DNA of 51,570 nucleotides from an uncultured Clostridia bacterium. GTDB taxonomy: Bacteria > Bacillota > Clostridia > Oscillospirales > Ruminococcaceae. Below, in pieces: positions 1 to 51,570 of this stretch; positions within the stretch are counted from its first letter, which is position 1; each line of letters opens with the position of its first letter. The position numbers and the translations under genes are program-made. Under the pieces are notes generated by a model that worked only from the letters and a program-made list of their open reading frames with translations, was not told the origin of the DNA and made no database searches. The DNA is taken from the NCBI GenBank assembly GCA_947625195.1, contig CANQNK010000016.1:1-51570 (forward strand), in the 5' to 3' direction.

Positions 1-34
1 AAAGATCACTCTTTCCAGCATAAGTTACAAGAGT

Positions 35-63
35 ATATTATCACATTTTCACAAACTTGTCAA
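35..63 (-). promoter_or_regulatory. sigma-A promoter reading out of the left edge
   Basis: On the minus strand a TTGACA -35 box (58-63) and a TAATAT -10 box (35-40) are separated by exactly 17 bp. It would drive a gene lying beyond the left edge. Seen directly as a consensus match; not tested. Confidence 0.55.
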
Positions 64-124
64 TAGAAAAATAAAAATTTTGTCGAAAAAAGTTATAAAG
101 TATATCTGACATAAAAACTACGAT

Positions 125-155
125 AAAAAAGCAGCCTGTCAAAAAGACAAACTGC
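125..155 (-). terminator. Rho-independent terminator of mgtE
   Basis: On the minus strand, 20 bp after the mgtE stop, a 10-bp stem (131-140 with 146-155, two G-U wobbles) with a five-base loop is followed by six T residues (complement of 125-130). This is a standard intrinsic terminator. Confidence 0.85.
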
Positions 156-175
156 CGGAACTTCGATATAAATAT

Positions 176-1552
176 CTACAAGAGATTATCAAAAATCAGC
201 ATACAAACGTTACAATAGATAAGCACTGCGCAGGCGTCAACGATAGTTGAAATAAGCGGCGCCGCCATAATTGCGGGGTCAAGCTTAAGCTTTTTGGCAA
301 GCATCGGCAAAACGCAGCCCACGGTTTTTGCTAGCACCACAACAAACACGATTGAAATTGCGATTGCTGCGCCAAGCAAAACTGAGTTTATGCCCTCGTC
401 GTTGTGCTGATAGGTAATGGCTATTCTTGCTCCGTTTACAACGGCAAGAACGCTTGAGACCAGAAGAGCAACCCGAAACTCCTTAAACATCACCCTGAAA
501 ATATCCTTAAAGCTTATCTCGTCCATAGAAAGACCTCGGATGATAAGCGTAGCCGCCTGAGAGCCGCTGTTACCGCCGGTTCCGGTAAGCATCGGAACGA
601 ATGAAAATAAAAGCGGAACGGTCACCATAAGGTGCTCATAGTGATTTATGACCATACCGGTCAGTGTTGAAGAAAGCATCAAAAACAAAAGCCAACCTAT
701 GCGGCTTTTGGCGTGCTGAAACACAGAGGTATTAAAGTAAGAGTGCTCGTTAGGAGTAATACCTGCCATTTTGGAGATATCCTCGGTAGCCTCCTTGTGA
801 ATGACGTCGATGACGTCGTCGAATGTGATTATACCTACAAGCCGCTCCTCGTTATCCACAACGGGGATAGCCAGAAAGTCATATTTTTCGATCTGCTTTG
901 CGACAAACTCCTGGTCATCATTCGTATGTACGTAAATGACGTTAGACTCCATAATGTCCTCGATTTTAGTTTCCGGGGACGAGGTTAAAAGCTTTAAAAC
1001 GCTAACCACACCGACAAGTCGTCTGCTCTGTGTAACGTAGCAGGTATAGATTGTCTCCTTCACAACGCCGACCGAGCGAATATGCCCAAGCGCCTCAGAA
1101 ATAGTCATATCCCTGTTGAGATATACATATTCGATAGTCATAATGCTTCCGGCGCTGTCGTCGGGATACTTCAATATTTCGTTGATATTTTTTCTTGTCT
1201 TGGTGTCAGTGTTTCTAAGAATACGCGAAACGACATTCGCGGGCATCTCTTCGATAAGGTTTACGGTATCGTCGAGATACAGGTCGTCAAGGACCTCCCT
1301 CAGCTCTTTATCGGAAAACGAATCTATCAGCTTACGTCTGGTGTCGCTCTCCATATAGGCAAAGGTATCGGCAGCCTCGTCCTTCGGCAAAATTCTGAAA
1401 ACAAGCGGCAGATCTCTGTCGTTTATCTCCTCCAGAGCCGCCGCAATATCGGCAGCATTAAGCTCTGAAAGGTAATTTTTAAGCAGAGTATACTGTCTGT
1501 TTTCGATGTAGGTCAAGGTCTGCTCAGTTATTGAAAGCTTTGTTTCTTCCAT
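176..1552 (-). CDS. mgtE: MgtE family magnesium transporter
   Basis: 458 residues, full length for MgtE, a magnesium channel/transporter of the cytoplasmic membrane. The cytosolic N domain (about 1-130) is rich in acidic helices, two CBS repeats follow (about 135-255), and five hydrophobic segments fill 283-455. The pore motif GTGGNSGSQ is at 324-332. In the family the N and CBS domains sense cytosolic Mg2+ and close the pore. The start is supported by AAGGAGG 8 bp upstream. A consensus promoter at 1749-1777 and a 29-codon leader ORF at 1598-1687 precede it, so expression may be controlled in the leader. A second Mg2+ transporter candidate, corA, lies at 23164. Function is confident; regulation is inference. 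Confidence 0.95.
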   Translation of the reverse strand: MEETKLSITEQTLTYIENRQYTLLKNYLSELNAADIAAALEEINDRDLPLVFRILPKDEAADTFAYMESDTRRKLIDSFSDKELREVLDDLYLDDTVNLIEEMPANVVSRILRNTDTKTRKNINEILKYPDDSAGSIMTIEYVYLNRDMTISEALGHIRSVGVVKETIYTCYVTQSRRLVGVVSVLKLLTSSPETKIEDIMESNVIYVHTNDDQEFVAKQIEKYDFLAIPVVDNEERLVGIITFDDVIDVIHKEATEDISKMAGITPNEHSYFNTSVFQHAKSRIGWLLFLMLSSTLTGMVINHYEHLMVTVPLLFSFVPMLTGTGGNSGSQAATLIIRGLSMDEISFKDIFRVMFKEFRVALLVSSVLAVVNGARIAITYQHNDEGINSVLLGAAIAISIVFVVVLAKTVGCVLPMLAKKLKLDPAIMAAPLISTIVDACAVLIYCNVCMLIFDNLL

Positions 1553-1597
1553 TGGCGCATCCTCCTTTTTGTTTTTCAGGACACCCCTTAGAAAAGC

Positions 1598-1687
1598 TTA
1601 TTGTTTTGTCAAGACATCACGGACAGTAATGTCAAAAAATAAACTCCCTCGAGGCTCTATGTTGTTGCTTTCGACATAGCCGTCCAT
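1598..1687 (-). CDS. Possible 29-residue leader peptide upstream of mgtE
   Basis: A small ORF preceded by a good ribosome site (GAAGGAG, 9 bp before ATG) lies between the mgtE promoter and the mgtE start, on the same strand. The peptide begins MDGYVESNNIEPRG and ends about 45 bp before mgtE. Its acidic/proline-containing start recalls the Mg2+-responsive leader peptides known for other Mg2+ transporter genes, but it has no long acidic/proline run. No M-box riboswitch consensus was recognised. Coding status is inferred only from the ribosome site, start, stop and position. Confidence 0.45.
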   Translation of the reverse strand: MDGYVESNNIEPRGSLFFDITVRDVLTKQ

Positions 1688-1748
1688 TAAAATCTCAACT
1701 CCTTCAATTTTATAATATGCTTATTAAGAAAACTGTGCTCCAATATAA

Positions 1749-1777
1749 ATGATAATCCTAATCAGTAAAAAAGTCAA
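1749..1777 (-). promoter_or_regulatory. sigma-A promoter of leader ORF and mgtE
   Basis: TTGACT (1772-1777) and TATCAT (1749-1754), 17 bp apart on the minus strand. The transcript would carry an untranslated/leader region of about 190 nt before mgtE. Confidence 0.7.
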
Positions 1778-1813
1778 TACTTTTTACAAAACTTTTAAAA
1801 CCAAAGCCGGCGG

Positions 1814-1829
1814 TGTTCCACGTGAAACA
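1814..1829. other. parS chromosome partition site
   Basis: TGTTCCACGTGAAACA matches the Firmicute parS consensus (TGTTNCACGTGAAACA) at every defined position. parS is the palindromic binding site of ParB/Spo0J, where ParB clamps nucleate and SMC condensin is loaded. Such sites cluster near the replication origin, so this window is probably origin-proximal. It lies between two divergently spaced operons, not inside a gene, unlike many Bacillus parS sites. Confidence 0.88.
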
Positions 1830-1911
1830 TTTGTTTTTTGAGAGAAATAAGAAAAATTTCACAATAAAGGTCTGCTGCGGTTCTATTATAACAATATAAA
1901 TATAATATATT

Positions 1912-2889
1912 TTATATTATTCCCCCGGTATTTTCCAGAAAGGCAAGGGTTTTGTTGTCAAAAACAATGTCCTGAGCCGTCATATCCTCTTCTATATGCT
2001 CCAGTCTGCTCGCGGTAAAAACGCTTGTCACGGGAAATCCGTGGCTGTTAAGGTACGCAAGAGTAACAACCGCAGGAGAAAGCCCCGTCTGCTCGCAGTA
2101 CTGCTTTACCCTTGAAAGTCTGGCAAGATTTGCGGTCGATACGAATCTTCCCTCCATAAGATTCTTGACGCCCAAGCCCTGTGCAATTCTCGTGAAAAAG
2201 CCCTTTGCCTGCGGAGAAAACGCCATTACGGGAAAGTTGTTGTCCCTGTACCAGTTGTACTGATTCAAGTCCATACATACAAGGGTGTTGTCTTCAAACA
2301 TATTCGCGCTTGTATGCGCAAGACTGTAATTTATCTGGCTTATCCGAAACGGCTCATAACCGTTTTTTAAGGCAAACCTGTTTGCCTCGGCTATTCTTTC
2401 GACTCCCCAGTTTGACGCCCCTAAAAAGTGAACCTTTCCGCTTTTTACATATTCATATAGCACCGGCATTATCTCCTCTACCGGAATAGAAGTATCATCC
2501 CGGTGAAGCAGATAAATGTCAATGTAATCCGTCTTTAAATACTCAAGACTTTCGGACAGATCCTTGTCGAGTTCCGTTTTTGAAAGTCGTGAATGGGTCA
2601 TATCGCTAAACGGCGGGTGTCCTCCCTTTGTGCAGAGGATCATTTTATCTCTGTTCTCTCGGCTTTCAAGCCACTCTCCGATAACCTTTTCGGAAACATC
2701 CGCTCCGCCCTCCGTAAACGCACAGTATGCTCTTGCAGTGTCTATACAGTTCCCCCCGCACTCGACATACTTGTCAAGCCGTGAAAAGTATTCCTCCTTT
2801 TTTGTAATATCTTCAAAATCTGCCGTTCCAAAGCACAGGCAGGGCATATTTATCTCATACTTTTTGCTTATCAGCTTATATGTTTTCAT
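1912..2889 (-). CDS. Aldo/keto reductase family oxidoreductase
   Basis: 325 residues, usual length for the NADPH-dependent (beta/alpha)8 aldo/keto reductase superfamily, cytoplasmic. The catalytic tetrad is visible: Asp50 and Tyr55 in NCIDTARAYC, Lys88 in ILCTKGG, and His129 in YLLHRDD. A later QINYSL and a NADP-binding C-terminal half fit the family. AAAGGA precedes the ATG. It is a single gene, upstream (by transcription) of the mgtE region and separated from it by the parS-containing gap. The substrate cannot be read from sequence; members of this subgroup act on aldehydes and sugars. Confidence 0.88.
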   Translation of the reverse strand: MKTYKLISKKYEINMPCLCFGTADFEDITKKEEYFSRLDKYVECGGNCIDTARAYCAFTEGGADVSEKVIGEWLESRENRDKMILCTKGGHPPFSDMTHSRLSKTELDKDLSESLEYLKTDYIDIYLLHRDDTSIPVEEIMPVLYEYVKSGKVHFLGASNWGVERIAEANRFALKNGYEPFRISQINYSLAHTSANMFEDNTLVCMDLNQYNWYRDNNFPVMAFSPQAKGFFTRIAQGLGVKNLMEGRFVSTANLARLSRVKQYCEQTGLSPAVVTLAYLNSHGFPVTSVFTASRLEHIEEDMTAQDIVFDNKTLAFLENTGGII

Positions 2890-3103
2890 ATGTACCCGGT
2901 TCCTTTCTTTCTGTTCGCTTTTGTCAATATCAATTAGTTTTTATGTTTAATTTTTATTCCTTACAGCTCATACGATATTCTTATTTAACCGGCAAGATGA
3001 GTATTATAACACCTTGCTTTGTTTTTCCTTTGCTTTATTTTATCATATTTCTTGTCGTTTTTCTATACTATTTTTAAAAAACTCACTTTTGCATAAATTA
3101 TGC

Positions 3104-3132
3104 TTGACAAAGACTTAAGTTTATGATACAAT
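3104..3132 (+). promoter_or_regulatory. sigma-A promoter of ylxM-ffh
   Basis: Perfect TTGACA (3104-3109), 17-bp spacer, TACAAT (3127-3132), about 50 bp before the ylxM start. The rest of the 2890-3184 gap holds only AT-rich sequence with no convincing gene. Confidence 0.8.
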
Positions 3133-3184
3133 ACATAAATGTAAAGCAAAACAACTTTACATTTAAGCTTTTAGGAGTGTTTTT

Positions 3185-3556
3185 ATGAGCAAGAATCTTG
3201 ATATTTCGTATCTTATCGACATATACGGCTCTATGCTTACCGAAAAGCAAAAAGACGCCCTTGAGCTTTATTACTTTGAGGACCTTTCTCTTGCGGAAAT
3301 CGCGGAGAATATGCAGATTTCAAGACAAGGCGTCCGCGACAACATCAAGCGCGGCGAGGAAACGCTTACAGGTCTTGAGGAGGCTCTTGGTTATTTAAAG
3401 AAAATGAGAAAGTACGACGAGATAATTTCTAACATCAAAGAGCAAAACTCTCTTATGCTTTCTGAGCTGAAAAAAATCAGTTATACAAGAGCGGTTCAGT
3501 CAAGATGTGAGGCATTGATCTCTTATCTGGACGAATGTACGGATTTGTTCGGTTGA
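3185..3556 (+). CDS. ylxM: YlxM-type DNA-binding protein, SRP operon partner
   Basis: 123 residues. The N-terminal half reads as a sigma-70 region 4-like helix-turn-helix (LTEKQKDALELYYFEDLSLA, then EIAENMQISRQGVRDNI), as in the YlxM/p13 family, followed by a charged coiled-coil-like tail. YlxM is habitually encoded just before ffh in Firmicutes and has been described as a signal-recognition-particle accessory factor in streptococci; a DNA-binding role is also possible. AGGAG precedes the ATG, and the stop is only 20 bp from ffh, so the two are co-transcribed from the promoter at 3104-3132. Confidence 0.9.
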   Translation: MSKNLDISYLIDIYGSMLTEKQKDALELYYFEDLSLAEIAENMQISRQGVRDNIKRGEETLTGLEEALGYLKKMRKYDEIISNIKEQNSLMLSELKKISYTRAVQSRCEALISYLDECTDLFG

Positions 3557-3576
3557 TCTTTTAGGAGGTTTCATAT

Positions 3577-4983
3577 ATGGCGTTCGATAGTCTTTCTGAA
3601 AAACTGGGCGGCGTTTTTAAACGCCTTAAAAATAAAGGAAAGCTTTCAGAGGACGATGTTAAAAGCGCAATGCGTGAAGTTAAGATGGCTCTTTTAGAGG
3701 CGGACGTTAGCTACAAGGTCGTAAAGGACTTTATAGGCAAGGTGACCGAGAGAGCTATCGGCGAGGAAGTTACTAAAAGCCTTACCCCTGCTCAGCAGGT
3801 TATCAAGATAGTAAATGAGGAGCTTATCGCTCTTATGGGCAACGAGGGCGCACGGATTACCTTTCCTTCAAAGCCGCCCTGCATAGTTATGATGTGCGGG
3901 CTTCAGGGAAGCGGTAAAACCACGCACTCGGCAAAGCTTGCAAAGCTTTTTAGATCACAGGGCCGCAGACCGCTTCTGGTTGCCTGTGATATTTACCGAC
4001 CCGCCGCTATTGAGCAGCTTAAAATTGTCGGCGAAAAAGCGGAGGTTCCGGTGTTTGAAATGGGACAGACAGATCCCAGAGAGATAGTTAAAAAAGCTCT
4101 AACCCACGCAAGAGACTATGGAAATGATCTGGTTATTCTAGACACAGCCGGAAGACTTCACATAGACGAGGAGCTTATGAACGAGCTTATTGACATAAAG
4201 GAAATTGCACAGCCCAATGAGATAATGCTTGTGGTTGACGCTATGACAGGTCAGGACGCGGTAAATGTTGCGGCAAGCTTTGACGAGGCGCTTGGAATCA
4301 CAGGAGTGCTTTTAACCAAGCTTGACTCTGACACAAGAGGCGGCGCAGCGCTTTCGGTGCTGTCGGTTACGGGAAAGCCGATAAAATTCGTCGGTATGGG
4401 CGAAAAACTCGATGAGTTTGAGGTTTTTCACCCGGAGCGCATGGCATCACGAATACTCGGTATGGGCGATGTGCTTACTCTTATAGAGAAGGCTCAGCAG
4501 ACCGTTGACGAGGAGGACGCAAAGAAGCTTGCTAAGAAGGTAAAGGAAAAGGGCTTTGATTTAAACGACCTTTTAGATCAGCTGAGGCAGATACAGAAAA
4601 TGGGCTCTATAAAAAGCCTCATCGGTATGATTCCCGGAGTGGGAAGCAAGCTGAAAGACGTTGACGTTGACGAGAATCAGTTCAGGCGGCTTGAGGCTAT
4701 AATCTCTTCAATGACAATGAAGGAAAGAGAGAAGCCCTCTGTTATAAATCCCAGCCGCAAAAGGCGTATTGCCGCCGGCAGCGGCACCAGGGTAGAGGAC
4801 GTAAACAGGCTGCTTAAACAGTTTGAGCAGATGAATAAAATGATGAAGCAGATGGGGCTTGGCTCAAAAGGCTCTAAGAAAAGGCGTTTGAATCCCGCAA
4901 TGCTAAAGGGTATGACAGGATTTGGCAACCCGGGCGGCGGACTTCCCGGGGGCGGCGGTCCGAGCGGCTTTGCAGGATTTTAA
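3577..4983 (+). CDS. ffh: Signal recognition particle protein Ffh
   Basis: 468 residues, GTPase subunit of the signal recognition particle, which binds signal sequences of nascent membrane and secreted proteins and docks on FtsY. N domain 1-90; G domain with G1 GLQGSGKTT (108-116), DTAGR (189-193) and TKLD (247-250); methionine-rich M domain (about 300-445) with the RNA-binding SRKRRIAAGSGT stretch. The tail is unusually glycine-rich (GGGLPGGGGPSG). AGGAGG lies 8 bp before ATG. It sits in the conserved ylxM-ffh-rpsP-khpA order. Confidence 0.98.
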   Translation: MAFDSLSEKLGGVFKRLKNKGKLSEDDVKSAMREVKMALLEADVSYKVVKDFIGKVTERAIGEEVTKSLTPAQQVIKIVNEELIALMGNEGARITFPSKPPCIVMMCGLQGSGKTTHSAKLAKLFRSQGRRPLLVACDIYRPAAIEQLKIVGEKAEVPVFEMGQTDPREIVKKALTHARDYGNDLVILDTAGRLHIDEELMNELIDIKEIAQPNEIMLVVDAMTGQDAVNVAASFDEALGITGVLLTKLDSDTRGGAALSVLSVTGKPIKFVGMGEKLDEFEVFHPERMASRILGMGDVLTLIEKAQQTVDEEDAKKLAKKVKEKGFDLNDLLDQLRQIQKMGSIKSLIGMIPGVGSKLKDVDVDENQFRRLEAIISSMTMKEREKPSVINPSRKRRIAAGSGTRVEDVNRLLKQFEQMNKMMKQMGLGSKGSKKRRLNPAMLKGMTGFGNPGGGLPGGGGPSGFAGF

Positions 4984-5147
4984 ATTAAGCAATCAGCTTA
5001 TTTAAACAGCAAAGCCGTAAAAAAATATGCGGTTTCCCGCTTAGATCACGGGGTATCCCCACCTAATACCGACATCTTTTTTAAACGGAGAATTCCGAAT
5101 AAACTAGATATACATTTTCAAAAGCATTTATACGGAGGTGAATTTTA

Positions 5148-5390
5148 ATGGCAGTAAAGATCAGACTTAAGAGAATGGGAGCTAAGAAAGCACCCTTCTA
5201 CCGTATCGTTGTTGCCGACTCAAGATATCCGAGAGACGGCAGATTCATTGAAGAGCTGGGTTATTACGATCCCACCAAGGAGCCGAGCGTGGTTTCAGTT
5301 GACGGCGATAAGGCTAAAAGCTGGATCGCTAACGGCGCTCAGCCGACAGACACAGTAAAGGCGCTCTTGAAAAAGAACGGTATTCTTTGA
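5148..5390 (+). CDS. rpsP: 30S ribosomal protein S16
   Basis: 80 residues, normal length for bacterial S16. It opens with the diagnostic [20 protein letters not shown] and continues with [21 protein letters not shown]16 binds 16S rRNA helices in the 5' and central domains and assists 30S assembly. GGAGGTGA precedes ATG. The 164-bp gap after ffh probably carries its own promoter, but no convincing consensus was found there. Confidence 0.98.
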
Positions 5391-5400
5391 TTCGGTTTTA

Positions 5401-5454
5401 AGCAAGGCTTTTTACGAGAAGCCCACCAAAAAATTTTTGTCAGCCTTGCTTTTT
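5401..5454 (+). terminator. Possible attenuator/terminator after rpsP
   Basis: AGCAAGGCT (5401-5409) pairs perfectly with AGCCTTGCT (5442-5450), followed by TTTT, about 10 bp after the rpsP stop. The loop is long (32 nt), so it may be a partial terminator that lowers khpA expression relative to rpsP. Confidence 0.5.
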
Positions 5455-5482
5455 ATGTCAGGTGGGTGTAAGGAGAGTTGTT

Positions 5483-5716
5483 ATGGAAGAATTATTAAAG
5501 GCTATCGTTACTGAGCTTGTTGAGGACAAGGATTCTATCTCTGTCACAACAGACGAGCCGAACGAAGAAGGAATCATCACCTATCACCTTCACGTTGCTG
5601 AGGGAGATATGGGCAGAGTTATCGGCAAGCAGGGCAGAATTGCTAAGGCTATTCGCACTGTTATGAGGGCTTGCGCCAACAAGCACGATCAGAAGATTTC
5701 TGTTGATATCGACTGA
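5483..5716 (+). CDS. khpA: KH domain RNA-binding protein KhpA (YlqC)
   Basis: 77 residues from the ATG at 5483, chosen because AAGGAG lies 7 bp upstream; an earlier in-frame start at 5462 has no ribosome site. Single KH domain with the GxxG loop as GKQG in GRVIGKQGRIAKAIRTVM. KhpA forms a dimer with KhpB/Jag and binds RNA, affecting cell division and envelope genes in Firmicutes. In most relatives rimM, trmD and rplS follow; here a strong terminator and unrelated transporter genes follow instead. Confidence 0.93.
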   Translation: MEELLKAIVTELVEDKDSISVTTDEPNEEGIITYHLHVAEGDMGRVIGKQGRIAKAIRTVMRACANKHDQKISVDID

Positions 5717-5736
5717 TTTTTCCCGAAACACAACGC

Positions 5737-5775
5737 AGGACACGGAAGACTTAAACGTCTTTTGTGTCCTTTTTG
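5737..5775 (+). terminator. Rho-independent terminator after khpA
   Basis: AGGACAC + AAGAC pair with GTCTT + GTGTCCT (5737-5770) with a two-base internal bulge and six-base loop, followed by TTTTT. This ends the ffh/rpsP/khpA transcription unit. Confidence 0.88.
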
Positions 5776-5809
5776 TATAAACAGCCGCCTTTGTCAAACA
5801 ATACCTTTT

Positions 5810-6172
5810 ATGAAAAAGCTTATTAAAAAATACTACTTCTATATAATCGGCGCACTTGCGGGAATAGCTAACGGTATGTTCGGCGCGGGCGGCGGAATGA
5901 TCGTCGTTCCGCTGCTTACCCATGCGGGCTTGAATCAGAAAAAAGCTCAGGCGACATCTATATCGGTAACGGTGTTTTTAAGCGTGATAAGTCTTTTTGT
6001 GTACGCCCTTAAACAAAGCTTTTCGCTTTCTGACGCTGTCAGATATGTGCCTTTCGGACTTTTAGGGGCGGGAGCAGGCGCTCTTATCTTAAAAAAGATG
6101 AGCCCAAGACACCTTAAAATTGTTTTTGCTTTTATCTTGATAATCTCGGGAGTGAGGCTGATAGCAAGATGA
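5810..6172 (+). CDS. TSUP (TauE/SafE) permease, first half
   Basis: About 120 residues from the ATG at 5810 (MKKLIKKYYFYIIGALAGI). An upstream in-frame ATG at 5762 lies in the terminator and is unlikely. Four hydrophobic segments and the N-terminal TSUP signature GMFGAGGGMIVVPLL, which in full-length proteins lies in the first helix-loop. Members export sulfite, sulfonates or related anions through the cytoplasmic membrane. At half the usual 240-260 residues it must pair with a second half, which the next gene supplies. The genes overlap by 4 bp, implying translational coupling. No good ribosome site is seen before the start. Confidence 0.8.
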   Translation: MKKLIKKYYFYIIGALAGIANGMFGAGGGMIVVPLLTHAGLNQKKAQATSISVTVFLSVISLFVYALKQSFSLSDAVRYVPFGLLGAGAGALILKKMSPRHLKIVFAFILIISGVRLIAR

Positions 6173-6546
6173 ACCTTATTGTAACGCTTATTGTCTCCTT
6201 TCTGACCGGAGTTATGGCCTCTTTAGGACTGGGCGGAGGGATGGTTCTTATTCTGTACCTTACTCTTATCAATGGCACCGGTCAGCTTGAAGCACAGGGG
6301 ATAAACCTGTTTTTCTTTTTGCCTATTGCGGCGGTAAGCCTTTTTTTTCACACAAAAAACAAGCTTGTGGAATGGAAAAAGGTCATGCCGACTATAGTTA
6401 CCGGCTGTATTTTTTCGCTTATCTTTTCCTTTGTGGCAAATGCCTGCGACGTAAGCCTGCTCTCTAAGCTGTTCGGAGGATTTGTGACTGCGATGGGAAT
6501 TATAATCCTTTTTCAAAGCAAAAACAAAAAGGGTCGCAGCAAATAA
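6169..6546 (+). CDS. TSUP (TauE/SafE) permease, second half
   Basis: 125 residues with four predicted membrane helices and a second copy of the TSUP signature, ASLGLGGGMVLILYL, near the N terminus. It begins in the ATGA overlap with the preceding half, so both are made in equal amounts and probably form a heterodimer equivalent to one full-length permease. The tail is basic (FQSKNKKGRSK), consistent with a cytoplasmic C terminus. Convergent with the ABC-F gene, 32 bp away. Substrate unknown. Confidence 0.8.
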   Translation: MNLIVTLIVSFLTGVMASLGLGGGMVLILYLTLINGTGQLEAQGINLFFFLPIAAVSLFFHTKNKLVEWKKVMPTIVTGCIFSLIFSFVANACDVSLLSKLFGGFVTAMGIIILFQSKNKKGRSK

Positions 6547-6578
6547 AATATCTGCGCCTTTTTACTTTTCACTTTTCT

Positions 6579-8453
6579 TCATTCAAGAGTTACCCACTCA
6601 TCCATAAGCGATGCTGAAAGCTCCTTTTTTTCATCAAGCTCTCTGCAAAGCCGCGACATCTCTTTATAATCATACGCCGGCTGCGAGGATATTCTTTCCT
6701 CAAGCTCTGCGCACTCTTTGTCCAAAAGCGCTATCTGCTCCTCAAGCTCCTTTATGCGCTGTCTGCGCTTTACCTCTTCCGCCCTTTGCTGCTTTGTACG
6801 ATGCAGCTTTGCCTGAGACTTTTCCTTTACCTTTTTTTGCTCTTGTACCTCGGATTTTTCAAGGCGCTTTTTTTCTATATACCCCTTGAATCCGCAGTCG
6901 TATCCGATTAGCGTTTGCCCTTCAAGTTCAAATATCCTGTTTGTAAGCTTGCTTAACAGATACCTGTCGTGAGACACAATGATCATTGTTCCCGTATAAT
7001 CCTTAAGCGCCCTTTCTAATACCTCCCTGGCGTTTAAGTCAAGGTGGTTGGTAGGCTCATCCAGCAGCAGCACATTTGCGTTAGAAAGCACCATTATCGC
7101 AAACATAAGCTTTACCCTTTCGCCGCCAGACAACACCCCTACCGGCTTGAACACGTTATCTCCCGAAAATAGTACGCCCGCCAGAATCTTTCGTATCTGC
7201 GAATCTAACTGAGACGGAAAACGGCTGTGAAGCTCCTCCATTACCGTTTTTGAATTTTTAAGCGTTTTCATCTCCTGATCAAAGTAAAACCGCTTTATAT
7301 TATCAGCCCACAGGATCTTTCCCTGCTCACATGGTACCTCACCGAGCATTAGCTTTAAAAGCGTCGACTTTCCCGCTCCGTTTTTGCCTATTACGCCAAT
7401 CTTTTCTCCCCTTTTCACCTCAAACGAAAAGCTTTTCAAAAGCAATCTGCCGCCCGCTGACAGCGTGCAGTCTGACGCCTTTAAAACATCCTTAGGCGGC
7501 TCTATATTATAAGTAAGATTAAGTCTTACGCTGCTTTTGTATTCATACGGCTTGTCTATTATTTCAATGCGTTCAAGCTGCTTTTCCCTGCTCTTTGCCA
7601 TTGCCGCAGTTGACGCTCTTACCTTGTTTTTCGATATATAATCCTTAAGCTTTGCAATCTCCTCCTGCTGTTTGCGGTATGCTTTCATTTTTGTTTCAAA
7701 GCTTTTTTCCTTTAGCGCGGTGTAGGCTGTGTAATTTCCTCTATAGATAAACAGACTCTTATTCTCGATCTCATAAATTTTGCCGCATAAGGCGTCAAGA
7801 AAATACCTGTCGTGAGATACCACAATAACCGAGCCTTTATAAGATTTAAGATAATCCTCAAGCCACATAAGCGTTTCAAAATCAAGGTGATTGGTGGGCT
7901 CGTCGAGTATCAGCAGATCGGGTGCCTCCAGCAGCAGCTTTGCCACTGCAAGACGTGTCTTTTCACCGCCGGAAAGGGTTGATATTACCCTGTCCTTGGA
8001 AATATCCGAAAATCCCATCCCGTTTAATACCCGGTTTATAAGCACCTCTGTATTATAGCCGTCGTTTGCCTCGTAATATGACGAAAGGCGGGCGTATTCC
8101 TCAGCGTTCACTTCGTTGAGATCCTGCTCAAGCTCCTTCATACGCTCAAGCGTTTTCTGAAGATTTAAAAACGGCTTTCTCATTTCTTCTATTATTGTAA
8201 GAATTGAATCAAGCCCCGAATTTTGCTTTAGTATACCTATTTTTACTCCGCTTTTTACGCTTACGCTGCCCTCTCCCTTTTCGTTTGTATCAAAATCCTC
8301 TTCGCCTTTTATTATGCTGAGCAGAGTTGATTTTCCCGAGCCGTTTACTCCTACAAGCCCTATTATTTCATTTTCCTCCACAGTAAATGAAACGTCTTTA
8401 AACAGCGCGTCCGCACCGAAGTACTTGCTTATTTTATTTACTTTTAAAATCAT
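6579..8453 (-). CDS. ABC-F family ATP-binding protein
   Basis: 624 residues, two ABC domains in one chain and no membrane helices, as in ribosome-associated ABC-F ATPases. Walker A motifs GVNGSGKST (35-43) and GKNGAGKST (about 357), signatures LSGGEKTRL and LSGGERVKL, Walker B LLILDEPTNHLD twice. The interdomain linker is basic and helical (KAYRKQQEEIAKLKDYI), and the C terminus is a charged coiled coil (about 545-615). Housekeeping members rescue stalled ribosomes; resistance members protect from ribosome-targeting antibiotics. This one most resembles the YdiF/Uup-like housekeeping type, but the subgroup is not certain. The ribosome site CGGAG precedes ATG. Confidence 0.9.
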   Translation of the reverse strand: MILKVNKISKYFGADALFKDVSFTVEENEIIGLVGVNGSGKSTLLSIIKGEEDFDTNEKGEGSVSVKSGVKIGILKQNSGLDSILTIIEEMRKPFLNLQKTLERMKELEQDLNEVNAEEYARLSSYYEANDGYNTEVLINRVLNGMGFSDISKDRVISTLSGGEKTRLAVAKLLLEAPDLLILDEPTNHLDFETLMWLEDYLKSYKGSVIVVSHDRYFLDALCGKIYEIENKSLFIYRGNYTAYTALKEKSFETKMKAYRKQQEEIAKLKDYISKNKVRASTAAMAKSREKQLERIEIIDKPYEYKSSVRLNLTYNIEPPKDVLKASDCTLSAGGRLLLKSFSFEVKRGEKIGVIGKNGAGKSTLLKLMLGEVPCEQGKILWADNIKRFYFDQEMKTLKNSKTVMEELHSRFPSQLDSQIRKILAGVLFSGDNVFKPVGVLSGGERVKLMFAIMVLSNANVLLLDEPTNHLDLNAREVLERALKDYTGTMIIVSHDRYLLSKLTNRIFELEGQTLIGYDCGFKGYIEKKRLEKSEVQEQKKVKEKSQAKLHRTKQQRAEEVKRRQRIKELEEQIALLDKECAELEERISSQPAYDYKEMSRLCRELDEKKELSASLMDEWVTLE

Positions 8454-8668
8454 AATAAACTCCGATAATACTTATAATGTGTATGTTAAAAAGGGGCTTA
8501 CCCCGTCACTTAACGCAGAAATCAGCGCCAATGAAGACTGTGAAATGTTTCCTGCCGCTTTATATTCATCAAACATCACGCCTAAGTTATATAATAATAT
8601 ACTTTGGGGAAAATATCAATACTTGATTTTTCGCCCCGTAATACTTTCCCCTAAATTACGGGCGAGTC

Positions 8669-8696
8669 TTGACCGCCGCCGTATTTGTGGTATACT
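8669..8696 (+). promoter_or_regulatory. sigma-A promoter of the GDSL hydrolase gene
   Basis: TTGACC (8669-8674), 16-bp spacer, TATACT (8691-8696) preceded by TGTGG (extended -10). It begins inside the 215-bp gap after the divergent ABC-F gene; an imperfect hairpin (GCCCCGTAAT/ATTACGGGC, about 8630-8663) lies just upstream. Confidence 0.65.
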
Positions 8697-8719
8697 TAAA
8701 TAAAGAGAGGTATTTTTCT

Positions 8720-9754
8720 ATGAAAAGATTATTTTCCGTCGTTTCCCTGTTGCTCTGCCTTTTACTTATGACCGGAGTTTGTGCGTCTGCCGAAAGCGAG
8801 CTTGAGGTGATTAACCCTCCGCACAGTATGCTGGTGTTAGGAGATTCGATCTCCACCGGGTGTATGCTTTACTCGTACAAGCAGGGCAACAACTACAACA
8901 CACAAAGCTATGCAAACCTTATCGCCCGCGATCTTCATCTGTCCCAAGAGCGCTCATACAACAACCTGGCGGCTGACGGGCAGACATCAAAGGAGCTGCT
9001 TTCGAAAATCCATAGCGGCGAGTACGACAGCGTTATAGATTCTGACCTTATATGTATAACGATCGGCGGAAACGACCTTTTAGGCGAGTTTTTGGAGTTT
9101 TTGCAGGAAAGCATAGGGCTTGACCTCATTGACGTTACGGGGACAAGCATAAATGCAGACTTTACGAATCCCGAGCTTATGTCTAAGCTAAACGAGCTTA
9201 TCTCAAACATAGACTCTAACATCTCCGCATTTTCAGGTAACTTTTCAAAAATACTGACTGGCATTCGCGAGAAAAACGAGGACGCTTACATTATATGTCA
9301 GACTGTGTATAATCCGCTTGACTGTCTGCCGATTCCCGATACCGTAAAAACCATTTTCGACAACAAAATCAAACTTATAAACAATAAATTAAGAAGCTGC
9401 GTAAAGCTTCAAAACAGTGAGGAGGTGTGCGCCGAGGTCATAGACGTTTATCACCTCTTTGAGGGAAAATCTGCGGATATGACAAATATGCTAGACGGCG
9501 ATATTCACCCGAACTCAGCCGGGCACAAGAAAATCTACGAAGCCGTTAAGGCAATCGTTGAAAAGCACAGCTTTGCTCCTCTTGAGACTACCGAGGCTAC
9601 ACAAAGCTTTGACGCCTTGGCAAGCAAGCAGCTGTACGACATCGAAAAAAGCGAGGGAAGTTCAGTGCTTATAATGTGCGCCTTTGTGGGCATTTTCGGA
9701 ATATGCGTGCTGACGGCTATAATTATATTCATACGAAAGAAAAAAATAAAATAA
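8720..9754 (+). CDS. Membrane-anchored SGNH/GDSL hydrolase
   Basis: 344 residues from the ATG at 8720, supported by GAGAGG 9 bp upstream; an earlier in-frame start overlaps the promoter. An N-terminal signal peptide (MKRLFSVVSLLLCLLLMTGV, cleavage likely after CASA) directs export. SGNH blocks: GDSIS with Ser43, GGND (116-119), and the catalytic Asp/His in GDIHPNSAGH (about 274-283). A C-terminal hydrophobic helix (about 318-338) followed by RKKKIK anchors it in the membrane. Such secreted esterases act on lipids or acylated polysaccharides; the substrate is unknown. Confidence 0.88.
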   Translation: MKRLFSVVSLLLCLLLMTGVCASAESELEVINPPHSMLVLGDSISTGCMLYSYKQGNNYNTQSYANLIARDLHLSQERSYNNLAADGQTSKELLSKIHSGEYDSVIDSDLICITIGGNDLLGEFLEFLQESIGLDLIDVTGTSINADFTNPELMSKLNELISNIDSNISAFSGNFSKILTGIREKNEDAYIICQTVYNPLDCLPIPDTVKTIFDNKIKLINNKLRSCVKLQNSEEVCAEVIDVYHLFEGKSADMTNMLDGDIHPNSAGHKKIYEAVKAIVEKHSFAPLETTEATQSFDALASKQLYDIEKSEGSSVLIMCAFVGIFGICVLTAIIIFIRKKKIK

Positions 9755-9761
9755 TAAACCG

Positions 9762-9821
9762 GGTGCTGACAAAAGTCCGTTACGCTATACGGACGCTCGT
9801 AACCTCAGCACCTATTTTTTT
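9762..9821 (+). terminator. Terminator after the GDSL hydrolase gene
   Basis: GGTGCTGA (9762-9769) pairs with TCAGCACC (9804-9812 region), enclosing a second small hairpin TCCGT/ACGGA, then a run of seven T. Confidence 0.75.
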
Positions 9822-9864
9822 GCGCCGCATAGGATAATATACAGAGGTTTTGAGGTGAAGCATA

Positions 9865-10434
9865 TTGAGAATTTCCAAGCTTTCAAAATATACCTTTAAG
9901 GTCATGCTTACGCCTGACGACGTTTTAAAGCTGGGCGCAAGCATTGAGCTTATCGACAAGCAAAGCTATGCCGCAAAGAAATTTATCTCTCAGCTTATAG
10001 ACATCATTGAACACTCTATGAAAGTGAAAATCTCTAAGTCCAAGCTTTTTGTGGAGGTTTTTGAAGAACCGATGGGCGGCTGCGTTGTATATCTGTGCGG
10101 CAACGAGGAGCTGATAACCGACGCCCAAAAGGGTGAGCCATATGAAAAAACAGCGGTGTTTTCACTGGAATTCAAGCAGCTGCTCCCGTTTGCCAAGAGT
10201 GCTAAAAAATTAAGTCTTGATAAAGCTGAATCGTCTTTGTATTACCAAAACGGATACAGACTCATTTTAAGACAAAACAAAAAAGCCGACGAAGCTTATG
10301 CGTTCGGACGGCTTTTATCTAAGTATCAGGGCTCTTATCACAAGAGCGATATTATTTACACTCAGGAGCATTTTACGCTTCTGTGCAAAAATAACGCCAT
10401 TGATAAAATACTTAGCATTGATGTTTTTCCATAG
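9865..10434 (+). CDS. MecA-like adaptor protein
   Basis: 189 residues starting at a TTG codon with GAGGTGA 6 bp upstream; no ATG fits better. The N-terminal segment (ISKLSKYTFKVMLTPDDVLK) and the later VEVFEEPMGGCVVYLCG match the clostridial branch of the MecA family. Bacillus MecA (218 residues) presents ComK and other substrates to ClpC/ClpP and is also needed for ClpC oligomerisation. The linker between the two halves looks shortened and less acidic. Monocistronic, between a terminator and the convergent rpe gene. Family call is likely; the client protein is unknown. Confidence 0.72.
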   Translation: MRISKLSKYTFKVMLTPDDVLKLGASIELIDKQSYAAKKFISQLIDIIEHSMKVKISKSKLFVEVFEEPMGGCVVYLCGNEELITDAQKGEPYEKTAVFSLEFKQLLPFAKSAKKLSLDKAESSLYYQNGYRLILRQNKKADEAYAFGRLLSKYQGSYHKSDIIYTQEHFTLLCKNNAIDKILSIDVFP

Positions 10435-10469
10435 CGTTTGACCGCCGCTCAGGCGGATACATATATTTT

Positions 10470-11129
10470 TTAACGGCAAGCGCTGTTTTTAAGCTTTACA
10501 ACGCTTGACGCAATATCGTCTGATCTGAACAGATATGTTCCCGCAACAAGATTTGTCGCACCGCTAAGCACTGCCTGCCGTGCGGTTTTTTCATTTATGC
10601 CGCCGTCTACCTGTATGACAGTGCTCAGTCCCTGCTCCTTTATTTTTTTGCAAAGCGCTTTTATTTTATCCGTCATTGAAGCCATAAAGCCCTGTCCGCC
10701 AAAGCCCGGCTCTACCGTCATTATCAACACCATATCTATACTGTCAAGATATGGATAAACAACGCTTATATCCGTTGCCGGCTTTACAGATATCCCTACG
10801 CTTGCTCCCTTTTCTTTACATATTTTTATGCACTGCTCAGGATTTTCTGTTGCTTCTATATGAAAGGTGATATTGTCCGCTCCGTAATCTATAAACCTGT
10901 CAATATACCTTTCGGGATCTGTTATCATCAGATGAACGTCAAAAGAAAGCTTGCTTACCCTCTTTGCGCTTTTTAGAACCGGCAGACCAAAGCTTATGTT
11001 GTTTACAAAAACTCCGTCCATTACATCGAAATGTATACAGTCGGCGCCTGCAAGCTCTGCACGCTTTATCTCACTCTCTAAATTTGCAAGATCACACCCA
11101 AGTATCGACGCGGAAACCTTAATTTTCAT
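10470..11129 (-). CDS. rpe: Ribulose-phosphate 3-epimerase
   Basis: 219 residues from the ATG at 11129 (AAGGGAAGTGAC just upstream); a longer ORF start at 11174 would overlap the upstream gene's end. TIM barrel interconverting ribulose 5-phosphate and xylulose 5-phosphate in the pentose phosphate pathway. Signatures: SASILGCDLANLESEI, FDVMDGVFVNNISFG with the metal/catalytic Asp, DVHLMI, VEPGFGGQGF and QVDGGIN. It follows the uridine-kinase-like gene by about 28 bp, so both are probably one transcript. A ribose 5-phosphate isomerase gene (rpiB) lies separately at 22136. Confidence 0.96.
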   Translation of the reverse strand: MKIKVSASILGCDLANLESEIKRAELAGADCIHFDVMDGVFVNNISFGLPVLKSAKRVSKLSFDVHLMITDPERYIDRFIDYGADNITFHIEATENPEQCIKICKEKGASVGISVKPATDISVVYPYLDSIDMVLIMTVEPGFGGQGFMASMTDKIKALCKKIKEQGLSTVIQVDGGINEKTARQAVLSGATNLVAGTYLFRSDDIASSVVKLKNSACR

Positions 11130-11157
11130 TTTGTCACTTCCCTTTACAAAATTCTTT

Positions 11158-12069
11158 TCAGTAGTTAAATACACTTCCCCCTATAAATTCCCGCACAAGT
11201 GAATTTGCCGGAACAAGCTTTTCATTTATCGGTTCCGCAGACTCAAGAGCGCTGTACAGCTCCCTGGCGTGCGGCTTCTGAGCGCTTTCGTTTGATATCT
11301 CACTCAACCCTTTTATATCAAACGAGCGGTATGCTCCTATCTCATACGGGATGAAGGTGTCTATCAGAAAATCTGCTCTGCCCTTATACGGTATGATATA
11401 TTTGTTTGCACCCTCTTCTACCTTTGAAAAAAGCGACAGCGTATCCTCAAAACTTCTGTTTCTGAAAAAGCTGTCTCTCGTAAGTCTTCTCAACAGCCTT
11501 ATTTCGGCCCGCTTAAGACTTTTATCCCTGTATTTAACCCGTGTGTCAGGGCTTAAATATATATGCTGTGTAAAATCGGTATTGTATCCCGTAACTTCGG
11601 GATTAAGCGCATGTATCCCTTCGATAACCACAAGGTCGTTCCGCTTTCTTTTCAGCTTTACAAAACCGTCCCTCGACTGGTGCTTGAAGTTAAATATCGG
11701 GATATCTATCTCCTCGCAGTTGGCTATTTTTACAAGATGCCTCTGCAAAAGCGGAATGTCCAGCCTTGCAGGCGCTTCAAGATCTACGCCCTCCTCGCTT
11801 TCAAGCGGGGTGAAGTAGTTGTCCATTGATATGGTGTGCGTTTCTATTCCCATTGAGTCGAGCTGCATTTCTATTTTAAGCGCGGTAGTAGTCTTTCCCG
11901 CCCCGGATGGGCCGGACAAAAGTATTATCGGTCTTGAAATTATGCAGGACATAATGCTCTCGGCTATCTCATTTATTCTGTCGGCATATGCCTTTTCGCA
12001 TTCAGTTATATATCCCTCGGCGTCTGACTTAATTTGATAGTTTATCTCTTCAAGCTTAACCTGATTCAT
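11158..12069 (-). CDS. Uridine kinase-like P-loop nucleoside kinase
   Basis: 303 residues. P-loop GPSGAGKTT at 53-61, followed by the phosphoribulokinase/uridine kinase pattern: substrate-binding DNYF in SMDNYFTP, FNFKHQSRDGFV, and VIEGIHALNPEVTGYNTDF. Longer than plain Udk (about 210 residues), with about 45 extra N-terminal residues and a C-terminal extension. It resembles the threonyl-tRNA-synthetase-type or long uridine-kinase family common in Clostridia. It phosphorylates uridine/cytidine, or a related substrate, with ATP or GTP. AAGGAG is 8 bp before the ATG. Probably co-transcribed with rpe. Confidence 0.82.
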   Translation of the reverse strand: MNQVKLEEINYQIKSDAEGYITECEKAYADRINEIAESIMSCIISRPIILLSGPSGAGKTTTALKIEMQLDSMGIETHTISMDNYFTPLESEEGVDLEAPARLDIPLLQRHLVKIANCEEIDIPIFNFKHQSRDGFVKLKRKRNDLVVIEGIHALNPEVTGYNTDFTQHIYLSPDTRVKYRDKSLKRAEIRLLRRLTRDSFFRNRSFEDTLSLFSKVEEGANKYIIPYKGRADFLIDTFIPYEIGAYRSFDIKGLSEISNESAQKPHARELYSALESAEPINEKLVPANSLVREFIGGSVFNY

Positions 12070-12162
12070 TATCCGGACTCCTTTTCAGATATATAATTGC
12101 GGGGCAGGCCCCTTATTGAATATTAACACATTTTATCCCGTTTTACAATAGTTTATGCAATC

Positions 12163-12189
12163 ACCCGATATTATTTTTCGCATATAATG
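12163..12189 (+). promoter_or_regulatory. Candidate sigma-K promoter of dpaAB
   Basis: AC at 12163-12164, a 16-bp spacer, then CATATAATG at 12181-12189, close to the mother-cell sigma-K consensus (AC / CATANNNTA). In Bacillus dpaAB is transcribed by sigma-K, which makes this match worth recording. Pattern seen; assignment is inference. Confidence 0.5.
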
Positions 12190-12245
12190 AAATAAAGAAA
12201 ATGATACTTTCAAAAAAGCCCCTGCGGGCTGAAGGAGCGAAGCAT

Positions 12246-13121
12246 ATGAAAAAAAAACTAAGTGTGCTTATAGCAGGCGGAGATTACCGTCAGACCTATA
12301 TAGCAGGATACTTTATCAAATATTTTGACAAAATATATACAATAGGCTTTAATCAGACCTTAAGCTTTAACGAAATAACTCATCTTGAAGATATAAGCGA
12401 CTTAAAGGATAACATTGACGTTCTGGTACTGCCTCCCGTCGCTACTAACGACGGTGTAACAGTTAATACTCCGTTTTACAACAAAAACCTTTATCTGGAC
12501 ACCGTTTTTGACAAGCTTTGCCCGGGTGCCAAGATTTTCGGCGGAAACTTAAGTGACGATCTTTCAGCTGTGCTTATTTCGTCCGGATTTACCGTGACGG
12601 ACTATTTTAAAAACGAAAAGCTTATTCTTGCAAATACAATTCCCACGGCGGAGGGCGCTTTGCAGCTTGCACTGGAGGAAACCCCATACGTTTTGCGCGG
12701 CGCAAAAACAGCAGTTATGGGCTTCGGCAGAGTGGGCAGCGAAACCGCAAGGCTCTTTAAAAACGTGGGCGCAAATGTTTTTGTTTTTGACAGAAAAGCC
12801 GACAAGCGCAAGACTGCTGAGGAAATGGGACTTTCCGCCCTTTCGTTTGACAGCGATAAAATATACTCCTCAGATATAATTATTAACACAGTGCCTGCTT
12901 TGGTTCTTACAAAGGATATACTAAAAAAATTGAGCACCGATACGCTTATTATAGACCTTGCTTCAAAACCCGGCGGTGTTGATCTCAGCTATGCCAAGCT
13001 AAGAGGCTTAAACGTTATCTGGGCGCTTTCGCTTCCCGGAAAGGTGGCTCCCGTTACAAGCGGGGAAATTATTGCAAAAACAATAATCTCCTGTCTTGGA
13101 CTCGGAGGTGGCATATGGTAA
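12246..13121 (+). CDS. dpaA: Dipicolinate synthase subunit A
   Basis: 291 residues from the ATG at 12246 (GAAGGAG 9 bp upstream). N-terminal domain beginning KKKLSVLIAGGDYRQTYIA, then a Rossmann fold with AVMGFGRVGSETARLF (about 155-170), as in DpaA/SpoVFA. With DpaB it oxidises dihydroxy-tetrahydrodipicolinate to dipicolinic acid in the mother cell; the product loads into the spore core with calcium. Many Clostridia lack this pair and use EtfA instead, so its presence is informative. It overlaps dpaB by 7 bp. It is a clear sign of a spore-forming lineage. Confidence 0.94.
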   Translation: MKKKLSVLIAGGDYRQTYIAGYFIKYFDKIYTIGFNQTLSFNEITHLEDISDLKDNIDVLVLPPVATNDGVTVNTPFYNKNLYLDTVFDKLCPGAKIFGGNLSDDLSAVLISSGFTVTDYFKNEKLILANTIPTAEGALQLALEETPYVLRGAKTAVMGFGRVGSETARLFKNVGANVFVFDRKADKRKTAEEMGLSALSFDSDKIYSSDIIINTVPALVLTKDILKKLSTDTLIIDLASKPGGVDLSYAKLRGLNVIWALSLPGKVAPVTSGEIIAKTIISCLGLGGGIW

Positions 13122-13705
13122 ACACTCTCGAAGGACTTAAAATAGGCTACTGCATAACCGGATCGTTCTGCACCTTTGAAAAGGCTTTCGCAGCTCTTGC
13201 GCAGCTGGTCTCCACAAAGGCAGAGGTCACGCCTATAATGTCTTTTAACGCAGCTCAATTAGACACGCGTTTCGGAAAGGCAAAGGATCACATTGAAAGG
13301 CTTGAGCGCACCACGGGAAAGAAAGTTATCAAAACAATCGAGGACGCCGAACCTATAGGCCCTAAAAAACTTTACGATATCATTGTGGTAGCTCCTTGCA
13401 CGGCAAATACCCTTGCAAAGCTCGCCGTCGGGATAACCGACACTCCCGTAACTATGGCGGTGAAATCACACATAAGAAACTCCCGCCCGGTGCTTATAGG
13501 AATTTCTACAAACGACGCTTTGGCAGCAGCCGCAAAAAATATCGGCGCTTTGCAAAATTACAAAAACTATTACTTCGTACCCTACACCCAGGACGATTAC
13601 CTCAACAAGCCGAATTCAATCGTCGCTCGGTTTGAGCTTATTCCCGAAGCTATTGTCAAGGCCATGAATGCAATTCAGATTCAGCCGCTTATCTTCAGAA
13701 AATAA
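13115..13705 (+). CDS. dpaB: Dipicolinate synthase subunit B (flavoprotein)
   Basis: 196 residues of the Flavodoxin-like HFCD fold (DpaB/SpoVFB). It begins near GLKIGYCITGSFCTFEKAF, with the phosphate-binding APCTANTLAKLA (about 93-104) and a conserved GISTNDALAAAAKNIG. The Start ATGG overlaps the end of dpaA and is preceded by CGGAGGTGG, indicating translational coupling of the two subunits. A strong hairpin terminator follows at 13730-13767. Acts in the mother cell during sporulation. Confidence 0.94.
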   Translation: MVNTLEGLKIGYCITGSFCTFEKAFAALAQLVSTKAEVTPIMSFNAAQLDTRFGKAKDHIERLERTTGKKVIKTIEDAEPIGPKKLYDIIVVAPCTANTLAKLAVGITDTPVTMAVKSHIRNSRPVLIGISTNDALAAAAKNIGALQNYKNYYFVPYTQDDYLNKPNSIVARFELIPEAIVKAMNAIQIQPLIFRK

Positions 13706-13729
13706 GCTTTTGATCCCGTTACCTGGTTT

Positions 13730-13767
13730 CACCCGATAGGAGCATTTATCCTATCGGGTGATTTTTT
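13730..13767 (+). terminator. Terminator of dpaAB (possibly bidirectional)
   Basis: A perfect 12-bp stem (CACCCGATAGGA, 13730-13741, with 13749-13760) and a seven-base loop, followed by ATTTTTT. It lies between convergent dpaB and ahcY; no long T run exists in the other direction. Confidence 0.9.
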
Positions 13768-13770
13768 CGT

Positions 13771-15027
13771 TTAACCGTTTTCCTGCCATGAGTTTAAATA
13801 TCTCTCCTGCTCCGAGGTGAGTTTATCTATCTCGATCCCCCAGAATTTAAGCTTTCTGTTTGCTACCTCTTTATCTATCTCCCTTGGGACGTCTATTATC
13901 ATAGTTTTCGTCTTTCCCCTGTTTTTCACCAGATACTGAGCGGAAAGCGCCTGTATAGCAAAGGACATATCCATTATCTCTGCCGGGTGTCCGTCTCCCG
14001 CCGCAAGATTAACAAGCCTGCCCTCTGAAATTACATAAACAACATTTCCGTTTGAAAGCTCATAGCCCTTTATATTGTTTCTTGCCGGCTTTACGCTTAC
14101 CGCTATTTCCTTCAGCGCCGACACATCTACCTCGCAGTCAAAATGCCCGGCATTGCACATAATCGCGCCGTTTTTCATATTCATAAAAGATTTCTCTGTT
14201 ATAACATCCTTGCAGCCCGTTACCGTTATAAAAAAGTCACCGAGCTTTGCCGCCTCTTCCATCTTCATAACCCTAAAGCCGTCCATTACCGCTTCCATTG
14301 CCTTAATCGGGTCTATCTCTGTCACTATAACAGACGCGCCAAGCCCCTTTGCTCTCATTGCAACGCCCTTGCCGCACCAGCCGTATCCCGCAACGACCAC
14401 GTTTTTTCCCGCAACTATAAGATTTGTGGTTCGGTTTATTCCGTCCCACACCGACTGACCCGTTCCGTAGCGGTTGTCAAACAAATGCTTGCAGTCCGCG
14501 TTGTTTACAAGCACCATCGGAAATTTAAGCGCTTTGTTTTTGTTCATATTTATAAGACGTATTATCCCTGTGGTCGTCTCCTCACAGCCGCCTATTACGT
14601 TCTTAATAAGCTCAGGATACTCGCTGTGGATCAGATTCACAAGGTCTCCCCCGTCGTCTATGATTATATTCGGAGCCGCCTTTATAACACTTTCGATATG
14701 CCTGTGATATTCCTCGTCAGTCGCGTTATACCAGGCGAAAACATTCAGCCCCGAGTGAACTAGCGCCGCCGCAACATCGTCCTGCGTGGAAAGCGGATTC
14801 GATCCCGTGACAAACATCTGTGCCCCTCCGGCAGAAAGCACTCTGCAAAGATATGCGGTTTTTGCCTCAAGATGTACCGACAGCGCTATCTTGATTCCTT
14901 CAAACGGCTTGCTCTTGGAAAACTCCTCCTCAACAGAACGCAAAATCGGCATATTCGCCTTTGCCCACTCGATCTTTAACTCTCCGCTTTGCCAAAGGCA
15001 TACATCTCTTATTTCACTCATTTTCAT
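13771..15027 (-). CDS. ahcY: Adenosylhomocysteinase
   Basis: 418 residues from the ATG at 15027, chosen for AAAGGA 6 bp upstream; it overlaps the preceding thioesterase gene by 14 bp. Cleaves S-adenosylhomocysteine to adenosine and homocysteine, recycling the product of SAM-dependent methylation. Visible are the substrate-binding DDGGDLVNLIHSEYPEL, the NAD-binding VVVAGYGWCGKGVAMRAKG (about 205-223), and NAGHFDCEVDV. It belongs to the shorter form lacking the roughly 40-residue insert of plant/proteobacterial enzymes. NAD is a tightly bound cofactor. Confidence 0.95.
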   Translation of the reverse strand: MKMSEIRDVCLWQSGELKIEWAKANMPILRSVEEEFSKSKPFEGIKIALSVHLEAKTAYLCRVLSAGGAQMFVTGSNPLSTQDDVAAALVHSGLNVFAWYNATDEEYHRHIESVIKAAPNIIIDDGGDLVNLIHSEYPELIKNVIGGCEETTTGIIRLINMNKNKALKFPMVLVNNADCKHLFDNRYGTGQSVWDGINRTTNLIVAGKNVVVAGYGWCGKGVAMRAKGLGASVIVTEIDPIKAMEAVMDGFRVMKMEEAAKLGDFFITVTGCKDVITEKSFMNMKNGAIMCNAGHFDCEVDVSALKEIAVSVKPARNNIKGYELSNGNVVYVISEGRLVNLAAGDGHPAEIMDMSFAIQALSAQYLVKNRGKTKTMIIDVPREIDKEVANRKLKFWGIEIDKLTSEQERYLNSWQENG

Positions 15028-15454
15028 ACCAGTCCTTTCTGCCCTCGGCATCTTTGAAAATTCGGTATATTTCAGGATAATCGTTTTTTGTTCTTACCGG
15101 TCTGAAATCCTTTGACACAAAGCAATGAGTGCTCTCGCCCTCTGCGGAAAGCTTCCCGGTCGTAAGGTTGTAAAGCTTGTACGCCACTTTAAAACGCACT
15201 CCCGAAAACTCACAGATCATCATACAAACCTTAAACTCATCTTGAAACCTCACGGGAGAGTGATACTTGCAGGATACCGACAAGACGGGTATCATAACTC
15301 CCATTTCCTCCATTTTTTCATAACCGAAACCAATCTCGTCCAGCCACCATATTCTCGCCTCCTCAAACCACCTTATATAGTTTGAGTGGTGTACTATTCC
15401 CATTCCGTCAGTTTCATAGTAAAACGCTTTTCTTGTAAAGTTTTTTACCTCCAT
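15014..15454 (-). CDS. Acyl-CoA thioesterase, YbgC/4HBT hotdog family
   Basis: 146 residues with the hotdog-fold signature YYETDGMGIVHHSNYIRWFE (about 13-32), where the Asp/Tyr-His motif of the 4-hydroxybenzoyl-CoA/YbgC thioesterases is recognisable. It hydrolyses acyl- or aryl-CoA thioesters in the cytoplasm. First gene of a two-gene operon with ahcY (14-bp overlap), under a consensus promoter at 15546-15574. The pairing with ahcY has no obvious metabolic logic. Natural substrate unknown; the neighbouring paaK could supply arylacetyl-CoA, but that is speculation. Confidence 0.85.
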   Translation of the reverse strand: MEVKNFTRKAFYYETDGMGIVHHSNYIRWFEEARIWWLDEIGFGYEKMEEMGVMIPVLSVSCKYHSPVRFQDEFKVCMMICEFSGVRFKVAYKLYNLTTGKLSAEGESTHCFVSKDFRPVRTKNDYPEIYRIFKDAEGRKDWYENE

Positions 15455-15545
15455 ATATTTCTTCCTCTCATTTTTGTTTTATCGTAGATTTTCCTTCCAA
15501 AACCAAGAAATAAAAAGGTACAATTTCATCTTTTAACTGAATAGT

Positions 15546-15574
15546 ATTATATAATTTAACTTTAAATATGTCAA
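15546..15574 (-). promoter_or_regulatory. sigma-A promoter of thioesterase-ahcY
   Basis: Minus strand TTGACA (15569-15574) and TATAAT (15546-15551), 17 bp apart: a perfect consensus. Confidence 0.85.
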
Positions 15575-15595
15575 GAATATACAGCCTTTATACGC

Positions 15596-15630
15596 AAAAA
15601 GGGCTTTGGCATTTTTACTGTGCCAAAGCC
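15596..15630 (-). terminator. Terminator of paaK
   Basis: GGCTTTGGCA/TGCCAAAGCC (15602-15611 with 15621-15630) with a nine-base loop, followed on the minus strand by CTTTTT. Confidence 0.82.
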
Positions 15631-15674
15631 ACATTCCTATTCGATTTCACTATTCGTTTGTAAGGCTTGTGGCC

Positions 15675-16982
15675 TTACACAAGCTTTCTTCTGTCAATTA
15701 CTCTTACCGCCTTGCCCTCGCTTCTTGTGATCGACTTCGGCGCGACAAGGTGGATCTTCGGATTGATTCCCAGTACCGATTTCATAGCAGCTACAAGCTT
15801 CTTAACATTTGCTTCTTTAGCTTCGGCATTATCAAGCAGCTTTTCGTCATCAACTTCAACAGAAACATCAAGCGTGTCTGTGTTGTTTACCCTATCAACC
15901 TCTATAAGATAGTTAGGAGAATATCCCTGATCTATCAATACCGTTTCTATCTGCGACGGGAACACATTTACTCCGCGGATGATAAGCATATCGTCGCTTC
16001 TGCCCATTGGCTTTGTCATCTTGATAAGCGTTCTTCCGCACGAACACTTTTTCCTCGAAAGAACACATATATCTCTGGTTCTGTATCTTAAAAGAGGAAA
16101 AGCTTCTTTGGTTATGCTGGTAAATACGAGCTCTCCCTTTTCGCCCTCCGGCAAAACCTCTCCCGTTTCGGGATCTATTATCTCTGGTATAAAGTGATCT
16201 TCGCAGATGTGCATTCCCGTCTGCTCCTCGCACTCAAACGAAACTCCCGGTCCGCTTATCTCGGTAAGTCCGTAAATATCATAAGCCTTTATTCCCAATA
16301 GCTTTTCTATTTCCTTACGCATCTGCTCTGTCCAAGGCTCTGCACCGAAAATTCCCGCTTTAAGCTTTATGTCGTCGGTAGTGTAACCCATATCGTGCAG
16401 AGTCTCTCCTATGTACGCCGCATAAGACGGCGTGCAGCAAAGTATTGTTGAGCCGAGGTCTCTCATAAACTGGATCTGTCTTTCGGTGTTTCCGGATGAC
16501 ATCGGCAGTGTAAGACAGCCTACCTTGTGCGATCCTCCGTTGAGTCCCGGTCCGCCTGTAAAAAGTCCGTAGCCGTAGCAAACCTGACAAACATCTTCAT
16601 TCGTTCCGCCTGCCGCTACAACAGCTCTTGCACAGCACTCCTCCCATATGTCGATATCAGGCTGAGTGTAAAACGCTACTACTCTTTTTCCGGTAGTTCC
16701 GCTTGTCGACTGAATCCTTACACAGTCAGACAAAGGTCTTGCTAAAAGTCCGTATGGATATGCCTCTCTTAAGTCGTCCTTGGTCAAAAAAGGAAGCCTG
16801 GAAAGGTCAGACAACTCCTTAATATCTTCGGGAGCAACGCCTTTTTCCTCCATTTTCTTACGATAGTAAGGAACATTGTCCCAAACGTACTTTACCTGCT
16901 TGATAAGCCTCTCTGTCTGAAGCTTTTTCATCGAGTCTGTATCCATACACTCGATTTCTTTCTGATAATAATTCTTCTCCAC
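15675..16982 (-). CDS. paaK: Phenylacetate-CoA ligase
   Basis: 435 residues starting at GTG with AAAGGACGG 9 bp upstream. Adenylate-forming enzyme: P-loop-like SGTTGKR in IQSTSGTTGKRVVAF, YGLTEISGPG (A5-type motif), and RSDDMLIIRGVNVFPSQIE near the C-terminal hinge. It couples ATP hydrolysis to CoA thioester formation from phenylacetate or other aryl acids. With iorA and iorB just upstream, it fits reversible conversion between aryl acids, aryl-CoA and aryl pyruvates during amino-acid fermentation or synthesis in anaerobes. A cysteine set (KKCSCGRTL) resembles a small metal-binding loop seen in this family. Confidence 0.93.
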   Translation of the reverse strand: MEKNYYQKEIECMDTDSMKKLQTERLIKQVKYVWDNVPYYRKKMEEKGVAPEDIKELSDLSRLPFLTKDDLREAYPYGLLARPLSDCVRIQSTSGTTGKRVVAFYTQPDIDIWEECCARAVVAAGGTNEDVCQVCYGYGLFTGGPGLNGGSHKVGCLTLPMSSGNTERQIQFMRDLGSTILCCTPSYAAYIGETLHDMGYTTDDIKLKAGIFGAEPWTEQMRKEIEKLLGIKAYDIYGLTEISGPGVSFECEEQTGMHICEDHFIPEIIDPETGEVLPEGEKGELVFTSITKEAFPLLRYRTRDICVLSRKKCSCGRTLIKMTKPMGRSDDMLIIRGVNVFPSQIETVLIDQGYSPNYLIEVDRVNNTDTLDVSVEVDDEKLLDNAEAKEANVKKLVAAMKSVLGINPKIHLVAPKSITRSEGKAVRVIDRRKLV

Positions 16983-17057
16983 TTAAATTCCCGTCCTTTT
17001 CAAGATGTTATTTATCTAACGGCGATATGCTCGCCGAAAAAGCCGTTTTCCCGCCCT

Positions 17058-17630
17058 TTATGCGTTCTTGCCAAGCTCAAAGGCAACCTTGTTTACCTCC
17101 AGAAACTTTGGCGGCACAAGTTCCTCTAGCGCATTTTGCCAGCAGCTTTCATCAAAATCAAGCAGGCTTGCTACCTTTCCCATAAGCACAACATTAGAAG
17201 CTTTTGCGTTTCCCGCCTTTTGTGCAAGCGATAAAGCGTCCACTGCGATCACTTTAGCGCCTGCATTCTCGATCTTCTCAATCAGCTTATCAGGATACTT
17301 GGCAACGCCCGATATTACCGGCATAGGATCGATCTGCTGAGTTGATGTGATTATAGTTCCGCCCGGCTTTAAATGAGATATCCAGCGTGCGGCTTCAAGC
17401 TCTTCAAAGCTTATTATAACATCCGCCTCGCCCTTTTCTATAACAGGCGAATACACCTTGTCACCGTACTTTACATAGGTCACTACCGAACCGCCTCTCT
17501 GACTCATTCCGTGAACCTCAGAGACTTTTACATCATAGCCCTTAGACATAAGGACACTTCCTAACAGACGGGAGGCCAGCAACGACCCCTGTCCTCCTAC
17601 ACCTACTATCATAATTGACTTTGTTTGCAT
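17058..17630 (-). CDS. iorB: Indolepyruvate ferredoxin oxidoreductase, beta subunit
   Basis: 190 residues, gamma-domain-type subunit of the IorAB complex. It begins SIMIVGVGGQGSLLASRLLG and carries GMSQRGGSVVTYVKYG, both typical of IorB. With IorA it oxidatively decarboxylates indolepyruvate, phenylpyruvate and related aryl pyruvates to aryl acetyl-CoA, reducing ferredoxin. AAGGAG lies 9 bp before the ATG. It is separated from iorA by 174 bp containing a remnant of an acetyltransferase gene. Confidence 0.94.
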   Translation of the reverse strand: MQTKSIMIVGVGGQGSLLASRLLGSVLMSKGYDVKVSEVHGMSQRGGSVVTYVKYGDKVYSPVIEKGEADVIISFEELEAARWISHLKPGGTIITSTQQIDPMPVISGVAKYPDKLIEKIENAGAKVIAVDALSLAQKAGNAKASNVVLMGKVASLLDFDESCWQNALEELVPPKFLEVNKVAFELGKNA

Positions 17631-17668
17631 ACTATTTTCTCCTTTTCAAAAAAGCTTTAGACAAAGTT

Positions 17669-17764
17669 TTAATAAGGGCTTACCCACTCAAAAACCGCTT
17701 CAGCGTCTTTGACTGTGAGCGGGCGGAGTATCAAACGCTCCGTTTCTATTGTAATATTGTGCAT
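17669..17764 (-). pseudogene. N-terminal remnant of a GNAT acetyltransferase
   Basis: A 31-codon ORF with a good ribosome site (TAAGGAG) encodes the start of a RimJ/RimL-type N-acetyltransferase: TERLILRPLTVKDAEAVFEW, then stops at TAT TAA. The rest of the roughly 170-residue domain is absent before iorB. It lies between iorA and iorB, splitting an otherwise tight operon. It may be a deletion scar. The family resemblance rests on the T-E-R-L-x-L-R-P start only. Confidence 0.55.
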
Positions 17765-17804
17765 ACCATACTCCTTAACTCTATCCTATTGCCTTAAGCG
17801 TCAT

Positions 17805-19526
17805 TTACCTGATCGCCCCAAGTCTGCACATTTCTTTGCAGATACCACAGCCGACGCACTGTGTGCTGTCTATCTCACACTTTTTATCGTGAATAGAAAT
17901 TGCAGGACATCCTATCTTTAAGCACTGCTTACATCCGACACACTTATCACTTTCGACATTAAGCGGAGGATTGTGCTTTACATATTTGAGTAACGCGCAC
18001 GGGCGGCGTGAGATTATTACGCACGGCTCGTCAAGTGCGACCTTTTCCTTTATCACCTTTTCACACTCGCTCATATGATAAGGGTCTACAACGCTTACAT
18101 TTTTTATGCCGATAGCCTTGCAAAGCTCCTCAAGGTTTACCGCGGCAGCAGGATCACCCTTAAGATTTTTTCCGGTAGTTGGATTCTGCTGATGACCGGT
18201 CATTCCCGTTATCGAGTTGTCAAGGATTATAACAAGCGAGTTTGACGCGTTGTACGCGATGTTTACAAGCCCTGTCATTCCGCTGTGCATAAATGTCGAG
18301 TCACCTATTACCGCAACGCTCTTTTTATCCGCACCCTCTCTTGCTTTGTTAAAGCCGTGAAGCGCCGATATTGACGCCCCCATACAGATAGTCGAATCCA
18401 TTGCGGTAAGCGGAGCGGCTGCGCCTAAGGTATAACATCCAATATCTCCCGAAACTGTAAGCCCAAGCTTTGACAGACAGTAGAACAATCCCCTGTGCGG
18501 ACAGCCGGCACACATTACAGGCGGGCGGACAGGTATCTGTTCATCAAGCTCTGTATAGTCCTTTTTCTCACCGAATACTCTCTCTGCGATAAGGCTCTGT
18601 GAATACTCGCCCAGCATACTGAAAATCTCTTTACCGACAACTTCAAGACCCAATGCTTTACAGTGATTTTCTATAAACGGGTCAAGCTCTTCTATAACAT
18701 AGACCTTTTTGCACTTTTTGCAAAAATCCTCAATGAGCTTTTTGGGCAATGGATAAACAATTCCTAGCTTTAAGTAATTCACTCTGTCGCCAAGCGCTTC
18801 CTTTGAATAAACATATGAAATTCCGCTTGTGATAACGCCTATATCGGCGCCGTTATCCTCAACTGTATTTATATCGCTCGACTCCGCATACTCAATCTCA
18901 TCAAGCGTTCTCTGCTCGACAAAAATGTGTCTTCCCCTTGCGTATGCGGGCATCATAACATACTTAGACGGGTTCTTTTCATAATCCTTAAGCGCAATTT
19001 CCTCACGCTCATTAAGCTCGACCGCAGACTGAGAGTGAGATACCCTTGTTGACATTCTGACAATCACCGGTGTGTCAAATCTCTCAGAAAGCTCAAACGC
19101 AAGCTTTGTGTATCTTTTACATTCGTCAGAGTTCGATGGCTCAAGCATCATCACCTTTGACGCCTCGGCATGATGGCGCGAATCCTGCTCATTCTGTGAT
19201 GAGTGCATTCCCGGATCGTCCGCAACGGCTATCACCATTCCCCCGTTTACTCCCGTATACGACGCCGTGTAAAGCGGGTCGGCGGCAACGTTAAGCCCCA
19301 CATGCTTCATTCCGCAAAAGCTTCTCGCCCCAGCCATTGAAGCGCCTAGCGCTACCTCCATAGCAACCTTTTCGTTCGGCGCCCACTCAGCATATATTTC
19401 ATCGTATTTTGCCGCCTCCTCGGTTATCTCCGTTGACGGCGTTCCCGGATAAGACGAAACGACCTTGCATCCGGCTTCAAAAAGCCCTCTTGCAAATGCC
19501 TTGTTTCCGAGCATAAGTTCTTTCAT
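17805..19526 (-). CDS. iorA: Indolepyruvate ferredoxin oxidoreductase, alpha subunit
   Basis: 573 residues from the ATG at 19526 (AAAGGGAG upstream); an in-frame start at 19574 has no ribosome site. The N-terminal pyrimidine-binding half begins MLGNKAFARGLFEAG. The TPP-binding segment is GDSTFMHSGMTGLVNIAYN followed by DNSITGMTGHQQNP. The C-terminal ferredoxin domain has CVGCKQCLKIGCP and CVGCGICKEMC, enough for two [4Fe-4S] clusters. It acts in the cytoplasm with IorB. Transcribed from the promoter at 19563-19591. Confidence 0.95.
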   Translation of the reverse strand: MKELMLGNKAFARGLFEAGCKVVSSYPGTPSTEITEEAAKYDEIYAEWAPNEKVAMEVALGASMAGARSFCGMKHVGLNVAADPLYTASYTGVNGGMVIAVADDPGMHSSQNEQDSRHHAEASKVMMLEPSNSDECKRYTKLAFELSERFDTPVIVRMSTRVSHSQSAVELNEREEIALKDYEKNPSKYVMMPAYARGRHIFVEQRTLDEIEYAESSDINTVEDNGADIGVITSGISYVYSKEALGDRVNYLKLGIVYPLPKKLIEDFCKKCKKVYVIEELDPFIENHCKALGLEVVGKEIFSMLGEYSQSLIAERVFGEKKDYTELDEQIPVRPPVMCAGCPHRGLFYCLSKLGLTVSGDIGCYTLGAAAPLTAMDSTICMGASISALHGFNKAREGADKKSVAVIGDSTFMHSGMTGLVNIAYNASNSLVIILDNSITGMTGHQQNPTTGKNLKGDPAAAVNLEELCKAIGIKNVSVVDPYHMSECEKVIKEKVALDEPCVIISRRPCALLKYVKHNPPLNVESDKCVGCKQCLKIGCPAISIHDKKCEIDSTQCVGCGICKEMCRLGAIR

Positions 19527-19562
19527 TTGATAATCTCCCTTTATGTATACAATTATACAAAC

Positions 19563-19591
19563 AGTATAACACAATTATTATAAAAAAGCAA
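19563..19591 (-). promoter_or_regulatory. sigma-A promoter of iorA
   Basis: Minus strand TTGCTT (19586-19591), 17-bp spacer, TATACT (19563-19568), with the ribosome site about 30 bp downstream. Confidence 0.6.
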
Positions 19592-19647
19592 CAATTTAGT
19601 ATAAATGACGACACTGTTTTTTCTGCGTTGCAGATTCTATTCGCCTC

Positions 19648-19676
19648 TTGAAAAAATAACTAAGATATGGTAAAAT
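19648..19676 (+). promoter_or_regulatory. sigma-A promoter of galK
   Basis: TTGAAA (19648-19653), 17-bp spacer, TAAAAT (19671-19676). It leaves a leader of about 190 bp before galK in which no gene or riboswitch was recognised. Confidence 0.5.
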
Positions 19677-19870
19677 AGTTTAGGCAAGATGTTTCATATC
19701 CTGTAGCCTGTCAGACCAAGTCGGCGGCGTGTTACATTTTTGCTGCTTTATGCACTTGATGCTTTATGCACTTGAGCAAGTTTTTGATCAACTACCATAA
19801 AGTATTAACTCACACGACAAAACATTTTTAGTATTATCGAATGCAGAATTTTACATATACGGAGGAAATT

Positions 19871-21109
19871 ATGAAAACTTATACTCTTTCTGATATTTAC
19901 ACGGAAGACAAAATCACCTGTCAGACCGAAAGATACAAAAAAGCCGCAGAAAGCTATAATGAACTTTTCGGCGACGGTCACGTGAGATTCTTTTCCGCAC
20001 CCGGAAGAACCGAGGTCGGCGGAAACCATACCGATCACAACTTCGGCAAGGTTCTTGCTGCGGGGGTTTCGCTTGACGTTATTGCGGCGGCGACTGCAAC
20101 CGACGACAATATTATTGAAGTCAAAAGCGAGGGCTTTGAAAAGGACACTGTAGATATATCAGACCTAAATGTGCGTGAGAATGAAAAAAACACCCCTGCC
20201 GCTCTGATAAGAGGCGTGTGCAGAGGTATAAAAGACAGAGGCTACAATATAGGCGGCTTTAAAGCGTACACTACTTCAAACGTGCTTAAAGGCTCAGGAC
20301 TTTCTTCCTCTGCCGCATTCGAGGTGCTTTTGTGCACGATCTTGAACTCTCTTTACAACAACGGCGCAATATCGGATGTTGAAACTGCACAGATCTCACA
20401 GTACGCGGAAAACGAGTACTTCGGCAAACCTTCGGGGCTTATGGATCAGATGGCTTCAAGCGTCGGAAGCTTTATCACAATTGATTTTAAAGATCCCAAA
20501 AGACCTGTAATAAACAAAATAAACTTTGATTTTAATAAATGCGGATACTCATTGTGCATAGTGGACACAAAGGGAGATCATACAGAATTAACTCCCGAAT
20601 ATGCCGCTATTCCCAATGAAATGAAAAGCGTTGCCCGGCTTTTCGGCAGAGATGTTTTAAGAGGTATTACCAAAGAGGAGATACTTCAAAGAATTGGAAA
20701 GATAAGAGAAAAATGCGGCGACAGAGCTTTTTTAAGAGCACTTCATTTCATCGATGACAACGAAAGAGTTGAAGCTCAGGCACAGGCTCTTAACAGCGGA
20801 GACTTTGACACATTTTTAAAGAAGGTAAACGAATCGGGAGATTCTTCGTACAAGTATCTCCAAAACATTTACACGAACAAAACTCCGCATGAACAGGGGC
20901 TGAGCATCGGGCTTTATCTTGCAGCCGAGGTTTTAAACGGCACAGGCGCATCGCGTGTTCACGGCGGCGGCTTTGCCGGAACGATCCAGGCGTTTGTTCC
21001 AAACGATAAGCTATCTGAATTTATATCGGTTCTTGACGGAGCGTTCGGCGACGGCGCATGTCACGTGCTGTCGATCAGGCCGGTCGGCGGAGTTGAGGTA
21101 TCGCTGTAA
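19871..21109 (+). CDS. galK: Galactokinase
   Basis: 412 residues from the ATG at 19871 (GGAGG 5 bp upstream). GHMP kinase: substrate motif GRTEVGGNHTDHNFGKVLA, ATP loop GSGLSSSAAFEV, catalytic Asp in SGLMDQMASSVG, and the C-terminal VHGGGFAGTIQAF. It phosphorylates galactose with ATP at C1, the first step of the Leloir pathway. galT and galE are not in the window. It is immediately followed by a 2-hydroxyacid dehydrogenase with no spacing. Confidence 0.93.
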   Translation: MKTYTLSDIYTEDKITCQTERYKKAAESYNELFGDGHVRFFSAPGRTEVGGNHTDHNFGKVLAAGVSLDVIAAATATDDNIIEVKSEGFEKDTVDISDLNVRENEKNTPAALIRGVCRGIKDRGYNIGGFKAYTTSNVLKGSGLSSSAAFEVLLCTILNSLYNNGAISDVETAQISQYAENEYFGKPSGLMDQMASSVGSFITIDFKDPKRPVINKINFDFNKCGYSLCIVDTKGDHTELTPEYAAIPNEMKSVARLFGRDVLRGITKEEILQRIGKIREKCGDRAFLRALHFIDDNERVEAQAQALNSGDFDTFLKKVNESGDSSYKYLQNIYTNKTPHEQGLSIGLYLAAEVLNGTGASRVHGGGFAGTIQAFVPNDKLSEFISVLDGAFGDGACHVLSIRPVGGVEVSL

Positions 21110-22066
21110 ATGAAACTCGTAATTCTCGACTGTGAAACCGTGTCAAAAAACGGCGACGTTTCTCTTGAAGCTATAACCTCTCTGTGCGATACCACAGCTT
21201 TCGGATTTGTTCCAAACGACAAGGTGGCCGATGCTATCGGCGACGCGGACTGCGTTATCTGCAACAAGTGCCTTATAACAAGAAAGGTTTTTGAATCCTG
21301 CCCCAACTTAAAATACGTGGGGCTTTTTGCCACAGGCTACAACAACATAGACTTAAAAGCCGCAAGCGATTTCGGTGCGGTTGTAGCTAATGTTCCGGCT
21401 TACTCTACTGATTCGGTTGCGCAGCACACGTTTGCGCTGATACTTGACTACTTTAACAAAACCTCAGAGTACAAGGCTTCTACCGCTAACGGCGACTGGA
21501 TAAACTATAAATTCTTTTCATACTTTTATATTCCGATATACGAGCTTTCAGGCAAAACCATAGGCATAATCGGCTTTGGGAATATCGGGCAGAGGGTGGC
21601 CGAGATTGCAAAAGCCTTTGGTATGAACGTTTTGGCATACACCAGAACCATTGATAAAATCAATGGCAAAGCACAGCCCGCTTCGCTTTATGAGCTTATG
21701 AAAAAAAGCGACGTTATTACTCTGCACTGCCCGTTAAACGAGGGCACAAAGGAGATCATCAACACGAAAACATTATCTCTGTGCAAGCCTACGGCCCTGT
21801 TGGTAAACACATCCCGCGGGGGTGTTATTAACGAAAAAGCTCTGGCGCACGCACTTAAAACTGGGCAGATAGCTCATGCATCTATCGACGTTTTGACTTA
21901 TGAACCGATGAAAGAGGACTGCCCGTACATAGGGCTTAAAAATATAACTATTACTCCTCACATTGCCTGGGCTCCCATTGAAACAAGAGAGCGGCTTGTT
22001 AAAAATGTTGCAGAGAATTTAAAAGCCTTTTTGGACGGAAACCCGATAAACAAGGTAAACAGTTAA
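21110..22066 (+). CDS. D-2-hydroxyacid dehydrogenase
   Basis: 318 residues, NAD(P)-dependent. The dinucleotide fold is GIIGFGNIGQRVAEIAKAFG (about 149-168). Catalytic residues appear as Arg in NTSRGGVINE, Glu in DVLTYEPM and His in TPHIAWAP. Closest in style to glycerate/hydroxypyruvate reductases. The ATG directly abuts the galK TAA, so the gene is translationally coupled to galK, although the metabolic link is unclear. It is followed by an independent promoter for rpiB. Confidence 0.9.
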   Translation: MKLVILDCETVSKNGDVSLEAITSLCDTTAFGFVPNDKVADAIGDADCVICNKCLITRKVFESCPNLKYVGLFATGYNNIDLKAASDFGAVVANVPAYSTDSVAQHTFALILDYFNKTSEYKASTANGDWINYKFFSYFYIPIYELSGKTIGIIGFGNIGQRVAEIAKAFGMNVLAYTRTIDKINGKAQPASLYELMKKSDVITLHCPLNEGTKEIINTKTLSLCKPTALLVNTSRGGVINEKALAHALKTGQIAHASIDVLTYEPMKEDCPYIGLKNITITPHIAWAPIETRERLVKNVAENLKAFLDGNPINKVNS

Positions 22067-22070
22067 CAAG

Positions 22071-22099
22071 TTGACAAATATACTCAACGGGTGTATATT
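22071..22099 (+). promoter_or_regulatory. sigma-A promoter of rpiB
   Basis: TTGACA (22071-22076), 17-bp spacer, TATATT (22094-22099), 36 bp before the rpiB start. Confidence 0.75.
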
Positions 22100-22135
22100 T
22101 AAACCTAAATCCACATATTTAAGGAGCGAGAAGTA

Positions 22136-22567
22136 ATGATTGCAATTGGAAACGACCATGCGGCAGTAAATCTGAAAGAAGAGATCATTAAATATTTTGA
22201 GGAAAATAACATTGAGTACAAGGACTTCGGCTGTGCCGAGTACCCCGATGCTGCAAAAGCCGTGTGTGAAGCCGTTGTAAACGGAGAAGCCGAAAAGGCA
22301 ATACTTATATGCGGAACGGGGATTGGAATTTCCATTGCCGCTAACAAGGTAAAGGGAATTCGTGCGGCCTGTTGCTCTGACTATTTTTCCGCCAAATACA
22401 CAAGGCTTCACAATGACGCAAACGTGCTTTGCTTCGGCGCGAGAGTAGTCGGCTCAGGGCTTGCAAAGGAGCTTGTCGATGTTTTTTTAAACACTGAATT
22501 TGAAGGCGGAAGACACGCAAGACGTGTGGATCTCATAAAAAAAATGGAGGATGTTTTCGGAAAATAA
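22136..22567 (+). CDS. rpiB: Ribose 5-phosphate isomerase B
   Basis: 143 residues of the RpiB/LacAB fold: GNDHAAVNLKEEI near the start, the active-site Cys/Thr segment LICGTGIGISIAANKVKGIR, and NVLCFGARVVG. It interconverts ribose 5-phosphate and ribulose 5-phosphate. AAGGAG precedes the ATG by 9 bp. It lies on its own transcript between promoter and terminator. Confidence 0.95.
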   Translation: MIAIGNDHAAVNLKEEIIKYFEENNIEYKDFGCAEYPDAAKAVCEAVVNGEAEKAILICGTGIGISIAANKVKGIRAACCSDYFSAKYTRLHNDANVLCFGARVVGSGLAKELVDVFLNTEFEGGRHARRVDLIKKMEDVFGK

Positions 22568-22610
22568 ACGCAGATTTATTTAAACCGTTTGTCACTTGCC
22601 TTACAGATAA

Positions 22611-22644
22611 AGCCTTTGAGAAATATTCTCAAAGGCTCTTAATT
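22611..22644 (+). terminator. Bidirectional terminator between rpiB and the helical-bundle gene
   Basis: A perfect 12-bp stem, AGCCTTTGAGAA (22611-22622) with TTCTCAAAGGCT (22626-22637) and a three-base loop, lies between convergent genes. It is followed by a T-rich tract on the plus strand. Confidence 0.75.
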
Positions 22645-23079
22645 TTACAGATAACCGCGCACATCATTTGTAAGCTGCTGCTCAAGATTTATCAGGCGCT
22701 TTGTAATATCCTTTATGTGTTCGTCCGCCGCCTCGTACTGATTCAGATATCTGTTTAGCGACTTTACCCCCATGTTGCAGCCGTCGGTTATCAGGTCAGC
22801 TATCGTGTTATCCGATGCATCTGCCGCCATCTTAAAGTTGGTCTTCATCCACGACATACCCTTCGCCATGGGATTAGGCTCCTTTCCATCGTCATGAAAT
22901 CTGTCAAGCGCAGAAGTTATCTCATGCTGAAGCTTTACGTGCTCGGTCTTGCAGTCGGTAAGGCACCGCCTGAACTCTTCGCTTTTTACTCTATCCTTTA
23001 CCTCGTCTATCGCGGAAACTCCCATTTTAATGCCGGCATCGCACTCCCTTAAAAGCTTAATCGTATCCTGTTCTATCAA
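22645..23079 (-). CDS. Four-helix-bundle protein, DUF2383-like
   Basis: About 144 residues from a TTG at 23079, preferred because AAAGGGGA lies 8 bp before it; a longer ORF from another TTG at 23130 has no ribosome site. Wholly helical and charged, with a pattern (DTIKLLRECDAGIKMGVSAI, later NTIADLITDGCNMGVKSL) like ferritin-like/PA2169 stress proteins. No membrane segment or signal peptide. The iron-ligand Glu/His set of ferritin is not obvious. Not recognised beyond the fold; role unknown. Confidence 0.65.
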   Translation of the reverse strand: MIEQDTIKLLRECDAGIKMGVSAIDEVKDRVKSEEFRRCLTDCKTEHVKLQHEITSALDRFHDDGKEPNPMAKGMSWMKTNFKMAADASDNTIADLITDGCNMGVKSLNRYLNQYEAADEHIKDITKRLINLEQQLTNDVRGYL

Positions 23080-23163
23080 AAGATAATCCCCTTTCAATGT
23101 TTTGTAGTTATTATCTCCGCTTTTATGCAAATAATCCCCGCCGGTTCACCGACAAAGGATTTT

Positions 23164-24051
23164 TTACAGTATCTTTTTCTTTCTGAATATAATTATCTCA
23201 ACCACCACTATCAAAACGCTTACTACAAACACTATCAGATATCCATATTTCCAGGCAAGCTCCGGCATCACCTTGAAATTCATTCCGTACCATCCCGCTA
23301 TGAGCGTAAGCGGCAGAAACATTGCGGTTATCACCGTAAGAAGATTTATTATATAGTTCTGCTTTTTGGCAATCGACGACTGGTAAAGCTCCCTTATCTG
23401 CAAAATGTGCTCTCTGAGACTTTCTACATGGTCGTGAAGTCGTTCGGCGCGTTTTGTAAAAAGCCTCCAGCCGTGAACTTCCCCCTCGCTCATATCACGG
23501 CTGTAATTCATCTGCATTGTTTCCCCCACATCTATAAGCTGCTCGTAATACGAGTGAAGCTGTGACAGACGCTTTCTTAAAATCAAAATATGCTCATCGG
23601 TGTTCTGGCTGTCATTGTCTAACACGCTTTCCTCAAAATCATTCAGCTCTTCCTCGGTCAAGACAAGGTTGCGAGAGTCGTCAGAAATAAGCCTTTCAAA
23701 AAGATGCAGCAAAAACTGGCTGAGCGAACAAAACGATTCCTCGTCTGAAGCTATCTCGTCAACCGTATCATAAAGCGCATCGCTTTTTGAAATAATATAC
23801 AAGACATCTTCTTTCAATATGAATCCAAATTTCATAAATGCATCAAGATCGGCCTCAGGAACTCTCATCGTTCCCGCAAGGCAGCCCGAAAACGTATCTA
23901 CCTTGCAGTAATGCGCGTTCTCAAGATCAACTGCAAAGCGTTCTCTGTGACTGATTATAACACCGGTCGATGAGAGCTCGCTTTTATCAAGCAGAATAAC
24001 GTTATCGCGTGTAACGGTTTTTTCTGGTATGTTGATTCTGTAGCTTTTCAT
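23164..24051 (-). CDS. corA: CorA family divalent cation transporter
   Basis: 295 residues. A mixed alpha/beta cytosolic N domain and a long helical stalk (about 120-230) are followed by two C-terminal membrane helices. The family motif GMNF is in GWYGMNFKVMPE at the end of the first helix, and the chain ends with RKKKIL. CorA pentamers carry Mg2+, and some members Co2+, Ni2+ or Zn2+. Shorter than E. coli CorA (316) but typical for Firmicutes. CAGGAGG precedes the ATG. With mgtE it gives the window two Mg2+ uptake systems. Confidence 0.92.
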   Translation of the reverse strand: MKSYRINIPEKTVTRDNVILLDKSELSSTGVIISHRERFAVDLENAHYCKVDTFSGCLAGTMRVPEADLDAFMKFGFILKEDVLYIISKSDALYDTVDEIASDEESFCSLSQFLLHLFERLISDDSRNLVLTEEELNDFEESVLDNDSQNTDEHILILRKRLSQLHSYYEQLIDVGETMQMNYSRDMSEGEVHGWRLFTKRAERLHDHVESLREHILQIRELYQSSIAKKQNYIINLLTVITAMFLPLTLIAGWYGMNFKVMPELAWKYGYLIVFVVSVLIVVVEIIIFRKKKIL

Positions 24052-24205
24052 AGTATGTTCCTCCTGGTATAATAAATTAAAGGGTAGTTTAAAGAGAACC
24101 CAAGTAAAACCTACACAAACCTAGCAAAAAGTTTTAAAAAGCTCTTGCATTAACCATAATAGTATGATATACTTATTAAGTTGTCATTTTTGGTATAATA
24201 TATTC

Positions 24206-24248
24206 GGAGACGTATCGAAGTGGTCATAACGGGGCTGACTCGAAAACG
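24206..24248 (+). pseudogene. 5' half of a second tRNA-Ser, broken in the anticodon loop
   Basis: Starts with GGAGACG (acceptor-stem-like), continues with a tRNA-like D arm and the start of an anticodon arm, GCTGACTCGAAA, then loses pairing. The expected 3' stem and T arm are missing. A TATAAT with extended -10 (TGG) lies just upstream (24194-24199). The break falls at CTCGAAAA, shared with the anticodon loop of the intact tRNA downstream. A relic of recombination is likely. Confidence 0.55.
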
Positions 24249-24396
24249 AAGCACCACTTTGGACAGCTCCCTCCGAAAAGTCTTGATTTTACAAGGATTT
24301 TCGGCTATCCTTGAAAAGTAAATATGTTGTAGTTCTCTCCATCAGTTCTCTCGCTTTTCCAAGGCACTTTTGAGAACCGATGTTGAAGATATAACT

Positions 24397-24484
24397 GGAG
24401 AGATGTCCGAGCGGTTTAAGGTGCAGCTCTCGAAAAGCTGTGAACCGAAAGGTTCCGAGGGTTCGAATCCCTCTCTCTCCGCCA
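24397..24484 (+). tRNA. tRNA-Ser (anticodon CGA)
   Basis: Class II tRNA: acceptor GGAGAGA pairs with TCTCTCC, discriminator G, encoded CCA. The anticodon arm CAGCT-CTCGAAA-AGCTG gives anticodon CGA (reads UCG). There is a long variable arm (GAACCGAAAGGTTC) and a T loop TTCGAAT. It is the insertion point of the island to its right. Confidence 0.95.
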
Positions 24485-24608
24485 AAAACAATGCCCACAA
24501 GCGATGGTAGTCGTTTGTGGGCTTACTTTTTACCCACAAGGATTGCCTATGTACTCGGCGTACCCCTTGACTGAGATACGCCATTTCTTTATGAGATACG
24601 CCATTTCT

Positions 24609-25052
24609 TTATGAGATCACGCCTAACGCTCCTTTCAGACCGTTCACCATAGCGTCAGCAGATGACAACTTGGAATTGTAATCCAAATGGGCATATACAT
24701 TTGCCGTGGTAGAGAAATCGCTGTGTCCGAGCCATTCCTGTATCTGCTTCATCGGTACGCCATTGGCGAGCAGCAGCGAAGCGCAGCTATGCCGGAGATC
24801 GTGATAGCGGATATGCCGCAGACCGTTCCTTTCAAGCAGCTTTGGAAATGCTGTCGTAAGGTACTGCGGGGACACAAGCGTACCCATCTCATCAACACAG
24901 ATATAATCCAGATACCTCTTGTCGTAGCACCTGCCGCACACACGCCTGTATTCTTTTTGCTGTTCCTTTAGGGTAAGCAGTTTCTCTTTGAAAACAGGAA
25001 CAAGCGGTAGTGTTCTCATGCTCGATTTGGTTTTCGTTGTGTCCTGCGCCAC
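24609..25052 (-). pseudogene. Tyrosine recombinase (integrase), C-terminal fragment
   Basis: About 148 residues of the catalytic half of a phage/Tn916-type integrase. TKTKSSMRTLPLVPVF leads in; box II has HDLRHSCASLLLANG with the catalytic His/Arg; the end has LGHSDFSTTANVYAHLD with the Tyr nucleophile. The N-terminal arm and core-binding domains are absent: the frame runs into the IS at about 25055. Position and orientation next to the tRNA-Ser 3' end fit an island integrase. A 20-bp tandem duplication (TGAGATACGCCATTTCTTTA) lies just past the stop. It is probably inactive alone. Confidence 0.85.
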
Positions 25053-25134
25053 TAGTGCTAGAATAAACCCCAGACACGCTAAAGTGAACAAAAAAGTGAT
25101 ATAATAAGTAAAAAGAACACAGGAGGAAAAAGCA

Positions 25135-25428
25135 ATGGGGAAACAGCAAAAACAGTACACACAGGAATTCAAGCAAGATGCGGTAAATTACCGCAGGGAG
25201 CATCCGGAATTGTCATTAGAGGCATGCTCAAAGAATTTAGGGGTATCTCACTCAGCGCTGAACAGATGGCTTGAGGCTCGGGATAAAGACGGAAAGGTCG
25301 TCATGCGTGGATCAGGAAATTATTCAAGCGATGAAGCTAAAGAGATCGCAAGGCTGAAAAAGGAATTGAAAGATACAAAGGACGCACTTGAAATATTAAA
25401 AAAAGCTATGGGTATCCTGAGCAAATGA
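25135..25428 (+). CDS. IS3-family transposase OrfA
   Basis: 97 residues, complete. An N-terminal helix-turn-helix of the IS3/IS911 OrfA type (QYTQEFKQDAVNYRREHPEL, then SLEACSKNLGVSHSALNRWL) is followed by a leucine-zipper-like C terminus (EIARLKKELKDTKDALEILK). OrfA binds the IS ends and normally fuses to OrfB by -1 frameshifting. CAGGAGG precedes the ATG. Because orfB is broken, no functional OrfAB is expected. Confidence 0.92.
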   Translation: MGKQQKQYTQEFKQDAVNYRREHPELSLEACSKNLGVSHSALNRWLEARDKDGKVVMRGSGNYSSDEAKEIARLKKELKDTKDALEILKKAMGILSK

Positions 25429-26029
25429 CGGGAAAATTGTACAGCCAAATAGAGCATGAAAAGCTGTCAGGACAGAATATTTCCGTAAACGGGGTACTCA
25501 AAAAACTTGGACTGTCCAAAAGCAGAATTTCAGTCCAGAAAATCCAAACGAATTCTGGTGTACAGACATCACGTACATAAGGACGATGGGCGGATTTGTG
25601 TATCTGACCTGCATAATGGAACTGTTTTCAAGAAAGATTATAACATGGGATCTATCCGATTCTTTGTATACCGAAAATGTGATAAGCGCCCTTGAAAAAG
25701 CGATCAAAAAGTGCGGTTGCAAGCCAAAAGTCATCCATACTGACAGAGGCGGCCAGTTCACCTCAATGGACTAGTGCAAGGCTTGCGATGGCTTTGAACG
25801 CAGCTATTCAAAGAAGCACTGTCCGTGGGACAACGCTTGCATAGAATCATTTCATTCGCTGATAAAGCGTGAATGGCTCAACAGATTTCTGATTCGCAAT
25901 ATGGATCATGCCCGTGGGCTCATATTTGAATACATAGACACATTCTATAACACCACAAGAATACACAGTGCCTGCGGTTATTTCTCTCCAGAAGAATTTG
26001 AACGCAATTACGAGCAGCGTGTGTCCTAA
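25425..26029 (+). pseudogene. IS3-family transposase OrfB, degenerate
   Basis: Starts at ATG overlapping the orfA stop (MTGKLYSQIEHEKLSGQNIS), but after about 31 codons a large part of the N-terminal HTH region is deleted and the frame shifts. The DDE core continues in another frame: WCTDITYIRTMGG, VIHTDRGGQF, then an in-frame TAG at about 25772, then WDNACIESFHSLIKREW and NTTRIHSACGYFSPEEF. All three DDE acidic residues can still be traced. About 200 codons remain of an expected 280. Confidence 0.88.
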
Positions 26030-26201
26030 TATCAGAAACCAGCGTTTATGTCGCATAAGACAGCCTACCACATTTTTCATAGGCTCATTGTCAACAGACA
26101 GTTGAATAAATGCAGTCTCAATTTTGTGCAGTTTCACGTTTTTTCACTTTAAGTTGTCCGGAATCTTGACAGAGGAGCAATATATCCATCTTTTTTTTAA
26201 A

Positions 26202-26276
26202 TGACGGTTGTGACGGCGGTGACGGCTCTTTCGCTATATAGCGCTTTTGCCGTCATCGGTGTCATTGCCGTCACAG
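26202..26276. repeat. 3 x 9-bp repeats / 12-bp palindrome / 3 x 9-bp inverted repeats
   Basis: TGACGG starts at 26202, 26211 and 26220 (9-bp steps). A perfect palindrome CGCTATATAGCG occupies 26232-26243. Then CCGTCA/TGTCA cores occur at 26250, 26259 and 26268, again in 9-bp steps, in inverted orientation. It lies 9 bp beyond the repA-like stop. The symmetry suggests an origin, transfer or recombination site for the element. Confidence 0.7.
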
Positions 26277-26284
26277 GTTCTGAA

Positions 26285-27250
26285 CTACATCAGACGACTT
26301 GTACCCGTCCGTTTGGTCTTGTACTCGATGCCCGCCGGCGTAAGTACCTCCCCGGCAAAGCGGCCGAGCATCTTCGTGACGAGGTTGGGCGGCATTTCGG
26401 TTTCTCCAATTTCCGAAAGCAGCCCGGTCGCAGTGCCCGTCCATACGGGCTTGTCCTTCAGAAACTCCACGAGCCGAAACAGAAACGGCGGGATTTCCTC
26501 CCGGTGCAGGGCTGCGCTATCCTTGTGCTCCAAGAGCTGCCAGATGTTGTTTTCAAAGCGAAGCGTGAACTGTTGGTACTCGACGTCCCTGCCGCTGACA
26601 AGGAGCGTGGCCGTGTCTTCGTCCCGCTTGCGTTTCAGAATGATGTTCGTGTCCGCTGCGCCGGTGATTCCGGTGGAGCCGGAAACCTCGTTGAAGGGGT
26701 CGCTGGCATCTTTCATTTTTCGCAGGTGATGCACCAGAACCACGGCGATGCGGCGGCGGTCAGCGATGGATTTTACCGCCGAGATGTCGTCGTAATCGCT
26801 AGCGTACATACCGTTTTTTCCTGCGGTGCTCTGGGCGTTGCGTACCTTCTGGAGCGTGTCGATGATGACGAGCCTCGTGTTCGGAAAGTCATTCAGCGCC
26901 GCCTCAATCTGCTTCTCCAAGCCGCAGCCCAGCTTGCCGCAGACGGTCGCAAAGCGCAGACCGGGCGGTGCTTCGTCGGTCAGCTTGTAGAGCCGCTCTT
27001 GAATCCGCACTCGGGTATCCTCCAAACAGAGATAGAGGACGTCGCATTGGTGTGTTGGCAGATCCCATAGGGGAAGTCCTTGCGTAACCCGAAGCCCGAG
27101 CCAGAGCATGAGCCAGCTTTTAACAAACTTGCCGGAGCCGCACAGCATACTCACGCCCTGCGGGATCAGTCTGTCCACAATGAACAGCGTTTTCTCCATT
27201 GGGGTCGAGAGCAGCGTGTCGGCGTCCACGAGTTGTAATTTTTGATACAT
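26285..27250 (-). CDS. RepA-like AAA/RecA-fold ATPase of mobile elements
   Basis: 321 residues with a RecA-like ATPase core of the AAA_25/RepA helicase type common in Firmicute integrative elements. The P-loop region reads LCGSGKFVKSWL (36-47); the Gly normally before Lys-Ser is Val. Walker B is in RLVIIDTLQKVR, and later VLVHHLRKM and GSTGITGAADTNIIL match the family. The C-terminal 60 residues resemble a winged helix (FLFRLVEFLKDKPVW). It probably acts in replication of the excised element. The start abuts the stop of the excisionase-type gene (TGAATG), so they are coupled. Confidence 0.82.
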   Translation of the reverse strand: MYQKLQLVDADTLLSTPMEKTLFIVDRLIPQGVSMLCGSGKFVKSWLMLWLGLRVTQGLPLWDLPTHQCDVLYLCLEDTRVRIQERLYKLTDEAPPGLRFATVCGKLGCGLEKQIEAALNDFPNTRLVIIDTLQKVRNAQSTAGKNGMYASDYDDISAVKSIADRRRIAVVLVHHLRKMKDASDPFNEVSGSTGITGAADTNIILKRKRDEDTATLLVSGRDVEYQQFTLRFENNIWQLLEHKDSAALHREEIPPFLFRLVEFLKDKPVWTGTATGLLSEIGETEMPPNLVTKMLGRFAGEVLTPAGIEYKTKRTGTSRLM

Positions 27251-27481
27251 TCAATTCACTTCCTTTCTTCCGTCCTCTGCGAGGACATAATTGATGACGT
27301 TGACCTTCGGCACACGGAAGGCGTTCCCGATCTTCACGCCGGGAATATATCCGTCTCCGATGAGCCGGTAGGCCAGCGACCTGCTGATGCCCAGCATCAC
27401 TTGCAGCTGGGCAACGGTCAAGATATCCGGGTATTCCGGAAACATCAGCTTGTAAAGCTCTTTGAGCTCTGTTTTTTTCAT
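27251..27481 (-). CDS. Excisionase/MerR-type HTH DNA-binding protein
   Basis: 76 residues with a helix-turn-helix: ILTVAQLQVMLGISRSLAYR, then LIGDGYIPGVKIGNAFRVPK, the pattern of small Xis/AlpA-like proteins of integrative elements. AAAGGAGG lies 8 bp before ATG. It is directly upstream of the RepA-like gene in the same operon and just downstream of the repeat array at 27700-28080, which could contain its targets. The role could be excision directionality or regulation of the replication gene. Confidence 0.82.
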   Translation of the reverse strand: MKKTELKELYKLMFPEYPDILTVAQLQVMLGISRSLAYRLIGDGYIPGVKIGNAFRVPKVNVINYVLAEDGRKEVN

Positions 27482-27699
27482 AGCGTTTAACCTCCTTTAC
27501 TGCTATGTAAAGGGGGCAGCCACCGTAAGGAGGCGACGCTGACGGCGACTGCCCTTGCCGGTTCACCCGACTGTCGTTTTTGTATTCCTGCCCCGGAGTC
27601 TCACCGCAGCGTTGCTGCGCTCGCTTCCTTTCGGAAGGTCGTCGCACGGTCATATCCCAATCGGACGGCTATTTAGTTTTCAAAGGTCACGAGAGAAAC

Positions 27700-28080
27700 T
27701 TTCCCTCACAGATTTGGAAAAGGAAGCGGTTTTGTACCCCCTGTTCGGAAAAAGTTCTTTCACTTGTTTGGACTGGGGGGCGGTATTCCTAACCCCCTCG
27801 GGAATGAAATTTTTTATACCCTCTCACTTGTTCCGACAGGGAGAGGCGGATATTCAACCGCTTTTTGAAAAAATTATTCTTTTTTTGGAAAGGGAAGAGA
27901 TTTCACTCCCGCTTTTGTATCTGTGAGAAAAAGTCCTCTCACTTGTTCTGACTGGGAGAAGCCATTTTCTAACCCTCCTTGCAAAAAAATTTTTGCCTCC
28001 CACTAATTCGCACTGGGAAGGGGCCATCCACAAGTCATTTTTGAAAAATTCCCCTCATTATGTCTGGACAAAGGACGGCG
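27700..28080. repeat. Degenerate tandem repeat array, about 60-bp period, six units
   Basis: Each unit has an A-tract (starting at 27749, 27807, 27868, 27928, 27983 and 28044) and, in most units, a core like CTCACTTGTTCNGACTGGGAG (27761, 27825, 27940, 28001) followed by TTCTAACC-like sequence. Steps are 55-61 bp. The whole 27482-28316 gap contains no convincing gene. The array lies upstream of the Xis-RepA operon and resembles iterons. Confidence 0.7.
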
Positions 28081-28118
28081 CTTTTTAAGTCTGCCGGCAG
28101 ATTTTTCTGGATTTGGGC

Positions 28119-28153
28119 AAAAAATAGAGCGCCCGATGTTACTCGGACGCTCT
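28119..28153 (-). terminator. Rho-independent hairpin
   Basis: AGAGCG+CCGA pair with TCGG+CGCTCT (28126-28153); on the minus strand it is followed by ATTTTTT. It may insulate the repeat array and Xis-RepA operon from transcription coming from the right. Confidence 0.65.
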
Positions 28154-28276
28154 GTAAAAATATTTTTTCGGGGCGATTTCCGCTGCTTTTTTGCCCTGTA
28201 CACCTCTTGCAAAAGTCGAGCAAGAGAAGGATGCCTCTTTCCGTATTTCTCTCAAATACACGTTTTAAGGCGCAAA

Positions 28277-28313
28277 AAAGCACCTGTTCTCAACAGTTGA
28301 AAACAGGTGCTTT
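28277..28313 (-). terminator. Terminator behind the 28317-28891 pseudogene
   Basis: A perfect 12-bp stem AAAGCACCTGTT/AACAGGTGCTTT (28277-28288 with 28302-28313), 13-base loop, followed on the minus strand by further T residues. Confidence 0.75.
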
Positions 28314-28316
28314 CTC

Positions 28317-28891
28317 TCAGAATACCAAAACTACCACCCGACATCTATCGACTTCTCCTCGGCTATAAACATTCCGCCAATCATATCTCTGCCAGCAAAC
28401 ATGCTCCAAAATTTCTTTGAAATGCACAAACCAGCCCATGGGATCGTCCCACTCATAGTATTGATAGACTTGTTTGCTCATCTCATCCAGTGTTGCATAT
28501 TCCTATGGAGAAATCGGCTCATAGCAGAGATCGTCTAAATCGCCAGATTCATAGGCAAACACATCGTCTTTCCGCACAATTCCGTGCCACTCATGGGCTT
28601 GCCAGACGGTAAACATCTACTTATGGTATCAATTTCAGCAAAGAGAATTCTCAAATCTGTGCTGTTACGGCAGTCTTCATAGAAACTCTGCAATTCGAGA
28701 GACATTTCATCAAACCGCAGTGTGCCACCAATATTTTCGATTTTCTCCGCAGTCTGACCGAAATAGCTTCTTAATTCGCTCTCATAAGTCGTAGCAAGGT
28801 GCCGTTGCCCATCTTTTTCGAAGGCAGGATTGATACAAATCCATTTGCCGTCAGTATAGACTTCCGTATATAAGTAATAGCTCGTGGACAT
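28317..28891 (-). pseudogene. Conserved mobile-element protein of unknown function, frameshifted
   Basis: Begins MSTSYYLYTEVYTDGKWICI and stays open for about 95 codons. Near 28605 the frame is lost by one base; in the neighbouring frame the protein continues as HEWHGIVRKDDVFAYESGDL, meets a TAG at 28503-28505, and continues with YYEWDDPMGWFVHFKEIL up to a TGA at 28317-28319. I recognise the style as a cargo protein found in clostridial elements, but know no function. Two independent lesions indicate decay. Confidence 0.7.
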
Positions 28892-28966
28892 ACCTATATG
28901 TCCTTTCTTTGTTTTCTATTGCGGCATGAAACGCCATCCATTATGGGGCGCGCCAAACCGCTATTG

Positions 28967-29095
28967 TTAGGTATCTTCCGCCTCTGCGCTCTCAATATTA
29001 CTGCGCATATCGCTTAAAGTAATGCCGTCCTTGGTAAAGTATCTCCAGCCATTGACATGAAGATTTTCCGACCATCCGTATCCCCCGTAGAACAA
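28967..29095 (-). pseudogene. C-terminal fragment of an unknown gene at the defence-module junction
   Basis: About 42 codons open from 29095 to a TAA at 28967, reading FYGGYGWSENLHVNGWRYFT and DGITLSDMRSNIESAEAEDT. There is no ribosome site and no ATG near the start, and an in-frame stop precedes it. It appears to have lost its 5' part where AT-rich sequence and the end of the cysteine desulfurase gene begin (29092-29117). That would mark the left junction of the BREX insertion. The rest of 28892-29117 shows nothing else. Confidence 0.4.
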
Positions 29096-29117
29096 TTAAA
29101 AAATTTTAAAGTTTATA

Positions 29118-30245
29118 TCATTTTACAATTTGAACGAGTGCATTCACAATAGCTTCAATATCTTCAGACGAATTATTTTTTCCAAGCGATATTCTAATGG
29201 TTCCTCTTGCATATCGTTCATCTAATTTTATTGCTTTGAGGACGTGTGATATTTCGGTGTTTTTGCTATCACAAGCCGAACCTGTAGAAATGCTAATTCC
29301 CTTTAAATCCATTCGATGAAGAATAGCCTCACCATCTTTTCCATCGAAGGATAAATTAATGATGCCTGGCAGAATTTGTTTTCCACCATTCCGAATATAA
29401 GGAATTTGACTTTCATTAATTTTGTCAAAAAATAGTTGTTCAAGAAATCTTACTTTTTTCTTATTTGCCTTGAGTTGTTCGATATTATTTTTAAGTGCAA
29501 TGGCCATACCGACAATAGATGCAACATTTTCCGTTCCTGCTCGAAAACCAAATTCTTGCGCACCACCATCCACGTAAGAGGGCAACATTACACCTTTTCG
29601 GACATATTGGAAGCCAACGCCTTTTGGACCATTAAACTTATGGGCAGAAGCAGTCAGCAAATCCACTCCCAAATTTTTCACATTAATCTCAGTATGTCCT
29701 ACGGCCTGAACAGCGTCTGTGTGGAAAAATGCATTATGAGCGTGAGCTACCTCGCATAACTCTTGGATTGGTTGGATTGTCCCAAGCTCATTGTTAACAT
29801 ACATAAATGTGACTAAAAAGGGCTGTTTAGTAGTAATAGATGGCTCTAAAGTGTTGGGCATAATCATGCCATTTTGATCGGGCTCAATATATGTTACAGG
29901 ATGTCCTATTCGCTTAATAGCTTCACAAGAGCGAAGGATGGCATGATGTTCAAACGCCGAAGTAATGACGTCTCTACGGTCATCATTTAAAAAGGCGAGA
30001 CCTTTTATTGCCCAGTTATCTCCTTCTGTGCCGCCCGATGTGAAGTAGATTTCGTCCGGATCAGCATTGATACAAGCTGCGATTGTTTCTCTGGAATCAG
30101 CTAAAGCCTTCTTTGCAGATCTTGAAAAGGAATACGGTTGCGAAGGATTTCCGTATTCATCCGTCAACCACGGAACCATAGCTTCAAAAGCAGCCTTATC
30201 CAATTGGGTTGTTGCTGCGTTATCAGCATAAATACAAACTTTCAT
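29118..30245 (-). CDS. Cysteine desulfurase (IscS/NifS/DndA type)
   Basis: 375 residues from the ATG at 30245, 5 bp after the brxL stop; an alternative GTG start at 30257 would overlap brxL. PLP enzyme releasing sulfur from cysteine as an enzyme persulfide. The PLP lysine is Lys203 in TASAHKFNGPKG, the PLP-anchoring His in SAFEHHAILRS, and the persulfide Cys325 in STGSACDSKNTEISHVL. It opens with IYADNAATTQLD. It is the last gene of the BREX operon, which also contains the PP-loop protein BrxP. In DNA phosphorothioation systems a desulfurase (DndA, SspA or host IscS) feeds the PP-loop enzyme DndC/SspD; the same division of labour is inferred here. It is not adjacent to iscU or tRNA-thiolation genes. 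Confidence 0.93.
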   Translation of the reverse strand: MKVCIYADNAATTQLDKAAFEAMVPWLTDEYGNPSQPYSFSRSAKKALADSRETIAACINADPDEIYFTSGGTEGDNWAIKGLAFLNDDRRDVITSAFEHHAILRSCEAIKRIGHPVTYIEPDQNGMIMPNTLEPSITTKQPFLVTFMYVNNELGTIQPIQELCEVAHAHNAFFHTDAVQAVGHTEINVKNLGVDLLTASAHKFNGPKGVGFQYVRKGVMLPSYVDGGAQEFGFRAGTENVASIVGMAIALKNNIEQLKANKKKVRFLEQLFFDKINESQIPYIRNGGKQILPGIINLSFDGKDGEAILHRMDLKGISISTGSACDSKNTEISHVLKAIKLDERYARGTIRISLGKNNSSEDIEAIVNALVQIVK

Positions 30246-30250
30246 AGTAA

Positions 30251-31816
30251 TCACCACTGATATTGTACATCGGGTATAGTATTTTTTCCGGGGACATCAA
30301 ACTCCTTCGGATCGATAATGCAAAGTTGTTTTTTAATAATTGCACGCATTTCCTTTGCTGGATTCAAGCAATATTTTATGAATTCATCAGGGGCAATGTC
30401 CTCTTTATGAATGGCATGGGGAAAAAGTAATTTGATGAAAGCAGTACAAAGGCGCTTTATTGCAGTCATATCACGCTTGTCTGCCTTTGCAGGAACTGCA
30501 AGGCACGCATCAACCAACGCAGAATAAGAAAGGTCATCTCTCATCGCGTGCATCACTTCGGCGAAATATTCGGTGTTAATGGCCCAACCATTTGCAATGA
30601 GATCTTGATTCAGACGTGGAATTTCCCATCCGGGAATAAATCCGTGGAAACGATCCAGAGTTGCCGATTCACCAAAAACCTCACTAATATTCTCCACCAT
30701 GTTCTGGTTAATGTCAAACTTTTCAGCATCAATATTTCCCAACACAATTACACCGGCCTCAGTGGACATCTGCGCATCGAATCCCTTGATTTCACCAAAC
30801 TCCATATAATGTTTGAGTGCTTGTTGAATCTGCCCGGGCTGTTCAAATGAAATTGATTGAACCTCGTCAAACCCAACATAGTCAAATCTCGTAAGAAGGC
30901 CACCGGACTTCTTCGCATTATCGTATATCAAAGAAGCTCTTGAAACAGTTCCTCCACTTATCAGCCAACCGCGTTTACTTATTTTTTCATAAACGTAACT
31001 CTTGCCAGTACCTTTGGGAGCCAATTCGATAAGATTGACTCTTCTTTCTATGAACGGAAGTAATCTTCTTAAAAAGAACAACTTAGTCTCTTCGCTGATG
31101 TTCCCCTCGGAATCTACATAGCCGGAAGGATTATAGTCAACAGCAGCGATGATAACATCTATCCATTCGTGGATGTCAAAGTTTTTTCGTGCTTCTTTAT
31201 AGAAATCCAAATCAACTCTATATGGACAAAAAGGCTTATAACCGCTCATATAGATTTCGTTAGGCTTGTGCTGGGGTCTATCATCTACTTCAGATTTTTT
31301 TTTGCTCTTTCCAAAAAGCTTCTCATAGAATTTTGATATCTTTGCGGACGAACCGTATTCAAATTCGTCATCAAGACTCAATGTGCTTCCGAGAGCAAGT
31401 TCGATAATGCCCCAGTTCTCGCTTTCTCTCAAAAGGGTGTCCGCATACTGCTCAAGGACTTCATCGGATACTATCCCAGAAGCGCCTCCTCGTGATCCAC
31501 CAAAGTCAGGCAGTTCAAATTGCACTACACCCTTTTTAAGATTTACATCAAGGCGAACTCTCGCCAATAGTTTTTCTGTGCTACCTTGCATCAATCTGTA
31601 TTTAATTACCTGAAAAGCGTCTCTGTCAGGAATAAACTTTTTGATGTATGAGAGGGTGCTATCGAAGTCAATGTTACCCTGATTATCAGAGAATTTCATC
31701 ACAAGCCAGTCTCTCATATAAGAGGGCATACTTAGGTTGGAGAAGAATTCTGATCTTTTAGGATCTTTCAAAACAACCATATCTGAAAATACCTGTCTCA
31801 CCTTATCTTCAAGCAT
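30251..31816 (-). CDS. brxL: BREX AAA+ protein BrxL, apparently without Lon protease domain
   Basis: 521 residues. The N-terminal half (about 1-215) includes KDPKRSEFFSNLSMPSYMRD, typical of BrxL. The AAA+ core has Walker A APKGTGKS (266-273), Walker B YVGFDEVQ (313-320), sensor VIVLGNID (357-363) and RFHGFIPGWEIPR. BrxL of type 1 is about 650-690 residues and ends in a Lon-like protease domain; here the chain ends about 100 residues after the AAA+ module, with no recognisable Ser-Lys protease domain. In type 1 systems BrxL oligomerises on DNA and is needed for defence. AGGAGG precedes ATG; 14 bp separate it from the 69-residue gene. Confidence 0.85.
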   Translation of the reverse strand: MLEDKVRQVFSDMVVLKDPKRSEFFSNLSMPSYMRDWLVMKFSDNQGNIDFDSTLSYIKKFIPDRDAFQVIKYRLMQGSTEKLLARVRLDVNLKKGVVQFELPDFGGSRGGASGIVSDEVLEQYADTLLRESENWGIIELALGSTLSLDDEFEYGSSAKISKFYEKLFGKSKKKSEVDDRPQHKPNEIYMSGYKPFCPYRVDLDFYKEARKNFDIHEWIDVIIAAVDYNPSGYVDSEGNISEETKLFFLRRLLPFIERRVNLIELAPKGTGKSYVYEKISKRGWLISGGTVSRASLIYDNAKKSGGLLTRFDYVGFDEVQSISFEQPGQIQQALKHYMEFGEIKGFDAQMSTEAGVIVLGNIDAEKFDINQNMVENISEVFGESATLDRFHGFIPGWEIPRLNQDLIANGWAINTEYFAEVMHAMRDDLSYSALVDACLAVPAKADKRDMTAIKRLCTAFIKLLFPHAIHKEDIAPDEFIKYCLNPAKEMRAIIKKQLCIIDPKEFDVPGKNTIPDVQYQW

Positions 31817-31831
31817 TTTGATTCCTCCTAA

Positions 31832-32041
31832 TCAAATGAACAAAGTGCAGCCTTGCTCTTTGAATTCAGCTATCTTTATTTTCAAGTCTTCAACATCGCA
31901 ACCAAAAGAGACGCATAAGCAATCTAAACACCTAAATTCCATAAGATTTAAAGAAATAAGCTTTTTGTTTAGAGCAATTTCATCTTTTGTCAGTTGTCGA
32001 CCACAGTCAATACATGTTCCTTTTCCTTTTATTCTATTCAT
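31832..32041 (-). CDS. 69-residue CxxC zinc-binding-like protein in the BREX operon
   Basis: Contains two CxxC pairs in CIDCGRQLTKDEIALNKKL and FRCLDCLC, arranged as a zinc ribbon/knuckle, then a helical tail (DVEDLKIKIAEFKEQGCTLF). TAAGGAG precedes ATG; it is 12 bp after pglZ and 15 bp before brxL, so it is translated in the operon. I recognise similar small Firmicute proteins of unknown function but no named family. It could be a structural Zn partner of PglZ/BrxL or a redox or sulfur-relay protein. The core type 4 list (brxP, brxC, pglZ, brxL) does not include it. Confidence 0.75.
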   Translation of the reverse strand: MNRIKGKGTCIDCGRQLTKDEIALNKKLISLNLMEFRCLDCLCVSFGCDVEDLKIKIAEFKEQGCTLFI

Positions 32042-32053
32042 TTCCTGTACTCC

Positions 32054-34399
32054 TTAGAGGTCATCATCAACGACCAGTCCCTTCCTTTTCACGAAAATGG
32101 TTTCCGCTTTATGCGAGAAAAGGCTATTGGGGTAGATAGCTATCTTATAATAATTTCCGGCAGATAAACCCGGGATTTTGACTGTCCACGTATTGCAATC
32201 GATAGCCGAACCTTTTATAAGCTTACCCTTAAAGTCCACAACAAGACTACTAGCTGGTTCATCTGTTTTAATGGTTAGCGTCACAAATCCATCGCAGCTC
32301 AAGAACACTTCAGAGGATGAGAGGCTGTAATTGATAGGCTTTGGCATAGTGCCATGCGTATTAACCTTTGCAAAATGCAGAATGGGAACCAACAATTCTT
32401 CGGGACTGGCACCTCCATGTACCTCTCCCGGTGCATATCCTGAAAAAGTAAAGTGGTTATGAGTACGAAACGCCACTATGTTCCCATCTTTCTTGGCGTT
32501 TGAAATGTTTAGAGGGGTTGCCTCTGAAGATAGTACACAATACCTTCCGTGATTAAAAACTTCCGCTTTTGACGGTGAATTAACGCCCTGCGTTAAGTGG
32601 AAGCCTTTCGCAGCCATTCTACTCATTCCGTGATCAGCAGTTACAATTACTTCCATATCCGGGTGAGCTCTGATTGTATCGACTATTCTACATGCAATCG
32701 TCTCAATGAGTTCAAATTGCTTGGCTATTATGGAAAAGTAATTACAATCGCTCTTGTCTTTTATGTGACTGAGCCTATCCAAGTCATCGATTTTCTTTTC
32801 GGAAATAGTCTCGGGGTCGGCCTTGTCCATATTAACTTTGGTTATAGTCGGAAGAGCGGCCGTACCTATACTCACTTTTGGTAAAGAAACCGATGGGTTA
32901 ATCCTTTTGATTTTTTCCAAAAGTATATCGATCCACTCAATACCGAGCCCATCAAACCATAGAAAGTATGGCGAAGTTACGTTTTTTTTGAGGGAAAACA
33001 GAATGGCTCCTCTCGTATCAAACTCAAGACAGTCAATTTGACCTGCTGTGTCAGACAATTGCAAAGAAAAAGTGTCTGCGATTTTTCCAGATTTATATGC
33101 AGCCATGTACTCTCCTAGCTCACCTGAAAGATACGTTGAAGGTTTCAGGTACAGCAACAAATCAGGGTACTTTTCCTGCAAAAGCGTCTTGAAATCGTTT
33201 ATTGTCTTTCCTTCGTTTAGTGCATGAGAAATTAGTTCGAGTATTTTCGTCCGCTCTTCATGTGTTCTGCCCGTTAGAATTTTAAGCTTGATTCTTGTAT
33301 CAACAATCTGATCAAACTTTTCAATAAATGTGCGGCTTGGGGCGTGATATCCGGCTTTTTTCAGAATCTCTTCTCTTTGCAACACCCACTCGTCGAAATT
33401 GGAATTATCCTGACAATCAATGATTGTACACTCCAAGCTGCTAAGCAAATCGCGATGGTTAACGGATCGTTCGACAGCAAGGGAAATATAATCGCTTGAC
33501 TTATTCAGTCCCAGTTTATACCAAAGAAAGAATGCCCATCTCTCATTGTCTGATAGAGTGTTCCAATTACCAATGACTGGTTTGGGATCAAAGGAGTGCA
33601 TATTTAGAGCGTGCGGAATAACTTCGTCCATAGTAATTTTTGGTGAAACAAATGGGATAAGCGATGTCCACTGCTCGTCAGTGCCTAACTGCTTTGAGAG
33701 CTTGGCAGTTTCATCCACCAATGCGTCTTTGATGTACTCAAATGGATCCGCAACAGTCTTTAATGTGTAATCCCCATTCGTGGGTGTAATCTGCTTTATT
33801 TGTCTTGTTGCAAACGACATGCCAGATTTAACTTTTAGATTATCCCATAGGGATAGCCATTCCCTAATGCCGACAGCATCTACGATTCCTTTTTGCTTAG
33901 CAAATACTTTCGAATAGGCGGTCGCAGTGAAATCAACAGGATTATCGTCTATTTCGATAATTGAATTTCCGAACCGCTCCTCATCGAGGGGGCCAACAAC
34001 TCTTTGGAAAAGGCCTTTTGCCAGAAAAATTGGAATCCATACTCGTTTCTTCGAATGAACATGTCGATTCAAAATCGAGTAAATGCACGCAGCATTCTTC
34101 TCTGTTATCTCCCCAATGCGCAGGTATTCTGCAAGATGAGGAACAAGAATGTCCTTGTCTTTGTTTTTATCAAGGAACGCAATAAGAGCTTTGAGATCCG
34201 GTACGGTGTCTGAACCCTTGCAGAACTGCTCATCAGATAAACGAACGGTGATATCTGCTTGATCAGAAAGCGTTTTTACAAAGGAATAGTAAGCCCCCAG
34301 ATTATTCAAAAAGAATACTCTGGCAACAAAGCGATTTTCGTCTCTATCTGATTTTATATAATCTTTTACTTCCTGTAAGGATTTCTGTTCAAACACCAT
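32054..34399 (-). CDS. pglZ: BREX PglZ domain protein
   Basis: 781 residues from the ATG at 34399 (TTGGAGG 6 bp upstream; a TTG start 4 codons earlier overlaps that site). The N-terminal two thirds are helical. The PglZ (alkaline-phosphatase superfamily) domain lies at about 475-690, with metal-ligand segments FDGLG (482-486), TADHG (587-591) and HGGASPEELLVP (661-672). The C-terminal 90 residues form a beta-rich module. PglZ is essential in BREX systems; recent work on the family points to nuclease/phosphodiesterase activity. It is 16 bp downstream of brxC. Confidence 0.92.
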   Translation of the reverse strand: MVFEQKSLQEVKDYIKSDRDENRFVARVFFLNNLGAYYSFVKTLSDQADITVRLSDEQFCKGSDTVPDLKALIAFLDKNKDKDILVPHLAEYLRIGEITEKNAACIYSILNRHVHSKKRVWIPIFLAKGLFQRVVGPLDEERFGNSIIEIDDNPVDFTATAYSKVFAKQKGIVDAVGIREWLSLWDNLKVKSGMSFATRQIKQITPTNGDYTLKTVADPFEYIKDALVDETAKLSKQLGTDEQWTSLIPFVSPKITMDEVIPHALNMHSFDPKPVIGNWNTLSDNERWAFFLWYKLGLNKSSDYISLAVERSVNHRDLLSSLECTIIDCQDNSNFDEWVLQREEILKKAGYHAPSRTFIEKFDQIVDTRIKLKILTGRTHEERTKILELISHALNEGKTINDFKTLLQEKYPDLLLYLKPSTYLSGELGEYMAAYKSGKIADTFSLQLSDTAGQIDCLEFDTRGAILFSLKKNVTSPYFLWFDGLGIEWIDILLEKIKRINPSVSLPKVSIGTAALPTITKVNMDKADPETISEKKIDDLDRLSHIKDKSDCNYFSIIAKQFELIETIACRIVDTIRAHPDMEVIVTADHGMSRMAAKGFHLTQGVNSPSKAEVFNHGRYCVLSSEATPLNISNAKKDGNIVAFRTHNHFTFSGYAPGEVHGGASPEELLVPILHFAKVNTHGTMPKPINYSLSSSEVFLSCDGFVTLTIKTDEPASSLVVDFKGKLIKGSAIDCNTWTVKIPGLSAGNYYKIAIYPNSLFSHKAETIFVKRKGLVVDDDL

Positions 34400-34415
34400 A
34401 CAAGCCTCCAAGAGT

Positions 34416-37400
34416 TTATTCTTCGTCGAGCAACAATAGACAAGCTTCTGAACTTTGATCGAGTATCCGCTCCAATTGCTTCTTCAACTGATCTAAGTTG
34501 TTAATATCTTTTACTCTCTTTTTCGCTTTGTCGCTGACTTCAGCTTTCAAATCTGTAACAATGTATTTTTCGACAATTGGGCGGATTGAAACAAGATCGT
34601 TGTTCCAATGGTCATAGTTTCTGTATCCGTTATTCTGGATCTTGTTTTTCAGATCTTTCACATGCGGAAGAAGTATGCCGACAAATTTTTCTGATGCAAC
34701 ATTCATTATAAATCGACGATCAATTTCAGCTTGATCAGAGAGAATTGAAAAATCGAAATTTGCAATGCTGGTTATCGCATTGTCCAAACGAATGTCATCA
34801 ATACGCTCGTTTTTCTCCAACGCAGAAATGACGGAGAAAAGGCTTCCAAAATTAGGCATTACCCAAACAATTGGCATCATATACTTCGTGGTCCAGGAAG
34901 AAACATTATCAATTCCGATTCTTGCTTTCCAAGCTACCATTAACTGATTGACTTTATTCGAGTAAGCCAAGTCCTTAATCTTGTTCCTGACGTTGGACTT
35001 AAAATTGTGCTCGGTTTGCTCAAACGGTTCTTTAGGGAGCGCCTGCAGAATATCCTTGTATTCGGCATCGGAGAAGGTTCCCATCCCGTTTTTCTCAATA
35101 TATGATTTCAATACGGAAAGCGGATGAGCAATGTTATCTATGGCTTCAGCCATATACTGTTCTAACCCTTTAATGACGGCGAGTTTTTCGTCGTTGCTAT
35201 AGGATACCCATTTGTTCGCTGAAAGATTGTGTAATGTCGCTACGGTCCCCGCCCAACTATCGGACAAAGACGCATAGACGCATCCAGGAATACGGATATA
35301 GTCAAGATAATTTGACAGCGTCTCTCTGACCTTTTCAACAGACTCTGCTGAACCCTCAAGCACATCGTTAATGACGCCGACAAGGGTCAAATCCAATGTA
35401 AGTTTACTTGCAGCATCTGTGACTTCCTGTTCACGCCATTGCCACTTTTCTTCTTCAAGAACCCTACTCAGCATCGTAAAGAGGGTTTCCATAGAGAACC
35501 CATACTTATCGCATGCAGCCTTAGTGTCAGGAGCCTTCTCATAAATGAAATTTTTCATGCCGGTAACGAGTTTGGTTTTGTCTTTTAGCAGGCTGTTTAA
35601 CATCTGTACGTAGATTTTCGGATTACATTTGATCAGGCCGATGATTTCCTCCATTACATCAGACTGATTACCGGACTCGAGGATATACTCAACATATTTA
35701 TTTACGATTTCAGATATTTCTGACTTGACACCGGAGAATTCTTCGTCATCAAGATACTTAATTGCCCAAACTGGATAACCGTTCTTTGTAATGTGGATCT
35801 TCACATTCTTTCGGCAATCATAGATATCACCAACTTCTTCCTGAGAAAGGCCGAAGATTCTACGAGTAATATCCTTAAAGCGCTTCTCAATGTCACTCTC
35901 GCTGGAGAGCTTCATTCCTGCTGCTTTGCCGCTCAACATACTTACAATGAGAGTTGAAATCGTCTCCTCATCAAGCTTGTGAGCATTGTTTCCGTCAAAC
36001 CAAGTGAATTTTCCGATGTAGAAATGCAAAGCAAAGCCAATGAGATAGCAGCATACGCCAGTATCGTAATAACCGAGTTCCTGCTGGAGATTATCCCACA
36101 GATCAGTTAATAAAACGGTGCCAGAAGTTAATGCTTTGTTCAGGAAGGAAGAAAGAGCTGCCATGCTGCGGCCCACCTTAGTTTCATCCATAGCCATGAT
36201 TTCTTCTATGGTGGCGCAATCCCAAACATTCTCATCGTTATCTCTAAGAATGTCTACACAATCCTGCCATTGCTGGTTGAAGTTTTTCTGCCTATCATTC
36301 GCAGGATTTTTGGTTTGAAGAGTGGTTTTTGAAACGCCATAATATGCCGGCGCAAGCGCAACGGATTTGTAGAGAGTTATTTTTTTGATGATACTTTCTG
36401 GCGCGGCCGGGAACACCTTAAAGACAATTTTTTCGTAGCTCGAGATAACAGCTTTGTTCGTGTAGACATGGGAAGGTGCGGTGCCGTATAACAAATCCAT
36501 GTCCTTGCCGATAGCTGTACTTATCCAGTTGCCGACAAGATCAGTTGCTTGCTGCTGATATGAGTTAGCGTTTACAGTATTTCCTGACTTTTGTGCCAGA
36601 GAACCATTCGCAACAAGTTCATACCAGTTTTTTAAGGTCTCTTCTGGAAGCGGATAGCGCATGATGCACACCAGCAAACGCTTTGTATCATCGGCATCAA
36701 GAAGAGTGCCTACTGTGATTTTAATTTTTTCAATCTCTTCGATGCTTGGAACAGCGACGATCAACAATCCAAATTTGTGATATGTTTTCTCAACCGCTTT
36801 TTTGAGTTCTCCAAATTTATAGTTGAGCTGCTGAGTTGTTCCCCAACAGGTATCTACAATGAGTCTCTTAACAACAGCCTTTTCTTCGGGAACAAACTGT
36901 TTCTTTAGAACAGATCCAAAATAAGAATCCGCATTGAACAGTTTACTCGGAGAGTTGTCTTTTCTAATCTTCTCGATTTCAACATCAAGTTCTCCGCCGG
37001 TTCCGGAATACGGAAGTTCAATCCTCGACCCTTCATAAAGATCAGGAGCGAGCACGAGCACGCTCAACGGCTCGGAACTAAGGGCTTGCAGGCACTTTGA
37101 TATCTCGGTTTTATCAAGCATACCGGAGAAACAATCACACAGTGTCTTTTCAGTTGCTTGAATACCTCTACTCAATTTGGATTTCTTGAGGCTGTGGCCT
37201 GAACCAATAGTAGCTAAAAGGAGCATTGCGCCTTTGAAAACGCGAAGAATACGATCATCATTGATTTGATTCTTTACTTTGTTATAGTGTTTTAGAGCAT
37301 CTTCGGCAATTTTGGTAAGATCCTTTTTGCCGCCTTGATTGTTAACGAAAAAGTAATCCCACAGATAATCAGGAGTGACCCATTTCCAGTCATAACGACC

Positions 37401-38645
37401 ATTATTATGGATGTATGCTCTAAAGCCATCGTCCCCATTACTCTTCAGGAACTCAAAAATACTTCTGTTGGACGCAGCAAGTCCAGCCACCTTGGATACC
37501 AAGTTGACCGTCATGGGATGTATGGGGAATATCTTCTTCAGAGTTGTGGCATCAAGATCAGAACCGGGATCACCCATGAAAGAATGGACGCTGCCGCTGA
37601 TAGACGAATACAGCTCATCGCAGATTTCGTCCCAGTTTTCCTTCATTCCGTCACGTGTGATGATACTCTCGCCGATAAGTTTTAAGGTGGTTTTCTCGCT
37701 CAAAGAGACATCGATCTTGTGGAATCTGGCATCTGCCTTGCCGAGTCCGGCAGAAACATTTTCAGAAAAGACGCCAGGATACTCATGCATCACATAAATG
37801 ATGAAGAACGGAACTTCTTTAGAGAAAATAGAAAGCTGCTGGATAATGTCCAGGTCGTTAGCTCTGATGTACTCCGTGAACTCATCCCAGATGATGAACA
37901 TTCCGGTCTTAGCAAGTTCGCTGTTTCCAGCATACACATCTTTGATCCAAGCTTTGAATGTATCCAGATCGGTAGCAAGACCGATATTCATTGACTGCAG
38001 TATTCCCTGAGCGTAAGAACAAGCGGTTACATCGCCGGCGATTACGGAATTGAAGAAGTCTTCAAAACTATCGTATGTACCCCAATACTCCGGGAACGCA
38101 CCGTCCTCGAAATCATGCTCCAGCTTGGGCTTGAATTCTCTCACAGTCTTTTTAACTGAATCGATGAGAGAATTCCTACCGGTATAGTAAAATCCGTTTT
38201 CTTGTAAGATATCTCTGACGGATTGCTCTATTTGGAAGAGGAACTTGTTCGATGTATCAAGCTGCTTGCACTCGCCGCTGCGGAATTTGACATAGTACGG
38301 ACCTTTTTTACGGGCGCTGAGGAATTTATCTTTGACTTCATAAAACAGAGAGTTCTTGTTTAGAAAGTTCTCGACCGTCTTATAATCATCCTGCAAAAGG
38401 TGCTTGATAACGATGGCAGAATAAGTCTTTCCGGTTCCGTATGATCCCTTAATCCAGTAATGCCAAACGTCTTCGTTTGGATCATCCGGACGAAGTGATT
38501 TTGCAAGAAGTCTTACCGCAGTTACCATATCGTCATTGACGATATACCGGCTCCAGAAGTCTGCATTTCTGCTGTCAGAACTGATATCAACAACAGATTC
38601 ATAACCGGGAGTGAGTTCTATAAACGAATCATACTTGTTTGCCAT
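34416..38645 (-). CDS. brxC: BREX large P-loop ATPase BrxC/PglY
   Basis: 1409 residues from the ATG at 38645, with GGAGGTGA 6 bp upstream; the longer ORF start at 38678 lies inside brxP. Walker A GSYGTGKT (67-74) within VWHYWIKGSYGTGKTYS, Walker B MFIIWDEFTEYI (249-260), followed by more than 1000 residues of helical scaffold. BrxC/PglY is the large conserved ATPase of all BREX types and helps assemble the modification and defence complex on DNA. It is 1 bp downstream of the brxP stop, so strictly coupled. No frameshift or internal stop is seen. Confidence 0.9.
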   Translation of the reverse strand: MANKYDSFIELTPGYESVVDISSDSRNADFWSRYIVNDDMVTAVRLLAKSLRPDDPNEDVWHYWIKGSYGTGKTYSAIVIKHLLQDDYKTVENFLNKNSLFYEVKDKFLSARKKGPYYVKFRSGECKQLDTSNKFLFQIEQSVRDILQENGFYYTGRNSLIDSVKKTVREFKPKLEHDFEDGAFPEYWGTYDSFEDFFNSVIAGDVTACSYAQGILQSMNIGLATDLDTFKAWIKDVYAGNSELAKTGMFIIWDEFTEYIRANDLDIIQQLSIFSKEVPFFIIYVMHEYPGVFSENVSAGLGKADARFHKIDVSLSEKTTLKLIGESIITRDGMKENWDEICDELYSSISGSVHSFMGDPGSDLDATTLKKIFPIHPMTVNLVSKVAGLAASNRSIFEFLKSNGDDGFRAYIHNNGRYDWKWVTPDYLWDYFFVNNQGGKKDLTKIAEDALKHYNKVKNQINDDRILRVFKGAMLLLATIGSGHSLKKSKLSRGIQATEKTLCDCFSGMLDKTEISKCLQALSSEPLSVLVLAPDLYEGSRIELPYSGTGGELDVEIEKIRKDNSPSKLFNADSYFGSVLKKQFVPEEKAVVKRLIVDTCWGTTQQLNYKFGELKKAVEKTYHKFGLLIVAVPSIEEIEKIKITVGTLLDADDTKRLLVCIMRYPLPEETLKNWYELVANGSLAQKSGNTVNANSYQQQATDLVGNWISTAIGKDMDLLYGTAPSHVYTNKAVISSYEKIVFKVFPAAPESIIKKITLYKSVALAPAYYGVSKTTLQTKNPANDRQKNFNQQWQDCVDILRDNDENVWDCATIEEIMAMDETKVGRSMAALSSFLNKALTSGTVLLTDLWDNLQQELGYYDTGVCCYLIGFALHFYIGKFTWFDGNNAHKLDEETISTLIVSMLSGKAAGMKLSSESDIEKRFKDITRRIFGLSQEEVGDIYDCRKNVKIHITKNGYPVWAIKYLDDEEFSGVKSEISEIVNKYVEYILESGNQSDVMEEIIGLIKCNPKIYVQMLNSLLKDKTKLVTGMKNFIYEKAPDTKAACDKYGFSMETLFTMLSRVLEEEKWQWREQEVTDAASKLTLDLTLVGVINDVLEGSAESVEKVRETLSNYLDYIRIPGCVYASLSDSWAGTVATLHNLSANKWVSYSNDEKLAVIKGLEQYMAEAIDNIAHPLSVLKSYIEKNGMGTFSDAEYKDILQALPKEPFEQTEHNFKSNVRNKIKDLAYSNKVNQLMVAWKARIGIDNVSSWTTKYMMPIVWVMPNFGSLFSVISALEKNERIDDIRLDNAITSIANFDFSILSDQAEIDRRFIMNVASEKFVGILLPHVKDLKNKIQNNGYRNYDHWNNDLVSIRPIVEKYIVTDLKAEVSDKAKKRVKDINNLDQLKKQLERILDQSSEACLLLLDEE

Positions 38646-38646
38646 C

Positions 38647-41007
38647 TTATTCACCTCCAAGGACGAGATCAACGACATCTAAAGATGTTTTTTCGCTGTT
38701 CAAAGTGATATTGTCGAGGTCGGCTACAAAAGCGATCTTAATAAAATCTGGGTACTCGTTAGCCAACTGACGGAGCATGTCCTTAAAAGCGTTTTCTTCT
38801 AACGCATAGACCGTGACAGGATCCATTCCAATAAAATCTTCTGGTCTGTTGTTGCGGACGGATTTCAGTTCCTTCAAAGTCGTGTTGTAATGCCCGCCAA
38901 GTTTTTCGGCATATCTGTATAGCGTATATAGTATCGCAGCTCCGTCTGGAGTGGACCAGCCCTTCTTGTAATACTTATAGGTGTTACCATTTGGGATTGG
39001 AATACCCATTTCAAGAGTATTGCCAATCGGGCTTTTCCCCAGAGTTTCGCACAACGAAGAAACCGCATTTTCTCGCTGACGTTCTGAATAGTCGTCACCA
39101 ATTAAGAAGACAAAATCGCCTTTTTCATAGATTTCGCCTTTATCTACACAAAGAAGGTACCACTTGATTAGAGAAGAGTTGTACGCTAAATTGGTCCAGA
39201 TAACAGCCCATGTGAGTGGATTGTAAACTCCCAACCCTATCAGTTTTTGACCCAATGCTGTTATCTGACCATTTTTATCAATCTGAGGATTAACTTCGAT
39301 GATTTCAGCTTCTTTAAGCCATACCTTTAAGGACGCATATTGTAGATTGCCAAGTTCTTTAGAACTCCAACAGTCGTTTCCAAGTTCAAAGAAATGTTCA
39401 AGAAATGATTCTCTGAATCCAAGAGTGGTATAACGATTCATACCAATAAACTTCATATTGTTTCCTCCTAGCGTGGTTATCAAGCATCGAGCAAGTTTAC
39501 AACTCTTTTCTATTTCAGTTAAGCATTTATAACAATGAACACACTTGGTTGAGTCTATCCTGATTTTTGAGTTTTCATCTATTAAAAATGCTCCTGTCGG
39601 ACATTCAACAACACAAGTTTTGCATCCAACGCAATATGCGACTTTGTACGCTATCCCTCTTAACCAACTGATAATGAAACGATCCATATTGGACTTAGGT
39701 CCGTAGGTGACTTTTAAGCCATTTTCGTTTTCAACGGTAAACTGAAAGGCTTTTCCTTTTATAATTTGTTCTCCGCTGAAAGCGGTTCTTTCGGTAACAG
39801 GACCAAGTATTCTGGCAACTTCAATCCACTCCTGTGTACTTTCAGTAAAATTGAAGATGATTTTATCATCAGAAATAACTTCATAAACGCGGTTTCCTCC
39901 GTTTTCCATTCCTCGGCCGCCTGCACGAGATTTCCATCTTCCGGCTTCAATATATCCACGCATCGCTTTGTCTGAAACGCCCATATTTTTTCCATATTTT
40001 TTTACACGATCAAGAAAAGGCGCAAGTTCGTTTGGGTATACGAAACTACAAATAGCATCTCGCCATCCTGAAGAGAGGGGGCAAATAGTACATCCCACTC
40101 GGTTTGAACCATATCTATAGGCTTTATTAAACAGGATGTTGCGAGAAAAAATATATAAAAATATCTCCCCGGTGTTCCAAGTGAAAATTGGACTGCAGTT
40201 AACCTGATTTATATGTTTTCCATTTGAAATTTCAGAATAATGCGATCTACGTTCGCTTTCTTCCGCTCTGACACCATCGAAAACTAAAGCTAATGTATCC
40301 TCTCCGTCACTACAAAGTTCCCTCAATTTGAGCATTGTCGGTACAGACTTATGTACTGTACAACACCACCTCATTTTTCGGCCAGGTGGGCCAAATATAT
40401 CCCATGAATGCTCTGCAGAGAAGATAGATTTGGCCTCCTGAAAATTCAAATTTGGGTAATGCTGTTTTGCCAATTCTACAGCATTATATGTGTCGGATAA
40501 TTCCATACCTGTGTCGCCAAAAATAACGAAGAACTGATCTGGTGCGAGAGCCCTTTGAACTAAATCGAGCAGCACAATCGAATCTTTTCCGCCACTAAAA
40601 GTTGTAACAAATTTATAACCTTTAGCAACATACTTATCATATGTGGCTCTAATAAAATTGATAGCTCTCTGCACAAGCCCTTCCAATAAAGAATGATTGG
40701 TGGCAACCAATTTATTCACATCAATCGGAATCAATTCCTTAATCTTTGAATTTTTAACAATGATCTCGGGCTTGTCATATATACTTCCGCCTTTAGCCTC
40801 TGCAATTACTTCGCCGTTCAAAACGTATTTCCTGATTCCTTCAGCCCATAGTAAGGGCGCATCGGTATCGGGATAATCCCAAACCTTATACATTTCAAAG
40901 AAATCAAGTTCTTCCTTGAAGACCGGTCTTATTTCCTTTTGAACGGTAACGGAAACGTCCAGGTTGAATATTCCGTTTTCGCCATCAATCCATTTATATC
41001 CGTACAT
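38647..41007 (-). CDS. brxP: BrxP: PAPS-reductase/PP-loop protein with ferredoxin and DUF4007-like domains
   Basis: 786 residues. N-terminal wing (1-125), then the PP-loop domain with FSGGKDS (137-143), the motif that binds ATP in PAPS/APS reductases and in DndC. Cys215-Cys216 (RWCCTVHK) and Cys306/Cys309 (GCTICPLSSGW) form the CC...CxxC set that ligates [4Fe-4S] in APS reductase and DndC. A ferredoxin domain follows: CVGCKTCVVECP (459-470) and CVHCYKC (489-495) plus Cys503, ligands for two clusters or one plus remnants. Residues about 518-786 (MKFIGMNRYTTLGFRESFLE) look like a DUF4007 domain, usually a separate protein beside DndC-like genes. The gene defines BREX type 4. AAGGGTGAC precedes ATG. 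Confidence 0.9.
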   Translation of the reverse strand: MYGYKWIDGENGIFNLDVSVTVQKEIRPVFKEELDFFEMYKVWDYPDTDAPLLWAEGIRKYVLNGEVIAEAKGGSIYDKPEIIVKNSKIKELIPIDVNKLVATNHSLLEGLVQRAINFIRATYDKYVAKGYKFVTTFSGGKDSIVLLDLVQRALAPDQFFVIFGDTGMELSDTYNAVELAKQHYPNLNFQEAKSIFSAEHSWDIFGPPGRKMRWCCTVHKSVPTMLKLRELCSDGEDTLALVFDGVRAEESERRSHYSEISNGKHINQVNCSPIFTWNTGEIFLYIFSRNILFNKAYRYGSNRVGCTICPLSSGWRDAICSFVYPNELAPFLDRVKKYGKNMGVSDKAMRGYIEAGRWKSRAGGRGMENGGNRVYEVISDDKIIFNFTESTQEWIEVARILGPVTERTAFSGEQIIKGKAFQFTVENENGLKVTYGPKSNMDRFIISWLRGIAYKVAYCVGCKTCVVECPTGAFLIDENSKIRIDSTKCVHCYKCLTEIEKSCKLARCLITTLGGNNMKFIGMNRYTTLGFRESFLEHFFELGNDCWSSKELGNLQYASLKVWLKEAEIIEVNPQIDKNGQITALGQKLIGLGVYNPLTWAVIWTNLAYNSSLIKWYLLCVDKGEIYEKGDFVFLIGDDYSERQRENAVSSLCETLGKSPIGNTLEMGIPIPNGNTYKYYKKGWSTPDGAAILYTLYRYAEKLGGHYNTTLKELKSVRNNRPEDFIGMDPVTVYALEENAFKDMLRQLANEYPDFIKIAFVADLDNITLNSEKTSLDVVDLVLGGE

Positions 41008-41025
41008 ATACAGTCACCCTTGCCT

Positions 41026-43305
41026 TTAGTTTATTGTGACCCTTCCATTGTTGTCAGTCCAATAAAAGCGAATATCTCCTGCGACAGTTTTGTGGACGTT
41101 CCACATTTTTTCTGAACCGCGGATAAAGCCTTTATTAAGCAAAAACTCTCTAAACTCCGATGCGGTAAACTCTTTCGGAAGGGGGAATGATTTTGAAATC
41201 TCATTCCATGCCACATCGCTAAAGGCCCGATAGTGCGATTTCTTACGAACAATCGCAGCCGGAACCGTTTTCTTGTCATTATCTTTGCCAGCTTCAATTG
41301 TCGTGAAGCCGGTTTCATATATCCTTAATACATCTTCCAACAGCAGAGATGACCAGTAGATTCCACTCGGAAGTTTGGGAAGAGTCGTATAGAAATAGTC
41401 GTCAATTTCTCCCAAGGCAATATAGTCTTCACCCTCAAGCAGGTTTTCAATTTGTGAGGAGACGGAAGCGATAAAATACTCGTTAACATGGAGCGATTCC
41501 GCCAACACAAACTGGTTCTCGTCATACTGCAAAAACGACTTGCTGCCGGTTTTGAATATCGTAGAAGAGAATGTTTGAGCAGGCGTAGCGGATCCAATCT
41601 GTTCAAAATACGCAAGCGCAGCTTCTCTTGTGAAAACATTTCCGTGATCTCGAGCGTACTTGATTAGAAGGCCATAAAAGTCTTTGGGATAATCTGGTTC
41701 TTCTTTCCAGATGTGCATATTGTTCTGGAATATAAACAAGTTTCCTTTGTACTTCTCCTGTTCAAATAAATGCACCGCAAGATCATACACCTCTTGACGA
41801 GAGTCAAAGGCGTTATTGTAAAAGAAGAAATCATCCAACCGGGGGCGTGCTTCATTGTAAAGCTGCTGAGCCGACGTGTAGTTCCCTTTTTGAGAAAACT
41901 GTTTACTGATTACTTCTAAGAGAATATCAGCCATTTCCTGATAATCGCTTATGTTGTCTCGATGGTAGTATTTTTTTAGGATCAGAACAGCATGACAAGT
42001 TTCCAGAGCAAGATTGATCTGGCGTGTGCTGCAATTTGAGAACTTCTTACAAATCTCATTTTTAGTGACCCCTTCAGCAGAAGCACGGATAAACTCACCG
42101 ATCTGTTCTAACATTTCCGTGGTCATCGGATCAGGCGTTCTATCATCATTGGTGGAAGATTTCTCTGATTCTCTTCTGCGTCTTTCGCCAATTCGCTTGG
42201 TATAGTGAATTTCAATGTCTTCGGAAGTTAGTCCGGTCAAAGCGGCGGCCGCCGCAAGCCGCTTCATGAATCCGTTGGCTGAAATATTTACTTCGATAAT
42301 CAAATCATCAGTCAACTGAGAGTAGCGGCGCAGCTTGTAAGATTCAGTGTTTTTTGCAATGTCAATCCAGTCGTTGCTCAACAAGCTCAAATCGGCAACA
42401 AAAGTATCTGCATAGTCTTCAGCCAATCGTCTCATCAAAGTTGTATATAGCTTCGACCATGTACTTACAGATTCTCTGTCTTGATTCTTATATCTGAACC
42501 ACAGGGGTTTCGTATAACCATAATCCTGCGTTCCATCAAATGAAGCAATTATTTCATCGATGCCGATGTTGTCCAATTCGCTTTTTTCTGCTTCAACGGC
42601 GTTGTCTATTTTACTAATCGCAGAAGACGAAGCCTGTTCTGGTTCCTCTTTTTGTACTGGCAGCGTTAACTCAGGTAGGATCCGAACAAACGAGTAATAC
42701 CGGTTTGAGGCATCTATGATTGCGGGATATTGCTTCCTGTTCCGAATGCGGAATATTTTGTTGTTAGTAACTGTTTTTACGAATTTCTTTATCACATCAA
42801 CATCCGTCGTTTCAAACAGCGGCGCAGTCAAAACTTTGAGCTTTTTGCAGAAGTCCTCTCCGATAGCCAGCAGTTGACATACGGCTTCCGGCCTGAGTTT
42901 GGGTGCCTTTTCTTGAAGCCATTCACAAAATTGAGTGCGAACATTGACTGTATTTGCGCCCATTTCTTTTGCCTCCAATAAAACCTTTTCGAATTCGGTT
43001 CTGTTGTTTAGGTACATATCAACCATCTCACGAAACAAATCCGAAGTATTCTTCAAGCCAACGCTACCTGAAGAAAAAAGATAGTCCAATTCTCTCAGGC
43101 GCATATTGATGCCATTCTCATTTCGGAAAGTATCGTCTGTCTCAAAAGACGCTCGTTTTCTCAAAAAAGACGACAGTGATGCGACAATAGTTTCTTTTTG
43201 GGACTGATCCGCCTTTATTTTAAAATAAGCCTCTATCAGAAGAGCTGTTTCGTACTTATCCCAATTGGGCTGCCGCAATGCCATCACCTTCTTCGTATCA
43301 ATCAA
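41026..43305 (-). CDS. 759-residue unknown protein heading the BREX operon
   Basis: Not recognised by name. N terminus: PNWDKYETALLIEAYFKI followed by FRNENGINMRLRELDYLFSS, a W..YE..LL..Y / FRN..G pattern I associate with N-terminal domains of several Firmicute restriction and defence proteins. The middle (about 250-395) is mixed alpha/beta, residues 380-400 are charged linker, and the C-terminal 370 residues look like serial winged-helix modules (VTKNEICKKFSNCSTRQINL; VFTREAALAYFEQIGS; FTASEFREFLLNKGFIRGSE). No catalytic motif was found. The start is uncertain: TTG at 43305 or ATG at 43284. It ends 18 bp before brxP and begins 42 bp after hipT, so it links both modules. A DNA-binding recognition subunit is a reasonable guess. 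Confidence 0.85.
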   Translation of the reverse strand: MIDTKKVMALRQPNWDKYETALLIEAYFKIKADQSQKETIVASLSSFLRKRASFETDDTFRNENGINMRLRELDYLFSSGSVGLKNTSDLFREMVDMYLNNRTEFEKVLLEAKEMGANTVNVRTQFCEWLQEKAPKLRPEAVCQLLAIGEDFCKKLKVLTAPLFETTDVDVIKKFVKTVTNNKIFRIRNRKQYPAIIDASNRYYSFVRILPELTLPVQKEEPEQASSSAISKIDNAVEAEKSELDNIGIDEIIASFDGTQDYGYTKPLWFRYKNQDRESVSTWSKLYTTLMRRLAEDYADTFVADLSLLSNDWIDIAKNTESYKLRRYSQLTDDLIIEVNISANGFMKRLAAAAALTGLTSEDIEIHYTKRIGERRRRESEKSSTNDDRTPDPMTTEMLEQIGEFIRASAEGVTKNEICKKFSNCSTRQINLALETCHAVLILKKYYHRDNISDYQEMADILLEVISKQFSQKGNYTSAQQLYNEARPRLDDFFFYNNAFDSRQEVYDLAVHLFEQEKYKGNLFIFQNNMHIWKEEPDYPKDFYGLLIKYARDHGNVFTREAALAYFEQIGSATPAQTFSSTIFKTGSKSFLQYDENQFVLAESLHVNEYFIASVSSQIENLLEGEDYIALGEIDDYFYTTLPKLPSGIYWSSLLLEDVLRIYETGFTTIEAGKDNDKKTVPAAIVRKKSHYRAFSDVAWNEISKSFPLPKEFTASEFREFLLNKGFIRGSEKMWNVHKTVAGDIRFYWTDNNGRVTIN

Positions 43306-43347
43306 AACTAATTAACTCACTTAGCCGTTTTCAAATAACGGACGCAA

Positions 43348-44295
43348 TTACCTTAAAACCTGGCATCTTTTTTCGATCAATTCCGAAAACCGCTCTTTCA
43401 AATGTTGCGATAGCAGGGAATTTTCGCACAAATCCTGATAATTTGATTTAAGGGAAACTATTTTCGCAATCATTTTTTCGACCGATGACTTTGGTATTTC
43501 GCACTCTTCCGCAAAGACGAAAAAGTCTTTTCTGCGGATATGAGTCTTTTTACCATTCATGGCAAGTGCAAATTCCTCCGTATCCTCAGGCATTATTACA
43601 TTAACTGGAAGCAAATCGTACGCTGGTGAGAGTGTGTAGACGCCACTTGCCTCGTACGTTTCAATCAGCGAGAAGTTTTTGAGGTGCATATCCGAATTAC
43701 CGACGACAAAGGAGAATACCAAACGCATAAACAATTCTGAAATATCCAACTTTGGTTGAGAGGAGTACCTTCCTATTACCTTTGCACAGCGTTCATAAGA
43801 ACCTTTGTACTTGTCCTGAGTCAAACGTAAATCAAGTTGGCAGAAGTCCTCCATAGCAAGCATTTGAACCCCGGTTTTATCAATAATTCTATCAACACGC
43901 TTGGTGATATAGGCAAACGTATTATTGCTCTGGATGAGAGCGTGAGGAACAGTTGAGATACCTGATATGTCCGCCATGGTCATAACCAGCTGTTCTGCTT
44001 CTGGCAAACATTCGAATTCAGCAACTTGCGGTTTTAAAATGTAACCGGTTGGGTAATTAACAAGCGTCAAGCGTGGGCTATTATCGTCCGAATGCAAATG
44101 TAGGGACAACTTTTTTTGAACACCGGGGACTGTGATTCCCTTATTTGTATTTTCCCGTGCAATCTCTTCCAAAGTATGATCATCTATTTCAATTTTTGGA
44201 ATAGAAGTTGTCCCAAAAAAGCGTTTAATGCAAGCGTGATGCCAACCGTTTATATCGTTTTTTCTTAACGGTTTGCCACAGCAATAACAGTTCAT
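43348..44295 (-). CDS. hipT: HipT-like serine/threonine kinase toxin
   Basis: 315 residues of the HipA kinase fold lacking the N-terminal subdomain, as in HipT of the tripartite HipBST system. Gly-rich ATP loop GITVPGVQKKLSL (53-65), catalytic GNSDMHLKN with Asp202, and metal-binding PAYDLLP with Asp227. The N-terminal CYCC plus HHACIKRFFG cysteines/histidines form a small zinc-like finger. HipT of E. coli phosphorylates tryptophanyl-tRNA synthetase and blocks translation. The target here is unknown. It overlaps hipS by 4 bp (ATGA). The next gene, 42 bp on, heads the BREX module. Confidence 0.92.
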   Translation of the reverse strand: MNCYCCGKPLRKNDINGWHHACIKRFFGTTSIPKIEIDDHTLEEIARENTNKGITVPGVQKKLSLHLHSDDNSPRLTLVNYPTGYILKPQVAEFECLPEAEQLVMTMADISGISTVPHALIQSNNTFAYITKRVDRIIDKTGVQMLAMEDFCQLDLRLTQDKYKGSYERCAKVIGRYSSQPKLDISELFMRLVFSFVVGNSDMHLKNFSLIETYEASGVYTLSPAYDLLPVNVIMPEDTEEFALAMNGKKTHIRRKDFFVFAEECEIPKSSVEKMIAKIVSLKSNYQDLCENSLLSQHLKERFSELIEKRCQVLR

Positions 44296-44621
44296 TTCTT
44301 TTCCTCCGCAACTGTCACATTACCAATACCGTCTTTGCATGCAACAAGCAACAATCCAAAACGATCTTTCGTATCAATCTTCCAGTTTCTACTAACTACA
44401 CCAAGAAGCCAGCCTTCAGGAATAAGTCCGTCGAAGAATGAGAATAAAGTGCCGGAATCATAGGGCTCCTCTCGAAGAGGCAATGTCAGCGAAACCGCAG
44501 ATGCGTTTTCAGATTTTAGATAATTTTTATCATAGGTAAACCTATAGCCGGAATCTGTTTCAGAGAGAACGCCCGCAAAGACATTTCTCACATATACATA
44601 AGCACTTCTAAATGCTCCCAT
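44292..44621 (-). CDS. hipS: HipS-like small subunit (HipA N-terminal domain)
   Basis: 109 residues matching the N-terminal subdomain of HipA as a free protein: RSAYVYVRNVFAGVLSETDS, later SLTLPLREEPYDSG, SFFDGLIPEGWLL and DRFGLLLVACKDGIGNV. In HipBST, HipS rather than HipB acts as the antitoxin of HipT. It overlaps the hipB stop by one base (TAATG) and hipT by 4 bp, so the three are translated together. Confidence 0.92.
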   Translation of the reverse strand: MGAFRSAYVYVRNVFAGVLSETDSGYRFTYDKNYLKSENASAVSLTLPLREEPYDSGTLFSFFDGLIPEGWLLGVVSRNWKIDTKDRFGLLLVACKDGIGNVTVAEEKK

Positions 44622-44824
44622 TATTTACTTTCCTTTCTTTCCGGAACGGCAGTAGCGCCGAACATTTCAAGAGCAACATTCACTTTATCCATGCGGACGG
44701 TTTCTTTACCCTGTTCAAGATCACGAACAAAGCGAAGCCCCAAGCCGGAGCGCATAGCAAATTCTTCTTGCGTAAGTCCTGCTTCTTTTCTACTTTTCTT
44801 AACAAATTCGGCGATAGGATTCAT
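44621..44824 (-). CDS. hipB: HipB-like XRE transcriptional regulator
   Basis: 67 residues, an XRE helix-turn-helix: IAEFVKKSRKEAGLTQEEFA then MRSGLGLRFVRDLEQGKETV. HipB-type proteins bind operators in their own promoter and augment the antitoxin. AGGAGA is 10 bp before the ATG. Three 18-bp inverted repeats lie upstream, one occupying the promoter spacer exactly, so tight autoregulation is expected. Confidence 0.93.
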   Translation of the reverse strand: MNPIAEFVKKSRKEAGLTQEEFAMRSGLGLRFVRDLEQGKETVRMDKVNVALEMFGATAVPERKESK

Positions 44825-44857
44825 AGCATAATTCTCCTACTTTCGGTATTGTTATTC

Positions 44858-44886
44858 ATTATATACCCTTTGGGGTATAAAGTCAA
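44858..44886 (-). promoter_or_regulatory. Promoter of hipBST
   Basis: Minus strand TTGACT (44881-44886), 17-bp spacer, TATAAT (44858-44863). The spacer is filled by operator O1, so a bound repressor would exclude RNA polymerase. The transcript could run through hipBST into the 759-residue gene and the BREX genes. Confidence 0.88.
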
Positions 44887-44961
44887 TAGGATTCATTAAT
44901 AAATATACCTTTGCGGGTATAATTTTAATTTGTATTAATTGGATATACCTTTTCGGGTATA
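44862..44961. promoter_or_regulatory. Three HipB operators (O1-O3)
   Basis: Three 18-bp inverted repeats of the form TATACC-N6-GGTATA at 44862-44879, 44904-44921 and 44944-44961. Start-to-start steps are 42 and 40 bp, close to four helical turns, so bound dimers would face the same side of the DNA. O1 lies between the -35 and -10 boxes. Confidence 0.88.
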
Positions 44962-45069
44962 AAAATAAAGCTGCTATCAATTTCGTTGTGGATTAAATAT
45001 TAATTTGGCATTATATGTAGATTCTTTTCACTCAGCACGAACCGTTCAAAGTGGTTCTAGATGCTATTT

Positions 45070-45104
45070 TAGTCAAGTACGATTTGCCGAATCGTACTTG
45101 ACTA
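45070..45104. repeat. Perfect 15-bp inverted repeat
   Basis: TAGTCAAGTACGATT (45070-45084) and its exact reverse complement (45090-45104) flank a five-base loop TGCCG. No T run follows on either strand, so it is not an obvious terminator. It lies in the 467-bp gap between hipB and tnpV, where no gene was found. Confidence 0.75.
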
Positions 45105-45230
45105 AATTTTAAATTTCAACAAGTGCGTGTGTTCTCTTATACTCGGATAGGAACTGTAGGACTGCCGTTACAAAATCCGAAAATCGTGATTAAATTTCTA
45201 CACGCAAATCTCATAAACCGCATGTCAAAT

Positions 45231-45754
45231 AATACATTCTCTGTTTTATATTATAGCGGCGGCAGAGATTTCTTCCTGCCGCCGCACGGCTTTAACTGTA
45301 GATCAGTTTATTATTGACAATCTCCGTTGTCCTGTTGCAGATACTGTTCATTCGTCCAATCCAAGTCATCGAATCTCGTGCTTTGAGCGCTTCGGTTACG
45401 CCCTCACGTTCCGCCATCTGCCTTACCAGCCGGGAAAACAGTTCCTCTGCCTGCCGATCAATGTCTGCAAGGTAGCTGTTCAGCTTACAGGAAGTGAGCA
45501 GGTTATAATACAGAATGCGGTGATGCTCTTTCAAATATCGCCTGCGCCGCTGTCCCCAAATGCCGATAAGCTGTTCTTCCTCGTCGGGTAACATCAAATC
45601 CGGCAGTAGATAATCTCCCAGCCGGGTGCAAGTACCGCCCATTTGTTCGAATACTGTTTTTTCCATAATGCAAACCTCCTTTGCACTAACATTGTACAAA
45701 GGAGGCTCGATTTCGTCGAATGTGCGATTTTCAAAATTGCAGGTTTTGGCATCA
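45231..45754. repeat. tnpV direct repeat, copy 1
   Basis: About 524 bp nearly identical to 49329-49854 and in the same orientation. It starts at AATACATTCTCTGTTTTATA and ends near GCATC, and includes the tnpV gene, its ribosome site and a downstream GC-rich hairpin (45256-45285). Confidence 0.88.
45292..45666 (-). CDS. tnpV: TnpV transposon-encoded protein, copy 1
   Basis: 124 residues from the ATG at 45666, with AGGAGG 8 bp upstream; the open frame extends further 5' but without a ribosome site. It begins MEKTVFEQMGGTCTRLGDYL and continues LLPDLMLPDEEEQLIGIWGQ and ILYYNLLTSCKLNSYLADID, matching the TnpV family first named from Tn4451-type clostridial elements. Function is not established. 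About 90% identical to copy 2 at 49392. Confidence 0.88.
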   Translation of the reverse strand: MEKTVFEQMGGTCTRLGDYLLPDLMLPDEEEQLIGIWGQRRRRYLKEHHRILYYNLLTSCKLNSYLADIDRQAEELFSRLVRQMAEREGVTEALKARDSMTWIGRMNSICNRTTEIVNNKLIYS

Positions 45755-45866
45755 TCTCGCTGAAAATGCTCTTTGCGACATACAAAAAAGAATACAACAA
45801 AGCTGCGAATCCGAGATTTGTACCGCCGTTTGTATAATAAACGCATCAATTTCTGAGCAAAATACA

Positions 45867-45895
45867 TTGACATTGAGTATAACATTAGATATAAT
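45867..45895 (+). promoter_or_regulatory. Promoter of the XRE-DUF3990 operon
   Basis: TTGACA (45867-45872), 17-bp spacer, TATAAT (45890-45895): a perfect consensus. ATTAGATA is directly repeated over the -10 (45884 and 45896), a possible binding site for the XRE domain of the first gene product. Confidence 0.85.
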
Positions 45896-45932
45896 ATTAG
45901 ATAGAAACAATGTTATATTTTGGGGTGCCATT

Positions 45933-46811
45933 ATGCGGAATCTTATAAAACAGATCAGAGCATATTTGAATATGAGTCAAACCGAGTTCGCCGAACAATT
46001 GAATGTTACCTTCCAAACCGTGAATCGTTGGGAGAACGGTCGCGCTGTGCCGAACAAATTGGCACAGTCAAAGATGTTCGATTTGTGTAAGGAAAAGCAC
46101 GTCCCTGTTTATGATATGACTCTGAAAAGGATTGCAGAGGCATCGGAAGCCGTTCAGCTGGATGCAGGCCGGGTGCTTCTTTATCACGGCTCAAAATCGG
46201 GTATTGAGGGCTCTATTGAGCCCAAGAGCCGAAAGCAATGTGACTTTGGCAAAGGTTTCTATATGGGAACCGATCCCGGTCAGGCACTTACTTTGATCTG
46301 CGACTATTATAAGTCCAAGTTCTACATTGTTTCCGTAAGCGTGGATGCGCTCGCTCAGATTGAGGTTCCCGCTGATATTGACTGGGCAATGCTTGTGGCA
46401 TATCACAGAGGAAAAATGGAAAAAATAAACGGTACGCCGTTCTACAACAAGTACCGTGATATGACGTTAAACAAGGATTTGATCATCGGAAGCATTGCGA
46501 ACGACCGCATGTTTTTCGTGATCGATAACTTCTTTGTCGGCAATGTGACTGATAGGGCGCTTATCCATAGTCTTTCCGCTCTTCAGCTTGGCAAGCAGTA
46601 TGTGACTGTTTCGCAAAAGGGCTGTGACGCTGTTCATATCGAAACAGAGATTGAACTTTCTTACTTTGAAAGACTGTTTATGAAAGAAATAGCCGAAGAA
46701 AACCGGACGAGAGGGATTTCCCTTGCCAATGATATTTGCAGGAATTATCGCCGTGAGGGGATATTCTTTGATGAAATACTCGATGAGGCTGAGAGTGGAG
46801 GAAAACAATGA
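45933..46811 (+). CDS. XRE helix-turn-helix fused to a DUF3990 (ADP-ribosyltransferase-like) domain
   Basis: 292 residues from the ATG at 45933 (GGGGTG 5-6 bp upstream); the open frame begins earlier but in repeat sequence. Residues 1-60 are an XRE HTH (AYLNMSQTEFAEQLNVTFQT, VNRWENGRAVPNK). Residues about 80-235 are DUF3990: VLLYHGSKSG (81-90) and CDFGKGFYMGTD (103-114), recalling the His-Gly/phenyl-Gly NAD pocket of ADP-ribosyltransferases. The fusion of DNA-binding and ART-like domains suggests a self-regulating toxin or sensor. It overlaps the next gene by 4 bp. Enzymatic activity is not shown by sequence alone. Confidence 0.82.
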   Translation: MRNLIKQIRAYLNMSQTEFAEQLNVTFQTVNRWENGRAVPNKLAQSKMFDLCKEKHVPVYDMTLKRIAEASEAVQLDAGRVLLYHGSKSGIEGSIEPKSRKQCDFGKGFYMGTDPGQALTLICDYYKSKFYIVSVSVDALAQIEVPADIDWAMLVAYHRGKMEKINGTPFYNKYRDMTLNKDLIIGSIANDRMFFVIDNFFVGNVTDRALIHSLSALQLGKQYVTVSQKGCDAVHIETEIELSYFERLFMKEIAEENRTRGISLANDICRNYRREGIFFDEILDEAESGGKQ

Positions 46812-47227
46812 ACGAGCTTCAGTTAAAGCTTTGTGATATTCAAGGCAGGTTATTTGAATTATCTGCCGAGAAGAAATATGACAGCGCCGATTTTATCAGG
46901 GCGTTTATGACGTCCGATACCGCAAAGGAGCTTGATTCAACATATAACCGTATGCAGTGGGCGGGGGAAGAATACCTTCTTGAGGAAGTCGCCTCTGCTG
47001 CGGGTGAATCGCTTACAAGAAACGGAGAGATATTTTCTGCGGACGTGCTGTACTGGATTGGCTATCTCTACCGTTATTGGCACTATTACAACGGTGAGGA
47101 CAGCGCAAAGATTTATAAGCAAGCTCCCGTCCAAACAATGAAACGAAATTATATGATGTTTCACACGATGGATCCCGAACTTGCCATAGAGGATTTGAAA
47201 GAAATCCATAACCAGAAAAGCAATTGA
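46808..47227 (+). CDS. Partner protein of the DUF3990 gene, possible antitoxin
   Basis: 139 residues, helical and acidic in the first half (KYDSADFIRAFMTSDTAKEL), followed by MQWAGEEYLLEEV and YWIGYLYRYWHYY, an aromatic-rich segment. It starts within an ATGA overlap with the XRE-DUF3990 gene, so stoichiometric synthesis is expected. I know similar proteins next to DUF3990 genes in Clostridia but no function. An antitoxin or immunity role is inference from the coupling. 16 bp separate it from the Fic gene. Confidence 0.65.
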   Translation: MNELQLKLCDIQGRLFELSAEKKYDSADFIRAFMTSDTAKELDSTYNRMQWAGEEYLLEEVASAAGESLTRNGEIFSADVLYWIGYLYRYWHYYNGEDSAKIYKQAPVQTMKRNYMMFHTMDPELAIEDLKEIHNQKSN

Positions 47228-47243
47228 TTTCGGAGGTGCAAAT

Positions 47244-48326
47244 ATGCCGGATAAGAATTGGCAATTTGAACTTGAAGAATATATCAGACAGGGCGAACCG
47301 GAAAGAGCCGAAAAAAGCGAAGCTTGGCAAACGGCTATCGGCTTGCAGGCGGTTGACGGACTGAAAACTTCTGATTACTTGCTGGATACTGCAAAGGAAC
47401 ACATCGAGGGCAAAATCACCATTGATGAGGTCCAGAAGCGTATTTACAGCTATTACGAGCAGAGAACTGCCCGCACGGAAATCGAAAATGGAACAAAAGA
47501 GGCGGATATTGTATCCGCAAGAATAACGAAGCTTTTAGGCGAAAAGGCGTTTCAGTTTTCTCCTGCCGAGTGGATCACCATTCACCGCAGACTATTCGAG
47601 GGCGTATTTGACCACGCCGGACAAATCCGAAAATACAACATCTCAAAAAAGGAATGGGTACTGAACGGCGAATCGGTTATCTACGCCGATTTCAACAGCA
47701 TAAAAGACACCTTGGATTATGATTTTGCTACCGAAAAGCAGTTTTCCTGTGAGGGATTGTCGGTAGAAGCATCGGTAAAACACCTTGCAAAATTCGCATC
47801 GGATATCTGGCAGATTCATCCCTTCGGAGAAGGTAACACAAGAGCCACCGCCGTGTTTATGATTAAGTACATGAAAACCTTTGGGTTCCGTGTCAACAAC
47901 GATGCATTCCGTGAAAACTCTTGGTATTTCCGTAACGCATTGGTTCGAGCAAACTATAACGATCTGCAAAAGGGGATCCATTCCACCACAAAATTTTTGG
48001 AATTGTTTTTCGCAAATCTTCTGCTCGGTACAAACTACGAATTAAAGAATCGCTATATGCACGTCGATTTTGCGGATGAAAACGCTTCCCAAAGTGCCAA
48101 GAACGAAGCACCAAAGTGCCAAATTGACACTTTGGACTGTACTTTGGAAGAACTGGCGGTATTGGATTTAATTAAGAAGAACCCGTCTGTTAAACAAGCC
48201 GAACTTGCAGAACAAACAGGAAAGTCTGTCAGAAGCATAAAGCGCATCATAGACTCTCTGAAAGAGAAACAATATATCCGCAGAGTAGACGGCAAACGCT
48301 ACGGCAAGTGGGAAATTTTGGTTTAA
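47244..48326 (+). CDS. Fic family protein
   Basis: 360 residues. The Fic core motif is HPFGEGNTRA (192-201), a functional HPFx[D/E]GN.R variant with Thr instead of Gly before the Arg. The flap segment is YNISKKEWVLNGESVIYADF. Fic enzymes transfer AMP or other phosphate-linked groups to Tyr/Ser/Thr. An RTEIEN stretch (77-82) resembles the self-inhibitory [S/T]xxxE[G/N] helix but lacks the first Ser/Thr. The C-terminal 60 residues are a winged helix (KNPSVKQAELAEQTGKSVRS). Third gene of the operon starting at 45933. Confidence 0.9.
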   Translation: MPDKNWQFELEEYIRQGEPERAEKSEAWQTAIGLQAVDGLKTSDYLLDTAKEHIEGKITIDEVQKRIYSYYEQRTARTEIENGTKEADIVSARITKLLGEKAFQFSPAEWITIHRRLFEGVFDHAGQIRKYNISKKEWVLNGESVIYADFNSIKDTLDYDFATEKQFSCEGLSVEASVKHLAKFASDIWQIHPFGEGNTRATAVFMIKYMKTFGFRVNNDAFRENSWYFRNALVRANYNDLQKGIHSTTKFLELFFANLLLGTNYELKNRYMHVDFADENASQSAKNEAPKCQIDTLDCTLEELAVLDLIKKNPSVKQAELAEQTGKSVRSIKRIIDSLKEKQYIRRVDGKRYGKWEILV

Positions 48327-48426
48327 ATCTTATTATCCCACATATATCTTTTCCTCAAATACAGCTTTTTGGAATCGTTTGTGCGAAAATTACGTCTTTA
48401 AGAAATAATAGCAAAGGATGTTCAAT

Positions 48427-49248
48427 ATGACAATAATTGAAGCTATAAAAGAAGTTTTAAAATCTGAACCGAAGGGGCTGTCTTCAGCAGAAATATATCA
48501 GAGAATAATTGATCAAAATCTATATCAGTTTGGTGCCAAAAATCCGGTTGGTGTTGTAAATGGCGAAATAAGACGACATTGTATTGGACTTGATTTTCCT
48601 ACTGCGTATTCAATTAAGCATTTTGCAATTGCAGGAAAAGAAGGGAAAAAGTCAAAATTTATTATTTGTGAAAATATTAAATCAGGAAAGAGTGTTAAAC
48701 AATCTCAAAATGTTTTTGATGACAATACAGAGTTTTTGCCCGAGGAGAAAATTGCAAACGCTATATATGAACATCTGCAACAAATCAAACAGCAATTATT
48801 ATATAATATAATGTCAAATCATCCTGATTTTTTTGAGCAATTAGTGGTTGAACTTTTGCTGAAAATGGGATATGGATACGATAAAAAATCCGGAATTGTA
48901 ACCGGGGGTTCTCACGATAACGGTATTGATGGGATAATCAGTGAAGACAAATTAGGTCTTGATCTTATATACATACAAGCAAAGCGTTATTCTAATACCA
49001 ATAAGGTTGGCAGAAGAGAATTACAAGCCTTTATTGGGGCTATGGGGCATATTCAAAAAGGTGTATTTATTACAACATCTTCATACACAAAAGAAGCATT
49101 AAATTTTGCTAGTCAGCAACAGCAAAAAAGTGTAAAACTTATTGATGGCGAATCATTGACTGACTATATGGTCAAGTACGGAATTGGTGTTGAAAGCGTT
49201 AAAACTTTCAATATTTATAAAATAAATTCAGATTATTTTCGAGAGTGA
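48427..49248 (+). CDS. Mrr-type restriction endonuclease with HARE-HTH domain
   Basis: 273 residues from the ATG at 48427 (AAAGGA about 9 bp upstream; the ATG at 48418 is too close). N-terminal HARE-HTH (GLSSAEIYQRIIDQNLYQFG then NPVGVVNGEIRRHC), a domain linked to modified-DNA recognition. The C-terminal Mrr-like PD-(D/E)xK fold has Glu142 in VVELLLKMGYG, Asp168 in NGIDGI, and QAK at 184-186. It probably cleaves foreign or modified DNA as a single-gene type IV-like system. The gene is clearly more AT-rich than its neighbours, suggesting separate acquisition. No methyltransferase is adjacent. Confidence 0.88.
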   Translation: MTIIEAIKEVLKSEPKGLSSAEIYQRIIDQNLYQFGAKNPVGVVNGEIRRHCIGLDFPTAYSIKHFAIAGKEGKKSKFIICENIKSGKSVKQSQNVFDDNTEFLPEEKIANAIYEHLQQIKQQLLYNIMSNHPDFFEQLVVELLLKMGYGYDKKSGIVTGGSHDNGIDGIISEDKLGLDLIYIQAKRYSNTNKVGRRELQAFIGAMGHIQKGVFITTSSYTKEALNFASQQQQKSVKLIDGESLTDYMVKYGIGVESVKTFNIYKINSDYFRE

Positions 49249-49328
49249 TTGTTCGTTTTATTGGGTGGATTGCAAGGTATAATTTTCAAGATACAGAGGA
49301 TACATAGTTGTATCAATTTATTGGATTA

Positions 49329-49854
49329 TTAATACATTCTCTGTTTTATAGTAAAGCAGCGGCAGAGATTTCTCCCTGCCACCGCCCGGCCTTAACTGTA
49401 AATCAGTTCAATGTTCACAATTTCCCGTGCCCTGTTGCAGATATTGTTCATTCGTCCGCTCCAAGCCATCGAATCTTGCGCTTTGAGCGTTTCGGTCACG
49501 CCCTCACTCTCTGCCATCTGTTTTACCAGCCGGGAAAACAATTCCTCTGCCTGCCGGTCAATGTCTGCAAGATAGCTGTTCAGCTTGCAGGCAGTGAGCA
49601 GGTTGTAGTACAAGATGCGGTGATGCTCCTTCAAATATTGCCTGCGTCGTTGCCCCCAAATGCCGATTGTCAGTTCTTCCTCGGCGGGTAACATCAAATC
49701 CGGCAGTAGATAATCTCCCAGTCGGGTGCAAGTACCGCCCATTTGTTCGAATACTGTTTTTTCCATAACGCAAACCTCCTTTGCACTACTATTGTACAAA
49801 GGAGGCTCGGTTTCGTCGAATGTGCGATTTTCAGAATTGCAGGGTTTTTGCATC
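49329..49854. repeat. tnpV direct repeat, copy 2
   Basis: About 526 bp, near-identical to 45231-45754 and same orientation, starting AATACATTCTCTGTTTTATA. Its right end overlaps the last codons of the DUF4143 ATPase gene (stop at 49831). Confidence 0.88.
49392..49766 (-). CDS. tnpV: TnpV transposon-encoded protein, copy 2
   Basis: 124 residues from the ATG at 49766 with AGGAGG upstream, same start context as copy 1. Differences from copy 1 are scattered substitutions (for example LPAEEELTIGIW for LPDEEEQLIGIW, and a QYLKEHH segment), with no frameshift, so both copies look intact. No transposase or resolvase gene of the Tn4451 type accompanies either copy in the window. Confidence 0.88.
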   Translation of the reverse strand: MEKTVFEQMGGTCTRLGDYLLPDLMLPAEEELTIGIWGQRRRQYLKEHHRILYYNLLTACKLNSYLADIDRQAEELFSRLVKQMAESEGVTETLKAQDSMAWSGRMNNICNRAREIVNIELIYS

Positions 49855-51183
49855 CCCAGCGACGTTTTGGAAAAACATAATGTCATAAATCGGAAGATAG
49901 GTGATCTTGCCGTTTGTCGTAATTTCCCGTGCGTTTGAGAGCACAAACGCCTTTTTGATGTGGTAGTCCTCGTTTTGCACAAAGGCGGTGAGGGCGCTGT
50001 GTACCGTGTAATCCTTCCCGGATTTCACTTCAATCGGCACAGTGGATAGGCTGTCGTAATCGTCAATTAGAAAATCGACTTCGCCCTTGCTGCGGTTATC
50101 ATAATAGAACAGCTTATACCCATGTGCCGCAAGCTCGGCAGCAACGGCGTTTTCATACACCGAGCCGAGATTGATGCTCCGTTCATCGTCCAGAACAGCT
50201 CGAATGTTATTCCCGTACAAAATACCGGTCAAGATGCCAACGTCGTTCAGGTAGAGCTTCAGCAGATTCTTCCCACTGGACTCGATCAACGGGAACACCG
50301 GATTGGAGATGGCCTGCACAGGCAGGGCAATTCCGGCGCTGATCAGGTACTCGAACTCGTCCTGATAATCCCGGAAGGTCTTACCCCGCTTGTTTTCAAT
50401 CGTCTGCGCCACCACTCGCTTTTTTTTATTTTCCATATTGGACGGGATCAGGTCATAGACCCGTCGAATTTTCAGCCGATTTTCCTCCCCGTACTTGGAA
50501 GCGTCCGCAGCGTAGTAATAGTGAATTTCACTTTGAATCTCCCGCACGGACAGGATGTTCTTTTCGGAAAGATAGGCGTTCACGGCGTCCGGCAATCCGC
50601 CGACGAGCAAATATTTTCGGAACAAATCCATCATTTTTTCGTGGATCGGCTCATCGAGGGCTTCCCGCTTTTCAAATTTTTTCCGCATCGCAGAGATGGC
50701 GATTTCATTCATCCCGTTTGCATAGAGAAACTCTTCAAAATCAAGCGGGAACATTCTGACCTTGCGGATACTGCCCATCGGGATGGAAGTCGTCTGCGAA
50801 AGCGTGACGCCCAAAAGCGAACCGCTGGCGATAAAGGTGAATTTATCATCCTGCGACAGGAATTTGAGAAGTGTCAGCAGGTGCGGGTACGCCTGAATTT
50901 CATCAAGGAAGATCAGCGTATTTTCCTTCTGTTTCATTTTGCTGCCTGCGAGCATACTGACCTGAAGATAGAAGTCCTCCACCGTTTTGGTGTTTGCAAA
51001 CAGTCGGTCGCCCAGCGAATCCTCAACCATATTGATCTCTATGAGGTTTTCAAACAGCTTCCTGCCAACGTAGCGGATGATATACGTTTTGCCGACCTGC
51101 CGTGCCCCGTCGATCAAAAGTATTTTTTTGGAGCCGGACGTTAGGTGCGACTCGATCAATTTCTCGATTTTGCGGTATAGCAT
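49831..51183 (-). CDS. AAA ATPase with C-terminal DUF4143 domain
   Basis: 450 residues. P-loop GARQVGKT (26-33), Walker B LIFLDEIQ (90-97), sensor FIASGSLLGVTLSQT, then a DUF4143 region with PIEVKSGKDYTVHSALTAF, a PD-(D/E)xK-nuclease-like patch (EVDFLIDDYD, EVKSGK). These single-gene ATPases are frequent in gut Firmicutes and Bacteroidetes; their role is unknown, with defence or transport regulation suggested. AGGAGGTGT precedes the ATG. The last residues (AKTLQF) are encoded by the tnpV repeat. Confidence 0.9.
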   Translation of the reverse strand: MLYRKIEKLIESHLTSGSKKILLIDGARQVGKTYIIRYVGRKLFENLIEINMVEDSLGDRLFANTKTVEDFYLQVSMLAGSKMKQKENTLIFLDEIQAYPHLLTLLKFLSQDDKFTFIASGSLLGVTLSQTTSIPMGSIRKVRMFPLDFEEFLYANGMNEIAISAMRKKFEKREALDEPIHEKMMDLFRKYLLVGGLPDAVNAYLSEKNILSVREIQSEIHYYYAADASKYGEENRLKIRRVYDLIPSNMENKKKRVVAQTIENKRGKTFRDYQDEFEYLISAGIALPVQAISNPVFPLIESSGKNLLKLYLNDVGILTGILYGNNIRAVLDDERSINLGSVYENAVAAELAAHGYKLFYYDNRSKGEVDFLIDDYDSLSTVPIEVKSGKDYTVHSALTAFVQNEDYHIKKAFVLSNAREITTNGKITYLPIYDIMFFQNVAGDAKTLQF

Positions 51184-51194
51184 GGTACACCTCC

Positions 51195-51271
51195 TGACTT
51201 TTCAATAAGATTATACCACAAAATCATTGACATTTCAATAGGATTTTCTCGACATTTTTATGACTTTTCAA
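51195..51271. repeat. Three 11-bp direct repeats at exact 33-bp spacing
   Basis: TGAC(T/A)TTTCAA at 51195-51205, 51228-51238 and 51261-51271. Copies 1 and 2 extend to TGACNTTTCAATANGATTNT. The middle copy covers the -35 box of the ATPase promoter, and the first lies just upstream of the ribosome site. Three helical turns separate the copies, pointing to cooperative binding of a regulator. Confidence 0.8.
51210..51238 (-). promoter_or_regulatory. Promoter of the DUF4143 ATPase gene
   Basis: Minus strand TTGAAA (51233-51238), 17-bp spacer, TATAAT (51210-51215) preceded by TGTGG (extended -10). Confidence 0.82.
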
Positions 51272-51303
51272 ATTTACAATGGAGCGGCATACGTTTATCC
51301 GTA

Positions 51304-51570
51304 TCAGAGAAGTTTCCTCTGACGGGCAAACTCCTTTAGAATGTAAATATGCCAACGGGACTTTTGGACGATAGTGCGGAAGTACGGCGAGCAGAAAAAC
51401 TCGATCAGATACACCTTGGGGATGCGGTTCACATTGTTTTTCTTGAACGACTTTAAGTGTCCTCTGCGGCACCAGCTGTTGACGGTGGTTTTTGCATAGC
51501 CGGTCAGCTTCACAATATCCTCCGCCATCAGAACGTCGGGGTACTTGGAGAGCAGCTTCGCATAAAAATC
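51304..51570 (-). CDS. Excisionase-like HTH protein, 5' end outside the window
   Basis: The open frame continues to the right edge, so the start may lie beyond it; an internal ATG at 51528 is possible. The visible 88 residues contain a helix-turn-helix, MAEDIVKLTGYAKTTVNSWC then RRGHLKSFKKNNVNRIPKVY, of the MerR/excisionase-like type, with the basic recognition region of DNA-binding phage or element proteins. The C terminus (WHIYILKEFARQRKLL) is basic. Divergence from the ATPase gene's promoter region makes it a candidate regulator of the 33-bp repeats. Confidence 0.7.
   Translation of the reverse strand, partial: DFYAKLLSKYPDVLMAEDIVKLTGYAKTTVNSWCRRGHLKSFKKNNVNRIPKVYLIEFFCSPYFRTIVQKSRWHIYILKEFARQRKLL

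Follow-up and report, generated by a model that had tools for sequence, protein, structure and literature searches.

Gene content and organization of the operon

The window, by which we mean the whole 51,570-nucleotide stretch of DNA that was analysed, carries seven consecutive genes on its minus strand, and the gaps between these open reading frames range from -32 to +18 nt. From the first gene to the last, they are as follows.

41026-43305, minus strand: first gene, a 759-aa protein with no family match; it starts with TTG and has an ATG at codon 8
38647-41007, minus strand: BrxP, a PP-loop (PAPS-reductase-like) protein with a ferredoxin-type region; PADLOC BrxP, 782.6 bits
34416-38678, minus strand: BrxC (PglY-like) ATPase, 1420 aa; PADLOC, 192.6 bits
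32054-34411, minus strand: PglZ, type 4 form; NCBIfam BREX_PglZ_4, 317.4 bits (cut-off 140)
31832-32041, minus strand: zinc-finger-like protein, 69 aa, with two CxxC pairs and a conserved C65
30251-31816, minus strand: BrxL; PADLOC, 590.6 bits; NCBIfam, 402.3 bits (cut-off 329.3)
29118-30257, minus strand: cysteine desulfurase; PADLOC DndA, 416.6 bits, and SspA, 415.8 bits; Pfam Aminotran_5, 258.8 bits

The first-pass annotation had placed BrxP, BrxC, PglZ and BrxL at 29118-41007 without a PglX. The PADLOC and NCBIfam matches on the minus strand confirm the four proteins, and none of the seven operon proteins matches a methyltransferase model (PADLOC, Pfam and NCBIfam; E <= 0.001). The complete cysteine desulfurase that it had described as the last gene is borne out by the family matches, and its catalytic residues Lys203 and Cys325 are numbered correctly when counted from the ATG at codon 5 (position 30245); from the listed GTG start, the same residues are Lys207 and Cys329. 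All five genes that it listed are present, but the operon is larger than 29118-41007. Two genes had been missed, namely the 759-aa gene at 41026-43305, which lies 18 nt upstream of BrxP and moves the true start one gene earlier, and the 69-aa zinc-finger-like gene at 31832-32041, which sits between PglZ and BrxL. Collectively, the operon proteins display the features of type 4 BREX: BrxP, a type 4 PglZ, BrxC and BrxL, and no PglX.

Genomic setting

Two features mark the left side of the region.

24397-24484: tRNA-Ser(CGA) gene
24609-25172: phage-integrase-family gene, next after tRNA-Ser(CGA)

Ten proteins sampled to the left of the tRNA gene seem to have common metabolic or housekeeping roles. 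The right flank of the operon holds a HipBST-like set, a TnpV gene, a DUF3990 protein, a Fic protein and an Mrr-type nuclease with HARE-HTH. A copy of the tRNA end that could serve as an attachment site was not found in the genome, where the two other matches are tRNA-Ser genes. The setting suggests a defence island located at a tRNA gene; no far end of the island was found.

Related loci and conserved residues of the core proteins

The BrxP model was scanned against 297 genomes of the host family and 398 genomes of the phylum. In the phylum scan, 34 genomes matched at E <= 1e-60; besides that of the window, 15 with the full-length type were entered and 18 with a shorter BrxP-like type were left out, and the host-family loci with the shorter type (L049-L057) were used for the tree only. 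A single-protein BrxP scan of genome contigs yielded two close relatives, and the loci added comprised these two MAG loci, one Methanosphaera plasmid, two unannotated faecal 'Bacteriophage sp.' scaffolds and the window. BrxP, BrxC, PglZ and BrxL occur together in 26 loci, with BrxC split in L041, L079, L090 and L134 and BrxP short in L088; L048 and L092 (contig edges) and L091 and L093 (partial or broken) were dropped from this table.

All seven genes of the window are open, and the catalytic residues are retained. The PADLOC match of BrxP spans residues 1-782 of 786, and the SGGKDS motif (residues 138-143) and twelve cysteines are invariant in 21 aligned rows. Four of these cysteines (C215, C216, C306 and C309) form a pattern that presumably resembles that of APS reductases, and the other eight lie in the ferredoxin-type region (residues 459-503). 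A DUF4007 domain, often fused to BrxP, is a feature of type 4 BREX; in the C-terminal part of the window's BrxP, a second PADLOC BrxP model matches residues 524-703, and Pfam names no DUF4007 there (E <= 0.001). In BrxC, D265 and E266 are conserved in at least 95% of 21 rows, and the ATPase motif of BrxL (residues 266-273) is kept in at least 95% of 23 rows. Furthermore, D487, T524, D545, H549, D593, H594 and H665 of PglZ, which we take to be the metal-site residues of the PglZ superfamily, are kept in at least 90% of 23 rows.

The zinc-finger-like gene was found in 20 of the 26 loci. Its protein has no Pfam match above the cut-off, and C10, C13, C38, C41 and C65 are present in at least 95% of the 20 rows, with H replacing C41 in L045. 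We considered C65 as a sulfur carrier, and this cysteine is conserved also in loci that lack the desulfurase. A small zinc-finger partner of type 4 BREX has already been published in the part of PMC12839542 available to us.

The first gene and its linkage to BrxP

For the 759-aa first protein, PADLOC, Pfam and NCBIfam give no family at E <= 0.001, Pfam gives none above the cut-off at a loose threshold, and a plasmid search with the protein returned nothing at E <= 0.001. Relatives of the gene stand directly upstream of BrxP in 17 of the 26 loci. The other nine, the Methanosphaera plasmid included, have none, and the gene is therefore not obligatory for type 4 BREX. A different protein precedes BrxP in L089 and L092; it joined a looser iterative profile, not the strict one, and was not counted as the first gene.

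When the C-terminal part was used as a profile, it found matches in 11 of the 297 host-family genomes, ten times directly beside BrxP and the eleventh time (G256) on a contig that ends after 3253 bases. Among the 398 phylum genomes it matched nine: in seven, that of the window among them, the match adjoins BrxP, in G561 it adjoins a BrxP fragment where a contig ends, and in G690 its neighbours are PbeA and PbeC. The two samples share G000 and G063, so that 19 of 693 distinct genomes match, with 17 matches directly before BrxP, one beside PbeA/PbeC and one at a contig end. Because BREX-linked loci supplied the profile, BREX matches are expected of it; beyond these, hardly anything matched at E <= 1e-12. 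Seen from the side of BrxP, 10 of the 11 host-family genomes with a full-type BrxP (two of them cut by contig ends) have the first gene, with G167 the only one without, and the overlap in the family sample has a hypergeometric tail of about 1e-16, a figure to be read with the genomes not being independent. The gene is also found in 13 of 14 loci with the desulfurase versus 3 of 11 loci without it (Fisher p 0.002, kinship ignored).

The proteins of this family are large and variable. They measure 398-1068 aa in unbroken rows, they are 15-24% identical to the window's protein outside its two nearest kin, and their modules vary between rows. The N-terminal domain does not look like a common module: 9 of 148 family genomes have it, eight at the BREX locus and the ninth (G004) in a 358-aa protein away from that locus. 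A structure model of the whole first protein is poor (mean pLDDT 45.0). The model of the C-terminal part has a mean pLDDT of 62.8 and contains, around residues 543-687, two winged-helix-like helix/strand runs whose pLDDT is mostly 65-89 and falls once to 40. A Foldseek search with the C-terminal model gave nothing at E <= 0.001. Its non-significant top matches include an RNA polymerase III subunit, a SelB fragment and VPS25, which we take to be tandem winged-helix proteins, and are a hint only. In a PDB sequence search, the C-terminal profile gave two matches, at E 0.24 and 0.62, which were taken as chance. Sigma70_r4 was matched in two of the seven family proteins scanned with Pfam, L082 (41.3 bits) and L124 (48.9 bits), and was absent from the window's first protein and the other scanned relatives, including L042, L090 and L122.

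One reading of these features, which we regard as rather unlikely, is that the first gene does no more than regulate transcription of the operon and stands outside the marking or defence complex. The predicted winged-helix units, the Sigma70_r4 matches of L082 and L124 and the first position in the operon would all suit such a regulator, but the size of the protein, its low identity and changing modules, which are more like those of a fast-evolving recognition part, and the one relative that adjoins PbeA and PbeC argue against it. Since predicted DNA-binding modules that evolve fast are found here in a defence operon, target recognition or sensing is suggested, and the most likely role of the first gene is to contribute DNA contacts as a component for recognition or sensing. 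To our knowledge, type 4 BREX lacks a methyltransferase that could provide a recognition domain. The first gene, whose dedicated, fast-evolving product is predicted to bind DNA and is encoded directly before BrxP, is a testable candidate for what chooses the sulfur-marking sites in type 4 BREX.

A wider proposal can be made tentatively, as one that is possible but somewhat short of an even chance: the first gene may found an undescribed family of large, modular, fast-evolving multi-HTH proteins, sometimes with sigma region 4, which would be dedicated to phosphorothioation-linked defence and would give type 4 BREX its specificity or sensing subunit, the one that directs marking to its sites or discerns unmarked DNA. 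No description of the gene was found in the available text of PMC12839542 (Figure 8D, the supplements and Yuan et al. 2026 aside), PMC10853773, PMC11931770, PMC12707154 or PMC13326643 or by full-text searches, and we do not claim that it is unreported.

A desulfurase lineage dedicated to the operon

The catalytic Lys and Cys columns of the desulfurase are at least 95% conserved in 13 operon copies. The protein falls short of the NCBIfam equivalog cut-offs for DndA (324.2 bits, cut-off 480) and NifS (425.7 bits, cut-off 530.75), and it is therefore of the NifS/IscS/DndA type and not assignable to one of them. Its relatives in a PDB sequence search include SspA (6m4j) and DndA (3vax), and IscS-type entries score higher.

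A survey of type 4 loci for an adjacent desulfurase had been proposed in the first-pass annotation, with the case in view that the gene would be absent from nearly all of them. That case does not hold: we found it in 14 of the 25 loci where its presence could be determined (L081, at a contig end, was left out): the window, 8 of 8 host-family loci, 2 of 2 MAG loci, 2 of 11 phylum loci from other families (L084 and L090) and one of three database records (L133). A tree of 42 proteins unites the 13 operon copies (95/90; together in 92% of 200 bootstrap trees) and sets them apart from 23 paralogs of ten genomes and from six desulfurases of loci with the shorter BrxP-like protein; L133 and L005 (no usable row) and four of 27 non-operon desulfurase matches, which had no locus, were excluded from it. 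The six come from the L049-L057 set, and those loci look Ssp-like. The window's desulfurase shares 64% identity with the L042 enzyme and 44% with L001, the closest copy sampled from the window's genome, which holds further desulfurases. As the 13 operon copies form one clade, the desulfurase seems to travel with the operon.

The 11 loci without the gene imply that the desulfurase is not what makes the system phosphorothioation-type. Two genomes whose loci lack it (G307 and G507) hold other desulfurases, and together with the 11 of 25 loci this indicates that it may be dispensable. The desulfurase is best read as a sulfur source that is dedicated to the operon and probably replaceable.

Alternatively, the desulfurase could serve mainly in the assembly or repair of the BrxP iron-sulfur clusters, with housekeeping desulfurases as the chief source of the sulfur in the DNA mark. 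The twelve invariant BrxP cysteines would be enough for several clusters, the 11 loci without the gene and the NifS/IscS-type relatives that remain in the same genomes fit this account, and PMC10853773, in the part available to us, cites work titled with DndA assembling DndC as an iron-sulfur protein. We nevertheless judge it improbable, given that the operon desulfurases are one clade kept with the operon and that the published model, in the accessible text of PMC12839542, makes the desulfurase the sulfur donor. Cluster building and sulfur donation are compatible roles for one desulfurase.

Sulfur marking by the operon

Phosphorothioation by type 4 BREX has been published (Yuan et al. 2026, as cited by others). 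In the parts of the literature available to us, brxPCZL (BREX type 4) is one of three gene families known to make phosphorothioates (PMC11931770), and PMC12839542 treats type 4 BREX as phosphorothioation-based, with the desulfurase as a possible sixth core component, found in 255 of 457 taxa (56%). According to the latter, the desulfurase of phosphorothioation systems mobilises the sulfur of cysteine, and a PAPS-reductase-type protein passes the sulfur to the DNA backbone. The earlier proposal that this BREX marks host DNA with sulfur agrees, by homology, with the phosphorothioation by brxPCZL (PMC11931770) and with the desulfurase-containing model (PMC12839542), and the question it had raised, whether the combination of desulfurase and type 4 BREX was already reported, has a positive answer in the text of PMC12839542. 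The sulfur-marking interpretation is therefore sound and not new, and the locus is a further example of a known system. We consider it very probable that the locus is a BREX of type 4, the phosphorothioation type, and that it brings its own sulfur supply. That it does no DNA marking, being silent, broken or using its sulfur chemistry otherwise, is very improbable in view of the seven open genes and retained catalytic residues of the window, even with BrxC or the first gene split in L041, L047, L079, L090 and L134.

By homology, the chemistry, the sulfur hand-over and the division of labour can be inferred as follows. The desulfurase would draw sulfur from cysteine, carry it as a persulfide on Cys325 and pass it to BrxP, which, with its PP-loop and iron-sulfur clusters, would replace an oxygen of the host DNA backbone by sulfur at certain sites. 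BrxC may serve as an ATPase scaffold, PglZ and BrxL would act against unmarked phage DNA, and the first gene (41026-43305) may add DNA contacts, recognition or sensing. No protein with GmrSD_N (PF03235), presumably the SspE-type domain, was found in the window's genome; this makes an SspE-like effector unlikely and leaves PglZ and BrxL as the likely effectors.

Comparison with known systems

The operon resembles DndABCDE in its desulfurase (416.6 bits on PADLOC DndA) and weakly in BrxP (22.4 bits on DndC) but differs from it in that none of the seven operon proteins matches DndD or DndE (PADLOC). The likeness to SspABCD lies in the desulfurase (415.8 bits on SspA) and, weakly, in BrxC (74 bits on SspC) and BrxP (35.1 bits on SspD). 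Ssp, with its SspBCD, is not known to include PglZ or BrxL, whereas the operon has both, and the genome has no GmrSD_N protein. With the PbeABCD / CxC ABC-ATPase systems, which are likewise linked to phosphorothioation, the connection is a first-gene relative in G690 (1320 aa, E 1.2e-30) that stands directly before PbeA and PbeC; in contrast, no operon protein of the window matches PbeA or PbeC (PADLOC). The closest counterpart is the type 4 BREX with desulfurase described in the text of PMC12839542 (Figure 8D and the supplements aside), with which the window shares BrxP, BrxC, PglZ, BrxL, the desulfurase and the small zinc-finger protein, and to which it adds the 759-aa first gene, a member of the family that precedes BrxP in 17 of 26 loci.

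A HipBST-like gene set beside the BREX operon

A set of three minus-strand genes, which we take to be HipBST-like, is found at 43348-44963 and consists of the following members.

44621-44824, minus strand, HTH-like protein of 67 aa
44292-44621, minus strand, Couple_hipA protein
43348-44295, minus strand, HipA_C protein

Three palindrome-like repeats of 21 nt, at 44861, 44903, and 44943, belong to this set, and the top promoter-like match in our scan (44886-44858) falls at the site of these repeats. The set stops 42 nt upstream of the first gene of the BREX operon, a gap short enough for a single transcript to be possible, and the HipBST-like set and the BREX operon may therefore be transcribed together. 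Among the BREX loci L040-L059, neither of the two HipA-type proteins of the set is matched. Between the set and the TnpV gene lies a terminator-like element (45068-45106), whose 17-nt arms form a perfect inverted repeat around a spacer of 5 nt.

Borders and repeats around the operon

The tRNA-Ser(CGA) and the phage-integrase-family gene of 187 aa that follows it (24397-25172) likely form the left border of a defence island. Three direct repeats of 59 nt, alike at 61-100%, are located past the 3' end of the operon (27820-28054). A direct repeat of 300 nt is present at 45230-45529 and 49330-49629 with 87% identity, and its former copy overlaps the TnpV gene. An Mrr-type nuclease with a HARE-HTH match at its N-terminus is encoded on the plus strand to the right of the operon (48418-49248).

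The zinc-finger-like protein and related loci

The zinc-finger-like protein (31832-32041) and its relatives share a conserved C65 alongside two CxxC pairs, and 95% or more of the 20 rows keep this cysteine. The location of its gene varies among loci, either before or after BrxL, and in L045 and L086 it is placed after BrxP. All seven gene kinds (first gene, BrxP, BrxC, PglZ, BrxL, zinc finger, and desulfurase) are present in L133, a 'Bacteriophage sp.' scaffold from faeces (MT835511.1, record marked UNVERIFIED), where the zinc finger follows BrxL, whereas it precedes BrxL in the window. The archaeal type 4 BREX on the Methanosphaera plasmid pNP174 (L132, NZ_CP118754.2) differs in its shorter BrxC of 1189 aa; it has no first gene, zinc finger, or desulfurase, and an annotated DUF262 protein comes after BrxL. 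The first-gene relative of L124 (G690:C33, from one genome of the phylum sample) has 1320 aa with Sigma70_r4, and is directly followed by PbeA and PbeC, parts of the phosphorothioation-linked PbeABCD system. Within the host's own family, the loci L049-L057 represent another class, with a shorter BrxP-like protein and a distant desulfurase nearby, and look Ssp-like.
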